A stretch of DNA of 64,000 nt from Cinnamomum chago (Eukaryota > Streptophyta > Magnoliopsida > Laurales > Lauraceae), in the NCBI GenBank assembly GCA_038049695.1, contig CP142458.1, forward strand, positions 60,607,501 to 60,671,500. The letters run 5' to 3'. Below are positions 1 to 64,000 of this stretch, in pieces. Numbering within the stretch: the stretch's first letter is position 1; every line of letters begins with the position of its first letter. The notes beneath the pieces are model-generated. The model saw nothing but the letters and a program-made list of their open reading frames with translations, was not told the DNA's origin and searched no databases. A program made the translations under genes and the position numbers.

Positions 1-866
1 ATTATGCATGGGGGGTTGTCGCACTGGCGTATCTATATCGCCAGTTGGGGACCGCGACGAGGGCAGATGTGCGACAAATTGTTGGATATCTGACACTACT
101 CACGGTAAGACTAATACATTTTATATATACACATACATGTTCTATCATAATTGATATTTTAGATTGTATAATTAATAACTTTTGTCATTTGTAGTCCTGG
201 GTGTATGAGCACTTCCCATTTGCCCGTCCTCCTGCACAATGGGGATACATTGCAGGGATGCCTCTCGCAAGCCGCTGGAATCCTAGTCAGGATTCCGGAA
301 ATGCGAGAGAAAATATATAACTACTGCGGGAGAGGTTGGATGCCCTACACCCGAGCGAGGTGAGCACCGAATAGAGTCATTGACATATATTTTACGTTTT
401 TGACATATATATTACGTTTTTTTGCCAACTAACATGTTTTATTAGGATTAATGACTTGTTTCATTTACATGCAACAGGTCAGTTGGGATCCGTATGCTAG
501 TGCCAGGGCTCGGCATTCATTACAGCAGATATCCTTCTTCTGTTGTTGCTTGAGAGCCTTAGATGTCATTGAAGTATTGAACCCTACCACCCACACAGGG
601 TTCTTCGACATTTTTGCTACGTACAGACCATCCCACCAGCACCACTCGCCCCCATTCGTGCAACTCGGGGAACTACTACTGGTAAATACAAGGTATCCTA
701 TGTGTTTCTTGACCAATACTAGGTTACATGGGAGGACCATGTATTATCTCTAGCGCACCGCGTCCATCGAGCACAGCATGCATGGGAGTGTTCCCCGGAC
801 TATCTCGAGTGTTACACTAGGATATCACACCCTCGTGTACAGAACCCCGCGCCATTCCCACTATGA
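1..866 (+). pseudogene. Plant mobile domain (PMD, aminotransferase-like) gene, C-terminal part, broken
   Basis: Four exon-like blocks translate to the C-terminal part of a plant mobile domain protein, the family found both in MAIN/MAIL genes and in plant transposons. Block 1 (1-104) reads YAWGVVALAYLYRQLG and ends at a GTAAGA donor. Block 2 (195-359) follows a TTTGTAG acceptor, contains SWVYEHFPFARPP and ends in LDALHPSE before GTGAGC. Block 3 (478-681) begins VSWDPYAS and contains FFCCCLRALDVIEVLNP. Block 4 (723-866) begins VTWEDHVLSLAHRVHRAQ and ends with a stop at 864. An in-frame TAA after GNARENI in block 2 breaks the frame, so this copy is probably dead. The N-terminal part lies off the left edge. 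It converges with the Mutator-like transposase at 1652-4111. Family assignment rests on the W/P-rich PMD pattern. It could be a free-standing PMD gene or cargo of a transposon. Confidence 0.72.
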
Positions 867-1364
867 CCCTAATGAGGGTAGGTATGACCAACTCCAAGAA
901 CGGTGAGGGCATTTTAAACTATCTTATTCCAAACAATCTTTGTATCTACTCTTTCAAACTATCTTTGACACATTGCATTGTTTCTTATAGATCATTCGAG
1001 CGAAGGACCATATTTGTGCCACACGCAAACGGAGGAGCCAGTTAATTTCTATTATCAAGCATTACAGACAACCCTTGAAATTCTGGACAGCTTGCCGGTG
1101 ACCCACTGCCGACGTGCGTAGCAGTGATGATAGGAGGGCTTTGTCACACTAAATTTTTGATGAGATGTATAAGAAATTTTATGAAGGAATTTCATTTTTT
1201 TCTTGTTCATGTGTATTCCGAGAACTCCTATGTAGTACAAACTGTAATGTGTCAATTGATGAACTTTTATGATTTTTAACTTCTTATATAAAATGGTTGA
1301 TATCTTTATTTTTTTTATGAACAACGAACAGTTCTTTCAAAATGGGAGACATGTCCAACAACAA
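867..1364. other. Spacer between PMD relic and subterminal repeats
   Basis: No credible gene is seen. The stretch is AT-rich with short open frames that match no family I recognise. It may be the 3' untranslated part of the PMD relic. Confidence 0.4.
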
Positions 1365-1575
1365 ACAACACTGCATGGGCAAAACATTCCGCACACATTC
1401 ACTCTGCTAGGCCAACAAGTACCATGCATATACATTCTGCACGGCCAATAGTTGCCGAGCAGATCCATAATGCTCAGCAACTATTGGCTGTGCATAATTG
1501 TTTTGCACGGTACATCTGTGACGTGCAAATACATTTTGATTGGTTCCTGTTTACCATGCATAATTCAACCGAGCA
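1365..1575. repeat. Subterminal-type repeat cluster with TGCA(C/T)GG motifs
   Basis: Variants of TGCATGG, TGCACGG and GTGCATAAT recur about every 20-30 bp, for example near 1373, 1424, 1438, 1490, 1505, 1525 and 1557. A similar cluster lies at 4230-4370 on the other side of the Mutator-like transposase frame, so the two may be the subterminal regions of one element. That link is inferred, because I found no clean terminal repeats or target duplication. Confidence 0.4.
1439..1493. repeat. Hairpin: 23-bp inverted repeat
   Basis: The arms are 1439-1461 (starting GCACGGCCAATAGTTG) and 1471-1493 (ending CAACTATTGGCTGTGC). They pair with two mismatches around a 9-bp loop. It lies within the subterminal-type cluster. 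Confidence 0.8.
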
Positions 1576-1651
1576 GGGGTCTTAAAAAAATAAACACACA
1601 ACATTTACCCAATAAAAAGATTGCTTTCATTTCAACAAGTATTAAATTTGT

Positions 1652-4111
1652 TTACATCAAGTGATGATGTCTATGCCAATTTGTAGCAATGAGAGGCATA
1701 GGAGCCTCGGGTGTCATGAAGACCTGCACAAAATGGTTTTCATTGACAAAACCAATCGCGGTAACTTTACGAGAACAAGGTGGAATCGGAGATGATCTTA
1801 AAGGCATGAAAGTAAGGCACTGCTGCACAGAAAGGTGGTCCAATACAACGTTATAATATGAAGATATCAGGTGACGCATGTCTGGCATTGTCATCCAACG
1901 ATCATATGAAGGATTGCTATCATATTACGCCAGGACATAATACAACTCCTCAACCCTATCTTCTCCTCTATATACCAATGAATAGTAATTTAGATATCTC
2001 TGCAGTTCATTGCTCAAATCCAGTCTAACCTGCATCCAACTATCCTCGCCCATGCCCATAAGACCAGTTATGGCTCTGAATTCACAGTTACCATCGGTTT
2101 CAACATCCTTAACAGTCTCGATATAGGGTCCTAAAGACTTAGGAAGCAAATGCTGCAACGTGCATAATCGAGTGCGACGGACACTCAGTTTCTCCTTCTT
2201 CTTCGTTACATCTAGACTGTTGGATCTAGCTGGAACATTATAGTCGATCGAGAGTGCATACTCGAAAGCAGATGGCTCCCGATGCGTAGACCGATTCAAC
2301 TTTTTCTTTTTCGATGATGAACGACCCTGAGTATTCAATTTAACATCCAGCTCAAGAAGAGAAGTAGACGAAGGACTCCCCAATTCTCTGAATTTTTTCA
2401 ATATTTGTATTTTACAAGCTTGATTGGTACATTGAAATTTTCTATTGATCAACTTGAACTCGAAAGTTGTGGTCAACTCAAGGGCTTCATTATTCTTAGT
2501 GGAGTCTAAATTGAGCTTCCTCCAGTACTGATGGACACAACTCAGTGGTATTTGAGTGCCTTCCCTTATGTATTCGGCAATTTCATGTGCACATGGTAAC
2601 CCATGGGTCCGTCAAATTACGCACCCACATACCGCCGAATCTGGACCAATATAACCCGCTCTTATCAACTCATTCAGAACTATATCCATAGCATTCCTTG
2701 ATATAAATCATCTCAACTCACGAAACAATGCCAGTTTGAACTTATGTTGCAGGGTGTTCATGTTTATCTCAAAAGAAGCCTTTATCTCCGTAAAAAGTTA
2801 CTCGAGCAATGCATGGATAACCTACCAGGACGCATCAAAGCTACAATTCGATGTACCAAGGTGTCTCTTTAATTTTGCATGTGCGCTCTCAGCCCTGTTC
2901 ATAGTCACGTTCCCAAAGTGCATATGTCGATCCGTCCAACCAGCCACAAATTGTTCCTTGTAGTTATTCAACCACGAGTTCTTCACATAATCAACATCGT
3001 GTGGATACCCACTGAAATTCCGGTCTAATGAACTAAGAAGTTGAATGTAGTCATTTTAAGTGGGAGAGACTACCAACATATTCCAATAAGATATAAACGC
3101 ATCTCATCTGTCGTTGGTCTCAAAATACTTCTTACAATTTACTTAGATGTTCCTAAAAATATGCCACCTGCATAATAAGTTTGCTGCATTCGGAAAAATA
3201 ACGTTTATTGCATTGATCAATGCTAACTCTCTGTTGGTGACAATCACACGGGGCATAATGCATCCATCCATTAATCCCTTATGCCTCTCTAAAGCCCATC
3301 TGTAATTGGCCTCCCTCTCTGATTGAAGGTACACAAAAGCAATGGAGAAAGTCAGTTGAGTACATGTGACACCAACAATCTCAAGCAAGGGAAGTCGAAA
3401 TCTATTAGTCTTGTACGTGGAATCCATTATCAAAACTTCTGGACATGCACGTAACAATTGAATAGATGATGGATGTGCCCATAATAGGTCCAGCATAACA
3501 TATGTAGCGTCGTTGCTAGTGTAATACTCAATGTAGTTGTTCTGCTCCAAATGTATCATAAGTTGTTGCATCTGTGATCAACCGGCCAACTCAGTCACCC
3601 TCCACTTCTGATGAGCATTGTAGATACTCTTTATCGTAGTGGTGTTGTGCACGTCCCTTTCCTACAATGTTCGAAGGATGTTTCTCGGCTTCACCATACT
3701 ATTTGACATATCAATCAAAGCATTGATTTCTTTCCCATAAAGCCTTCCAACAAACGAGTGCCCCTCAAGATGTTGTGCGTTTGGATGATTGTGCACCCCA
3801 CAAACCACTGTTAACATCCAATCATCGTCATTTGCTAACTTTCGGCCCTTCGAAGCAAAATGTCAACTACACTTCTTCGTTCTCGTTGCCTTAATAGGAA
3901 TTCTCTTTTGGGAGACCTTCGATGGACTCTTATAACTTCCGCTTCTCTCACAAGATAAAACTATTCTCGGCATCCTACCATCTCCACTATCATCTGAAGG
4001 TTTGATTACAATTATCAAGCCATGTTTCTTTCCGACTTCCCTTGTCCATTGGATTAGGTCATCTCGGCTTCTGAATATCGTATCAATGGTGAAAACATTA
4101 GTAAAATCCAA
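1652..4111 (-). pseudogene. Mutator-like transposase with FAR1-like, MULE, SWIM and OTU domains, broken
   Basis: Reading right to left on the minus strand, a transposase-type protein can be followed with interruptions. 4111-3863 gives a FAR1-like DNA-binding start (FRSRDDLIQWTREVGKKHG, then VLSCERSGSYK). 3571-3143 gives the MULE core (EVLIMDSTYKTNRFRLPLLE, then PRVIVTNRELALINAI and LLCRWHIFRNI). About 3140-2480 gives NRAESAHAKLKRHLG and a SWIM finger with C-x-C and PCAHE. 2476-1655 gives an OTU-type cysteine protease domain with the nucleophile motif DGNCEFRAI and a C-terminal NENHFVQVFM, so the Cys and His positions are kept. In-frame stops fall in the SWIM region (near 2612) and inside the OTU domain (near 1928), and the frame is interrupted between 3863 and 3571. 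Fusion of MULE transposase with a peptidase-like tail is known in plant Mutator elements. It is probably an inactive autonomous-type copy. Confidence 0.82.
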
Positions 4112-4189
4112 AGAACACTCACTGACACCGGTTGACTGAATCTTCTTAAAAATATGATTACTAAATGTTAGTACATCAATGCAGGAGAC

Positions 4190-4372
4190 TAAATGCCATA
4201 CTTGTGAAATATGCTCGGTTTGCTATTGGTGTGCAATTTTATTTTTCATGGCATAAGTATGCCATACAATAAATTTTTGCATGGCATAATTATTCCGTGC
4301 AAATTTAATATGTTTGATAATATTCTGTCGTGCAGTATTCATTTGCACAGCTTTGGAATACCGAACACGACG
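4190..4372. repeat. Second TGCA-rich subterminal-type cluster with a perfect palindrome
   Basis: TGCATGGCATAAT and TGCA(A/G) variants recur at spacing like the 1365-1575 cluster. Positions 4248-4265 form a perfect palindrome, ATGGCATA-AG-TATGCCAT. Its place just upstream of the transposase start fits the other end of the same element, which is an inference. Confidence 0.4.
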
Positions 4373-4894
4373 CGTGAATATTAATTAAACTGCTAGAAAC
4401 GAAGTCAAGATGTATACCTCCTCTTCATAGATCGTTAGTTGCTTGTCCATTTTGAAAATGCCTACTTCCAATAGACAATGTAGTGCAGGGAGATGAGTAT
4501 CTCCAATATCTTTAAACAAATGGAGGAGACTTGAGGATACCTTTTAAGAGTTGGAGAGGATGATGAGGAAGGAGATGAAGATCAATGAGGATGAATGAGT
4601 GCAGATGAACAGTGTAGAAACAGTTGATAAAAGGGATAATGAAGAAGAAGAAGAGGAGATGAGTAGAGAGGAGGGCCAGAAACACTGCAAGAGAACCCAA
4701 AGGAAGAGGAGGGAGGAGGTTGATGGTGAAGGGTGATTTCGTCATTTCACTTGGGGGCATTTTGGTAATTAAAAAAATTTAAAGTGTGGGTGCGTACAGC
4801 AATGCTTGTGGGTGCGTATAGAATCAGCACAGTGGCTTTTTACGAATGGGAAATGTTTCAGAGAATTTTACAATAAGGGCCCTGTACTTTAACA
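4373..4894. other. Intergenic, low-complexity purine/pyrimidine-biased stretch
   Basis: No gene is recognised. 4540-4720 is purine-rich on the plus strand. The short open frames in it are compositional artefacts. Confidence 0.4.
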
Positions 4895-5690
4895 CAACCA
4901 CAAAAGTGCTTCTACATTGAGTGCTGCTACCTACACACTAACGTTGTATTTAAAAAATATATAATATAAAAAAATTAATTCCTAAACTACCCCTATCCCT
5001 ATCCATTCTTCTCTCTCCCTCTCCTTACTCCAGCCACCTCCGCCTGACCCTGCCATCTCCCTCTCCCTCTCCTTCCCTCTCTTTCTGTAGCCATGCTCCC
5101 ACTTCCCTGCACCCACCCACATCCCCTTCGTACTACCCAAGGGGAGGGAGCGATAGAGAGAAAGGGACGGAGAGAGACAAGAGGGAGAGAGCGGGAGGGA
5201 GAGAGGGAGAATTGGCGGGTGGGAGAGAGGGAAAATGGGCGGGCGGAGGGCGGGGGGGGGGAGGGTTGGTAGCAGCAGGCGAGAGGCAAAGAACGGAAAA
5301 GAAAGAGGGGGAGAGGGAGATGGAGAAACATAGGGCTTTTGGGCGGAGGGCGAGAGGGAGAGGGGAAGATTGGAAGAGAGGGGGGAGAGGGACAGGGGGC
5401 TGCCGACAGTTGGCGAGAGAGAGGGGGAGATAGGAAGAGAGGGGGGAGAGGGAGAGGGAGAGGGGGTTGCCGGCAGTTGGCGAGAGAGATAGAGATAGAG
5501 AGAGAGAGGGATCAGCTACGGCGACGGGGTTAGGCGAAGGTGGCCGGAGTAGGGAGCAGGGAGTGAGAAGGAAGGAGAGGGATAAGGGTAGTTTGGGGAT
5601 TTTTTAAAATTTTTTTTTAAAGTGCAGTATGTGGAGAGCTGCTTGCAGTGTGTAGGTAGCCACTCTCTTCTATATTTTGTAGTTTTACTA
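4895..5690. mobile_element. Long inverted-repeat DNA element with purine-rich core
   Basis: The left arm, about 4895-5050, is an imperfect reverse complement of the right arm, about 5525-5690. Shared blocks include CTACCTACACACT near 4928 and its complement near 5649, and the stretch starting CTACCCCTATCCCTATCC at 4987 with its complement around 5575. The left arm ends in CT-rich DNA, the right in GA-rich DNA, and the core (5130-5515) is nearly pure purine. The long arms suggest a non-autonomous Mutator-like or foldback element. I could not fix the ends or a target duplication. All reading frames here are compositional. Confidence 0.68.
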
Positions 5691-5844
5691 AAATCTTCCT
5701 TCCACTAAAGGCAAATGACCCCCTTGTATGATAGATTTAAGGGAAAAATACTCCCTAAACTCTTGATCAATGATCAATGTGAAGGTGAGAACTGAGAATA
5801 ACTGCGCCCGAGTGAAATTTCGTTAGTGAGAGAACAAGGTGGGA

Positions 5845-7549
5845 TGATGAGTGTTAAATATTGCATATTTTATCCTTCATTAGTCCGAGTTTTATCAGCA
5901 TCTCATATGCATATCCTTTGCCTTACACAGAGATTTTATCATTCTATCACATTAACGGATTATCGGATTATCATGTATAAATCCGATTATTTGTAGCGCA
6001 TTTTTATGTAATTTCTCTTGTGTATGTGGACCCCGCAACATCCCAACATTCCGACTAGTGTCCCAAGCCATCAAGAAGAGATTTCAATAAAGAAATTACA
6101 TGAAGAAATCTTAGGAAGTGTTGAAGAATTCCAAAATAAGAGGAGAAGACTTTATGGATAAAAGAAGTCATTTTCTAACACAAAGGATTGGTTGGTGTAT
6201 TGGTTGGAGCTTGAGTTGGTATGGAATATGTTATGGGTTCAAATCCTAACAATTGTCAAATTGAAGTTATCCATGTAAAAAAAAAAGAGCCAATGAAAAG
6301 CCTCCAAGTTGAATTCAAGCAATCCATGTGAAAACAAAAGAGCCAATGAAAAGCCACAAAGTTGAATTCAAGCAATCCATGTGAAAGCAAATAAGCCAAT
6401 CAAAAGCCTTTAAGTTGCAACTAATCAAATGGAAGCAATCCTTGTGAAATGAAATGAGTCAATCAAATGTCTTCAATGTTCCTATAAATTAGAATGTTTT
6501 TATAGAGTGAAAGGGGATCTTTTGGCAAGTTAGTCTTCTTGCAATTTTGTTTTTACTTTTAGATTGTAATTAGGAGCTTATTTGTAACTAATCTAGAGGG
6601 AGAGAGTGTAATTAAACGTCATTAATGAAGATTTGGAGCTCTTTCTTGATGTTTAGTAGCTAAGGCTCTTGGATTAGGCTCTCATTTTGAAGCTAAGTAA
6701 TGTGATTAGTTCAATTATATATATGTTTTAGTCAAATTCCTTACTTTTGCCTTCATTGATTAATAGATCTTAAATCTAATTGTGCTAATCTCTCTCATTT
6801 TTCATGCTCTATCTCTACACTTGATGTTTGGATAATCTCAATTGATGCTTTGTAGTTGGATTAAGTTCTCTCACATAGCATGCTCTAGAGCCCTTATCTT
6901 TGATCTTTTGTAGCTTGATTTTGATGATTTATTGTTAGGGTGGCTAAATGATGATTTAGGATCTTGGCCTTTTGTTTTATTTACTTTGATCTTCATTGTT
7001 ATATCATCCAACCCAATTAGGCAAGAGATTGCTAATTGGATTGTAGATTTGGGAATTGAATTAGAACATGCATTGTTTGAATTAATTACTTACTTAGTGG
7101 ATTTCGGATTGCCTAATCTCTTCTTTTTATTGTTGTAAACTTAAATCCTTGTTTTATTTGTTATTTTCACTTTTAGATTGTTACATCCACATTTCAAATC
7201 ACTTGTTTTAAAACCATACACATTTCACACCACATCTTCATATAAATCTTCCATTTCCACCACCATTCATCCATCCACTAGTTTAGTGTCGTTTGTTAGA
7301 TTAGCTTAGAATTTGTTAATTTCATACCTTAGATTGTTAATTAGTTGTTTACATTGCATAGTTTATTAGTTTTAATTATTCGCTTCATTTGTCTATATTA
7401 GCCATACCTTAGTTCAATTCTACATTAATTGGATTCATTGCTTGTTCCATCCTCTCCTCGTGGGATCGATAATCCGGACTCTTTAGTCTTTTACTACTTG
7501 ACGAGATCGTAGTCTTGCGGTTAAGCGTTACACATATAAGTGTCGATCA
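5845..7549. mobile_element. Solo LTR, probably Ty3/gypsy type, 1,705 bp
   Basis: The element starts TGATGAGTGTTAAATATTGC at 5845 and ends GTGTCGATCA at 7549, with terminal TGAT/ATCA. It is flanked by the perfect 5-bp duplication TGGGA at 5840-5844 and 7550-7554. There is no internal retrotransposon coding sequence and no second LTR, so it is a solo LTR left by LTR-LTR recombination. The block near 7455-7530 containing CTCGTGGGATCGATAATCC resembles the region near the 3' end of many plant gypsy LTRs, which is the only basis for the superfamily call. The 69-codon frame at 6932 has no family resemblance. Confidence 0.85.
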
Positions 7550-7554
7550 TGGGA

Positions 7555-8014
7555 CAATGATCATTATATACTCTTGGCCATCTAATCTGTAGCCCAAATA
7601 AACAAAATCAGGTTGTGCAACTGTAGAACATGTACGAGCAGCCTCTGCCATTGCCACTGGCTCAACACTACACTACGGCTGCCAAAGAGGCAAATTCTGG
7701 TTGATAGTCCAAGCCTGATAAATATTCAGAGTGTCCAAGTTTAATCCTTAGATTAGAATGGAATGCAAATCCAATCTGGATTGACTCAATAAGAAATTTA
7801 GCAGGTTTGACCCATTAAATGTCCATGGCTGTTCAATTCCCATTTTTACTCAAAGCGCACTCTTTTTCTCACAATTAACAAAATACTTAAAAAATCAAAT
7901 TATATACATTTCAAAGCACACAAAAACACATACACGCATCAGTAATTAAAAATATTTATTTGTAACTCAAGTCCAGCGGACCTAGAGCCCAAGGCCTTTG
8001 TCCAGGCTGGTAAA
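7555..8014. other. Intergenic spacer
   Basis: No gene or clear repeat was recognised in this AT-rich stretch between the solo LTR and the hAT-like element. Confidence 0.4.
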
Positions 8015-8435
8015 TAGGGGCGTAATGATTCGGTTAACCATTTATTTTGGGGGAATGTTAACCGAATAATGAATTACGGATTTCAGTTTTAAAAACCGTA
8101 ATCGTAACCATATCTTGAAAAACTATTAAAACCTATAACCGAACCGTATCCGAAAAAATAATTAAAAATTATTTTGTTAAGAGTATACTTAAGTTAAAAA
8201 TTATATACATATTTCATTTAGGCCTTTTATATTTTTTATTATTAGTATAACAATATGGTTAACTGTATGTCATTTAACCGACCTGCACTTCATGGTTCGG
8301 TTCAGTTAATAATTATGAGTCAACACTGACAATCATATATTTTTTTTATTTTAATAATTGTAATTCAACCGTGAATACACGGTTATAAACTACGGTTTGG
8401 TTAGACGATTTTCTTTTACACCCGGACCACTAAGG
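8015..8435. mobile_element. hAT-like non-autonomous element (degenerate)
   Basis: The left end TAGGGGCGTAATGATTCGG fits the TAGGG-type ends of hAT MITEs. Repeats of CGGTTAACC and AACCGAACCG follow, and the right side returns to CGGTTTGGTTAGACG then TTTTACACCC. The right end is degenerate and no 8-bp duplication was found. It lies about 200 bp upstream of the gene at 8630, so it may overlap that gene's promoter region. Confidence 0.5.
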
Positions 8436-8629
8436 TATCCCTACCTGAAAATCTGGGTCTGAGCTATTGGAGCCCATTGGACCACCTGAATGTTGAGGAA
8501 TCAAACGCAGTCGGGCTCCAAAAATAGAATTTCAGGCCCGGCAGTGGCCTTCGGGTCCTTTTGGACAGCCCTACTTAAAGACCAAAATCTCAGAGCAGCA
8601 GGCAAAGAAAGACCGGGAGGAGGAGGGAA

Positions 8630-11600
8630 ATGGCAACTGAAGGCGGCAGCAGCGGCGGCGTCAACGGCGGAGGCGTAGGAGGAGGAGGAGGAGGATTCAG
8701 ATCTCGGATGGAATACTATCTCTACAGCGGCGACAAGAAGCACGTCTTCGTTGGCATGGCCATCATCGGTGCCATCTTCGGAGTCCCTTGGTATTTCATG
8801 AGTCGCGGTACCACCCCATTCCATACTCTCTCTCTCTCTCTCTACTCTTCCTGGGACCTGTTTGGATGAACCATTGAAATATATTGCAATTTGGAAAAAT
8901 TCAATTTTAGAAGCACCCAAGTGCTTAGCTTTGGAGTAGTTGAGGTGCAAGTGGTTAGTGTTTCTTCATCTCTCAGGCAAAGGGGGGCAGTTGCTGACTA
9001 CAATCCTTTGCCTCTTGCATAAATGATCCACAGAGTCAAAATACAATCTTGCTATGGGACCAGCTAAAAGCTTTAACTGTAGGAGAGGCTTCTATTGACC
9101 ATTCATGGGATAAATCTCTCACTCATCTTGTCTGATAATACAATAAAACATAGAGTGAGTGAGTTGAAGATTTAGGTATTTGCTCAAACAATGCTATATG
9201 ATATTCCCCAAATCAGGGCATGTAAGCCTTTTTTGCAGCTATTGAAGAACGCAAAAGAATTGATTCATTTTCTAGGTTTCTGAGGTTGTGACGAGTCAAA
9301 GGAGATCATGAAACACTTTAAACTTGTCACACTTTTGTAGGAGTAATTGGTTTGAAGTCCTTCGAACTTGTCACCCCATTTATCCTAGGAACAAGAGCAA
9401 TGAAATTATCTTCAAGATTTTTGGACAATCGACCTTGAACATAGAGTATATTAAATCCAAAACCTGTTGCTTGATAGCGTCTTAAAATATAATGAAGAGA
9501 GCCATAGGGAAGCCATCCAAGCCAAGAGCATGATCTCCCTTCATCTAATGAATTGCCTTTTTCAACCTGTTCTTTGAACTTCCTTTCAAGCCAATCTGCA
9601 CACTCTTCACCAATGATATCAAACTTTAGGTTATCCTGACTAAGATGACTTTGTTACGACCATCATACAGCTATTAAAAGCAGCTCACAATCCCATTAGA
9701 TAGCTTTCCTTTCTCTTCTAAGTTCTAATTTAGAATCACCTTTGACCAAGGATGCAATTTTGTCACATCTCTGATGGGCCAAAGCAATTCCACGGAAGAA
9801 TGATGCAGCGACACTAATAGATCACTGCAAGAAGGCATGTGGCCTATGTGTGGGACCACCCAAGATTACTTAGAACATTATTAGTTTTTATTTTATTACT
9901 TTATAGTTTCATTAAGGAGTTGTCATTAGGAATGACTTTCTATTTGCTGTAGGATCCTTATCTAGTTTCCTAGTTTGATTAGGAGTAAGAGTTTTAGTCC
10001 CTTAGTTTTTTTTTTTACAATTTATATGGAGTTCAATATAATTTTTCCCTTGTGGGATTTATCGTTGGAGAGTGTCTTCGTCTTGAGATTGTTTATTCGA
10101 AAACCTAAAATTGTTTTGCGGCACTTACGATCCAAATCCTACCCCTAAGATTTGCATCAAAGAATCTAGTGTTGCGCACTCTCCCTTTTTCAGCCACCAA
10201 TTTCTAGATCGCTGCGGGCACTAGGTCTCTTCCTCCAAGAGCTAGTGCTTGTCCATTTGATGGAGCGCCATTGAATGGGATCATATTTCCTCTAGAATTG
10301 ACCCACTCTCCTGTTCTCTGTTGATCTCATGAATCCTTGTGTACTTAGATGCTTCCACGGACACCCACTCCCTGATTTTGGACTTACAATCTTCCAAACC
10401 CCCCCTCCCCCCACTAATTTATTTTGAGTCCTTGAAGTCATCAACCTGAATCAACGTGAGTTCAGATCTAAGCAGCTGTGCCACGGCTATCCCATATATA
10501 GCTCCAGCCTCCAAGGCTATGGGGGACATGATTTGGAAAAGGCTCTGGAAGCTGAGGCTGGCAGAAACCACTCTAAACATTCCTCTTTTTTCTTTTGATT
10601 GATAATATGACTTGAACCCACAACCTCAAGGTTGTAACTATGTGCACCTTCCGCTGTGCCATGAGCTCTTGTTATTCGTCATTCACTTGAAAGCAATCAA
10701 GCTTAGACAGATGATGGATCTTGATGAAAATTGGGCCCTTGCTTGAGGAAGATCTATCAAACTGTGATGGTTTAACCAATCAGAGATTTCACCCATGGCT
10801 GCAGTCATAAGACTACTGTCCATCCTTCCTCCAATGGCGAAGCAGTCTCCTTGGTTGACACTATCAAACCCGCAATGCAAGCAGATTGATCCCCTCTGTC
10901 ATGATTAATTGAGCAAGTTAATCTCTGAAGCTCTATTTTCCCTTTTGATTCTGCTTCCCAGATCTTTTTGGCTTACCAGCAGTCTCACTCTGCTTACAAA
11001 TGCCAGAAGTCTTCCTAGGTCCTCTTATCTCTGAAAGAGAACCCCACCATCTTGTAACCCTTGATTTTGTTATAGATCTAATCTACCTCCTTAGGGTCTG
11101 AATATAAATTAGAATCTCCATCACCAGGTTGCTGGACAGCATCCTCATGATTCCAAGTGAGCAATATCATGGCTTCCTTCTGACTTTGGTGAACCTTAGT
11201 AGGGTTCTCCTCCCAATGCTTAGAAGGCAGAATCTGAATAGTCTCTATCGTCACTCTCTGGGGTCTCACTCTGAAGAGGAGTTACTCTAATTGGATTATG
11301 AGAGAACTTCCAGACAACGGCAGGTCACATTTGACCCCCATAAATGTCCACCCACCATCAGAAAGCAATAGCTTTCATTCAGTTGTTGAAAAAATCCTCT
11401 CATTGTTGTCTGTATTCACCATCTCCACTTTTTGAAGAATGGGCTTCAGAAGATCTGCGCCTGAATTAAAAAAAAATTTGGAACTCCTAAACCCTTCTAT
11501 AGTGTCCACCAACTGGTTTCTTCATTTCCTTGTCTCTTAATCATCAGACCTAGTGTTTGATCTACCTGTTCTGATACCGGTGGCGGTAATCGTAGGACCC

Positions 11601-14600
11601 TGCCTGGCTGTCTGGCACCTCAACATTTCCTGAGAGAGCCGATTTTGTCTGAGTTGCTGCTGGAATCTCCTAGTCACTCGCTTCTTCTTTCCTTCATTGA
11701 AATTGGAGTTGGATGGGTGTGAGATTCAATCTCAACAGAACTGGATACTGCAAATGGCTTCCCTTAGGAAATTCCCAAGTAGGTCGACCTATCAGGCCTT
11801 CATTTCGCTGAACGGGGTAAGTGACGATTAGTCGGGCCCATCTCAGCAGCAGTTAGTCTAGGCCTGGGTCAACTTCAGAGGGAAGGCTTCAGAACCAAGT
11901 CCAACAATATGAGCCAGGCTGCCAGGATGTTCCTGGATGCGGAAATCACTTCCTCTGGGCCCACCTCCCAACCTGGCTTTCAAGGTAGGCCGGACTGAAC
12001 CACTGAAATTCAAAATCTCCAGCTGTATGTAAGCACCTACTTAGGAAATGCATACATCTTCATTATTAGAAGTCCAGCGTTCACTGTCCCTCAGTAAAGA
12101 TCCATTGAACCAGAGTCTGTACCACTGACTGCTGAGGCCATCTACCTCTGTTCGCTTTTCCTCCAGTCCAGTGATTCTGCAGATGCTCCAGAAATTCTGG
12201 TCAGCACCTTCCAACTTTGATCCTCTCCACCCCCACCTCAAATGGAATGTGAAGATCGAATCTTCTACCAGCAGGCACATCTGCAGCAGATACGCTTTTA
12301 AAGATGGAAACTTTGGGTCATCCATAATCATTTCCTCATCCACCGTTTCGGGGTCTACCTCCTCTCCAGATTCATCACGGGAACCAATCAGGGAGAAGGT
12401 TCCTGGGTGCCAAACATGCAGAGAAACCCCATGACTTTAAGCCAGCTGGCTGCTTAGGGTTGCTCAAAACGTCAACTCATCTGTCCATCAATGAGAGTGG
12501 AGACTTCCTCCTGAACAGCTTCAGCAATAACCTTCTCTATCTCAGCCTCTGTAAGTAAACCCGATCCACACCCTTCCACCTACAAAACAGTGGAGAACGA
12601 CTAGCATCTTCCCCCAAATTCTGTACAACCAGTCTTTGACTTGTCTTGCGGTGAAGTCCTTGCTTCCGAGAGTTCACTAGATTGCATCGCACTTCTAATT
12701 CAAGAGTTTCAGGCATCCAACTAACTACTTTGATTATCAGCTTACCACTCTGGATGGTCACTGTTCTTCCAGTGTTCAGTGCATGAGTCTCCTCCTTCTG
12801 CACTACCTCATCCTTCAGGATCATTTGCGCTTACATCTTAGGTTTCATCTTTTGCTGCAGGCTGAAATGAGCCAATTGTGCCCCGGTGCATCTCCTTTCC
12901 CTAGCTCGACCTTGCACCAGATCAATGGCTATATGAGGTTCCTGCTTGCTGAAAAATCTTACGAAGGCAAATTCTCCTAAATTTTCCAGCTGGTTTTCTT
13001 GGAATAAAAATGTCTGCTAGCTTGGCAGTATGCCAAAACATGAACTGCAACTCTGCCTTTTGAAAATGAATCCATCAAGCTGGAAATGAAAACTGTGGCT
13101 TGTTTATGAATCTGTTTAACCTGTTCCCCCCTACCAGTTTGGGGGCCATTATCAGCTTTGTTGTGTTTCCCTTGTTCCAGATTGGGGGCCATTATCATCT
13201 TTCCCTTCTACCGGCTGGGGGGCCATTCCCCCTGGTTTATGAAGCGGTGACTCAATTGCTATTCCTTTCTTTAGACGTAAGCATTGCAGTTGAGAAAAAT
13301 ACAGGCCAACAAAGTCTCAGTTTTTAACTTCATTTCTTATAAGCACTAGTCTCCATCTTTTGTTTTTTATTTTTAAATTTTCTTAGCCGCCTGAATTGTC
13401 AATTCTTTGAATCTCCTATAATAAAAAAGCCTTCTAATACCTTCTTTTGAAAAACTTCAATCCTTATTTTATTATCGATATCTTTGCCCCCTTAGCATCC
13501 CAACTTTGATTGTCCCAACAAAATGCTAGAAGAAGTGTTCTTCCACCCATCTTGAATATCCCTTGGAGTCATTCACCTTACCACTAATTTTCAACAAAGA
13601 ATGCACTCATGATTTGTGCTTGTCGAACCTCATTAAAGCTTCCCAATAGAGACATCTATGAATTATTTTTCCCCATAGCCCATGCAGTTAACCACATCTT
13701 GGATCTTCCCTATGATGGGAGTGGGTGATTATCTCCCGTCAAAGATTCTTTTATTTCTTCCTCTTTTTCTCCAAGTAGGTTTTCCTTTCATGGGAATGGT
13801 CCACCTGATTGACCTCTGATTTGTGGTCCAAAAGATTGAGGTACTGCCTCAGAGAAAGAGAAAAGATCCAAGAAAAGGGAAACGATATATAGACTCGTGG
13901 GGGAGAATTATTGATGGATTTATCATTTGAGCAATAGATAAGGTAAATGTTAGCACATTGTCCCTAAGGTTACCAATGGCCCCCAATTACCCACTTGCTC
14001 AAAGTGCTCAGCCCTTGTATTTCTGGCTTTGTTTCTTGTGCTCTTTGCCTTGTTTTTTCTTCTTAATAAATGTTCCATTACTGATAAAAAATATATATAT
14101 TTGTGATATGGACCTGATAATCCTGCGAGAGGGTCAAGCCATTGATTTTGATTTCGATTTGTTTTAACATAAAAACTAATACATCTAAAATGAGACCCAT
14201 CTAAAATAAAAATTAATCTCTTCTATTGCTTCTCCTCCTCTCCATGGTCTCTTGCTTGTAAGAACAATTAAGAACAGCCATTGATTTCAAAATATACCTA
14301 TCAATCTGAACCTTTTTGGCACCTTCATTAAAACAATGAGGACAAGATGGACCTTCCAAAAAAGAAAAAGCCATCATTGAACACTGAACCTTTACTCTTC
14401 AATATTTTTACTACTAAGTCCAGTAATTTGGATTTCAAAATTATGAGATTGATGCATGGGGAAAAAAAAAGAAGTCTCATTAAAGGCCGTCCAAATGAGT
14501 TCCATTGTTTCTTAACCTATGTGAAAGCAGGAACACTAGAAACAAACAATGCCAAAGAGGCCCTTAATATCTGACATGTTGACTGTTAGGAGCACAACAT

Positions 14601-15535
14601 TGGCATATTTGTTTTAAGGGTTGGTTGTTTGCTTTCTTACATCTTCCAGTCATCTGCTTGGCCCCTTCCTATTAATACCCATCAATTATGCTACATCAAT
14701 CTTGTTGGAGATGCAGTATGTGGGGCATAAGAGTATTGCTTCCAGCTGATGGAATGGTTATTGGGTTTGCTTACCAAAGTTGTGATGGATATCAGGAATT
14801 GAAAGGATACATGAGCTAATATGTGGTTTCTTCAAATCATTTCGCTTGGATAACCTTGCCGGACTTTTGCGCGGTATTACTGTATTCAATCTGATAGCAT
14901 TTGGAATTGGGTTGTTCTTAAAATGAGTAAACCTTGACTAAACATAAGATTGACCTGGATTGGCTGATTTTGCAGGCATCTAGATTGTCCCGTTTGGACC
15001 TCTTCCCCGTCCTTACCAAATTGATTGGCCTGATCGATAATCAAGTGTAGGTTGGGGTCCATGTCATGGATCCGATGGACATTCCATTTTACTATACCTC
15101 TTAAAAACTAAACCTTTAACCTTGCTTCCTTCCATCTTTTGGCGCTTGTTGTAGTGATTAGACTTCCCTCTTTTATAGAGCGTTGGGGTACACATTTGAT
15201 CTCTGGTAGGTCATTCTTGTAGTCTTTGCAGTCCTTTTAACTGTTCATTGCTTTGCCCCGAAATTCTCGACTTACAGGGTGAGGACTGAGGATTGTCCGG
15301 TTAATGTGATCCATGTCCTATAAGAGAATATGTTTGAGTAGATAGTCCAATCTTGCATGTTTTACGTGTGAAAAAAAGTGACTGATTGGTCTCTTAAAAA
15401 ATCTCTTAACTAATACCCATTCTTTCCTTTATTTTGGCAGGGACAAAGCATCGTTCACACCAAGATTACCTGGAACGAGCTGATAAAGCACGGAGTGAAA
15501 GGCTGTCATCAAGCACGCCATCGTCTGTTAAATAA
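8630..15535 (+). CDS. Small conserved single-helix membrane protein, two exons, 90 residues
   Basis: Exon 1 is 8630-8807 and exon 2 is 15441-15535. The donor is GCG|GTACCA and the acceptor TTTTGGCAG|GG. The split falls after the first base of a Gly codon and the joined frame is open to TAA. The protein has a Gly-rich start (residues 1-22), then FRSRMEYYLYSGDKKH, one hydrophobic segment (about 38-57, VFVGMAIIGAIFGVPWYFM) and a basic tail beginning TKHRSHQDYLERADKARSER. The MEYYLYSGDKKHVF core joined to the SHQDY tail resembles a small uncharacterised plant protein family known to me only by sequence pattern. Its function is unknown to me. The recovery of the tail 6.6 kb away in the right phase is the main support. 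The ATG at 8630 lies in AAATGGCA. The intron carries LINE DNA, and exon 1 is GC-rich unlike its surroundings. Confidence 0.8.
8870..9385. other. Intron sequence without recognisable feature
   Basis: Within the 6.6-kb intron of the 8630 gene. A short CT run lies at 8827-8845, just after the donor. Nothing else was recognised. Confidence 0.4.
9390..12830 (-). mobile_element. L1-type LINE relic in the 6.6-kb intron
   Basis: Minus-strand translation around 9650-9490 gives DNLKFDIIGEECADWLERKF and, one frame over, KGDHALGLDGFPMALF. These match the L1 reverse-transcriptase stretch WLERPF...KAPGPDGFPMAFF with frameshifts. 10880-10683 gives GDCFAIGGRMDSSLM followed by SDWLNHHSLIDLPQARAQFS, resembling the end of the L1 endonuclease domain (GGDFNV...LIDLPLRGARFTWS). 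11080-12824 holds further minus-strand pieces likely from ORF1, such as VVSWMPETLELEVRCNL. The order ORF1, endonuclease, reverse transcriptase agrees with one minus-oriented element. The 3' half is missing, or diverged beyond recognition, between 9390 and exon 1. Confidence 0.72.
12831..13957. other. Intron sequence, possibly LINE 5' region
   Basis: It holds a short imperfect repeat: 13138-13153 and 13180-13199 share TTGGGGGCCATTATCA, with a third variant (GGGGGGCCATTCCCC) near 13217. No coding signal is seen. It may be the 5' untranslated part of the adjacent minus-strand LINE. Confidence 0.35.
13985..14095 (+). mobile_element. L1-type LINE 3' tail fragment
   Basis: CTTGTATTTCTGGCTTTG, TTCTTCTTAATAAATGTTCC and a TACTGATAAAAAA end resemble the common 3' untranslated end of plant L1 LINEs, TTAATAAA...TTAC(T/C)GATAAAAAA. 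A similar tail occurs at 45720-45765. The orientation is opposite to the LINE relic at 9390-12830, so it is a separate insertion. Confidence 0.55.
14170..15440. other. Rest of the 6.6-kb intron
   Basis: Only short unrelated open frames are present. The region ends in a pyrimidine-rich acceptor tract, CCTTTATTTTGGCAG, at 15426-15440. Confidence 0.5.
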
Positions 15536-17505
15536 GAATAGGAACATTCTCTAAAGATGCCCTCTGAGACAATTTTGACTGTTCTATAAAAGGATAAGCT
15601 GCTTTCATGTGTAATCAAGTCTCTGATGAATCAGTGATAGAGAAATAACTTGTGAACAGGTAGATGGCATCTAAACTCTATTTTACAAATTACGGGAGTT
15701 GCATTTTCAAATGTGGAAGCTCATGCCGCATTTATCTTTTGAAATATTAAAACTATTATGCATCTCTGATGAATACACAGCTACCACAAGGAATCTTTGT
15801 TATCATTCCCTGTTTGATAGATATACTCTCTCACATTGATACCAAGAAAAAAATCTTTCAGGCAAATGGTAGAAAGGAAAAAGTAATTCTACATATCCAT
15901 TTTTCCACTTCGAGTGCTTCAGAAAAAGAGTGTTGTAATGATCGTTTGGTCTTCCTTTTTTCTCCCCTTCATATACCTAGGTCACACAAAGACCTTTTAA
16001 TCCCTCTATCCTCCATTGTTAGGCATGCCTTTAGATGGATCCTAGAAGGTATCTTTGCTTATAAAATGGTTCATTCGTAAAATGTAATAAAATCGAATAT
16101 GAGGATTCATGAATTCATCTCAAATAATCTCACATTTAGATGCGTGGGTTTGCTCTTTTCCAAATCATAAAGTCATGAATTTCTTAAGTCTTTCCTATAG
16201 GATGGTGTTATTTGAAATCAATGCTATGGATTTGCTATGGATTTCTTATGTAACGCACAAATCTTGTTTGTTGTTATATTTATGGTACCAAGTTTGTGCA
16301 AATCCATGTCATGGAACAAAATATCTATGTAGTGGCTTATATATTGGTCATGGTGGCCATGACTGGTATGCTAAATTGAAAATATTACGCTACGGTATAA
16401 AATCTAGTTGAGTCAAGCAATTCTCATTTAAAATATTGTTTTTCTTATTTCTTCTTCTCAAGAGTCATTTTTAAAGTTGGCTCTATCCTTATATGATTCT
16501 AAATCATTAAAAAAAAAAAAAAAAAACTGCTACATAAGATTTGAATTTTTTTGAAGACTTTAAAATACACACCGCTATGTTGTTATATATCGCCACAACC
16601 GCTACATAGTGTTTTGGCTACTGACCGCAACACTCATTGCAATCACTATTTTGATCCTTGATCGATGTATCAAATGCTCCATTGATTTTACTTTTTTCAA
16701 CAATTGTAAAACCCTATAGTCCGTCCGTCCGTCCCCCCCCCCCCCCCCCCAAAAAAAAAAAAAAAAAACACGAAAAGAAAATTTTCTGGTTCTGCCCTTG
16801 ACAGCAGTGGTATGTATATTTTGTACTGAGTCTTGAATTTATGCATGTACTAAACTCTGAAAGAACTACCTCCTTCCTCATGATAAAACACTCTCCCTCA
16901 GTTAGGAAAAAAAAAAGTAGCTAGTCCAAGCCATACTGCCACTATCAGCCAATATGAGGAATAAGGTGGGGTCATCAAGTATAAGTACCTCTTACAGATA
17001 AGGGATCTAGACAGTTTCATCAGACATAAATATCTATCTCATATAGATAGGTGTATCTTGATGAGCTTAATCGGATAAAAGCTTGATCAGTTCCATTAGA
17101 TTTGTTATCCACACATCTTTATTATAAAAGATTTTAGCTATATCATTGTGCACATCTTTGTTGTATGCAATAGATCCTACCTATCCGTGATGCAAAATAT
17201 GAAGGATCTTCCCATCAATGGTCCACCTGTCCTGCTCATCTTATCCATGTAATGGGCTCACCCAAGGTCCACTGATTGTCACAAACAAACAAAAGGACAA
17301 TATTCTTTTGTTTACATCTTCAATTGAAATCCCATTTTGGTGTTCCAAGCTTTCAAGTCCCATGAGCCCCATCACTATAAATACCCCTGAAAGGATCATC
17401 CTAATAAATCTATTAGTTGTGCCTACGATTATTATGGATTTACATAATTGTTCGGAGTCTTTTGATTCGTTTTGTGATTTGTTATATGGTGCTGGTGGTA
17501 ACCTA
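15536..17505. other. 3' flank of the small membrane protein gene and AT-rich intergenic DNA
   Basis: No gene is recognised. Two homopolymer features stand out: a poly-A run near 16509-16527, and a C-run directly joined to an A-run near 16732-16768. The open frames at 15769-16080 and 16109-16411 match no family I know. Confidence 0.45.
16732..16768. repeat. Adjoining poly-C and poly-A runs
   Basis: After a short (CCGT)n stretch, about 18 C are followed directly by about 18 A. The minus strand is a long G-run. Run lengths may be unreliable in the assembly. Confidence 0.85.
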
Positions 17506-17671
17506 AAGGGGTAGTTCAGTTGCCTAGGACCACGGTTTGTACCCGGATGTTGTAGGTTCGAAACTGCACTACCATACTAGGGCTATAAGGGAGTTTACTC
17601 GACTTCTCTCTAGGCCAGGAGAGATTAGTCGAGCCCAAAGGGTTGGGAACCATCTGATAAAAAAAAAAAAA
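17506..17671 (+). mobile_element. tRNA-derived SINE, copy 1
   Basis: The head has an A-box-like GGGGTAGTTCAGTTGCC and a B-box-like TAGGTTCGAAACTGC. The body contains TTTACTCGACTTCTCTC and GCCCAAAGGGTTGGGAACC, followed by poly-A. The same head and body occur at 26378-26550, and the body alone at 40149-40254. I found no clear target duplication for this copy. Confidence 0.8.
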
Positions 17672-18779
17672 TTTGTTGCGAATAGTGTATTCATTTTTGT
17701 GCTGGTGTTATATTTATTCATTTTTTGTATTCATTCAAAGTTGAATGCTTATTATTTTGCTTTTGTTTGATCGATCATATTGAAGTGCTATGACTGGATG
17801 AGATTAAGAATTTGAAGTTTTGAGGGGTGCAATGGGGCTGGATTGGATTTATTTTTATGGTGGTGCCTTAAAAAAAGACCCTTACCTGAAAAAAAACGCC
17901 CCAATTTGCGGGGAAAATGGTTGAATCTTAAGCAAAACTATAATAAAGAGATCAGTCTAATATTTTTAGACCCCTACACATTCTAAGATATTTTAGGTTT
18001 TTTACTATCTCATTCGTAGTGTTAAGGGGGACCATTGCACTAAAGCTTTGGATTAAATAACTGGAAATGCAAACCTTTTAAATGAAAATGAACATACCTC
18101 AGCAAGGTTGTAAAACTCTGAGAGTTGACTCTAAACTATCTCGAGTCATCTCATTTTGCTGAAGGACCTCATCAAGTATAGGAGAGATTTAGTCGAGTCG
18201 CCTTATTATAATAAGTTCTTGTGTTTTAAATGATTTGATTGGTAGATCTGATTTTAAATAATTAATATTTATTTTTAAGTCAATATTTACGAGATTTGGG
18301 GTTAGCAATTTGAAGTTGATGATTGAAATGTAATATAAAATTATAATTTATCTTTCACATTTGATATTTGGACTAACAAATTATGTAATATGCAATATTT
18401 TTTTATTTGAAAATTTCAGAATTTTCTGGCACAGAGAAATTTATTAATTTTAACTGTTTGTCATGAAATCATGTAAATAAATGTATGATTATATTTTATC
18501 AGTATTTAATTTATTTTGAAATATTTTTAAGATTATAAAAAATGACACGACTAGTTTGAGTCTCCGCATTGACTTTGTCCAAGTAAATAAATGTATAATT
18601 ATATTTTATAAATATTCATGTTTCTCTCTTTTTCATTATGTACGATAATGTGAATCTTAAAACTTAGAACTCTTAATCTTTTCTTACATCAAACCTTTTG
18701 GGAGTTAAGAAAAAGCTAAATAATTATAAGAGCATGGTTATTAAAAAATTGTCAGTGATTTATACTATATATTTTCTCA
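17672..18779. other. AT-rich intergenic DNA
   Basis: No gene is recognised. It contains a short direct repeat: AATAAATGTATGATTATATTTTAT near 18476 recurs with one change near 18585. Confidence 0.4.
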
Positions 18780-19910
18780 AATGCATTCTATGGATAAGAG
18801 ATCTCCTCTCCTTTTAAATTGACTAATTTATATGCATTAAGAGGGTAAATTTCCTTAAGCAGGTAAGGACCTCTCCAATTGAGCCAGAGTTTACTGCTAA
18901 TACGAGGGAGTTGTGATTGCATGATAGTTTCTGTAACTACATCACATACCTTGTATTTCCTTTCGAGCATGCTCTGTTGTTTGCTGTCTTTTTTTTTATC
19001 GCAATCAACACCAAAAACAAAAAAATCAAACAACATTGAACTTCAAAGGAGATAGAATCAAGAGACACTCCCTCCTCAGCGAGACCATCAGCCATTTCAT
19101 TTAGCCTCTCGGAAAATATAGTAAATTTCTTTAGCCTTTTTGTTTGCAGTCTTTCTTCCTTTAGGAACTTGAACTGAAGTTGAAGTGCTTCTCGCCTCTA
19201 ATCCTGTTACACATGACTCGGCTCCAACCCAATTTGTATAATATTCTGTGGCTGTAAGAATGAAAGGTAGAAAATGTCCATGGGGATGTGGTGGGAATGT
19301 GGGATGCAAGGTTGGTTCTGGTACATGAATCACATGTGCATGGACTTGACATTCCTCGCACCGTTTAACATAATTGGTCGAGTCTCATCCTATTGTAGAA
19401 TGGTAATATTAACATCCGCTAGAATGGGCATCATGAATTATAAAGGAAGCTTCTTGTTCATCTACACAATGCAGGAGGATCCCTTGAAAGGGCCATTTAT
19501 AAAGTTGTTCTCCTACAATTGCATACCTTTGAGCCAGCTCTCTTAACACTCGTTTATCAGTTTTTGAGGCACATTCAGGGATATGGCCATTAGATAAATA
19601 ATTCCAAATGTCGAAATATCAAGGTTCGTCATTGATTGGATCATCATCATGATTAAAAAGTCAGAAAAATTCAGTTTTTAACAAGTTAACCAAGCTACCT
19701 TTTGATGGATGGTTCAATTTCCGAATGACAAATCCCTCTGGTTGTATAACCAAATGGTATTCGAGAAATTGAAACTAGAGTTGCAAGCGAATCGGCTAAC
19801 CTATTAAGAGCGCTAGGGGAGTAAATGAATGAGATCATTTCAAATAGAGCTGCGAACTTGATTGATAGCTCATAGTGTTTAGCTAGGAATGGAGAATTAA
19901 CCTTCAATTC
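18780..19910 (-). pseudogene. Ty3/gypsy polyprotein relic: RNase H end and integrase
   Basis: Minus-strand reading from 19910 downward shows, in polyprotein order: an RNase H end (YELSIKFAALFEMISFIY, then NRLADSLATLVSI); a linker near 19545-19430 reading LAQRYAIVGEQLYKW then PFQGILLHCVDEQEASF; an integrase zinc-binding piece CEECQVHAHV near 19345; HVPEPTLHPTFPPHPHG; a core piece ILTATEYYTNWVGAES; and the integrase C-terminal KLWLNWRGPYLLKEIYPLNA then YKLVNLKGEE at 18885-18795. Stops and frameshifts separate the blocks, so it is dead. No LTRs were found for it. The pattern matches plant gypsy elements with NWxGPY integrase tails. The finer lineage is not clear. Confidence 0.85.
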
Positions 19911-20419
19911 GCTAATTGACTTGTGAAATAATCATTTTAGCATCCCTCCTTGTGTCTACTAAGGCTTCGTACTCTTGACTTTCTCAAAAGGTCCGAAATA
20001 GAGATACCGGGGACTAAGTTTCCCTCTTTCCAAATCTCATTACTCCCCTAGTAGCGGAAATCCTCTTTGGAGGGAGCCTGCGCCGCTGCACCGTAATATG
20101 CTGCATCTCCCCACTCGTCGTGTGAACGCATGCTACGTTTCATTTTCGTTGTTGCATTTTGAGTTTCGACACACGCTTAATTTTTTTTCCAAAATTGCCC
20201 TCTTTCCGTCTTGCCAACACAGAGAGCTGATCAATTGAAGATAGCACAACAAATGGGACCCATATTATATCATGTCATTTATGAAATAAACTAATGGGCC
20301 CCATTTTTCTCACGAACTAGCTTCCTAAATATAAATATGATTGGGCTGTTCTATTTCATTTAGGGCCTACTGAATTAAATCTATGATGTGTATGCATAAA
20401 TGTACTTTTTGGGATATCA
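19911..20419. other. Intergenic DNA beyond the gypsy relic
   Basis: No confident feature is seen. The first part may still derive from the same retrotransposon. Confidence 0.35.
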
Positions 20420-20815
20420 TAGGGATGTAAATGGGTCTCCTAGTCTGTGATTACCCGGAGGTTCCGACCCGTTAATAACCGGGTTTGGATCTTTATTTAG
20501 GTTCCGATGAGTAAACAGGTCTAGGTCTGGATCCATTTTTTGGGCACGTGACGTAAATAGGTCCAAGTCCGGTTCCACGTTGGATCCAACCAGAGGACCC
20601 GGACCCGACATATTAAATAAAGTTTCAGAAAAGTTCTCCTAAAAGTTAGTTTTTTTTTTTAAAGTTATTTAGCCCTTTTTTTCTAAATAATTCTCAACTA
20701 GAATTGGACCCAAATCCGGACCGGTCACATTATCGGGTCCGGGCCTGGTTCAATATTCTCATTAACGATTTGGATCCGGATCCAAGAAATTGGTTCCAAA
20801 CCAGGTCCCAGTTTC
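20420..20815. mobile_element. hAT-like MITE, right end missing or diverged
   Basis: It starts TAGGGATGTAAATGGGTC at 20420, a hAT-type end, and is filled with GGTTCC/GGATCC/GGACCC motifs in both orientations, as in the complete element at 60424-60991. The expected ACATCCCTA end was not found near 20815. Confidence 0.6.
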
Positions 20816-21664
20816 AAGACTTGAAATCATTTTTGTGCACCTGATGTGGGGACCAGTTGATGTAATTACTTCATTCATCAACTGGGCATGATTTTTAAAG
20901 ATTGATGTGTGATTAAAAAGACCAAGAACTCTCCTGGTCATTCTTTGGAACTCCCCTAAATCTGTAGATTTTCAACTTTTCCTGACTACCTGAAAGATTG
21001 TGGCTGTGTCTCGGGGAGCTCTGGCACATATGGATGCTTTTCTGCAGAAGTAGAAGAATTTCGAGTCCCAAATGAAATTTATGGTTTGACATCAATGTCT
21101 GCAATGCTCTGATTTAGCAGATTTTCAAATCTGCCCATCATCTATTTGAAAAACAGATGAAACTGGAAATAAGAGCAATTAGAGCCCTTTCATATGACAG
21201 ATGAAAAAAGTTTCATTAAGAAAACGAAGGTACAAAAAGAGTTTCCAAAAAATCAGTAAAAAAAAGTAATGTCCTAGTGGAAGATGAAAGCAAAACAAAA
21301 TAAAACAGAAACTTCAACATTAGGACCCATATAAATATCATTTCTCAATCCCCTGATTAGCAGATGAGTCAACAAGATCATTCATTAATTTCTCTCAACC
21401 ACTCTATTGCTCCTTAAGATATAACTGGTAAAATATCATTGAATCATTATCTATCAAGAAAAATTAAAGGAAACTGCAAAGTTCAGGTGGCCCTAGCTCC
21501 TTTTGACTGCCTGCTCTTTAACAAGCTTGTAAACATTAAAAAGCGCCAAAGATTGTCATTCGACTACATTCAAATAGATAAGGAATAAAGCATTTGCAAT
21601 CAAGTGATGCCTGAACAGTTCCTGAATGATTCAATAGGCTAAACAGTTCTGCGGCAGGTTGAGA
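20816..21664. other. 3' flank of the GGCT-like gene
   Basis: No gene is recognised. The part nearest 21665 should hold the 3' untranslated region of the minus-strand gene. Confidence 0.45.
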
Positions 21665-22440
21665 TCAACCTCCATAACGAATCTTTAGTGATTCTGGAGG
21701 CTCTTCTTCCATGATACCTGACCCAGTTGTGGCAAAGTACTCACGGATGGTTGTTCTCCGGTCCCCAAGAAAAGTGTGATCCAAAAAGTTGTCATAAGCT
21801 TCTTCGCCAAGATTCTTTGCTGCCAACACACTATAGAAAAGAAGCTTGAGTTTTTATTCATCCAGAGATCAATGTCATGCAAATGATGCTGCAGGGAGAA
21901 GCTCAGGCAATAACACTCAAACAATGGCTCCTCTAAATCTAGAAGCTAAAAAACAAGAAAGTTGAAAGGAGTTGTAAACATGATGTGAAAAAGATGATGG
22001 CAATCCGACAGTTTGGGTGTGCTAATAAGGGTTTGGATTCATCATACATTGCCCCATTAGAAGTTCTTTATTTGAAAAGAGGAACTAGTTCATTTGAAAG
22101 CTCTCAAACACACAAAAAGATTGATCCTATGCATTAGACATAATGTGTGGAAGAATTCCATTGGACTCGGGGCACACTTTGGATTGATCCAACAAGACAT
22201 TCATATTGGTCCCCTGTGAACAGGCAGCAGAAACCTCACTTCATCTAGAGCAATGTACAATGTTTGATAAATCAAAGTGTGAAAAAAATGAAATTAACCA
22301 TCCAAGTAAATTCCATTTTGTACACATTGACCAATCCAGTAGTGTTTACCCATTTAGTCGCCGTGAAACAGGGCCACAATCTATTGACATGCTTCAATGT
22401 AACTCATGCACATGGGAACTCCCATGTGGACATCAGCATT

Positions 22441-22521
<81 letters not shown>

Positions 22522-25500
22522 GCACATGTGCACAAGCACGCACATGCTGACCCCTAACCATGCATGGTTAACCACATCTAGTAACTTATTATATCTAAAT
22601 CCTTTTCACCTATTTTAACACCCTTTTCCACTGCTCCTTCAACCATCATCTGTTAACCTTTCCCTTTTCACCTACAATTACAACCAAAGCTGACTGCTGC
22701 CACTGGCGACTGGCACAGCTTTGATAATTTGTTAACCTGATCTTTTGCCCAACCTCTCAACTGACTCTGGCAAGCTCCCCACTCTCAATTGATCTTTGCC
22801 CTTGCAAACTCTTGAATTCAGCATCAATGGCCTCGCTTTTCACCGAATGCCTTCGGTCCAATCCTACCATTTCATTCTCTACATATTCTGATCTAATGCA
22901 TGGGCACATGAACCATTAGGTTAAGATTATCTTGTCAAACTACTTCAACCACTCAGGCTCACCATCTTTAGGCCTCAACTTTCTTGCTCCATTATCGCAT
23001 TGAAAGATTCCCAATCAAAAGCCCACACCAGGGCCTGAAGCTGCCACCAAAACCCAGCATCTTTGATCTCTCCACTCCTTTTGCATCTCTAAAGCCCTCA
23101 TCACATGCCTACACCCATCCAACAAGAACATTTGTGGAACATGATTTGTGCACTGCCTCTGGCCCTGTTCTTTTGCTGATAAGTTTATCCCACCAAAATC
23201 ACCGCTGCATGCTATCAATGGACTTGGGCTAGCCGATTCTCAGTATTGGTACTTCTGGTGGACTTAAGAGTGCAAAAGTTGGATTATGACTACTGTTATG
23301 GTCCTAATCATCCTTATTTGAGAGATGGTTTTTGGATGGAGTTGGACACTAAATAGGCTCGAATATCTGACAATTAGGGGAGACCAAAGCTGAGCTTTTG
23401 TCCAATTTTCAGTCCCTTCATCAGACAGAGAGAAGGCATTTTTACTTATTTATTTATTTTTAAGACAAAAGGGCTACAAATGGCAAGTCAGAGTAAAAAT
23501 GTGAAAGGAGAGACTGGAGCTGAAGGATCTGTTCATTAAATGTGTGAAGCAAGAAGAGATCAAATGGCGGTAGCCACAGAGTCAAGTGTTTGAAAGAGGG
23601 AACCAAATGATAAGTTATTTTACAGTATGGCCTTGGAAAGGAGAAGACAGAATAGGATCACAACATTGGAAGAGGAAGAAAGATTGATTATGTAGTGTCA
23701 CTTTTTTTTTCTTTTTCCTTTTAAGGAACTAGTACTCCCGGGAAAGTAGGCCCGCCACACTAAAATTGGGTAACCTTGAGTTTTACTTAATCGGAAGGGA
23801 GAATAATGACTGCTTCATTATTATGTTTATGCCATATGCTACAAGTACAAAAAATGGCCAGCTGGTGTCGAATAGCTTAAGTTTGGTCAGAGAATTGAGT
23901 TTGCCCAATGAAGAAATTTTGTCTTGAAAAGAGAGACCAAACGCACAGGTGCCTCTCCAAATGAACCTGGATCAATCAACGTGCATTTTCAGCCACAAAC
24001 TGGACCAAGCAGCCAGTTGGATCCAAGTTCCAAAAAACTGATCCTCCTTGATATGCAATCAATAGGCAAGTAACCTGTAACCATGTCTCACAACAAGTAG
24101 TTTAGGCATGTTAGGTAGGCATGGCAAAGAAAGTAAGTTACCAATGTCGAAGATAAACACGGCATGGTAAGATATCATCCCTCCATATCTTATGAATATT
24201 GTAGCGTCCATAGCGCTGAAAGTAGAGCTCCTTGCTTCCTGTAGAAGAGAAGTTTCCATAAACAGTAAATCAATCCAATCCAGTGGAAAAGCATGACCAA
24301 GGTAACACACGACAAAACGGTGATGCAATATAAAGCAGTTAAAACACGAGATAGCAATGATACAATATAAAGCAGTTAAAGTTTATTCTAAGTAAAAAGT
24401 TCGAATGGAATATAACCAACTTTGATGAACTGTTGTGTGTCAAAAACTAATTGGAAAATATACAATTTCAGGAAAAAAGAAGTAAAGTTGTTTATTCAGT
24501 TGGAGGCAGGCACAGCATTGGAATCGTATAATGGCTGAAAAGAAAGCCACCGAACTGAAGTGCCCAATTGAGAGTCAATATACGGCTTTTGGAAAGAATC
24601 ACACTTTCCACTCCTTTCCAACAATCATTACATACAAGGGACAGGTAATTCCGGAGATATGAGATTTCAGGACGATGAATAAAGTAAAATTCAACAATCA
24701 TCAAATGTTTCCACATTACAAGACAGGCAATTGGCTGTTGAGATTTTCAAAACATTTGAATGAGTTAACGAACACATATATTGAGATAAGATAGACAGGG
24801 TTTTAAATATGATGGCGATGATGATCTTTTGGTACTACAAAGAGCCAAAAGACACAAATGTGAATCATGAGACGAAGGGCGAAACTTGCCAGCTTAGTTT
24901 AGAAATAACAGCAAACGTCAAACTCAAGACCGATTTTCATAGAACAAGAAGATGAACAATTAAAGGAAAAGCAACAAAATGCAGTGGTCACCTTTGCATC
25001 TAAACTGGAAGTATTCCTCATCTGTGTAACGAGCACAAACAACCTGCAGAAATGACCCATAAGGTTTATCTGTTTATCATTTTATCACAGCAAATGTATG
25101 TATAAGTATAACACTGGCTTAACAAAACTAGTATCCTATCAAATGTCAGTTTGTACTTACAGCCCGGCAAGTGAAAGGTTCGCCCGTCATTTCTTCAGGA
25201 GTCACCTGTAAAAACCAATCATGAAGCAACATTAGAAGAAAATGTTAATCAATACTTCATTACTAAATAACCAATTTGTCAACAGAGCAAATAGAAAAGT
25301 TGGTAGCCACTTACTGCTAAAAACCGAAACTCATGCTCCCTTTCGATAAAAGATGGAACCTGTAGGGTTCAGTATAAGTTCATGTATAAAAAGAACCAAG
25401 CTTGACTTTGATGACCGCACAATTTGATCTCATATGTCCCAAATCTATAACAAACAACAACAATATAACATTCAAAAACTCACTTTTCCTATCAATCCAA

Positions 25501-26069
25501 ATACAAACCAACAATCTGTCACAGCCTCACCTCTGACTTGTTAATTTCAAACACAGTAATGATAAGAGTTTCGCCTCGACAAGGTTCCACGCTCAAGCTT
25601 GAAATCTCCTGAAATGTTGATATCATATCAGATTGAATGAAAGGGGGGATTTTTTTTTTTTTTTTTGCGTACACTTTTGGGTTTGGTCCTCACCCCAGTT
25701 TCTTGTTTTGCAATCCCACGATCAAAGAAAACTGGAGCTGCATGTCCAAATACGCGTCGAAATCCATGCAATTTTGCTACTCTGAAGTTTTTGAGATCAG
25801 GAAATGTACTCTTTGCACTCCTTTCTGGAAGCAAAAGAAACGCAAAAAAACACAAGGGTGCATACTAAAGATGATGAGAAGATGTATACCAAAGTAGCCA
25901 AGAATTACATAGTGAAAGCTATCGAAGACAAAGGAATACCAGAGAGAAGAGACCCGAATCCGCAGATGGAGAGAGATCCGTCAGGGGAGAGAACAGATTC
26001 GAAATCGGAATCGTCGCGGAGTTCTGGGTAGGAGGAGTCGTTGCCAGCAGAGAATGTTGTTGTCGACAT
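21665..26069 (-). CDS. GGCT-like (gamma-glutamylcyclotransferase fold) plant protein, eight exons
   Basis: Exons on the minus strand: 26069-25940, 25824-25694, 25608-25531, 25359-25315, 25205-25161, 25043-24992, 24238-24142, 21830-21665. All introns are GT-AG, phases agree throughout, and the joined frame encodes 247 residues ending RYGG-stop. The N-terminal SICGFGSLLSERSAKSTFPD (residues 34-53) has the GFGSL loop like the YGSL loop of GGCT/AIG2-like enzymes. FIEREHEFRFLA (117-128) resembles their catalytic-Glu segment. The rest (GRYNIHKIWRDDILPC, RTTIREYFATTGSGIMEEE) matches a conserved plant protein family I recognise by pattern. Activity is not shown; a glutathione or gamma-glutamyl peptide substrate is only a fold-level guess. 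Intron 7 is 2.3 kb and carries a CT/CA microsatellite. The frame is open upstream to an ATG at 26270, which would add 67 residues. Confidence 0.88.
22445..22519. repeat. Compound (CT)n(CA)n microsatellite
   Basis: About 20 CT units (22445-22484) run directly into about 17 CA units, inside intron 7 of the GGCT-like gene. The reading frames across it are repeat artefacts. Confidence 0.95.
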
Positions 26070-26270
26070 GGGTGTGGAATGCGTCTTCGTGATTCTTCTT
26101 CGATTTAGGAAGAGATTGCGATGGATGCCGCAGATGGGTGCAGGAATACTCGTACGAGTAGGACGCAGGAGAAGAAGAGGTTGTAGGGTGAATTTGAGGA
26201 GGAGTAGCTGATGAATGTGCAGAAGAGGACTAGTGTGGATAGGGGGATTGGAACAATGATAGACCATCAT
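26070..26270 (-). other. Possible N-terminal extension (transit-peptide-like) of the GGCT-like gene
   Basis: The frame of exon 1 is open from an ATG at 26270 to the ATG at 26069, adding 67 residues. They contain no Asp or Glu, are rich in Leu, Ser, Thr, His and Pro, and end in an Arg-rich stretch (NRRRITKTHSTP). That composition fits a plastid or mitochondrial targeting peptide. It may equally be untranslated leader, so the main call starts at 26069. Confidence 0.4.
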
Positions 26271-26377
26271 CTGATTCTCATCTTATCTGGTTCCTTTCCT
26301 TCTACTTTCCCTTCCCTTCACAAACAAAAGAAATGGCTTGCCTCCCTCTAACACAAGAGGGTGAAGTTACTTGGTTG

Positions 26378-26550
26378 AACCCCAAGGGGTAGCTTAGTTG
26401 GCCTAGGACCACGGTTTGCTCCCGGAGGTTGTGGGTTCGAAACTCCGCTACCACACTAGGGCTACAGGGGATTTATCCGGCTTCCCTTTGGGCCCGGAGG
26501 GATTAGTCCAGCCCAAAGGGTTGGGAACCCTCCGACAGCAAAAAAAAAAA
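26378..26550 (+). mobile_element. tRNA-derived SINE, copy 2, with 14-bp target duplications
   Basis: The A-box-like GGGGTAGCTTAGTTGG and B-box-like GGGTTCGAAACTCCG form the tRNA head. The body has GGGATTAGTCCAGCCCAAAG and a poly-A tail. AAGTTACTTGGTTG stands on both sides (26364-26377 and 26551-26564), a perfect target duplication. This is the most complete of the three copies. It lies just upstream of the GGCT-like gene. Confidence 0.93.
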
Positions 26551-26629
26551 AAGTTACTTGGTTGGATACTGTAACCTCAATTTTTTAAAATCTTTGGTAA
26601 AAAATTATATTTTTTTAATATTATTCTCT

Positions 26630-26791
26630 ATTTAGGCTTGGATCCGGATCCAGGCACATCTCATATATGGTTCTGGTTTCAGTTTCGGAGCCAAGAAAAC
26701 GGTTCCACAACGGTTCTGGGTTTGAATCCGACTCTACTTTTTCCTTAACGGTGGTGGAACCGGAACAGGAACCAACCCGTTTACAACCCTA
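26630..26791. mobile_element. hAT-like MITE remnant
   Basis: GGATCCGGATCC and repeated GGTTCC/GGAACC motifs lead to a right end, CGTTTACAACCCTA, at 26791. This matches the right end of the complete element at 60424-60991 (CATTCACAACCCTA). The left TAGGG end was not found. Confidence 0.6.
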
Positions 26792-28090
26792 TTAGTTGGG
26801 CATGAATATGATAGTTAGGCCTACATAAACTACATGGATGGAAAATGTATTTAGTTTTCAAAAAAAAAAAAAAAACATAGTAGCTTTTTTGAAAATTTTG
26901 GGGTTCTATATGTAAAAATTCATAAAATTTTCTAAATAAAAAGTAGTTTTTAATAAATTGGCCTCCCCGCTTCTGCCTAATTATTATATATTATAGGCAT
27001 ATATTATATATTATAGACATATGATTCAATTTTGAAATTGGAGTCCAATTTCGCAATCGATTGAGAAATTGTACTCTAATCTCAAATCAATTTCAAGAGA
27101 TAGCTTTATCAATCAATTTAGAGTTCACTTTTGTTAAGTTTCTTTATGTGAATTCAAATTATATATATTAATATAGGAGAGGAGGGCTGTGGGGGGTGCT
27201 ACCTCAGCACCCAATTATTCTCCATTCAAATAAATATGGAGAAAAACAAAGAGTGCTTTATGGTGCCATGTTATCGCATGCCACAATTTTTTCTCTAAAA
27301 AAATCTCTTTATCCATATCCTCTATCTCATAAAGTTTCTCAATTAATATCCCCTAAAATTAAAGTTAGTCTTTAAAAAATAACACAAAAGACATTTTTAA
27401 GGGGGCCCACTATGTAAATCTTATGATCCAAAAATAACAATCTCTTTCACTTATGTGTTACCCCACAAAAGTTTTAGAAAATTTAATAAATCTAACCCAT
27501 GCACCATCTCAGTGGGACCACCTCATAGAACTTATCAACTTGACTCAGATGTTAAATGGATTTGAGCCTTTGTTAAATTGAGGCCTTCAAAGAGTTCTCA
27601 TATATTTTCAATACTTTTTTATCGTGTGGTTTGAGCTAGGATGATCCTATTTGCACACGGACTCAAACCTTAGTCTAACCCTGGCCTTTAAGGGGCAGTC
27701 TCAACCCACCATATTTTTTGAGTAGGCAGGCTCGAATTTAGTATTTAGGACCTGATATATACCTGAACTCAGGCCGTTCAATCCCTATTGATAGTAGAAA
27801 TGGGTCAGTCCGGAAACTGGCCCATTGAAATTCCTACAATAGGCCATTAATTTAATGGGATTCTAAATTATAAAACTTATTGCACATGGTTGCAATGAGG
27901 TTAGTTTTGATGCTTCAACATTTATGCAAAATCTAGAGCCTCAACATTGATGAAAGCAATTAAATTTCCCTCTCTATCGTTATCTTGCATCAGGTATAGA
28001 TCCCATGTGAGGGACTTTTTTTCCTTAGATCATTTATTTTATATATTAAATAAATATATGATATTGATGTAGAATAAAAGGATTCTACAC

Positions 28091-28125
<35 letters not shown>

Positions 28126-28290
28126 GTTTGGTTGGACGTGGATTTGATTTGCATTTTCAAATAGGTGTGTTTTAATGGTAAGTAGGCTCAAAACGAGTGG
28201 GTAGTGTTTTGGGCCATTGGTGTGGGACTCATCTTAGCCACACGATATACCAAACAAACTGAGCCCCAGCCGGGTATTGATAGGAAAATG
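26792..28290. other. AT-rich intergenic DNA
   Basis: No gene is seen. There is an ATTATATATTATAG repeat pair near 26985-27015. GC-rich direct and inverted motifs near 27600-27790 (CTCAAACC, CAGGCTCG, CTCAGGCC) suggest another eroded hAT-type element. Confidence 0.4.
28092..28121. repeat. (CT)n microsatellite
   Basis: About 15 CT units. Confidence 0.95.
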
Positions 28291-28636
28291 GATGCATTTG
28301 TTTTTTTCTTTTCTCAATTTTTTTCCTTCTTTGAATGGTATCATTTTTTCTTTTTGCTTCCATCCAAAGTTTTCTCCTTTTTAGCAGGACTTTCAACCCA
28401 TATATTTTTTCAATTTACAAAGATTTTATAGGTGCGATATAACAAGATTCTCATTATTATTTTTCACGATAATTTCTTCCTTTTACCATAAAATCTCAAG
28501 ACCTTTTTCCACTTTATTTTCTTCTAAAAATTCTTAAAAATAATAATAGTGGATTCTTCTTTTATAGTTTTAATTATTATAATAATTTACTATATCTTTG
28601 TTTCAGCCCGGGCTCAACACGGGCGTTTGTCGCTAG
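28290..28636 (+). mobile_element. Helitron-like 3' part, copy 1
   Basis: The last bases contain the hairpin GCCCG...CGGGC (28606-28624), then GTTTGTCG and CTAG at 28633-28636, followed by T. That is the Helitron 3' signature (hairpin, short spacer, CTRR, host T). About 350 bp upstream of the end is shared, inverted, with 40677-41040. The 5' TC end is not located. Confidence 0.75.
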
Positions 28637-29370
28637 TGAAAAATTATAGGAATTCCAAGACTTTTTATTTCTTGTTATGAGTGGACTAAAATGAGGAATT
28701 AGTGGTACATATTAAAAAAAATTGACCAGCAAATAATCTCCGTTTCAATGCAAATTAAATTGAACTATTACCCTAATAACACAAATTCTAGTAAAATTAA
28801 GTCCCATCTATATCTTGCTGCTTTGTGACCTTTGCCAATCGCCACATTGCTTAAATTGGAGCTCATTTGACTATGTCATTTAATTTGTTTTCCCTTCCTA
28901 TGTATTCCATGCACACAAGCAGGCCCAGTGAGGAAAAAAAAAAAAGACAGACAAAAATGCATTATATAAATATTGTTGTTGGATCACGAGGACCAAATAT
29001 TAAAAAAAAAAAGCACTAAATGATTGGTTCATTCATTTGGATAACCTGAGTAACACTCAAGTGAACTTGCAGTTGTTCTATACTACAGATAATCAAGTCG
29101 AGGGAATTAGATCAGGGCAAGCTTGATTGCACTCCATTAATGCACCTACGTACAATGCAATATGTCTCGACACGCTGAGCAACAACAGGGGACTGGTATT
29201 AGATCTACTTGGGTGATGGCTTGGAATTCATTCTTCATCTCCCCTTTATTTATTTTCCTTCAAAAGAGTGAATTTGATGGCCATGTTTTGGATGTTTCTT
29301 CAATTTTAACTACTTCCAGAAATACATTTCCTGGATATTCTTGCTTTGGCTAAGTGGTTTATTAGCATTA
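28637..29370. other. Intergenic DNA
   Basis: No gene or clear repeat was recognised. Confidence 0.4.
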
Positions 29371-29470
29371 AGTTTTTCTGCATCTCTAGGAAGCAAAATG
29401 GAGTTGCTCATTCTATTGCTTTGGTTTTAGTTTTCATCAGAATGAAGTGGTTGATTTCCTTTCCTGATCG
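29371..29470 (+). pseudogene. Possible LINE RNase H-like fragment
   Basis: Translation around 29385 gives FCISRKQNGVAHSIA, resembling the RNase H-type end of plant LINEs (FxHVxREANxVAHALA). The match is short and the frame ends quickly. Confidence 0.3.
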
Positions 29471-30235
29471 GTTATGTGAGCTGGCTGTGACTTGTGTGTT
29501 GTGATCTTTGCTTCGATTAATTGAGTTCTGTTTGGCGCGAAGTCAAGCTAGGCCCCCGGCTTGCAACTGAGCAATTCTCAATGCCCTGGGGGTAACAGTG
29601 AGGGAAAGTTATTGACTATCTATGCATTCCAAACTGCCCATTTTGGATCTTCATAAACCTCAGTCAAGGATAGTTGTTTTAGGTATAAATAATGAAACTT
29701 TATGCGTACCAAAAGCCTGAGGGACCTGGAAGTGATTGACTGTAAGTTATTTACAACCAATTACAGGCAAACTGCGTTCAAGGACCCTAACAGGGCCAAG
29801 GATCAATTATCCCAATGATCAGCTTAATTAACAGTTTATACAACAATAGCCTTCACAGGAAATAAGACGCATGATCCCCAAAAATACAACAAATATTGAG
29901 CACTAGTTACCAGATGGCAGATAGTTGAACTTTCCCTATTAATTTTGTATTTCACTGAATTAAATGTAATATGCACTACAAGAACTTGCAGAGAACAGAT
30001 GAACGCATAGAAACCAGCAATTTTTTCCATTGTAAAAGAGAGACCCCCAAAACCTTAGTGGTGCATTAAGCTGCAAAATGGTTACTTACAGGAGGGGTAA
30101 AAAATAAGGCCAGCTTCCCGCAAAACATGACTTTCAGGAGGGGCCTTCTTATACATTAACGATAAGCCTAGATCCACATAAAACAAAGAATTGAGGTTGC
30201 TTTTTCCTCATTCATCATTCTTACCCTGGATGTAT
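29471..30235. other. 3' flank of the MRS2 gene
   Basis: No gene is recognised. The part near 30235 probably holds the 3' untranslated region of the minus-strand transporter gene. Confidence 0.45.
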
Positions 30236-33200
30236 CTACAATGGCATGAGTCTTCTGTACTTGAAGAACCACAGAAATGAGCAGAAAATTACAGCCCCAC
30301 ATACACCAGTGATTATGAGAACCCACTTGAAAGCGCCCTCATTATCAAATAACGGAATAGAAAAGTTCATCCCAAAGATCCCAGCTACCACCCCAAAAAT
30401 GGCAACAACAAATGTTGCCGTTGTAAGCAGCAGCTCAAATTGGATCAGCTGATTCCGGACATTGTCCTGTACAAACAACAAAAAGTCAATGTAGCTAACT
30501 CGTTAAAAGGGAAATTTTGTAACTGACAGGACATTCCTAAAAATCTTAGGCACTATGGGAAGGCACTCCTCTTTTTGACAGAAACCATGGATGTGCCGAA
30601 CAGATCACCAGCATCAATTAGAAAAAAAAAAAAAAAAAAGTCCGACTACTAGTAACTCTGATAAAAGAAAGGTAACTAGCAGTAAATGGCTGTCAACATC
30701 GATCTTCATGCTTTCTTCAGCAAAGTACATTATAAGTATAGCAGAAGGAATAATAATAAAAAGACTATGCAAGGCCCTGGGCTTACCTTTTGGTGATTCA
30801 AATTTCAAATCATTTACATAACAGGTCTAATGCAGTTTGGGAGGCACCCCATGACCAGATGTTTACGTAAATTCTATACCGCCCAACGATTCATGATCTG
30901 GGTCACAACTATCCAGATTGCTGGTTCACTCTCTCCGGGTTGCAATATCTTCCGTTCTACATGAGTTTTGTTCAACATTCAATTTGTCAATGGCTTCACA
31001 ATCTAATCCTTGATTGCAATAAGTTTTCACAATGGGGGGATTTTGAAAAGTGCTTTTAAAAAGGTCTTTCAAATCTCAATAAACCAATAACATAAAGGTT
31101 TCAAAGTTTTTGAGGAGCTTTTCAATGTATCTTTGCCATTAACTTATGGAAAATGACTCTTGAAAAGTCCTTATAAAAAGGTCTTTCAAATCTCAATAAA
31201 CCAATAACATAAAGGTTTCAAAGTTTTTGAGGAGCTTTTCAATGAGCCTTCAACAAGAAGAGCAGAATTATCAGATATATGAGTAGTTAGTCACAAGAAC
31301 TAGCCTCTGCTTCCTAGAACATATGTGATTGTAAGTGAATCTCTTCTCATAGGACCTTTTGTACACATGCATCCAAATCCAGAGAAACTTCCACATTCAT
31401 TAAGGTGGCTCGCATAGCTTCTAATTCAAGATGGAGATCCATGAGAAATTGGCGAATGTGAGATTCTTCCTAAAATCTAAAGAGCATGACTGTGAAATTG
31501 ACAACTTATGTGTTCTGTGATGGCGTTAGGAGAAATTAACAGCAAGGACCTTACTGAAAGGTACTTCAAACATACAAACCCTTTTTTCTTTATCGAATCA
31601 TTGGACCTTTTCCTATAATTAGTCCAAAATAATATTTTTGAAAATTTCCCTTCCATAATGTAATATCTAAATTGCAAAATGAATTAGGACTCAAACATGG
31701 ACCCAAAAAATATATATGGTTTGGATTTCCAGATCTAAAACCAGTCCACACTTGTAAATTAAAAGGAATGGCTGTATCTTACACTAACGGTTCAAAAAAA
31801 AGAGTACCTCATCCTATCCTGTCAAACTGAGATCACTTACATAAGGCAAATCACAACCCATGCAACACAAATTGTGATCTAGCAATCTAAGCAACCCTAA
31901 TCCAAACTGTAGTACTGGGCCCCCAATAAACTTGGTGAGTGGTTTTAATTGTCCATTTTCATCACTAATCAAAGGGGAGGGTCATGTGTTAGGAGAGAGT
32001 GATGCAGAAGCTGTTCCACCATACATTCCACCATATATATGGGTATTACACCCCCCAAAGTGTCAAGGAATGGCCCTAACTTTGCAAAAGTCCGACAAGC
32101 ATCAAGGAAATAAATGAAAATGTCATTTCTTTTGATTACCCGAGTTGTATCAGTACCTTTCTGTAAACAAGTAGAAGATAACGTCAGATCAAAATTGTGG
32201 TGGCAGGATTGTCTTAGTGATGAACTAGAATATGGGATCCTTTTTACAAGCAAGGGTTCAAGGTGTGATATAGAGTTAACACTGATTGATTCTGAAATTC
32301 CACTTTTCAAATGTGAAAAGAGTTAACACTGACTGATACTGCAATTCCACTCTTCAAATGTGAAGTATTCTATAGCATTAAGTTTCCCACCCGTATAGAA
32401 TTTTTTTATTCATGTTACTGCTTTAGTAATGGATAGAATTTACATATCATAGTTATTTATTTATTTATTTATTTATTTTTATTATTTTTTTCGAATGGTA
32501 AATTGTATTGAACAAAAAAGGCCAGTACAAAAGGAATTTACATATCGTAGTTGGGATAGGGCTATGATGATGATTCAAAGAACACAACCGCCTCACATCC
32601 CCATTCCCTCTATCCATGTCCATATCATTATCAATATCTGGGTACTCATGCTGTCCATTTAATTAGTATTCAGTATCATTGATGTGGAGGCTTTAACAAA
32701 TGCTCAATGTGATTATGAAAACCATATAATTAACAATCAAAACAGAAGAGAAAATTGCATAATTGTCTAAAGCACCCGCAACTTGAATCATCTTTCAATA
32801 AAAGGGTGTCTGCAACGAGGGGATTCAAATAGCAAAGAAAGACGCCTTACCAGCTGAATGTTGATGAAGTCCTCCGTGTCATCAATGTACTCCTTCAACT
32901 GTAAAATAAGAGAGAAGGATGATTAGAATGATGAAACTGCTCATGCTCAGGATAAATGAAATACATTGCAGAGAACAAATGAAGTATACTGATGTCAATT
33001 TGTTGAGGGTGCTATCAATGACCACAAAATATGCTTCCAAAAGCATTTCCAATTCCTCTATGTTCTCCGTCATGCTGTCTGAGCTCTTCATGCTCTCATG
33101 CCTGCTCCTCGCAATGCTCAAGCTCTTCTCAAGCTTGTGCCCATCAGGGGGAGAAGAAACAGGAGAAACGGGAGCAGAAGCCGATAGTCCAGCCCCACTT

Positions 33201-35651
33201 GAGCCATAACCGACAGACTGATCCCCATAGAATGAAGTTTCCATACGCAACTTCTTTTCAGTGAGATACATTTCAGCCATATCACCATCATCATCCATTA
33301 GCTGCTCAATCTCATCCCTAACCTACATAAAGAAAGCCAAGAATTATTTAGACTTGAAAAGATGGATTCCATTAAAACAGCTAGACTGATGTTTCTTCCA
33401 CACATCTGTACAAGTGGCGTATGTGCATGCCACTGCTATCTGAATAGTGGGCTCAATGGCGAACGGAATATATAACAAAAACCATCCTGCTAAGAAGATC
33501 CAAACTGCAAGATTTTGATAATGGAATCTTGACTCCTGACCATTTTACTTCATTCATAATCTTCCAAATAATAATAGCAGCCAATGGATAGTCAAAATCA
33601 TATTATCCGCATAACTCCAAGTTGGACAGCTTAATTTTATACTGTAATCCATCCAATAGTGGAGCCTACGATCTCGGCAGTCAGTATTGAGAGTAGACAT
33701 GGATGTCACATTTAGGGAGGAAGATTATCAAAAAAAATCTCCAAGTTGTCCTTTAGGGGGGAGATTAGCAAAAAAATTCTCCAAATTGTACTTCTAGAGA
33801 GGTACGCACTCAAGAGAAAACTATTACACAAACAAAAAAGGGCATATGGAAACACCTTTTGAACTCTTCGTGTCAAAGCAACAAGTCTGCTTTTTAACCG
33901 ACGCACACGTTCCAAGTTTAAGGTGCTGATCTTTGATGTCAGTTCGTCTAGTAAAGGGTATGCTTCAATTTCCAGTTCTGCTGCCTGACTCAAATGGGGG
34001 AAAAAATAAGCTACTTACTTAAAAGAGCGAAAATGCTTATAAAACTCAACATCAATAAAACTTGAAATTAAAATGAACATGAACAATCAAAGCCCTTCTT
34101 TTAGATCTGTTTATGAAGAGGCAGCTCTTGCAAGTTGCAACAGATCAATCAAAGGGCATACATGCAAGAAATTATGCCAGTGCACTGTTTCAGCTTTACA
34201 TAAAATAAAGGGAAATATAAGGTGCTCTGAATAAAGTAAGTATAACACATAGCCAACATATGGTGGCAGGAAGTAATACAATGGCCGATAAGAATTAATG
34301 CAATAAAAAATTGGGCATGTTATTCATTCATCATCATCATCGAAGCCTTGTCCTAACTATTTGGGGTTGGCTTTGTGAGTTCTATTTTTAAAATCAACCC
34401 TATTGAAAGTCATGATCTTGTTAACTCCATACTGCATCATGTCTTTCCTAACTACTACATTCAAATCTTCATTGGTCCCCCCTACTCCCACCTCCTGAAG
34501 TTGTAACCTGCTGTACATTATACAGGGGCTGTTTCTAATATTTCCTGTATGTGCCCAAACCATCTCAAGTGACATTCATTGATTTTCTTTTCTGCAGGAC
34601 CTCCTCACAAGTTTCCTTTTATGAACTCATTTCCAATTTTATTCTTCCTAGCAACTCTATACATCAATCTTAGCAGCAGGTATTTTTGCTTTTCATTTTT
34701 TTGTTGATCAGAACTCATATCTTATTTACAAGTACCAACTTGGGTATAACCTAGAATTATAAATATTGCATAGAAATACATTATAACCCATCTGGATACA
34801 TCCATAATAGATTTTCTATGAATATGTATCTTGCTAGATTCAACTGCACTAAACAAAATAGTATGGTATCATTATATTTTTATGCTATTTTCTAATGACA
34901 ACAATTCCTTTATTGGAAAGAAACAGGATTTTAATCTTGTTTTATTGGATTAAGAGAGGGGTATGTTCTTTAATTTCAATTCAATCAAATTTCACTATTG
35001 CCTCTAAAACAAACCAATAAAACACCCAATAAAAATCCACCCCACACGAACCTGCCCATCAAGAAAGGTGCAGGCGGCCTCCAACGCCACTTCCAGCGCG
35101 CGAAACTCAAACGGCAGATAATCCGGCGAAGGCGTCCCACCTCCGAATCCATCGGAATAACCCAACCCAGCTCCTCCACCAACGCCTCCGCCTCCTCCCC
35201 TCCGGTTCAAATCCCCACCGTCCGTTAGCCTCCTCTGCAGCTCCACGACATACTGCAACACGTAATTATCGAGCGAGTTGAGCAACAAGACCTCATCAGC
35301 GGTGATGATGCATCGGATCTGCTCGAGATTGACGACGATGGCCTTCTCTCGGCCGAGGATGGTGGAGGGGTAGACGAAGAGGGGGTCAAGGAGGCGGAGA
35401 TCGCGGGCGGGGAGATCGCAGCGGCGCATCATGGTGAACTTATCGACCTCGATGATCTGGGAGTTGCCGGAGGTGTCGACGCGGATCCAGGAGCGGAGGC
35501 CCTGGCCGCGCTTCTTGAGGCCGAGAAAGTCCATGCCTTGGAAGAGAGGGCGGCCGGAGGCGGAAGGGCGAGAAGGGAGAGGAGGGTCTCTAGGGTTTAT
35601 AGTAGATGATGAGGGCTTTGGAGGGAGGAGAGGGTCTTTCAGGTCCGCCAT
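30236..35651 (-). CDS. MRS2: MRS2/CorA-type magnesium transporter, five exons, 446 residues
   Basis: Exons on the minus strand: 35651-35052, 33984-33856, 33322-32990, 32898-32851 and 30466-30236. All junctions are GT-AG in phase 0. The 446-residue product is close to the roughly 440 residues of Arabidopsis MRS2-1 and MRS2-10. The N-terminal cytosolic part includes LKKRGQGLRSWIRVDTSG and a Gly-rich insert (near 155-170). The helical region AAELEIEAYPLLDELTSKIS, RRVQKVRDEIEQLMDDDGDM, then LLEAYFVVIDSTLNKLTSLK is diagnostic of plant MRS2. Exon 5 gives TM1 (about 381-401), the signature GMN at 402-404 and TM2 (about 419-439), ending KYRRLMPL. The family moves Mg2+ through a pentameric channel in vacuolar, plastid, ER or plasma membranes; the location of this member is not evident. 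It is complete, with no frame damage. Introns 1 and 4 hold repeat DNA. Confidence 0.96.
31042..31244. repeat. Direct repeat, 70 bp identical, in MRS2 intron 4
   Basis: 31058-31127 and 31175-31244 are identical (starting AAAAAGGTCTTTCAAATC). A similar but imperfect lead-in (TTGAAAAGT(G/C)CTT) precedes each, giving a period of 117 bp. Confidence 0.95.
32271..32364. repeat. Tandem repeat, two units of about 47 bp, in MRS2 intron 4
   Basis: GAGTTAACACTGATTGATTC at 32271 recurs as GAGTTAACACTGACTGATAC at 32319. The units share the continuation to TTCAAATGTGAA, with a few substitutions. Confidence 0.88.
32455..32480. repeat. (TTTA)n microsatellite in MRS2 intron 4
   Basis: About six ATTT units in a row. 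Confidence 0.9.
34326..34575 (-). mobile_element. RTE-type LINE 3' end in MRS2 intron 1
   Basis: On the minus strand the piece reads LEMVWAHTG in one frame and LRWFGHIQ in another, like the RWFGHVQR end of RTE-type reverse transcriptase ORFs. It closes with CCAAATAGTTAGGACAAGGC and a GATGATGATGATG tail, the usual plant RTE 3' terminus. Related tails lie at 55098, 56752 and 61386. Confidence 0.7.
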
Positions 35652-37600
35652 TAGAGAAGGAGGAGGAGAAATGGAAGGAAGGGAAGGTTGCAGGGATGGT
35701 GTTTGATGAAATTCCTGAACGGAAACAGAGTGTATGAAAGAGAATAAAGAGAGGTTAGGATTTGAGTGTGGAGTGGGATACCATTTTGGTATTTATTGCG
35801 TACGTAAGCGGATTTGGAAATGTTGGGAATTCAGTGTCCATTGGGCCCTCCAAAGAGGATATCAGGCCCGGCCTTCAAAAGCTTGCAAGATGTGAGGGTT
35901 TTTTTTTTTTTTTTTGCATGATATCAATTGAGATCCGTAGGATATTTTTGCAAGGTTGTAAATGTGTATCTAATTGTTCTAGTATTTGATGTTTCTAATT
36001 TTAAATAAAGTGGATATGAAACTTATTTTTGGTTTTAAAAGAAACTGAAATTTGAATTTGATCAAAGCATGTCGGATTTGGATTCTGGTACTATTATGTT
36101 TTGATTCGGGTTTTATTATGTTTTGACTTGAGGGTCTAGTTGTAATACGGATAAATTTTTCATAAGAAATTAAGTTTGGATTTTGAAATTCATTTGAGTT
36201 TCAATTAGAATTTAAAGAGTTCCAAATGATGTCTTCAAGAAATAGAATTCCAAGATGCTAATGCTAAAAAGCATTTTGAATTTCATAATTCAGAGAATTA
36301 TGCTAGGCAAAATGAGTTTTTCTTGATCAGCTCTATAAATTTCAACATCCATGACCCAATCAAATAAGGAATTGTGGGACACAACCCTTGCATTTTTGTC
36401 AATTTCTTACTAAATAGATCCCGCATTTACAAATTCTTCTCAAACCAAGATGATTTTTGGAATTTCATGCTAGTAAGGACTTTGAGTTCCATGTGGGAAT
36501 AACATTTTTAGAAGGAAAGCATATTATTAACCTTCTTTTATCCCCAAAACCAATTTAAAAATCACTTTATGGGCCTCACCGATCAAATATTGATGGTGGG
36601 GTACCTTCTTTTGATGGTTTAGTCGCTTGAGAGAAAGTTGGAATTGATCTTGAGGTTCTTTTCTCTAGATTCTCATATGACCCAAGTTTCAACTTGATCT
36701 TGATGATCATAAATATTTAAAGAATCTAGGTTTTCAGTAATTCAAAATTTATATAAACCCTTCTTTTTTAACCATCCATGGATAAAGATAGTTGAAATAG
36801 GCCCCACTAGGTCGTTTGGATTGAACTTAATAATCTCTCTTTAAATAATTCCCTAAAGGGAAAAATTTGAAAAGTGACATAAGGGCATTTTTGTTCTTCT
36901 TAAAAAAAAAACTTGATTGCAAAAAATATGGAAAGATATAATTATACTCTTTTGAAATATTCAAATCTTCATGTGCCCTTTTTTTTTAAATGAACTAAAA
37001 GTATACTATTTTGAAAATTTCCTTATTTAAAATTTAAATGGGAAATTCTCAAAAAAGGTATAAAGCTTTTGGGATCATTTTCAAAAAATTACATTAATTA
37101 AGATTTGAATATATCTAAAATGTATAAAAGTCTCCACAATTGATTCACTGAAGTCTCCTCCATAAGAAACTCCTGGGAAATGAAAAAAACACCCTAATGT
37201 TATTTGTTATTTTTCAAATTTACCTTTCATAAATTATTTTTGAGAAATGATCAAGTCCAACCCAAATGACCTAGTGGACCCTTGCTCGAACTATCATTAT
37301 GCATGAATGGTTACAAAAAAGGACTCCAAATGACTAAAAAGCTATTTTGTCATAATAGAAAGGTATTTTTTCATTCTACAAAAAGATTTATGGAGAGGAT
37401 TTGACTGAAAGAATTGTGAAAAACTTATATATATTATTTGAAATATTCAAATTTTTGGTACTTTTTCAGAAATGAGCCAAAGAATTTATAATGTTTTTGA
37501 AAATTTCCAAGAAATTCTCATAACTCTAAAATTCTACAAGAAGCGGGCCCATATCCGTCCCATAACCCTTTCTTTTAAGGGATTTTTATGAAAAAGATTA
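35652..37600. other. MRS2 upstream region and AT-rich intergenic DNA
   Basis: 35652-35780 is purine-rich and probably holds the 5' leader and promoter of MRS2, with a poly-T run at 35899-35915. Beyond it no gene or repeat is recognised. Confidence 0.45.
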
Positions 37601-38104
37601 GGGTTTTTGACATATTAATCCTCTTTAAACTTGATTTTATCAATCTCATGACTGAAATTCCGATAATGTCATCAGAGTCGTTTGACTTTGGTTAACATTT
37701 TTTAGGACTTTTTTGTATCATATCATGTGATATCATGGGATTTATTAGTTTCAATATCATATACTTTTTTCCACTAGCAAGTGAATTTGTTTTTTAAAGG
37801 ACATAAAAAATGGCATTTTATGAAAAGTAAATACACATCTGACTACCATTTCTCAGGTTCTATCATTAAAAAAAAAAAAAAAACCCTTTCTTTAAGACGA
37901 CATCATGGGATAGTCCTATAATATCATGGGATTTATCCATTTCTGTGACATGAACTGTTTCCATGATATCATGGGATTTGGGGCAAGAGTATTTAAAAAA
38001 AAAATGTTGACTTGAGTCAAGTGACTCTGGTGTGACGTTATCTAAACTTGGATCATGAAATTGGCAAAATCGAGTTTAAGGAGAGACTAATATGTCAAAA
38101 CCCC
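37601..38104. mobile_element. Inverted-repeat MITE, about 504 bp
   Basis: GGGTTTTTGACATATTAATC at 37601 is repeated, inverted, at the right end (complement GGGGTTTTGACATATTAGTC at 38104). The arms continue for about 100 bp with mismatches, sharing a GATAATGTCA...CAGAGTC(G/A)(T/C)TTGACT pattern. Inside, ATCATGGGATTTAT recurs in both orientations. I found no convincing target duplication, so the superfamily is open. Confidence 0.75.
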
Positions 38105-38196
38105 AAAAAACTAGCCTTAAATACTGATTAGATGAATTGATTATGAAAAACACAGAGCTAATGGATTAGGGTGCAATAAATTTATTTTTGACATAA

Positions 38197-38535
38197 TTAC
38201 TCTTGTGACAATATCGATATTTGTTTAAAGATATCGTCTATCCACTTGATACTCATTTTGCATATATCCCGCCTGCTAGAATCCGATGTTTTAGTTACTG
38301 CATCTTGATTTTCAATTAAGTTTTTCTTAATATTGAATACTATGAGAGCAAATACACGCTTTGAAGGGATGAATTCATCATATCTATCGGAATAATAGAC
38401 ATTTAAATGACTCATCTTCTCTGAATATCCCAATGTTGAGATGCTACTGTCTATTAGTTTTCTACTTGCTTTCAATGAAATGAAAATCTTCTCTTTTCCA
38501 AGCTCCTTAAAGCCTTTGGTAGTGTTGATTGTCAT
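38197..38535 (-). other. Unassigned 112-codon open frame
   Basis: The frame starts MTINTTKGFKELGKEKIF and ends KQISILSQE. It is Ser/Lys/Ile-rich without a membrane segment or motif that I recognise. It could be a fragment of a retrotransposon gag-like protein or chance. It lies 92 bp right of the MITE. Confidence 0.25.
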
Positions 38536-39124
38536 TGATCTTCCTCTTTTGTATCTTAAAAGTCTTTTCTAATCCGACTCTTTTTGTTGAAAAAATTTAC
38601 GTCCCAGTTGATGGTTATCAATTTTGACATTAACTAATCCAAAATGGGTTTGGTTGATTGTGATGTTGAAGCTAGTAGCATGTCTTCCTTTCTCCTCTTC
38701 ATTTTGTGGTTATTCTTCCTTTGTCTTCCTTTTTTGTTTATATATTTTTTTCCCAAAAGAGTTGAATTTGTTAATGCATTCGTCCCTTTCAAGCATTTAT
38801 CTCTTCTTTTTGGCTTTGACATTCAAAGAAATTACATTGAAAACTAAGATGGAGAAATTAAAACATCAATTCTAATAGGCAACATATATGGAAATTTAGT
38901 GTTAGGTGGATAATGATATCGTTATACAGAACCAATAGTGTCATGAGGGTAATTTTGAACAAGAAAAAAGCACTATACCCTAATCCGTCAATTCTGTGTT
39001 TTTTTTTTAATTATCAATTCAGCTAATTAGTGTTTGAGGCTAAATCTTTCATAAGATCCCTTCTTTTAAAAGAGATATACATCCAAAGGTTCGTTCATGG
39101 GGCAACAAGCAAAGAGATGTTTGT
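38536..39124. other. AT-rich intergenic DNA
   Basis: No gene or clear repeat was recognised. Confidence 0.35.
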
Positions 39125-39129
39125 TGCAT

Positions 39130-39300
39130 GTAGGACTATCAAAAGGTTGGGCTGGGGTAACCCTCTATTCTACCCTCATATATGCGGGCTAGGCCGGAGG
39201 CAAGCCAAAGCCCTCAAAACCTTCGATGGGCCTACAATATCGAAGCCCTTACCCTACCCTCAAGGGTCAGGGTCAGGCTAGGGCCGAAAAAAATAATTCT
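39130..39300. mobile_element. hAT-like MITE fragment (left end)
   Basis: TAGGACTATCAAAAGGTTGG resembles a TAGGGCTGTCAAA hAT end. GGGCTAGGCCGG and CAGGGTCAGGCTAGGGCCG follow. A matching right-end type (GATTGATAGCCATA) occurs at 44190-44203. Confidence 0.45.
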
Positions 39301-39323
39301 TTTTATATTATTATATATAATAA

Positions 39324-39357
39324 CTAGTGTGAGAGGGCTGTGCCCAACACGGGCCAA
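39324..39357 (-). mobile_element. Helitron-like 3' terminus, copy 3
   Basis: On the minus strand, GGCCCGTGTTGGGC (a hairpin with GCCC/GGGC stem) is followed by ACAGCCCTCTCACA and CTAG ending at 39324, then T. This fits the Helitron hairpin-spacer-CTRR-T pattern. The upstream sequence begins with poly-T on that strand and does not match copies 1 and 2. Confidence 0.5.
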
Positions 39358-40148
39358 AAAAAAAAAAAAAAAGATTTGTAAAGGAAGCAAGACGAGGGAA
39401 GAAGTAAGGGAAATATAAAGATTTGGACTGATTAGGTGGCCCATAATGATATAGTGCTAGCCTAGTGGTCAGGATTAAAAAAAATTAACAACACTAAGCT
39501 ATACAATTTTATGTTAATATATTAATTTAATTAAAGCCAAATTAATGATGGAGAACATTCCAATCGTTGCCAAAATTATTGTATTTAACAATCTAAGATA
39601 ATAACACTAAAACTATAACATGAATCTTTATTAGTATATTTAACTATAAAATCTAATGTTATTTTAATTTTAGTTTTAATATTAATAGTAATGTTAAGTA
39701 AAAATTAATTTAAAATACTGCTATGGAAATATGAACAGTAATTTACATTACATCTTATATCATGTTTATTTCTTGTTCTCCGGCCATGGATCATTAGTGG
39801 ATTGCATGCTGGATCATAAATAAGGGAAGAAATAAATAATAAAATAAATCCATCTCATCATAAGAACAAAAACAAAAAACCCAACTCACGGAATCTGAAG
39901 AAGAAAGATTACAATACTAAACATTCAGATCCATAAAACATATATTTAAATTCTCTTGAGTACTGGAGATTTGTTGCAGGAAGTTGGTAAGAAGACTTTC
40001 GATCACATACTACCCTTCAAAGAAAAAAGAAGCCATTGGATCACACTTGTTGTCATTAATTAGTAATGGTAGGCCCCACTTGTAAATAAAAATAACTATA
40101 TGCAGGTCTTATATATCTCATAAGATAGTATTAGTTATATATCTCACT
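39358..40148. other. AT-rich intergenic DNA
   Basis: No gene or clear repeat was recognised. Confidence 0.35.
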
Positions 40149-40254
40149 GGGGAGTTTACTCGACTTCCCTCTTGACCTGGAGGGATTAGTCTAGCCCAAA
40201 GGGTTGAGAACCCTTCGATAGCCAAAAAAAAAAGAAAAAAAAAGAAAAAAAAAA
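40149..40254 (+). mobile_element. tRNA-derived SINE, copy 3, 5' truncated
   Basis: Only the body is left: GGGGAGTTTACTCGACTTCC and GCCCAAAGGGTTGAGAACCC, then a poly-A tail interrupted by single G. The tRNA-like head is missing. Confidence 0.82.
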
Positions 40255-40676
40255 TATACACCATAGGAATGACTAAGTGGTGTGTGTGTGGGTGGGTGGG
40301 AGTAGCTCAATTCCAATTGGTTGGATTATAAATGCGGTATAACTCATCGCCTTGTGGGTTTTAATTTAGCTACATGTATGGTAAAAAAAAAAAAAAAGGT
40401 GGAGACATTGATAGGGGAGAGAAAGAAGGGATTGTGTGTAGGAAAAATAGCTAGGTGTTGAAGGGGAGAGAAAATAAGGCTTGTCTATATTTAGAGGGAA
40501 TCTAATTGACATAAAAAGAAATATTAAGACTCTTAACTAAACACAAAAACAACTTTAACCCAAAACATGTGCCCACATGTTCCTTGGAACAACCCACCTC
40601 ACATGAGAGAAGAATTAGGGAAGAAGAATCCTAAATGCATTAGATTTAAAAAAAAAAGTAAGAGCATGTTTCATAA

Positions 40677-41040
40677 CTAGCAACAAATGCCCGTGCTGAG
40701 CTCGGGCCAAGACAGAGATATAATAAATTATTATAATAATTAAAACTATAAAAGAAAAATCCACTATTATTATTTTTAAGAATTTTTAGAAGAAAATAAA
40801 GTGGAAAAAGACCTTAAGATTTTATGGTAAAAGAAAGAAATTATCGTGAAAAATAATAATAAGAATCTTGTAATATCACATATTACAATAATCTTGTAAT
40901 CTTGTAAATCTTTGTAAATTGAAAAAATGCATGGGTTGAAAGTCCCTACTAAAAAAGAGAAAGTTCTGGATGGAGGCAAAAAGAAAAAATGATACCATTC
41001 AAAGAAGGAAAAAAAAAAAATGAGAAAAGAAAAAAATATG
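40677..41040 (-). mobile_element. Helitron-like 3' part, copy 2
   Basis: Read on the minus strand, it matches 28290-28636 over about 350 bp (for example GAATGGTATCATTTTTTC and AATTATTATAATAATTTA). It ends with a GCCCG...CGGGC hairpin, ATTTGTTG and CTAG at 40677, followed by T. Copy 2 has a short extra stretch near 40870-40905. Sequence beyond about 41040 differs from copy 1. Confidence 0.75.
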
Positions 41041-43980
41041 CGTCCATTAATATTAGTCATAAGAAATGCATTCAAATTTTTATTACCCATTGCTAATTTC
41101 AAAGCCCAATGAATTCAACTCCTTTGATGATAGGATCATTGAGACCTCATAAATGGAGTTCTTGTTGCCGTCAAATTTATTATGTCTAAAATACATAATA
41201 AAAATAAAGAAAAAATAAAAGAAATTTCAAGCTTTATGGTGGATAGTACTTTCAAACCCATCATCAAACCCAAGCAAGACGACCTGTGTAATTAAAGAAA
41301 TTTCAAATGCCATCGGTAATAAAAGGATATGGGACCATTGCCCACTATCGTCATTCCAATGAAAATCGATGTCCTGTGCTGCTGTGCCCATTGAGGCCCG
41401 TCGGGCCAACTTAGCATGCATGGGCAAGGCACAAAACTTTTTAATTTATTTGAAATTAGTTGAGTATTTTACTTCAAACATTCTTTTAAAATTAGAAGAA
41501 TAAACCTATAATAAAAAAATAAAATTAAGAAAAACACCACAAAAATACAATATAAAAACATAAGTGCATAAACAATCCAATGATAGAAATAGTTTAAATG
41601 GAGAGATTTAGGGAGGAGATTTGGGAGGTGTAGTGGCCCACATTAAACCCAAAGCTAGTTAAAAGGGTGTTAATTGAAAGGGTTCCATGGGGCAGTTAAG
41701 ATCATACACATTTGCATATCAATTGTTGGTATGAGAATTAATAGTTTCAATCCTAACCCAATTTGTTGCCGCCCTAAACTCAATCCATTGCCGGCCTTAG
41801 TACTGCCTCATATCTACTAACCCAATCCAAACTTGATCCGTAATTCAAGTTTCAGTTAGTTTCCCTATTGAAATATAATTAATGGACTCAATCTTTAATG
41901 AGATAGAACTCACCCTAAGATGCATGGGTTCTAAACTGTAAAACTAATAGGAATATGCATATTAACAAAGACAAAAGAGCTTTAAATAAGGCACATAGTT
42001 TGACATATATCTCTTGAAAGAACCCAAAATTAAGAAATAAATAATAAGTAAGCATAATAAAGTTATCCCTAAAATTTATAGGCATTCCTACAAACGTTTT
42101 CCATTATAGTGGCCCACAATCTCTTTCATGATATATGGTGTCTATAACCCTTGAGAGCTGTTATTTAGAACCCAGTTGATCTTTAATGGATAGTTCTTGA
42201 AATCAAATATCTTAGGTAGGTGTGATAAGGATGGAAGAGGTTGTTCAAAAGAAATTACAAGAGATATGATAAAGATGGGAATTTGTTATTTTTATAAAAT
42301 TGAATGAAATGGAGAGATTTAGGGAGGTGATTTGAAGAAGAGAATTCAAATGGAGATTTAGGGAGGATATTTGTTTCAAATGAGTGTAGTGGCCTACATC
42401 AAAGTCTGTTATATTTTTTTCATCTATATTTTTCTGAGAGGAGAGACTTTTTAGGGATAAGGTGGCACCTCTCACAGCCCACCTCCCCCTTTCCTTTAAT
42501 ATATATAATAGGCGAGGAATCCATAGATCTGATAATTCTTCACTACCTCTGGAACAAGAATTTCTCGTTAGGGATTTATATAGTCGTGGATCTCACATTG
42601 ATATTAGTGTGTATCGATGCATATATAGTTAAGAAAAATAAGGTTCGGCGTGCAAATCCACTTAAGTGAGGATTTTCAATTCTTATGGGAGGTGGTCTGG
42701 TTTGAAAGTCTTAACAAATAAAGATTTCCATTCGTTTAAATCTTCAGAAATTTACAATTCCCAAACATGGATTTACCATAACTTTAAATAAACAAAAAAT
42801 CTTTTCCTTAAAGATTTGGTTGCTAAATGTGACCTAAGTGATACATGAGTTATCCATATGGATTGGGTGGGGTGTGCCAACTGTCATCATGAAACCTCAA
42901 AAGGGAGCGCTATGTGTCGCTCTCCCATGAAGATGGGAGCTGCTTTAATATATATATATAATATTTTTTTTATACTATGATACTATCTCTCCTTTGTTCG
43001 AGCTACATGCAATGCAAAAGTCAAATTTTTGTGTCATTTCTAAAAGAATGCATGAAACAAGTTACTTTATCCTCATATAAAAATATTATTTATGTTTATG
43101 ATAAAATGAAATAAGCTAATTTGATAGTATCGTGACATGAAATTAGGACATGGATGATACTATTAAAGACCTTAGCACACGTACACTAGCAGTAGTTACA
43201 TAGTTTAAGTAATGTGCACACTAGTCGTAGTTACATAGTTGTAGTCTTTTTTTACTAGTTCATGTACCACATTTTTTATAAAGCAATAATATGAACCATC
43301 AAAGCCTGTTTGACAAGTATCACCCGTTTCAATTAAATTTATTTACTATAAAAGTCATTAGAACTTTTCTAAATAAACTATTTAGTATGTGTGGATAAAA
43401 AAAAACACATTAATTAGGCCACTTTTGAATTAACATTAACCCTAACTTGTAATTCTTTGTAACATCTCCTTTGGGTTTAATAACAAAATAATTAAACTTT
43501 GCCTACCTAAGCTAAATGAAAAATAATTTGATGCATTTGAACATGGGCCAGAGTCACAAACTTTAACTCCATATGTGGGGTCCACTTGAATAAAACAATA
43601 ATCATGGAAGTAAAGGGAAAGAGAGAAATTGACGTTGATCAATGACTAGTGCTACATCTAAACCCCACTCAATGATGATGTTGATGGTCATCTATCTAAA
43701 CAATTAAACATCAGTAGTATACATTAATAGTGAAAATCAGTCTAATCAATAACAACTTGAATTCCCCTTTTATTGAAGATTACGTCACTGTTGGGCAAAT
43801 GTAGAATCAAATATAGGTAACAATATTAGGATCTTTGGGGACATACATATAAAAAGAATCTACCTAAGCTTCGGTTATTATTTTTTGACAAAATATTACG
43901 GCTTTGTCATTAATTGCTAATCAGAGGGGGTTCTTTATATTTCTTTTGGTAAAAAAAATCCTATATATCTATTATATTAT
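41041..43980. other. AT-rich intergenic DNA
   Basis: No gene is recognised. GGAGAGATTTAGGGAGGAG near 41599 recurs near 42310 and 42350, indicating small repeats. (AT)n lies near 42950, and CAGTAGTTACATAGTT repeats imperfectly near 43190 and 43225. Confidence 0.4.
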
Positions 43981-43989
43981 ACATATTAT

Positions 43990-44203
43990 TTATTTTACAT
44001 TTTAATAGACAAAGGGCCGGGCCAACCCCACTCGGGCCGACTAAGTAAAGCCTTAACTCAGTCTTGAAGGTTGTAGGCCTTTCAAAATTGGACCTTACCC
44101 TACCATCAGGCTTTAAGACAAAAAGAAAAACCCTCATTTTGCGGGCTTTTGAGGGATGAGCCGGGCTGAGACCCCTCGTTAAAGGGTCAGATTGATAGCC
44201 ATA
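43990..44203. mobile_element. hAT-like MITE fragment (right end)
   Basis: GGGCCGGGCC and CTCGGGCCG motifs, GAGCCGGGCTGAG and a final AGATTGATAGCCATA resemble the right end of the element type begun at 39130. No complete TIR pair is seen. Confidence 0.4.
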
Positions 44204-44641
44204 GATACAAGCACAAATGTGAAGGATCTAAGAATTACTTTGCCATCCTTCCTCGGCCCTTCTTGCAGCTCAACAGATTTTTGCGTGAATCGGCCTATCT
44301 GTCTCTGTTTTATGGCATTGTTGTGACAATCTCTACGATCCCATGTTCGACCAAAAAGTTTTTCTTCATCCTCTTCTCTCTTTCTCCCAATATTATGTAC
44401 TTTATCCCTTCCTTAGATTGTATTTTGGGATCTCTTTTCGTAAGGAATTCCAATAAGATATAGTTAATCTTGTAGAGTTGGTAGCTTGCTGGGGAATTGC
44501 AAGAAAGAATCTGGTTGTAATGAATCTCCCTTCTGTATTGATTGTGGCTTTTCTGATGATTGGAATTCGTTTTGGGTTTTCAGATGGATACGAGAGGGAG
44601 AGGGAGAGGGAGAGGGAGAGAGGGAGAGAGCATTTTCATAC
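44204..44641. other. Intergenic DNA with a GAGAGG tract
   Basis: No recognisable gene. 44590-44632 is a (GAGAGG)n purine run. Confidence 0.45.
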
Positions 44642-44735
44642 TTTTTTTTTTTGGCTTGGTGGCCAGGACGCAGGAAGTAAAGGGCTCCCACCGAGCGGAC
44701 GCCTTATCCACAAGGCCAGCTCTCTATACCCGCGC
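44642..44735 (-). mobile_element. tRNA-like SINE fragment (second family)
   Basis: On the minus strand, GCTGGCCTTGTGGATAAGGC (44720 downward) resembles the 5' half of an arginine tRNA (GGCCTAATGGATAAGGCG), followed by GTCCGCTCGGTGGGAGCC and a poly-A tail. No B box is visible, so the element is truncated or recombined. Confidence 0.45.
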
Positions 44736-45330
44736 ATTTTCATTCTTGATGACTTGAACACTTTGACCAAAAACATATTGCACTAGTTAAATTGTGATTT
44801 CTACAATAATAATTATGGAAATTGAAACCATTTGCTAAGTTAATAACAGGTTTTGTCTCTGCATGTTGTCAAAATTAAAGGAACTACTTTTTCACGAAAC
44901 TCATTGCGTTTCATTAGGAAAAAAAACCGTCATAAATTATCTGAATAGAATTCCAATCCATTCAAAATTCAAACTCTAACTCATTCAAATTCAAATCATT
45001 TCCTAAGATCTCTAATCCATGTTGCATGTAGGCTGAATGCAAAGACCACTTAAATGTAATGTCGATTTCATTCCCAAATTTTGATATCTGGGACAATCCC
45101 AATTCATGTAGGCTGATTTTAATCTACTGTGTCCTCTCTCAGTGTCAAAATGTAAAGGCGATTTCAACACACAGTGATGTCATTTTCATATACTAATATC
45201 TGGACCAACGCCAGCTCACTTCTAATTAATAGCTATTCATCCTCTCTTGATGAATAAAAACGACTAACAAAAATAAATATTTTTTTTCATTATCGCCCGA
45301 TCTTAGCATGAGTGTGTTTTGCTAGTTATT
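44736..45330. other. AT-rich intergenic DNA
   Basis: No gene or clear repeat was recognised. A TTCATGTAGGCTGA-like block recurs near 45026 and 45103. Confidence 0.35.
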
Positions 45331-45770
45331 GTTTATGTTCTCAAAGTATATAGGCATCAAAGATTCTAATGAAGCGGAAGTGTTAGTTATATTGGAAGTT
45401 CTAAGGATCTGTGTCTCAAATAATTTTCAGTATAGTGGTGGAAAGCGATTCCTTAAATGAAATTTCTTGGATGTCTTGTTTGGAGAAGGGTCCATGAAAA
45501 TTTCAATTTCTTTTCAATGAAATCAAGACTTAGTCATCATCTTTGAATGTTGAGTTTTATCATGTGCTTCGGTCGGAGAATAACATGGCGGATGTTTTGT
45601 TTAAGTTGGGGGTAGAAAGAGAGGTAACTTTGCTTGCTCCTTTGTAATTTGTTGTTTTGTGTTGGTATTTAGCTCTAATATCTACGCTTGTTTTTTTCTT
45701 TCCATCTTCTTTATTTGTACATTTCTTTAAGTCTTTAATATATTTTACTGTTACCGATAAAAAAGAAGAA
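45331..45770 (+). mobile_element. LINE fragment with RNase H domain end and 3' tail
   Basis: Plus-strand translation gives GIKDSNEAEVLVILEVLRIC and, further on, FYHVLRSENNMADVLFKLGV. These match the RNase H-type end of plant LINEs (ExxA...ALxxC; HVxREANxxADxLAKxG). The fragment closes with ACTGTTACCGATAAAAAAG, the L1 3' end also seen at 14085. Frames are broken between blocks. Confidence 0.78.
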
Positions 45771-46029
45771 GTGTGTTTTGATAGTTTATATTGAATGCAG
45801 GATATTACAACATATCTTTACATACAAATCACATAAAAAGAAAAACCACTTTACCAAAGGAAACCAATCATGCAAGAGAAAAAAACACACTCATGCTAAA
45901 TATGCATGATTGGTATCTTATTGTTCCCATCTATCTTTGGCATTTCATTCATCTTGTCCTTCATGTGCTGAATATGTTCAATTGGGTAAATAATCTCATG
46001 TGCTGAATATGTTCAATTAGATTTATTAC

Positions 46030-46140
46030 ACTGTAAAACTGACACCGCACGAGAGCAAAGGAACTTGTGAAGCTCCCGAATCTGATCGACATGTGCATTT
46101 TCATTCTTTGATATCCACAAAATGTGGAGTATAACCCAAT
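46030..46140 (-). pseudogene. Mutator-like transposase SWIM-finger fragment
   Basis: Minus-strand NAHVDQIRELHKFLCSRAVS aligns with CTCRIWQLHKFPCCHAVA of the transposase at 63009-64000, and the nucleotide likeness is visible (GCACATGTCG...CACAAGTTCC). The frame is shifted and the key Cys/His residues are partly lost. Confidence 0.6.
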
Positions 46141-46456
46141 ACATGCAGAACATAAAACTGTGTTTGGATATCAGGAATATGTTGCACGATAGATCACAGA
46201 GAAGATTTTCATTAGATAAGCAATCAGAAGCATAGGCCGTTACCAACTGTGTAATAAAATGTGAACCTTATTAAAATCCTTTAGCTAATTATTGATACCA
46301 AAAGCTTAAGGCTTTTTAACAGGGGATGGAAATACTTTTCAGTATTCCCCCTCGCGTAGAGCCCACTCCTCAATAAACCTTTCTCAATCGTCCTATTGAA
46401 TATCTGCAATATTTTTTTGTTGAATCGCTACAATGACATATCACAGATGAAATTAC

Positions 46457-46793
46457 TGTAGGAAATCGTGTGGCCCGCATGCCACGGGTCCCACGTCAGA
46501 TCAAGCAGGGCAGATGCCAACATAGAATACAATTTCACTTAATGTAAGACTTGATATGGTCCTACTAATAAGACTCCCAATAGGATTTAGTGGATGTGGA
46601 TTTCTTAGCGAAGAAGTCTCTGGTAACTGTGACTCTTTGCGACTTGTCTATATAAGATAAGGGAGCCCTAGGGTTGTGATTATTCCATCCCATAGGAAAG
46701 ACAAGAGGCGAAGAGATCCGCGGAGCTTTCCAATCGCCGGAACGTACATAGATCTCCGGTTGCGTGTCGGAGTCTCCGCAAACAAATCCATCA
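46457..46793 (+). mobile_element. Short solo LTR, 337 bp
   Basis: It starts TGTAGGAAATCGTGTGGC at 46457 and ends AACAAATCCATCA at 46793. It is flanked by the 5-bp duplication ATTAC (46452-46456, 46794-46798). A TATA-like TCTATATAAGATAAGG sits near 46649, as expected of an LTR promoter. The size suggests a copia-type or TRIM element. The first roughly 50 bp resembles 54561-54610. Confidence 0.72.
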
Positions 46794-46798
46794 ATTAC

Positions 46799-49700
46799 CA
46801 TTTCATTTGCAACGTCTGTCCAGATATCAAATACTTTCTCACAGGGTCACTCTTTGTAATCCGGATCCCTTCACGTCGAAGTGTGATATGGCCGAATCCT
46901 TGTGACTAGAACTAATCTCATTTATCCATTGATATTTGGCAGACCCAAGATTTTTATTTGCATGGGGAGAAAATTTGAAGAACATTTTCATCGTCCTATT
47001 CTCTTAGCTTTTGATCTTGGCCCTCAATGACTCAATTCTTCTCTTTGTGACTTGTACTTCCATTAGATTTTTTCCATAGTGGTCCCCACTAATATGAAAA
47101 TCAAACCTCATCTCATAGCCCACAAATTTGGAAATTATCTTCAATGCACTAAATCTGGATTTTTGAACATGAAAGTGGGCCCTACAAAGGCTGCCCCTAC
47201 ATTGGGATTAATGCCCAACGTAGTGTGGGTTCCCAAGGTTGGCTTTTTAATGAAGTCTTTCTTCTTTCTCTCAAATTTTATCTTTGTGGGCCCCAATGTC
47301 TGAATTGTCCTGCACAGAAGAATGAAATAAAATTAAAAGAAGGATATTTATGAGGAAAAGAATAATGCAGGACATGGGGCCCGATTCACAACGCTTGAAC
47401 TCATATAATTACAATGCATTTATCAATTTTTTCGCGTAAAATGCAATGATACAAAGAAACTACAAGAGCTTATGTTTGAATCAAAAGTTATTTGAGATGA
47501 TAATTAGGTAATAAAAAAGAATAATTTCATGAAAACCATGCAATTATGTGAAATTTGATTGATTTTGACATGAATTCAACCTTAGATGCTCAAATGCATC
47601 TTTTATGAAATTCAATAAATTTATCCTGGATAAGTTTATAAGATCACATGGAATAATGCCAGAAATACTCAATTTTATGGACTTATCACTTTTCGTTCGG
47701 TCTGTCTGTTTGTGTAGGGATGGGTTGAAAGGAGAAGAGTCAGGATCACTTTCTTTTTTACACTAGGGGACATTTCTAAGGGTCTCTGCCGGTACAATAA
47801 AATTAACATGCTTTTACCTAGTCCCACAAAAATTCCATTTTCCTCCTCATTCTTTTCAGCTGTAGTATTAATTTATTAAATTCAAATCATTCAAGATAAT
47901 GCTTTTATTGTACTCCAATATTAGCATTGAGCCAAATGTGACTCCAATGTTTGAAGCCTAATACTATTCAATATTAATTAATCACTTCCCTCTTTTGATC
48001 TTCAATCACATTTCCTATATATGACAAATTTAGCAGTGGGATGCAAACATGAACCACCGATGATGAGGTCATAGGGACCACTGAGGATAATGAGGAGACA
48101 AAATTATTATCGGATGAGACCTAAGGAGCAAAATTTCCACTAATAAGAAGGTGTGGAATATATCTCTCAATGAAAAACCACAGGGTGCAAGTTGCAAATT
48201 GTCTCACAGTACGTTCATCCCTCTTTTGATCTTTGACAATGGAAAAGATTGCCGACTCGAGTATGGATGGACCAGTTATAGTAAAAAAGTTATTTTAGGG
48301 AGCTATTTTACTATGAATTTTTTGTAAAAGAAGAGGAAGTAACTATAACTTTCTCAACCGTAGGATCATTCATCGGACAATCAAAATCATGTCTAAAAAA
48401 CAGAGGGTTTCTGACCCATAAACAGTTAATTGTGGACCACTATCTAGAGCAATGATTAGATGATCAAAGTTAATAGGCACCAAAATTAAATTTGGTTCAA
48501 AGGTATATACGTATTTATATCTAAATGTTTTGGATAATACCTTGTACCAAGTCATTGGCCTCCCAATTTTGAGAGAATCTTTAATCCATCTTAACGAGGG
48601 TTACTCACCAGCCCAGATTTGGCCATGCTCACCATTCTAACCAACCTATGATCCATCAAATGAGTCAAATAATGAAAAATGGTTAGAACACATAAAAATT
48701 AGAGAGTTTTACAGGAAAAGTCAAGGAGTTTCGTCATTCCTCACGAAGGGTCTCTACATATTGTGTAGCACAGGCTTGGTCTTCCCGCCATTTAAATTTT
48801 TTTTTTGGGACTGTTATCTGAGCGACTATAGTGTCGCCCCTCTCGAAAACAAGTTTTTGCGGAAAAGTTGCGAATACAATTTTTCGATCTGCGAATATAA
48901 GTTTTCTACTTCTGAGTCTACGGGTCGGAACCTGTATGGATCCATAATTGGACCCATTTATCAATCGGAACCTAAAACAAGTTCTAACTCCGATTTCTCA
49001 AGGGTTGAAACCTACAGACAATCAGAGAATTAGATACCTATTTGAATCCCAGTGCATAGCCATATAGGAAATTCAATCCCTTGCCTTTAATGCAACGAAG
49101 TCTTGCCTTTTGGACGGTGGGGATCGAAAATCGCACACAGCAAGCATGTAGGTGAAAATTTCGCATATTATATTATATGTATCTATATATGTATGCATAT
49201 AGGCTATGTACTTCTCACAATTTGCACGAGAGATAATATTTCTGCCACTATATAGTACTCCCTACACACACAGACCACTACCTCCCAATGAATCAACAGT
49301 CACCTTAATTGGACACTAATTTAAGTTTAATCTATGTGGGATTAAATTTCATAAACAAGTGAAACTTAAGAAATCATTGAACTTAAGGTCATTAAAGACA
49401 ATGGATGTGATGAATTAATTGAGACGAACTCTACCCAAAATCATATCCACAATAAGGCTTTTTTTTCACACCTACCCTCTATTATTGACATACATCCATG
49501 TGGATCCTACCCTTTTAACAGATTATGATCCTCAGTAAAATTCTGGTATTTTTAAACCTGTGCTTAAGAACCTAAACAGGTCAGATACATATCGGAACAC
49601 TCGTTTATGCACGTCAAAACAATTCAAATTCATGTGGGTTTTTTAACCTAGCCCCAATCTTGATTCACATCCACATAAAGCCGGGACCCATATTTCTCTT

Positions 49701-50882
49701 GACCTCTCAGTCTCACTGTCTCTCACATGCCCTCCAGAATGCTTTCAATAAGAAAAGAAATTTTTTTTCGAAAGAACACGTACCACACCCAAGGGGAAGA
49801 AAGAACGTGTCAAATTCCCCTGTTAGCTTGAAAAGAATCTCAGAATATCTAGATACGCGCTTTGAAAATTTCACCTTCCTTTCTTCCAGTTCTCGTCATC
49901 ACTCGTCACGCAAGCGGTAACAAAAGCAAAGACCTGGGCTGCAAATTCCCAGTTTGGCAAAATCGGGCACTTTGCAAGAAAGGGCGACTAAGAATGGAAC
50001 CATCAGGGATTCAGGATCAAGTGATCCTGATAACATGGCCGCCTCCAAGTATGAATGAAAAAATGAGGAGGAGATAAGGGTTCTGATAGGTTAAGATGTT
50101 GATTAGTATGATCTGTTGTACCAGTCGTGTGAAATGATTCTAACCCCTGACATTATCTTTTCAAAGTACAACATCTCTATATTATATAAGTTTTATTGGG
50201 GTAAAACAATTTGCCACTGAAGTCTCCATTAAAGTGGAACAGAAAACACCAATACATTTAAGTGCTTAGGAAGGGGTTGGATTAATCATAAGTGGAGCTC
50301 AATGTCTCGAACAAAAGCCCAAATTATATAATAGATTTTTGTTTTGAAATTCTCGGATCCCATTAGATGGTTATCCACTCTCTTGTAATTTTTGATCCAG
50401 TGGACACATCAACTGCCATGTTTGACTTGATGTGGCTTGTAACGGGCCAAGTTACACTAGCTTGCCTCCCGTTTTTGTGCTTTCATGGTTTAACATCGCA
50501 CCTTTTTCTTTTTTTTAAGTAGAATTCATAATTGAAATTCAGCAACGTCTAAATATGATGTGATACCATGTCACCTGGCATTTGAAAATGCCATTTCTCT
50601 TCAAAAACATTTTAGAAATTCAGCCATATGAAATGTTTCAAATGACTTCTGAGAAATTAGAAATTTCAGCTAAATTTTTAGATGCTCTAGTACAAGGGTT
50701 TATTCAAGAATTCCACTATGTCTAGGAATGCGGGAATTCCCCGGACAACAATTCTTTGAATTATTGCAAAGAAACAAGTCTTAAGTTTCTACAACAATGC
50801 CATGGATGGCTTTTCCTATGGAGGAATAGGAAAGACTTCTCTGTTTTGCAGAAAAGTTGTACAGTAGACTTCTGCTTTTCTC
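46799..50882. other. Intergenic DNA without a supported gene
   Basis: Several short open frames occur (for example 47079-47303 and 49660-49920) but none matches a family or has paired splice evidence. No clear repeats are seen beyond AT-rich tracts. Confidence 0.4.
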
Positions 50883-50885
50883 TTA

Positions 50886-51418
50886 GGGCATGTTTGTGTA
50901 ACACTTTTCCGCGGAAAAGTTGAAGATTTTCCACGGAAAACCTATTTTTTCAGTGTTTGGTGCGGAACAATTCCGCGGAAATGCTTTCCTGCCTCGTCAG
51001 CATTTTCCTTGATAATTGTGGAAATGAGTTTCCCATGGAGGGGTATGGGAAATGGTTTTCCTCGGAAAACTTCTCCCTCTTTTCCTCACTCTTGTCAATT
51101 TCAACCCAAAAACCCTATAACTCTTTCATTTTTTATTTCTTTATATAAATTATTATTTAATGTTAAATAAATAATATACATGTTATGTTATTTTTCTTCA
51201 AAAAATTATATCACTAAATAAGAAATTTTGATTTTCTATAAGGAATCCACAGCCGCACCAAACAACATCTGCACCAATTCAATGAGGAAACTCTTTTTGC
51301 ACCAAACATGAATTTCTAAATTCTATGGAAATCCTTTTCCGAGGTTTTCATTTCTATGGAATTTGCTGACGTGGCAATTTCCTCTTTCCGCGGAAAGAGT
51401 GTGTACACAAACGTGCCC
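50886..51418. mobile_element. PIF/Harbinger (Tourist-like) MITE, unit 1
   Basis: The left end GGGCATGTTTGTGTAACAC pairs with the right end GTGTACACAAACGTGCCC. TTA lies on both sides (50883-50885, 51419-51421). The TTA duplication and GGGC...GCCC ends fit PIF/Harbinger. Palindromic TTTTCCGCGGAAAA motifs lie near the ends. Confidence 0.9.
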
Positions 51419-51421
51419 TTA

Positions 51422-51953
51422 GGGCATGTTTGTGTAACACTTTTCCGCGGAAAAGTTTACGGTTTTCCGCGGAAAACCCATTTTTCCGGCGTTTGGTGCG
51501 GAACAATTCCGTGGAAATGTTTTCCTGTCTCGTCAGCATTTTCCTTGATAATTGAGGAAATGGGTTTCCCATGGGGGGGGTATGGGAAATAGTTTTCTCG
51601 GAAAACTTCTCCCTCTTTTCCTCACTTTTGTCCATTTCAACCCAAAAACTTTATAACTCTTTCATTTTTTATTTCTTTATATAAATTATTATTTAATGTT
51701 AAATAAATAATATACATGTTATGTTATTTTCTTCAAAAAATTATATCATCATATAAGAAATTTTGATTTTCTATAAGGAATCCACAGTCGCACCAAACAA
51801 CATCTGCACCAATTCAATGAGGAAACTCTTTTTGCACCAAACATAAATTTATAAATTCTACGGAAATCCTTTTCCGAGGTTTTCATTTCTATGGAATTTG
51901 CTGACGTGGCAATTTCCTCTTTCCGCGGAAAGGGTGTGTACACAAACGTACCC
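51422..51953. mobile_element. PIF/Harbinger (Tourist-like) MITE, unit 2
   Basis: Nearly identical to unit 1 and in the same orientation, joined to it by a single TTA (51419-51421), with TTA again at 51954-51956. Its right end reads CACAAACGTACCC. The substitutions are spread evenly. No transposase is present. Confidence 0.9.
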
Positions 51954-51956
51954 TTA

Positions 51957-52990
51957 TGCAAAAAGTCAATTTCGATTCCCATCCATGGGAAATATGTTCT
52001 TATAATATTACAGAAAATTGGTAACCTTTTTAGCAATTTTCCCTTGAGAAAAATGTATTGTACCAAACTGCTACAAAATGACAACTAAAGAAAAGTAATT
52101 CCTTTTGAATGGCAATTCCGTGAAATTGGTGCGAAAAGTGTGCCAGAAAGTTAGTCTAATTAATGTTGGGGACCTAGTGCTCATTTTTCATAACAAATCT
52201 AACTTCTTGAATATTTTTTATTTTATTTGAGAATTTATTGATATTATCGTGTTGTTATTATAGAACTATATTTCCCAATACTACTGTGACATTTTCAATA
52301 TATTGTAAAATTGAAACTGGAACAAAAAAAAAACACAATAGTGTCAAGAAAGTAGTTTTATGTAGTAGAATTGCATTATTTTTTATTATTTTAGTAATAT
52401 AAAAATTACTAATATCCTTATAAAACCTAAATTCGAAGCATTTTCCGAGGATGGTTATTCTCCAAGAAATATTTATATGAGAATGGTTAAAATTGAAGAG
52501 ATGATGACACACACACACCCCCCATCACATTTGTAGAAAATAGGGAGCATATAATGATAAATTCTCAGTCACAATTTCATCAAAATACCCGATGGCTATT
52601 TTTAAAGTACAATTAAGATCACTTAATCTAAATACAACTCCAATAACCATCTCTTAAAATATCCTATTCACATTATAATTCCGACCTAACTTAATCCTAA
52701 TTAAATCACAAATCAAACCTAAGTTAATCAATCTATGATGAACTCATCAATTCTTCATTGAATCACATGATCTTTTTTAAAAAGTTGCTTGTAATAGGTC
52801 ACAAAATATATATCCCCCTCATTTGGATTAATGTCCAGGTGCAACACCAAGAAGCCGATTTTGCAAGTCCTAAGCGAGCATTCATGTCCTTTGCAAAACA
52901 AAAACACGCGTTTCTGCCAAAACGAGCATTCATGTCCTTTCCTGCCAAAATGTTTACGTTCGCAGAAAGTTCACAGGACCCATACATGTC
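51957..52990. other. Intergenic DNA
   Basis: No gene is seen. GCGAGCATTCATGTCCTTT at 52874 recurs as ACGAGCATTCATGTCCTTT at 52921, a short direct repeat just upstream of the putative promoter at 53001. Confidence 0.45.
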
Positions 52991-53000
52991 CTTGTGTTCC

Positions 53001-53008
53001 TATATATA
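53001..53008 (+). promoter_or_regulatory. Candidate TATA box for the three-helix membrane protein gene
   Basis: TATATATA is followed about 90 bp later by CAA|GTAAGT, a strong donor. A non-coding first exon of roughly 53030-53101 is plausible. Confidence 0.4.
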
Positions 53009-53725
53009 GAATAATAGAACCGCAAAGAAGTTCATTTCCAGAATTACCTCCTCTGCTTGCATTCCTCAGGAAGTGGAACTGATTTGGGCTACAGAGAGCA
53101 AGTAAGTTAATCTTCCCTTTGATATTCATTTTCCTTCATATTGAACCCCCACATGATGTCTGATGGTATCAGCTGTCCATCTCTTGGGGCCCTGTCAGCC
53201 CTGATTATGATAAGCCCCTTTTCAAAAGAGTCAGGATGCTCTGATTAACCAATTTCTACTCCAAAAGGATTTTGGCCCACCAACAGAGTATCCGGACTCT
53301 GACAAGGAATGATGCCCATCACAGTTATCTAAAAATCAAATGGATTGTGGAAAACAAGAGATACCAACAGTCCACAATCAGCTAAAGATTGGATAATACA
53401 TCACTCACATGTCCAACTGCCTTCCTTCCAAGAGTATGCTCTGTTCAGATGGGACTCACCAGATGAGAAGTAGTTTAGATGATCCCACTGTGGCCCTCTA
53501 ACACAGAGTATATACAGTATACTTTTGTTGGCTTTTGCTTGATGTTTAGTTGGACAATCAGAGCCGTCCATCAAATTAGATAAAATTAGCAAATCGACAA
53601 TCCGGAATTTTTTCTTTTGCCTTTTTTTTTTTTTTTTTTGTTTTGTTTTTTGGAATGCATTTTTATAACCATCTAACGTTTTCTTCTCACCCAACTTCAA
53701 ATTTCAGGTGGAAACCAAAATTCCT

Positions 53726-56700
53726 ATGCCTTGGACTAGAAACAATCGCATATTTTCATTCATCTGCTCGATGTTCGTTAATTTTGACAAGTTATTTAAA
53801 TTTTTTGGGATTCAAGTGTCAGAGGTACGATGTTTGTTTCTTGATTTAATTTCACTCAAGGGAGTTTGCCTACTTGGCAACGAATTCCTAAAATGAACTT
53901 ATCCATGGATCTACTTATAATCATTGAAGCTGGTCCAGCTGTAGCTTGGATGGTTATGAGCATGTGTAGGGTTGATTGGGCTCTCCTGTGAGTGTAACTT
54001 GCTTGACCCTCAAAAAGTCCACAAAATGAGTTATTTTTTATTTTTCTCGAAAAGCCCAAGGGCAGGGCTTGGACAAGATTTTTGTAGGCCTCCCAATTTG
54101 AGGGCTCTGTTTGGACAATACTAGAGCCAATCCGTCCGGGATCTGAGCAATGGTTTTTAAGTGGGTTCCAGTTGGCATGAGATCACTTCTCTTTAGTTAT
54201 TTGGTTTGATGTGTAACTCACATTCATATTCAACTCTAATGACTCAATTCCAATGGGATCATTCTCTTTAGTTATTGGGTCTAATGGTTGTCTAGCCATC
54301 ACCCTAAATCTGATTGTAGTAAAGTCTACCACAATGTTACTTGTTGCATTCTATTGACAGTCCCAAGCTTGGAGAAAGGAGAGTTAATGTCAGGTTTATA
54401 CTCGGTGTCTAGTGGTAGTGTAGAAAAACATTAAAAACTTTAATCTACGTAGTAATTGTGCTGGTGCCTTACCACTCATTCATACTAGGTCCACCAACCT
54501 TCACTACCAATCAATTGGGCGAGGAAGAGGAGGAGGTGGAATGGTCTCCCATGTAAAGGGTGTGTTAGGAAAATTGTGTGGCCCCACGGCTATCGGGCCC
54601 ACGCCAGATCAAGCCCAGCGGTATGCCGCGGATGAACTCTACATCCAACTCTACATCCAAAGTTTAACGGTCTTTAGCTGTGCCTTGTACATATTCAATC
54701 CAACGAAGAAATAAAGGTCAAATGAGTAGCAAATTGGGCCTAGTGCCAGGGGAAATTGGGTGTCGAGGGGGCATATAGATCAAAATGCCCCCAAATGAGT
54801 TTCATAAATACAACTGGACTATAGATGTAGTCTGCTCACAGGAGAAGATTTCTTTCCCAACATTTTTAAGCCTAGCTCAAGGGTAGGGTACATGCAAGGG
54901 GAAAAAAACTTAGATTAAAGTGGAAAAGTGGTATCGAAAGTGCTAATTTTTGCTAGATATTTAATCAACAAGATTTTCTCATATTTAGTAGAACCATTGG
55001 GCTCCACTCGCATGCCAAATGTTTTGTTTAGGGTGCTTTATTGCTTCATTGAACTCAGATTAAATCTTAAAGACATGTCTTCATCCAAAATAGATTCATC
55101 ATCATCATCAAAGCCACGTCCGGCTACACGAGTTTTATTTCTTCATCCAAAATAGATTATTAAGTTTATTTTTCCCACAATGCAGCACCATGTCAACTTC
55201 AATGTAGAAAATGAGGAACGTCGAATTGAAATGGATCCATTGAGCAACAATTCTCTACTTTCTCAGGCAAGGCATCAGATTGGGCAACCAACAATTGATG
55301 GTCTCAATGTCGGATTTGATGGAAATGTGGTGAATGAGGTATTAATAGTTTCCTTTATTAATAACTAACCCTCAAATAGCTTGATCCATTGACCTCTACC
55401 ATAATGATTGTGTGCTTTACCATTGTTGTCATCTGCTGGTTCATAGTGTTGGAAGTAGGTGGGCATCGTGGATAGATTTTCAAAACTTTTGACCCACTTG
55501 ACTCAGGGCTCAAGTACCCATAAGGCCATAAACCATATCCAGGATGCAATCCCTCCTTCTCATCAATCAAGTACAGCAATGGAACCTCTCTAAAAGATGG
55601 AAATCAGCAACACTATGCATCCAAAAACAATCCACAACAAATAAAGAAGTAGATTATACATTTGGAGCCCGGTAGTGCTCTAATGGAGAAGAAGATTTGC
55701 TTGTTGAAGAAACTCTTTCTTTAAGCAAACTTAAGATCTGCAAGACCTCGTTGTCTTCTACGCTATGACCAGCTATCAGATCTCTTTTCTAAAGAAGATT
55801 GGTGGAAACTTCAAGAGAAAACCCTACTAGAAACTCCAAGGAACTAGAAGAGAACTAAAAGAGGAAGTGAGAGAAGAAAGAGAAGTGCAACTCTTGCACA
55901 AAAGGGGGCTGGGCGTGAATTCCAAGAGAGTGGACGTCCCAGCCCCTTTGCTCCCTTTTTATAGCTTTGCAAACCTCCTCTTTACCTAATTGAAATAGAA
56001 GTCCAACTTCCAAAACAATTAGCAACTTTCTCCTTTCTAATTATTATAGAAGTCTCACTTCCACATTAGTAACTTACTATTACCACTATTAGAAGTCCCA
56101 CTTCAAATAGAAATAGTAACTTTCTAATTCATTCCTTTTGGAGTTCAAGTAGGATTAGTATCTTTCTAATAACTTGGGCTAGCGTGGGGACCACTAGGGA
56201 TTCCATAGAAAGCTGGCTCCAACTGGGACACCGCGCCTATAGTTAATTGCAAACAACACCACCATATAAATCGAGCCCGGCGGTGTGCCGCGGATAAACT
56301 CTACATCCAAAGTTTAACGGTCTTTAGCTGTGCCTTGTACATATTCAATCCAACAATGAAATAAAGGTCAAATAAGTAGCAAATTGGGCCTAGTGCCGGG
56401 GGAAATTGGGTGTCGAGGGGGCATATAGATCAAAATGCCCCCAAATGAGTTTCATAAATACAACTGGACTATAGATGTAGTCTGCTCACAGGAGAAGATT
56501 TCTTTCCCAACATTTTTAAGCCTAGCTCAAGGGTAGGGTACATGCAAGGGGAAAAAAACTTAGATTAAAGTGGAAAAGTGGTATCGAAAGTGCTCATTTT
56601 TGCTAGATGTTTAATCAACAAGATTTTCTCATATTTAGTAGAACCATTGGGCTCCACTCGCATGCCAAATGTTCTGTTTAGGGTGCTTTATTGCTTCATT

Positions 56701-59700
56701 GAACTCAGATTAAATCTTAAAGACCCGTCTTCTTCCAAAATAGATTCATCATTGTCATCATCAGCAAATCCCTGTCTTAACTATGTTAGAGTCGGCTATA
56801 CAAGTTCTATTTCTTCATCTAAAATAGATTATTAACTTTATTTTTCCCACAATGCAGTACCATGTCAACGTCAATGCTGAAAATGAGGAATGTCGAATTG
56901 AAATGGATCCATTGAGCAATAATTCTTTACTTTCTCAGGCAAGGCATCAAACTGGGCAACCAACAGTTGATGGTCTCAATGCCGGATTTGATGGAAATTT
57001 GGCGAATGAGGTATTAATAGTTTTCTTTATTAATAACTAACCCTCAAATAGCTTGATCCATTGATCTCTACCAAAATGATTGTGTGCTTTACCATTCTTG
57101 TCCTCTGCTGGTTCATAGGCGTATTAAAAAATCTTCATTAGATTAAACAATATTAGCTTAATGGTACCCCTGTCACCCTTTTGGGGCAAGCAAGATATCA
57201 ATTTGTATTTGTTAGAGGGGTGGAACCAGGGGCAAATTTTTCAAATTTCTTCTTTTTTTTTTTGCACACAATATTTCCACCTAAATCTTTTTTAACATTG
57301 TGGCCATGTGTAAGGAAAACTTCTTCTCTTCATGAGGATTGATGTGGTTTTATTGGCCGTATTTGGGATGCTTATCGATCATAATACCACGACGAATGTG
57401 ATTAAGTATCGCCAGTATTTTGTATCAGCTTCTTAAAATACCAATATATATTGTCTTTTGGTAGGATCTGCTCTGTGGCATTAGGTAAGATATCAGAGAC
57501 AAGGACAACTCTGTTTCCGATGGGGGGAGTGTGAGATCTGGTGTGCCCCTGTCAAGATGGTAGATCTGATTAAAATCCAGTGCGCCTAATACCTAATAGG
57601 GCTGCACATGGGTGGTTCAGATCGGTTTAACACTAAAACCAACAACCAAACCGAATTTGTTGGTTTTTTAATTGACCGATCCGATCCGACCGACGGAGAG
57701 GGCTTAAACCGAACCGAACCAAACGGTTCGGTCGGTTAAACCGTTGTTTTTTATTTTATTTTTTTAAAAATCAAACATTGAAAATCTCAAAATGATGATA
57801 CCCCGTCCTTTGCATTTATTCCAATGTTTAGTGCAAACATAAAAATCCAACATTCCAGACTAGATTAAATGCATATAAAAAATAATTCTACTCCAAAAAG
57901 AGAGTTTGGACTAAACGCAAGCGCACAAAAAAAATTAAAAAAGGTAAATAACCAGCTTGCAGTGAAACATTCATTCCGCATGATACCATTTGGAATTACA
58001 ATATAGTAATAGTTCATTTCAATAAAAGTCACACACAAACGGAATCTGTATCAAAACCCACTGTATTTTTCAGAAATGAAGGTTTCTTAACACATTGGTT
58101 AGGTGAGACCAAAACCAACCATCAAAAGGCTAGGCTCTACTGGCTTTTCTAGCATTTTCAAGAGTGTAGTCTTCTGATAAAAGCTTCATTAAAACGAGGT
58201 AGGAATTATGATGGAATGAAAACACCCGGTACAGTAATCCCTCCATCTGCAATGAAGTATCAAAAAGCATTTGAGAAATTAAAGGAGATGCATTGAGACA
58301 GTGTTAGACGGTTAAGTTCATGTGAGAATGGAGTTGTGAAATGTAACTTTGAAAGTGATAAAAAACAAAATCATAAGGCTAAAATAGTAAAATAGTAACA
58401 CTTAAGTTATTGCATACGGTCGGTTCGGTTTAAGCGGTTAACCGTAGGCTCAAATCGATAACCGACCGATGCAAGCGGTTTTTATGATTTTCAAACCGCT
58501 AACCAAACCGATCTACTATAAATCGATCCGAACCAGTTCGGTCGGTTCGGTTTGGTTTTGCGGTGAAATCGGATTTTTTGTGCAGTCCTAATACCTAAAA
58601 CCTAATACCGGAGGGACACTTGGACTGAACCAGTCACACATCGAAAACATCTAAGTTAAGAACCTGGACTTAAGTAACCATGGGTTACCATATACTATTA
58701 TAATGTTCTTCTCGTAGGATCAGCTCAGTGGTTTTACCCACGGCCCATATATGTTTAGAGTAAGGCTTGGACAACCAGCACATTGGAGCCCTAATGATAA
58801 CCATGAATGAAGTCTTTAGCCTTTTCTTGGCGATTTTGTTAGGTCATGGTATAACCCTCTTGTGTACATGTGGTGGAGCGATGCTGGAATACCTTCCTAA
58901 CACAACTAATAGACCATAAAACTATTTTGTTGTGCCGTTTTTCATTACCAATTGGTTTTGGTATAGTGGTAGCTCAGTCGGGTATGAGATATTACAAGTG
59001 GTATTAGAGCCTCGTAAAATTTGGGGTTCGAGTTTCCTCTCATGTGGTACCAGTGAGGGGGGATCCGTGGTGGAGTGCAACCAAATCTGATCACTTGAGG
59101 GACAGGTGCCTCCTACGAAGGGTCCTGTGATGGATGTTTTCATCTGAATATGCCCTACCTGCCTATGAAATATGGGGCTCATCCTAACCCATTAATCCAT
59201 GGCCATTAAATTTAATGATCTTAAACTCAAATGGTTTTTTGACCACTTCAGATAAAATTGGCTGGTGCTCATATATATATATATATATTGTCCCTCGGGT
59301 GAGAATTCTCCATAAAACCAAAGATTACACAGTTTTTTTTTTTTTTGTTTCCTTCCATTGGATGATTACATGGTTTTTTCTCTTGACTCTTTCTTCCTTC
59401 AATTTAAATATAGAATTTCTCGTTTTACTTCAGATGCATCAAGATCAATCACGGCCAACACAGACAATTGATCAAGATGAAACTTTCAAGAGCGGTGTGA
59501 AAGTTGCATTCTGGGCAACATCAATTTCTGCTTCTGGTGTTACTGCCGTATGGGCTCCATTGCTTGTAAACCAACCAAACTCTCCAAAGTGTAAATTTTT
59601 CGCGAAGGCAGCTTTGCTATCAATGGGTGCCTCTTTCATATCTGGTTTGCTCATCTTCATCCTTTCATTTATACGCCCGAAGTTCGATGCCACATCTACG

Positions 59701-59790
59701 ATGGTAAAAATCTTCATGTTTGCAGCAATTGGTTCTACGGCGCTGGTTGTGGGTTTTGGGGTTGTATTCTACTTTGAAAACTCTGGATAG
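53726..59790 (+). CDS. Predicted small three-helix membrane protein with one exon present twice
   Basis: Proposed coding exons: 53726-53824, 55186-55338 and/or 56858-57010, and 59434-59790, all phase 0 with AG acceptors and GT donors. Exon 2 follows AACTTCAAATTTCAG, exon 3 copies follow TTTTTCCCACAATGCAG, and exon 4 follows CGTTTTACTTCAG. The product has 202 residues with one middle exon and 253 with both. The start is MPWTRNNRIFSFICSMFVN. The middle exon is soluble (ENEERRIEMDPLSNNSLLSQ). The last exon has three hydrophobic segments (about 106-129, 141-164 and 174-198 in the short form), with VAFWATSISASGVTAVWAPL and a final VVFYFENSG. I do not recognise the family and give no function. The last exon is the best-supported part; the link to the upstream exons is inferred from phase and splice signals. 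The long introns contain an LTR, a hAT element and RTE tails. Confidence 0.5.
54561..54610 (+). mobile_element. Fragment of the short LTR family
   Basis: TGTTAGGAAAATTGTGTGGC and CCAGATCAAG match the start of the solo LTR at 46457 (TGTAGGAAATCGTGTGGC, TCAGATCAAG). Similarity ends where the duplicated segment begins. Confidence 0.5.
54611..55446 (+). repeat. Segmental duplication, copy 1
   Basis: Matches 56272-57118. The first 400 bp or so are about 98% alike by eye. The stretch includes an RTE tail remnant near 55098-55130 and the 153-bp exon at 55186-55338. Similarity stops at GGTTCATAG, exactly where the LTR at 55447 begins. Confidence 0.92.
55447..56258 (-). mobile_element. LTR-like element of 812 bp between the two duplicated copies
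   Basis: It begins TGTTGGAAGTAGG and ends GCAAACAACA, with perfect TGTTG/CAACA termini. On the minus strand a CTATAAAAAGGGAG TATA-like box lies near 55960, followed by about 500 bp of transcript-like sequence, so the LTR is read leftward. The flanks (CATAG and CCACC) do not match, so there is no target duplication. No internal coding part is present. Confidence 0.72.
56272..57118 (+). repeat. Segmental duplication, copy 2
   Basis: Second copy of 54611-55446, about 1.66 kb downstream and in the same orientation. It holds the exon copy at 56858-57010 and a longer RTE tail remnant (near 56752-56810) than copy 1. Similarity ends after GGTTCATAG. Confidence 0.92.
57597..58590. mobile_element. hAT-type non-autonomous element, 994 bp
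   Basis: Ends are TAGGGCTGCACATGGGTGG and TTTTTGTGCAGTCCTA. The perfect 8-bp duplication ATACCTAA lies at 57589-57596 and 58591-58598. Subterminal CGGTTCGGTCGGTT repeats occur in both orientations. No transposase is seen inside. It lies in the last intron of the predicted gene. Confidence 0.92.
58599..58960. other. Intron sequence of the predicted gene
   Basis: No distinct feature was recognised. Confidence 0.35.
58961..59060 (+). mobile_element. tRNA-like stretch, possible SINE head or retrotransposon primer-site relic
   Basis: TGGTAGCTCAGTCGG (58967-58981) resembles a tRNA A box and GGGTTCGAGTTTCC (59024-59037) a B box. Between them, TGGTATTAGAGCC (58999-59011) differs by one base from the initiator-Met primer-binding site common in plant LTR retrotransposons (TGGTATCAGAGCC). 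Both readings are possible, and no tail or LTR was found. Confidence 0.4.
59270..59287. repeat. (AT)n microsatellite
   Basis: Nine AT units just upstream of the last exon of the predicted gene. Confidence 0.9.
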
Positions 59791-60423
59791 AAATTCTGGT
59801 TATAACTGGCATAATTGTTCATTTGAATGGATTGGCCTTGATTGTTCTTTTAATGTTGTTGTTGGTTATTAGAGCTTGATTTTAAATGTAATTGTCTACA
59901 GTAAGAATACTTGTATAAATAAGAGATACATACTTCGATGTGTTTATATATTTTTCTGAACTCATTTTGATTTCATGGTATTCATACGTAGGACAAGATA
60001 CAAGAGTCCTATCATCTGTGTTCTGAGATTTCACATGGATGGCTCTGAAATCTGATCCAACTTTAGATGACTAGTTCCTATTCATAACCCAGTATCATAT
60101 GTTTAGCCCCCATATTTCTCAGATGCACAATAAATTCAATAGCACAACAGCATAAACAAGTGAAAGTAGATTGTATCAATCGCGCAGGCATTCTGGGAAG
60201 AAGCAGCCATGGGTTCTCCATTTTATTAGGAAAGACAATAAGAGAGGATTTTGAGAGAAAAGCTGCATCTTTCACTGAATTGATGTTCTGTTTATATATT
60301 AGAAGACTTGCCAGAAACACATAAGATTACAGTTAATCTACCGATTGGATACAAATCACCTAACTGACCTAAGATAATCTATGGGCCTAAATGTGGAATG
60401 TATATGAATACAAAAGATATTGT
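59791..60423. other. 3' flank of the predicted gene
   Basis: GTATAAATAAGAGATAC near 59912 could serve as a polyadenylation signal. No other feature is seen. Confidence 0.4.
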
Positions 60424-60991
60424 TAGGGTTGTAAACGGGTCGGTTCCGCCTGGACCCGGAACTGTTTAGTAAGAGGGGGAACCGGACCGGACCCGAATCG
60501 AAACCAGGAAACTGCTTCCGGAACCGGTTTCGATAATTTTAATGGGAACCGGAACCGGAACCATTTGTGAGGCGGGTTTGGTTCCGGTTCCGGGTATGGT
60601 TCCGAGTCTAGACTAATACATGTGTTTTTCTTTTTAAAAAATTTATGCTTTTTCCATATTTCAATTGGATCACCTGCAAACACTAATGTGACTTTTGTCT
60701 ATCAATAACATGCACTTTTAACCAAAAAACTCAGAAAGTAGAAAAGTAAAAAGGATTCTATTTTCATATACAAAAGTTACCTTATATTAGTGTATATTGG
60801 GTCGGGTCTCGGGTCCACGGGTTTGAGCCACTGTGGATCCGGAACCGGACCCGTTTAGGTATCGGTTCCAAAAAAAGGATCCGGAATCAGAACCATTTGC
60901 TTATCGGGACCAAAATAAGGACCCAGACCCGGAACCTAACGGGTCGGAATCTTCGGGTAATCGGAGAATCGGGGACCCATTCACAACCCTA
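60424..60991. mobile_element. hAT-type MITE, 568 bp, complete
   Basis: Ends are TAGGGTTGTAAACGGGTCGG and GACCCATTCACAACCCTA, with the perfect 8-bp duplication GATATTGT at 60416-60423 and 60992-60999. It is filled with GGTTCCGG/CCGGAACC motifs on both strands. There is no coding sequence. It is the reference copy for the remnants at 20420 and 26630. Confidence 0.95.
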
Positions 60992-61243
60992 GATATTGTA
61001 CACTAAGGAGATGGCTAATGGAATCTTCCTTTTATCCAGAACTGGTTTATCAGGCCCATTTAGTGGACCCATATCTTGACGGATTTATCAGGACCAAACT
61101 TCACTATGCGCAGAGATACTGTTGGACCAGTTCGACCCATTTTGTGCCCATCTTGGCAATGGTCCTGAGAAGCAAAACCCATTCCAAGTTATTGAAGGCT
61201 TCAGAAAGCGAGCCTCCTGTCCTGAGAGTTTAAGACCATGAAT

Positions 61244-61245
<2 letters not shown>

Positions 61246-61279
<34 letters not shown>
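61246..61279. repeat. (TC)n microsatellite
   Basis: About 17 TC units. Confidence 0.95.
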
Positions 61280-61282
<3 letters not shown>

Positions 61283-61385
61283 ACAGTACCAATCTCTATA
61301 CGTTAGAGGGAAGTGGCAATGTGGGATCTTAACTCATCAAGGCTGACTTATGGGCCACATACTATCAAGATTTTCTGGAGATTTA

Positions 61386-61462
61386 TAAGAGTGTAGGAGA
61401 TACAGATCTCATATAGCTGACTCCAAAGTAGTTAAGACAAGAATTCGATGATGATGACTTTC
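61386..61462 (+). mobile_element. RTE-type LINE 3' tail
   Basis: GACTCCAAAGTAGTTAAGAC, AAGAATTC and a GATGATGATGA tail match the RTE terminus described at 34326, in plus orientation. Only the tail is left. Confidence 0.6.
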
Positions 61463-63008
61463 AAGAAATGTTAATCTAGGGTTTAAACCCACAAAGATTA
61501 TTGCGCCTACAAAGGCTATGTAAAAAACTTGTTCCATTAGATCATGTGTTACACCTGGTGTGTATAGGACCTATAGGCAACTCATACACATCCTTACTGC
61601 ATGATTCACACAGATCTGTGGAGCCATTTTGCCACAGTTATAGGATCTGTTCACCAGGTAGAGACCTTCATGCCTCAGCGAGGCCGATGTTCTTCTAACC
61701 ATATCTATCCAATATCCATCAGACGTTAGAATGTGATGAAATCACAACCAGAATATAATCAAAGGAATGACACCATGTACAGCAAATAAATGAATTAGAT
61801 CACAGTCCCAACAATCTGACGATGCCCAGATAAAAGTGTGTATGCACCAACCATAAGCAACTGCAAATCTATGAGGCCTGTTGTTTGCTCAGGACTGAAT
61901 TTATAGGGATTTTAACTGATTTATTCCAATAAGTGAGGGTAAGATTGAACAAACAACGGTGAAGATCTACAAATGGCCATCAAAACTAAAATAGACTTTC
62001 CATTGGTAGGAAATGATTACCTAGCTACGCTGCCATTACCCCAGTAAATAAAATCTTAGGAAAATGAGGATCTCATCTACATATCCAACTCATATCCTTC
62101 ACACCTCACCTCTTTCATAATCCATTTTTGAAACCCATTTTACCATGAGTTCGTAGGAATTCAATTCCATGCAAAGGGACCTGAAGATAAATGCATTTCC
62201 AATGGAAGAATCTTCATAAGACAACTTTCTTTCCTCAGAATAGTGGACAAAAGCGGTATTTCTTTCTACAGTGGGAAATGCCATTGATTGTTCTCTTTGA
62301 ATCAGGTGGATCATCCCACTGGTTCAGCAGTCTTAACTTTAGACTGCCCTAAAAATCACCTAAAGCCTTTATATAGAATTAGTAAAAACTGAAAATTCAA
62401 ATATACAGATACATACATTCTCTTTTTAACTGCATCAAAAGCATCCAAATCTTATTCAGTGGCCCACCATTCATATCACATGGCATATCAAGGCTAGAAA
62501 AGGCCTGACCATGTTTGTGCTGAAAACAGCCTTTCAAATGGAGCTCCTTGTACACATTTGAGAGGAGGCCAAAATGCTATGAATCGACCAGTGCTACATG
62601 AAGGTGAAATCTCTCACAAACAATTGATGCTCAGCTCCAACTATAGAGACAAGCTTGGTTCTATTGCTCAAGGTATTTTGACAAATGGCCAGCACTTCCA
62701 TGAAGGTGAAATCTCTTAGCCATGAGATTTCTTAGTCAAATCATGATCCAAGGATTAGAGAGCAGAAAATGTAGAGGATCATCATTCCAACAATATACAC
62801 TAGTACTGGTGAGACTCTGTTACTATATTAGATAACCAGAAGTCCAGAACAGTAAGAAAAAAACTCTCGCAATACTTCTATTGTTGGTAAAGCTACAGAT
62901 GATTATGATAAGATGTGAAACCAATGGTAAAATTAAACTGAAATAAATTGATTGTAATCGTTTCATCATCCACTAAAATCTCCTATTAATATATATTCTC
63001 ATGCCACA
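61463..63008. other. Intergenic DNA and 3' flank of the transposase gene
   Basis: No gene is recognised. CCATGAAGGTGAAATCTCT near 62697 is echoed by ACATGAAGGTGAAATCTCT near 62597, a short direct repeat. The part near 63008 may hold the 3' untranslated region of the minus-strand transposase. Confidence 0.4.
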
Positions 63009-64000
63009 TTATGATGTAAAATTTCTTTTACTGTAAGTCCTTTTCTTTGCTCTGGATGTTCTTGGAGTGTCTTTCATATGATGAACATTGGAAATTGGAT
63101 GAATGAACTCTGAGTAAGCCCCCCTGCAGTTGGCGACTGTGTAGTGTTCACAATAATCCAAAACATTAGATTCATGTACCCATATAGCTGCCACAGCATG
63201 ACAGCAAGGGAACTTGTGGAGTTGCCAAATGCGACATGTGCATGTTCTCTCTGCTAGATCCACAATATGACCGTTGTCACAGATAGACTTGGTGTAAAAC
63301 CGTCTTTGATTTTGGTGCTTCGCATTGATGGATGATCGTTTAAGTTGAGCCTCTACATCATCCAAACGTCGCAAAGCATAGGGCGTCAGCTGTCCTACTT
63401 CATCTGAGCTTTCTTGCACTTGGTTACGAAGAAATATCTCCCTTATGTTTGTGTGGAAGCGCCTCAACATCGAAATAACTGAAGAATTCATTGCATTTCC
63501 ATCATCTCTCCAGATATCAAACTCTTCAGCACTCAGATGATAGTCTATGCAATCTTGCTGACCATCAAAGCATGAAACAGCCCAGAAATTGGGGGTAGGA
63601 CTAATTTCCTTAATCCATTTTTGAGCTTCAGGAGAAATGTGTGAGATTTCATCCATGCGTAAACGAAAATAAGCTTCAGATTCAGCATCAATTGCCTCAC
63701 GGAAATGAAGAAGCAAATCCTTGTCTTTGAACTTCTGATAAAAATCCTCACAAAGGAGCTTGCGACAGTACCGGTGGTGAGCTTTTCGAAAGATACTTCC
63801 CACTGCTTCCGAAGATTTTTCCTGTTTAACTGTAATAATTGTGACTTCGGGCGAATCCACCAATATGTGAGCCAGTTGACGACAGAACCAAGTCCAGGTC
63901 TCTTGGTTAGATGACTCAACAACAGCATATGCTACCAGAAAACTGTTGTAGCCAGCATCCAGCCCTGTTGCATAAAGCCATATGTGCGGGTAGTCTCCTC
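63009..64000 (-). CDS. Mutator-like (MuDR/MULE) transposase, C-terminal part, open to the window edge
   Basis: One minus-strand frame is open from 63998 to the stop at 63009, about 329 codons, and continues off the right edge. At the edge it reads GDYPHIWLYATGLDAGYNSF and LVAYAVVESSNQETWTWFCR, the core of the MULE DDE domain. Next comes AHHRYCRKLLCEDFYQKFKD, the usual MULE HRYC motif and helical part. The C-terminal SWIM zinc finger is intact (CTCRIWQLHKFPCCHAVAAI, pattern C-x-C...C-x-H). It ends in a basic tail, RTSRAKKRTYSKRNFTS. Some residues differ from typical copies, such as VDSPEVTIITVKQ where ITDRQKG is usual, so a catalytic Asp of that segment may be missing. No stop or frameshift is visible. 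It could be a young element or a domesticated MUSTANG-like gene; the catalytic residues to the right would help decide. Confidence 0.85.
   Translation of the reverse strand, partial: GDYPHIWLYATGLDAGYNSFLVAYAVVESSNQETWTWFCRQLAHILVDSPEVTIITVKQEKSSEAVGSIFRKAHHRYCRKLLCEDFYQKFKDKDLLLHFREAIDAESEAYFRLRMDEISHISPEAQKWIKEISPTPNFWAVSCFDGQQDCIDYHLSAEEFDIWRDDGNAMNSSVISMLRRFHTNIREIFLRNQVQESSDEVGQLTPYALRRLDDVEAQLKRSSINAKHQNQRRFYTKSICDNGHIVDLAERTCTCRIWQLHKFPCCHAVAAIWVHESNVLDYCEHYTVANCRGAYSEFIHPISNVHHMKDTPRTSRAKKRTYSKRNFTS

What the first reader, a model, noticed from the sequence alone, without database searches (positions are those of the whole stretch)
55186..57010. A symmetric 153-bp exon is present twice and differs more between copies than its flanks
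Copies at 55186-55338 and 56858-57010 both start after a CCCACAATGCAG acceptor, end at GAG|GTATTA, and are phase 0 at both ends, so either, both or alternating use keeps the frame with 59434-59790. I count 13 substitutions over 153 bp (9 amino-acid changes of 51) against about 7 over the 400 bp upstream and about 5 over 107 bp downstream. Faster change in coding than in intron DNA suggests diversifying selection, relaxed selection on one copy, or conversion that homogenised only the upstream part.
Basis: partly seen in the sequence, partly recalled or inferred. Interest (0 to 1): 0.72.

Follow-up and report, generated by a model that had tools for sequence, protein, structure and literature searches.

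The report
Duplicated exon in a plant gene
A plant gene in a small tandem family carries one short exon twice; the exon is not changing unusually fast, rather the DNA in front of the two copies seems to have been made alike again, so this is an ordinary though well-preserved case of exon duplication.

Summary
The duplicated exon is real: same splice sites, phase 0, 13 of 153 bases and 9 of 51 amino acids differ. It is exon 3 of a gene with three intact paralogues on the same chromosome, each carrying exon 3 once, in frame, so it is very probably coding. The "faster than intron" claim fails. What is odd is the block 54647-55075, only 8/429 different. Between this gene and its nearest paralogue that block differs 37/468 and exon 3 differs 11/153. 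The block is therefore not slow by nature; most likely it was homogenised between the copies (Fisher 2e-5). dN/dS of exon 3 across the family is 0.87 (0.52-1.86): no evidence of diversifying selection. A truncated LTR of a high-copy retrotransposon lies at the junction of the copies. Best reading: an old exon duplication in a recombining tandem gene family, later partly homogenised. Whether transcripts use one copy or both is untested.

The parts
53000..53101 (+). TATA-like CTATATATAG (53000-53009) and inferred 5' UTR exon 1 ending CAA|GTAAGT
   Evidence: read directly; donor matches 8 of 9 consensus bases; transcription start inferred, no RNA evidence
53708..53824 (+). exon 2; ATG at 53726, 33 codons, ends in phase 0
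   Evidence: TTTCAG|GTGGAA acceptor, GAG|GTACGA donor; 33-codon homologues in the three paralogues
55186..55338 (+). exon 3, copy a (51 codons)
   Evidence: exon 3 found once and in frame in three paralogues
56858..57010 (+). exon 3, copy b (51 codons)
59434..59790 (+). exon 4, 118 codons and stop; two hydrophobic segments
   Evidence: hydropathy peaks; paralogues 87-98% identical over 117-118 residues; acceptor and phase in paralogues
54608..55446 (+). duplicated unit A
56270..57118 (+). duplicated unit B
54647..55075 (+). block that is nearly identical between A and B (8 of 429 differ; partner 56297-56725); inferred conversion tract
   Evidence: control against paralogue
55097..55139 (+). 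short inserted element upstream of copy a, between 19-bp direct repeats TCTTCATCCAAAATAGATT (55078-55096, 55140-55158); a longer form lies upstream of copy b
   Evidence: absent at the same place in L007 and L008; the SINE-like motif is recalled, not from a call
55447..56271 (-). truncated LTR of a high-copy LTR retrotransposon: one end intact at 55447, other end cut off where it joins unit B
54563..54640 (+). fragment of a second dispersed repeat (starts TGTTAGGAAAATTGTGTGGCC); the left edge of unit B cuts through it

Best explanation
This is exon 3 of a small membrane-protein gene in a tandem family of plant genes. The exon was duplicated in tandem by unequal exchange in the cluster, at about the time this gene and its nearest paralogue separated; internal duplication and fusion of two neighbouring paralogues would leave much the same structure. 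An LTR retrotransposon inserted directly behind copy a, and a deletion running from inside that LTR into the intron before copy b made today's junction. The copies then drifted at the same rate as the introns, and later a block of about 430 bp in front of them was homogenised by gene conversion, which left the exons and their near flanks different. Both copies remain open with intact splice sites. Because their splice sites are alike and every combination keeps the frame, I expect both to be recognised, giving a 253-residue protein with two tails and/or 202-residue forms. Shown: copies, gene structure, family, step, paralogue control, LTR. Inferred: order of events, conversion as mechanism, splicing.
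For: Step in divergence at 55018-55076, reached by 3 of 5000 permutations without the ambiguous stretch and by 0 of 2000 with it. Longest identical run of 196 bases reached by 8 of 5000 permutations. Control: this gene vs L006 differs 37/468 in 54608-55075, 9/110 next to the exon, 11/153 in the exon, 6/108 behind it; copies a and b differ 8/429 in 54647-55075 (p=2.3e-5 against the control) but 27/353 to its right, as the paralogues do (26/371, p=0.78; the 353 leave out the ambiguous stretch, the 371 do not). Site patterns: 54601-55075 groups A with B (24+7 sites, against 10+1 and 4+1; the two segments overlap by 9 bases), while 55076-55446 without the ambiguous stretch is star-like (11, 13, 11). 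Exchange is common here: 59217-60423 and 60991-64000 differ only 9/1197 and 29/3003 between the two genes while intron 2 from 54044 on differs 8-9%. Coding: four genes with exons 2, 3, 4 open and in one phase, their length differences (9 bp in exon 3, 66 bp in exon 4) being multiples of three. LTR at the junction.
Against: Copy a and L006 share the ~22-base gap in front of the exon that copy b lacks, while in the exon copy b is nearer to L006 (7 vs 11 differences), so no single tree fits. In the block, the pattern expected if the duplication were shared with L006 (A with c1, B with c2) is found at 0 sites, against 5 for A with B and c1 with c2 and 1 for the third; L006's own partial second copy may thus be an independent event. 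In 54044-54600 the three sequences give 22, 21 and 31 sites, no clear order. L007 and L008 show no similarity to 53925-54945, so that part has no outgroup. A younger duplication whose right part was overwritten from a lost paralogue fits almost as well. No RNA data.
Confidence: 0.55

Rival explanations
1. Young duplication, overwritten exon: the tandem copies are young (about 2% apart, as the left block shows) and the right part of one copy, exon included, was replaced by conversion from a diverged paralogue or allele.
For: Explains the step equally well; the region is a patchwork of low and high divergence to L006; relics of relatives lie nearby (L013, L049).
Against: No donor found: the exon has 5 matches in the genome, 2 of them the copies themselves, and the nearest other differs at 7 of 153 bases from copy b and 11 from copy a. 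The donor must be lost or on the other haplotype.
Confidence: 0.2
2. Fusion of two neighbouring paralogues: a deletion between two tandem genes joined intron 3 of the first to intron 2 of the second, so copy a and copy b are the exon 3 of two former genes. (A variant of how the duplication arose; not exclusive of later homogenisation.)
For: Right parts of a and b differ as much as paralogues do; against L006 the upstream side differs 44/992 (51953-52949) and 18/585 (intron 1), the downstream side from 59217 under 1%; L006 has a similar joint, intron 3 (57295) to intron 2 (54044).
Against: Needs the left block to be homogenised as well; the <1% part starts at a joint in L006 (59217), so it may reflect a separate event in L006; behind copy b, 57119-57295 still differs 18/177 from L006.
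Confidence: 0.2
3. Functional alternative exon pair (mutually exclusive or cassette) under diversifying selection.
For: Equal length, equal phase, identical splice signals, both open; a 14-base stretch at 54437-54450 is complementary at 13 of 14 bases to 54908-54921 and 56558-56571, the arrangement of the docking/selector model (model in PMC6071210, passages seen).
Against: dN/dS not above 1; complementarity reached by 21 of 300 shuffles; 1519-bp intron between copies, and joint inclusion keeps the frame, so neither steric hindrance nor frameshift would enforce exclusion; no relative with both exons found (5 matches in this one genome).
Confidence: 0.08
4. One copy is a decaying spare: only one exon is normally used and the other drifts freely.
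For: Codon-position counts 6, 4, 3 show no third-position excess; dN/dS not below 1; the stop-free state of both copies is kept in about 71% of neutral runs (2842 and 2835 of 4000).
Against: Neither copy has a stop, a frameshift or a damaged splice site; single-copy exon 3 in the other genes evolves in the same way, so high dN/dS is not a mark of the duplicate.
Confidence: 0.25
5. Assembly artefact: two alleles placed in tandem.
For: Two similar 0.84-kb units 1.65 kb apart; no reads available to check.
Against: Different outer flanks, a truncated LTR at the joint, and a step in divergence; assembly in 14 contigs.
Confidence: 0.03

Closest known systems
Tandem exon duplication within a gene (internal duplication of a symmetric exon)
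   Same: Same-phase exon with flanking intron repeated in tandem; insertion or removal keeps the frame. PMC6071210 (passages seen) treats this as a source of mutually exclusive exons.
   Different: Here in a tandem gene family with partial homogenisation and an LTR at the joint; no splicing data.
Mutually exclusive exon pairs of the docking/selector type (Dscam and others)
   Same: Homologous exons of equal length and phase; a candidate complementary stretch in the expected places.
   Different: Complementarity is not beyond chance; exclusivity untested. PMC3064661 (passages seen) lists 4 mutually exclusive events in its Arabidopsis thaliana row (proportion 0.002), so such pairs are rare in that annotation.
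Gene conversion between repeated sequences in plants
   Same: Mosaic divergence with a sharp step and an overlong identical run; PMC7251063 (abstract and passages seen) reports potentially converted regions in 25% of plant LTR pairs.
   Different: Here within intron sequence of a gene, not within an LTR pair.
DUF2776 (PF10951)
   Same: Exon 4 gives a weak hit, E 0.0019, 18 bits; L006 exon 4 E 0.0022.
   Different: Below the curated cut-off of 26.1 bits; the L007 protein and L008 exon 4 give no hit at E<=1. Not a member on this evidence.

Membership tests
Tandem exon duplication | Homologous exons in direct repeat, same length and phase, with intact splice signals | tested here: met
Tandem exon duplication | Exon is open and in phase in relatives | tested here: met
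   single in-frame exon 3 in three paralogues
Tandem exon duplication | Ancestral single-exon state shown by an outgroup at the same locus | tested here: inconclusive
   L007 and L008 carry one exon 3 but are paralogues, not orthologues
Mutually exclusive exons | One and only one copy in each transcript | not testable with these tools
   no RNA data
Mutually exclusive exons | Competing RNA pairings beyond chance | tested here: not met
   21 of 300 shuffles reach 13/14 complementarity; the energy-based test timed out
Mutually exclusive exons | Exclusion enforced by frame or by too short an intron | tested here: not met
   all combinations in frame; intron of 1519 bp between the copies
Gene conversion tract | Sharp local drop in divergence against a control for the same DNA | tested here: met
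Gene conversion tract | Tract seen arising within a population or against an orthologous outgroup | not testable with these tools
   no second individual or species available
LTR retrotransposon LTR | TG terminus, high copy number, primer-binding site adjoining in full elements | tested here: met
   6498 first-look candidates, 40 scored; of 19 further loci read, 16 start at TGTTGGAAG and 4 have TCTGATACCA beside it; that this is a primer-binding site is recalled
LTR retrotransposon LTR | Two intact ends with target-site duplication | tested here: not met
   far end truncated: the family runs on past the window's joint in 18 of 19 loci read; no flanking repeat
Exon under diversifying selection | dN/dS significantly above 1 | tested here: not met
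   omega 0.87, interval 0.52-1.86

The most novel reading that the evidence does not exclude
A chimeric gene, made by fusion of two tandem paralogues, that uses both exon 3 copies to give alternative or doubled N-terminal tails, with conversion restricted to the intron so that the tails stay different.
Probability: 0.1. Interest if true: 0.5.

Novelty: new member of a known kind. Interest (0 to 1): 0.28.

Why it matters
It is a compact natural example of how a tandem plant gene family can produce an extra in-frame exon and then partly re-homogenise it. It also shows that comparing an exon with only part of its intron can mimic fast exon evolution. It would matter more if RNA showed regulated use of the two copies.

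Tried and rejected
Diversifying selection: tested by counting, by a codon model and by neutral simulation; no support. Exon 2 has omega 3.0 but the interval includes 1 (0.90 up to 20, the edge of the grid).

First codon model (exon 3 omega 0.92) and the pairwise table with L007 and L008 used exon starts in L007 and L008 that were wrong: one acceptor codon too many in exon 3, and an exon 4 start 66 bp too late. Found when the report was checked; corrected (exon 3 is 144 bp there, exon 4 423 bp, both in phase). The conclusion did not change; the confidence in the best explanation was set from 0.58 to 0.55, because the conversion reading rests on one paralogue as control.

Rejected as evidence.

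Exact LTR-to-LTR recombination at both edges: first suspected because unit A ends at the LTR's first base. Relatives show the LTR runs on beyond the window's joint, so one edge is a truncation.

The idea that 54044-54950 is a mobile element as a whole: among the 42 listed matches (40 of 436 candidates scored) the near-full-length ones lie in this gene and L006, a 78-bp part being a dispersed repeat. A duplication shared with L006: not supported by the four-way site patterns (0 of 6 informative sites), not excluded.

Function: Pfam gave only a weak DUF2776 hit, and a weaker VIT1 hit (E 0.056) for the joined protein; exon 4 has no match at E<=5 among PDB sequences and no confirmed relative in viral or prokaryote contigs. 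Literature searches; they covered exon duplication, splicing, LTRs and SINEs, not this gene family, so no claim about print is made.
Full report
WHAT IS THERE. The window is C8:60607501-60671500 of a 1.06-Gb genome in 14 contigs; introns, TATA box and LTR retrotransposons suggest a plant (inference). The two 153-bp stretches are as described: copy a 55186-55338 and copy b 56858-57010, both with TTTCCCACAATGCAG in front and GAG|GTATTAATAG behind. They lie in duplicated units A (54608-55446) and B (56270-57118). 13 of 153 bases and 9 of 51 residues differ.

THE GENE. A full gene can be read around them: TATA-like box at 53000-53009, an inferred 5' UTR exon ending 53101, exon 2 from 53708 with ATG 53726, exon 3 twice, exon 4 from 59434 to the stop at 59790. 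Every combination (a, b, a+b, neither) stays in frame, giving 202, 202, 253 or 151 residues. The donors of both exon 3 copies match 5 of 9 consensus bases, exon 2's donor 6 of 9 and exon 1's 8 of 9. Exon 4 has two hydrophobic peaks above 1.6 on a 19-residue scale; exon 3 has none. Pfam gives a sub-threshold DUF2776 hit.

THE FAMILY. Searching the genome with copy a returned 5 places, all 5 candidates scored, all on C8: itself, copy b, and one place in each of three other genes. Searching with the exon 4 protein returned 9 places from 11 candidates: four open full-length copies on C8, three partial or broken ones on C8, and two open but distant ones (34-36%) on C7. The three other intact genes, in L006 (C8:60743400-60753300), L007 (60841000-60849500) and L008 (61238500-61247000), have exons 2, 3 and 4 open and in the same phase, with a single exon 3 of 153, 144 and 144 bp and an exon 4 of 357, 423 and 423 bp. 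All length differences are multiples of three. In these three genes exon 4 begins with V or E, not M, which argues that translation starts upstream and exon 3 is coding. That the copies are stop-free is weak evidence by itself: about 71% of neutral runs for the pair and 24-27% for all five copies stay stop-free.

IS THE EXON FAST? No. The substitutions along units A and B show one step. The best position is 55075 (support interval 55051-55076, or 55018-55076 without the ambiguous gap neighbourhood 55105-55122). Left of it 8 of 429 differ; right of it the exon shows 13/153 and the adjoining flanks 14/200. The step model gains 12.9 log units, an exon-only rate 1.8; adding an exon rate to the step gains nothing (LRT 0.26). 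Without the ambiguous stretch the figures are 9.3, 3.1 and 0.13. Permutations reach the step in 0 of 2000 and 3 of 5000 cases (without the ambiguous stretch), and the 196-base identical run in 8 of 5000. Against this: pooled against all flanks the exon does look faster (p=0.067 with, 0.014 without the ambiguous stretch), because of the left block. A two-step model with a short, very different stretch 55103-55136 gains a further 7.8 log units; that is the neighbourhood of the 22-base gap, where the alignment is unsafe.

THE CONTROL. Comparing this gene with L006 gives the expected divergence of each stretch: 51/541 in 54044-54607, 37/468 in 54608-55075, 9/110 in 55076-55185, 11/153 in exon 3, 6/108 behind it. 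Exon and intron 2 change alike (p=0.64), and the left block is not slow by nature. Only the a-b comparison is low there (p=2.3e-5), while to the right a and b differ as much as the two genes (27/353 vs 26/371, p=0.78). The left block has therefore been homogenised between a and b, or the duplication is young and the right part of one copy was overwritten. I prefer the first because no donor for an overwritten part was found in this assembly. The control is a single paralogue.

SELECTION. Counting gives dS 0.106-0.136 and dN 0.078-0.084 for the pair, omega 0.58-0.79; codon positions changed 6, 4, 3. A codon model on the family with corrected exon limits gives omega 0.87 (0.52-1.86) for exon 3, 3.0 (0.90 to the grid edge of 20) for exon 2 and 0.61 (0.30-1.29) for exon 4. 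None differs from 1 (p 0.72, 0.12, 0.21). The tree was fixed by me, with a and b as sisters, which the site patterns do not secure. Between L007 and L008 exon 3 has 8 non-synonymous and 0 synonymous changes, which may merit a look with more species.

HOW IT AROSE. Unit A ends exactly at the first base of an LTR in minus orientation (55447). The LTR family is very common: 6498 first-look candidates, 40 scored. Of 19 further loci read, 16 start at the same TGTTGGAAG and 4 have TCTGATACCA next to it, the complement of a primer-binding site (identification recalled). In 18 of the 19 the family runs on past the window's joint, so the far end here is cut off, joining unit B inside a fragment of a second dispersed repeat. 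There is no flanking target-site repeat. An insertion followed by a deletion explains this; the order is inferred. L006 has its own joint: intron 3 at 57295 runs into a second copy of intron 2 (54044-54956), which runs into 59217. Its second copy has no exon 3. Site patterns do not show that the two duplications are the same event (four-way sites 0, 5 and 1; 54044-54600: 22, 21, 31; in 54601-54965, copy A shares 32 sites with L006's first copy and 18 with its second, the two L006 copies 9, which taken alone would make the L006 duplication older than the split). From 59217 on the two genes differ by under 1% (9/1197 and 29/3003). The cluster thus appears to exchange sequence repeatedly.

CONFLICTS. 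Copy a and L006 share a gap of about 22 bases before the exon that copy b lacks, yet in the exon b is nearer to L006 (7 differences against 11). A single tree does not fit, and the age and order of events stay open.

SPLICING. Nothing here tests it. The docking/selector arrangement described in PMC6071210 (passages seen) was looked for; the candidate pairing is reached by 21 of 300 shuffles. PMC6243048 (abstract and outline seen) reports mutually exclusive exons in a spruce MADS-box gene, there as first and last exons.

VERDICT. A real exon duplication of a known kind; the anomaly is in the intron, not in the exon. Interest is modest.

Noticed in passing
window 50882-51956: Two tandem copies (94%) of a ~536-bp element with inverted-repeat-like ends next to TTA; L006 lacks both, its sequence running from 50884 straight to 51953.
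   Followed up: partly
window 59217-64000 and L006 4998-9206: Two stretches over 99% identical by substitutions to the paralogous locus 84 kb away (9/1197 and 29/3003), while intron 2 of the same genes differs 8-9%: a recent exchange or duplication with an edge at 59217.
   Followed up: partly
window 60424-60990: About 567 bp absent from L006, with a short overlap at the joint: probable insertion.
   Followed up: no
window 53726-53824: Exon 2 has 6 non-synonymous and 1 synonymous change against L006; family omega 3.0, not significant.
   Followed up: partly
L007 5499-5567 and L008 5861-5929: Exon 4 of these two genes is 66 bp (22 codons) longer at its start than in this gene and L006, in frame.
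   Followed up: partly
window 53008-53030: Cluster of 14 substitutions against L006 just behind the TATA-like box, with an 8-base gap; possibly a misaligned indel.
   Followed up: no
L013 (C8 near 60722050), L049 (60687855), L051 (61286791), L053 (61292584): Partial or broken relatives of the gene near the cluster: exon 2 without ATG in L013, exon 4 pieces in the others, L049 and L051 with stops.
   Followed up: partly
L050 and L052 (C7 38481742 and 38509846): Two open, distant relatives (34-36%) of exon 4 on another chromosome; family not named.
   Followed up: no
window 57600-58600: Region of intron 3 with GGTTCGGT-type inverted repeats and GTGCAG/CTGCAC-like ends; looks like a non-autonomous DNA element (type recalled).
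   Followed up: no
window 3143-3577 (-), 32882-33322 (-) and 35004-35792 (-): MULE transposase domain (E 1.3e-24) and two stretches of an MRS2-like magnesium transporter.
   Followed up: no
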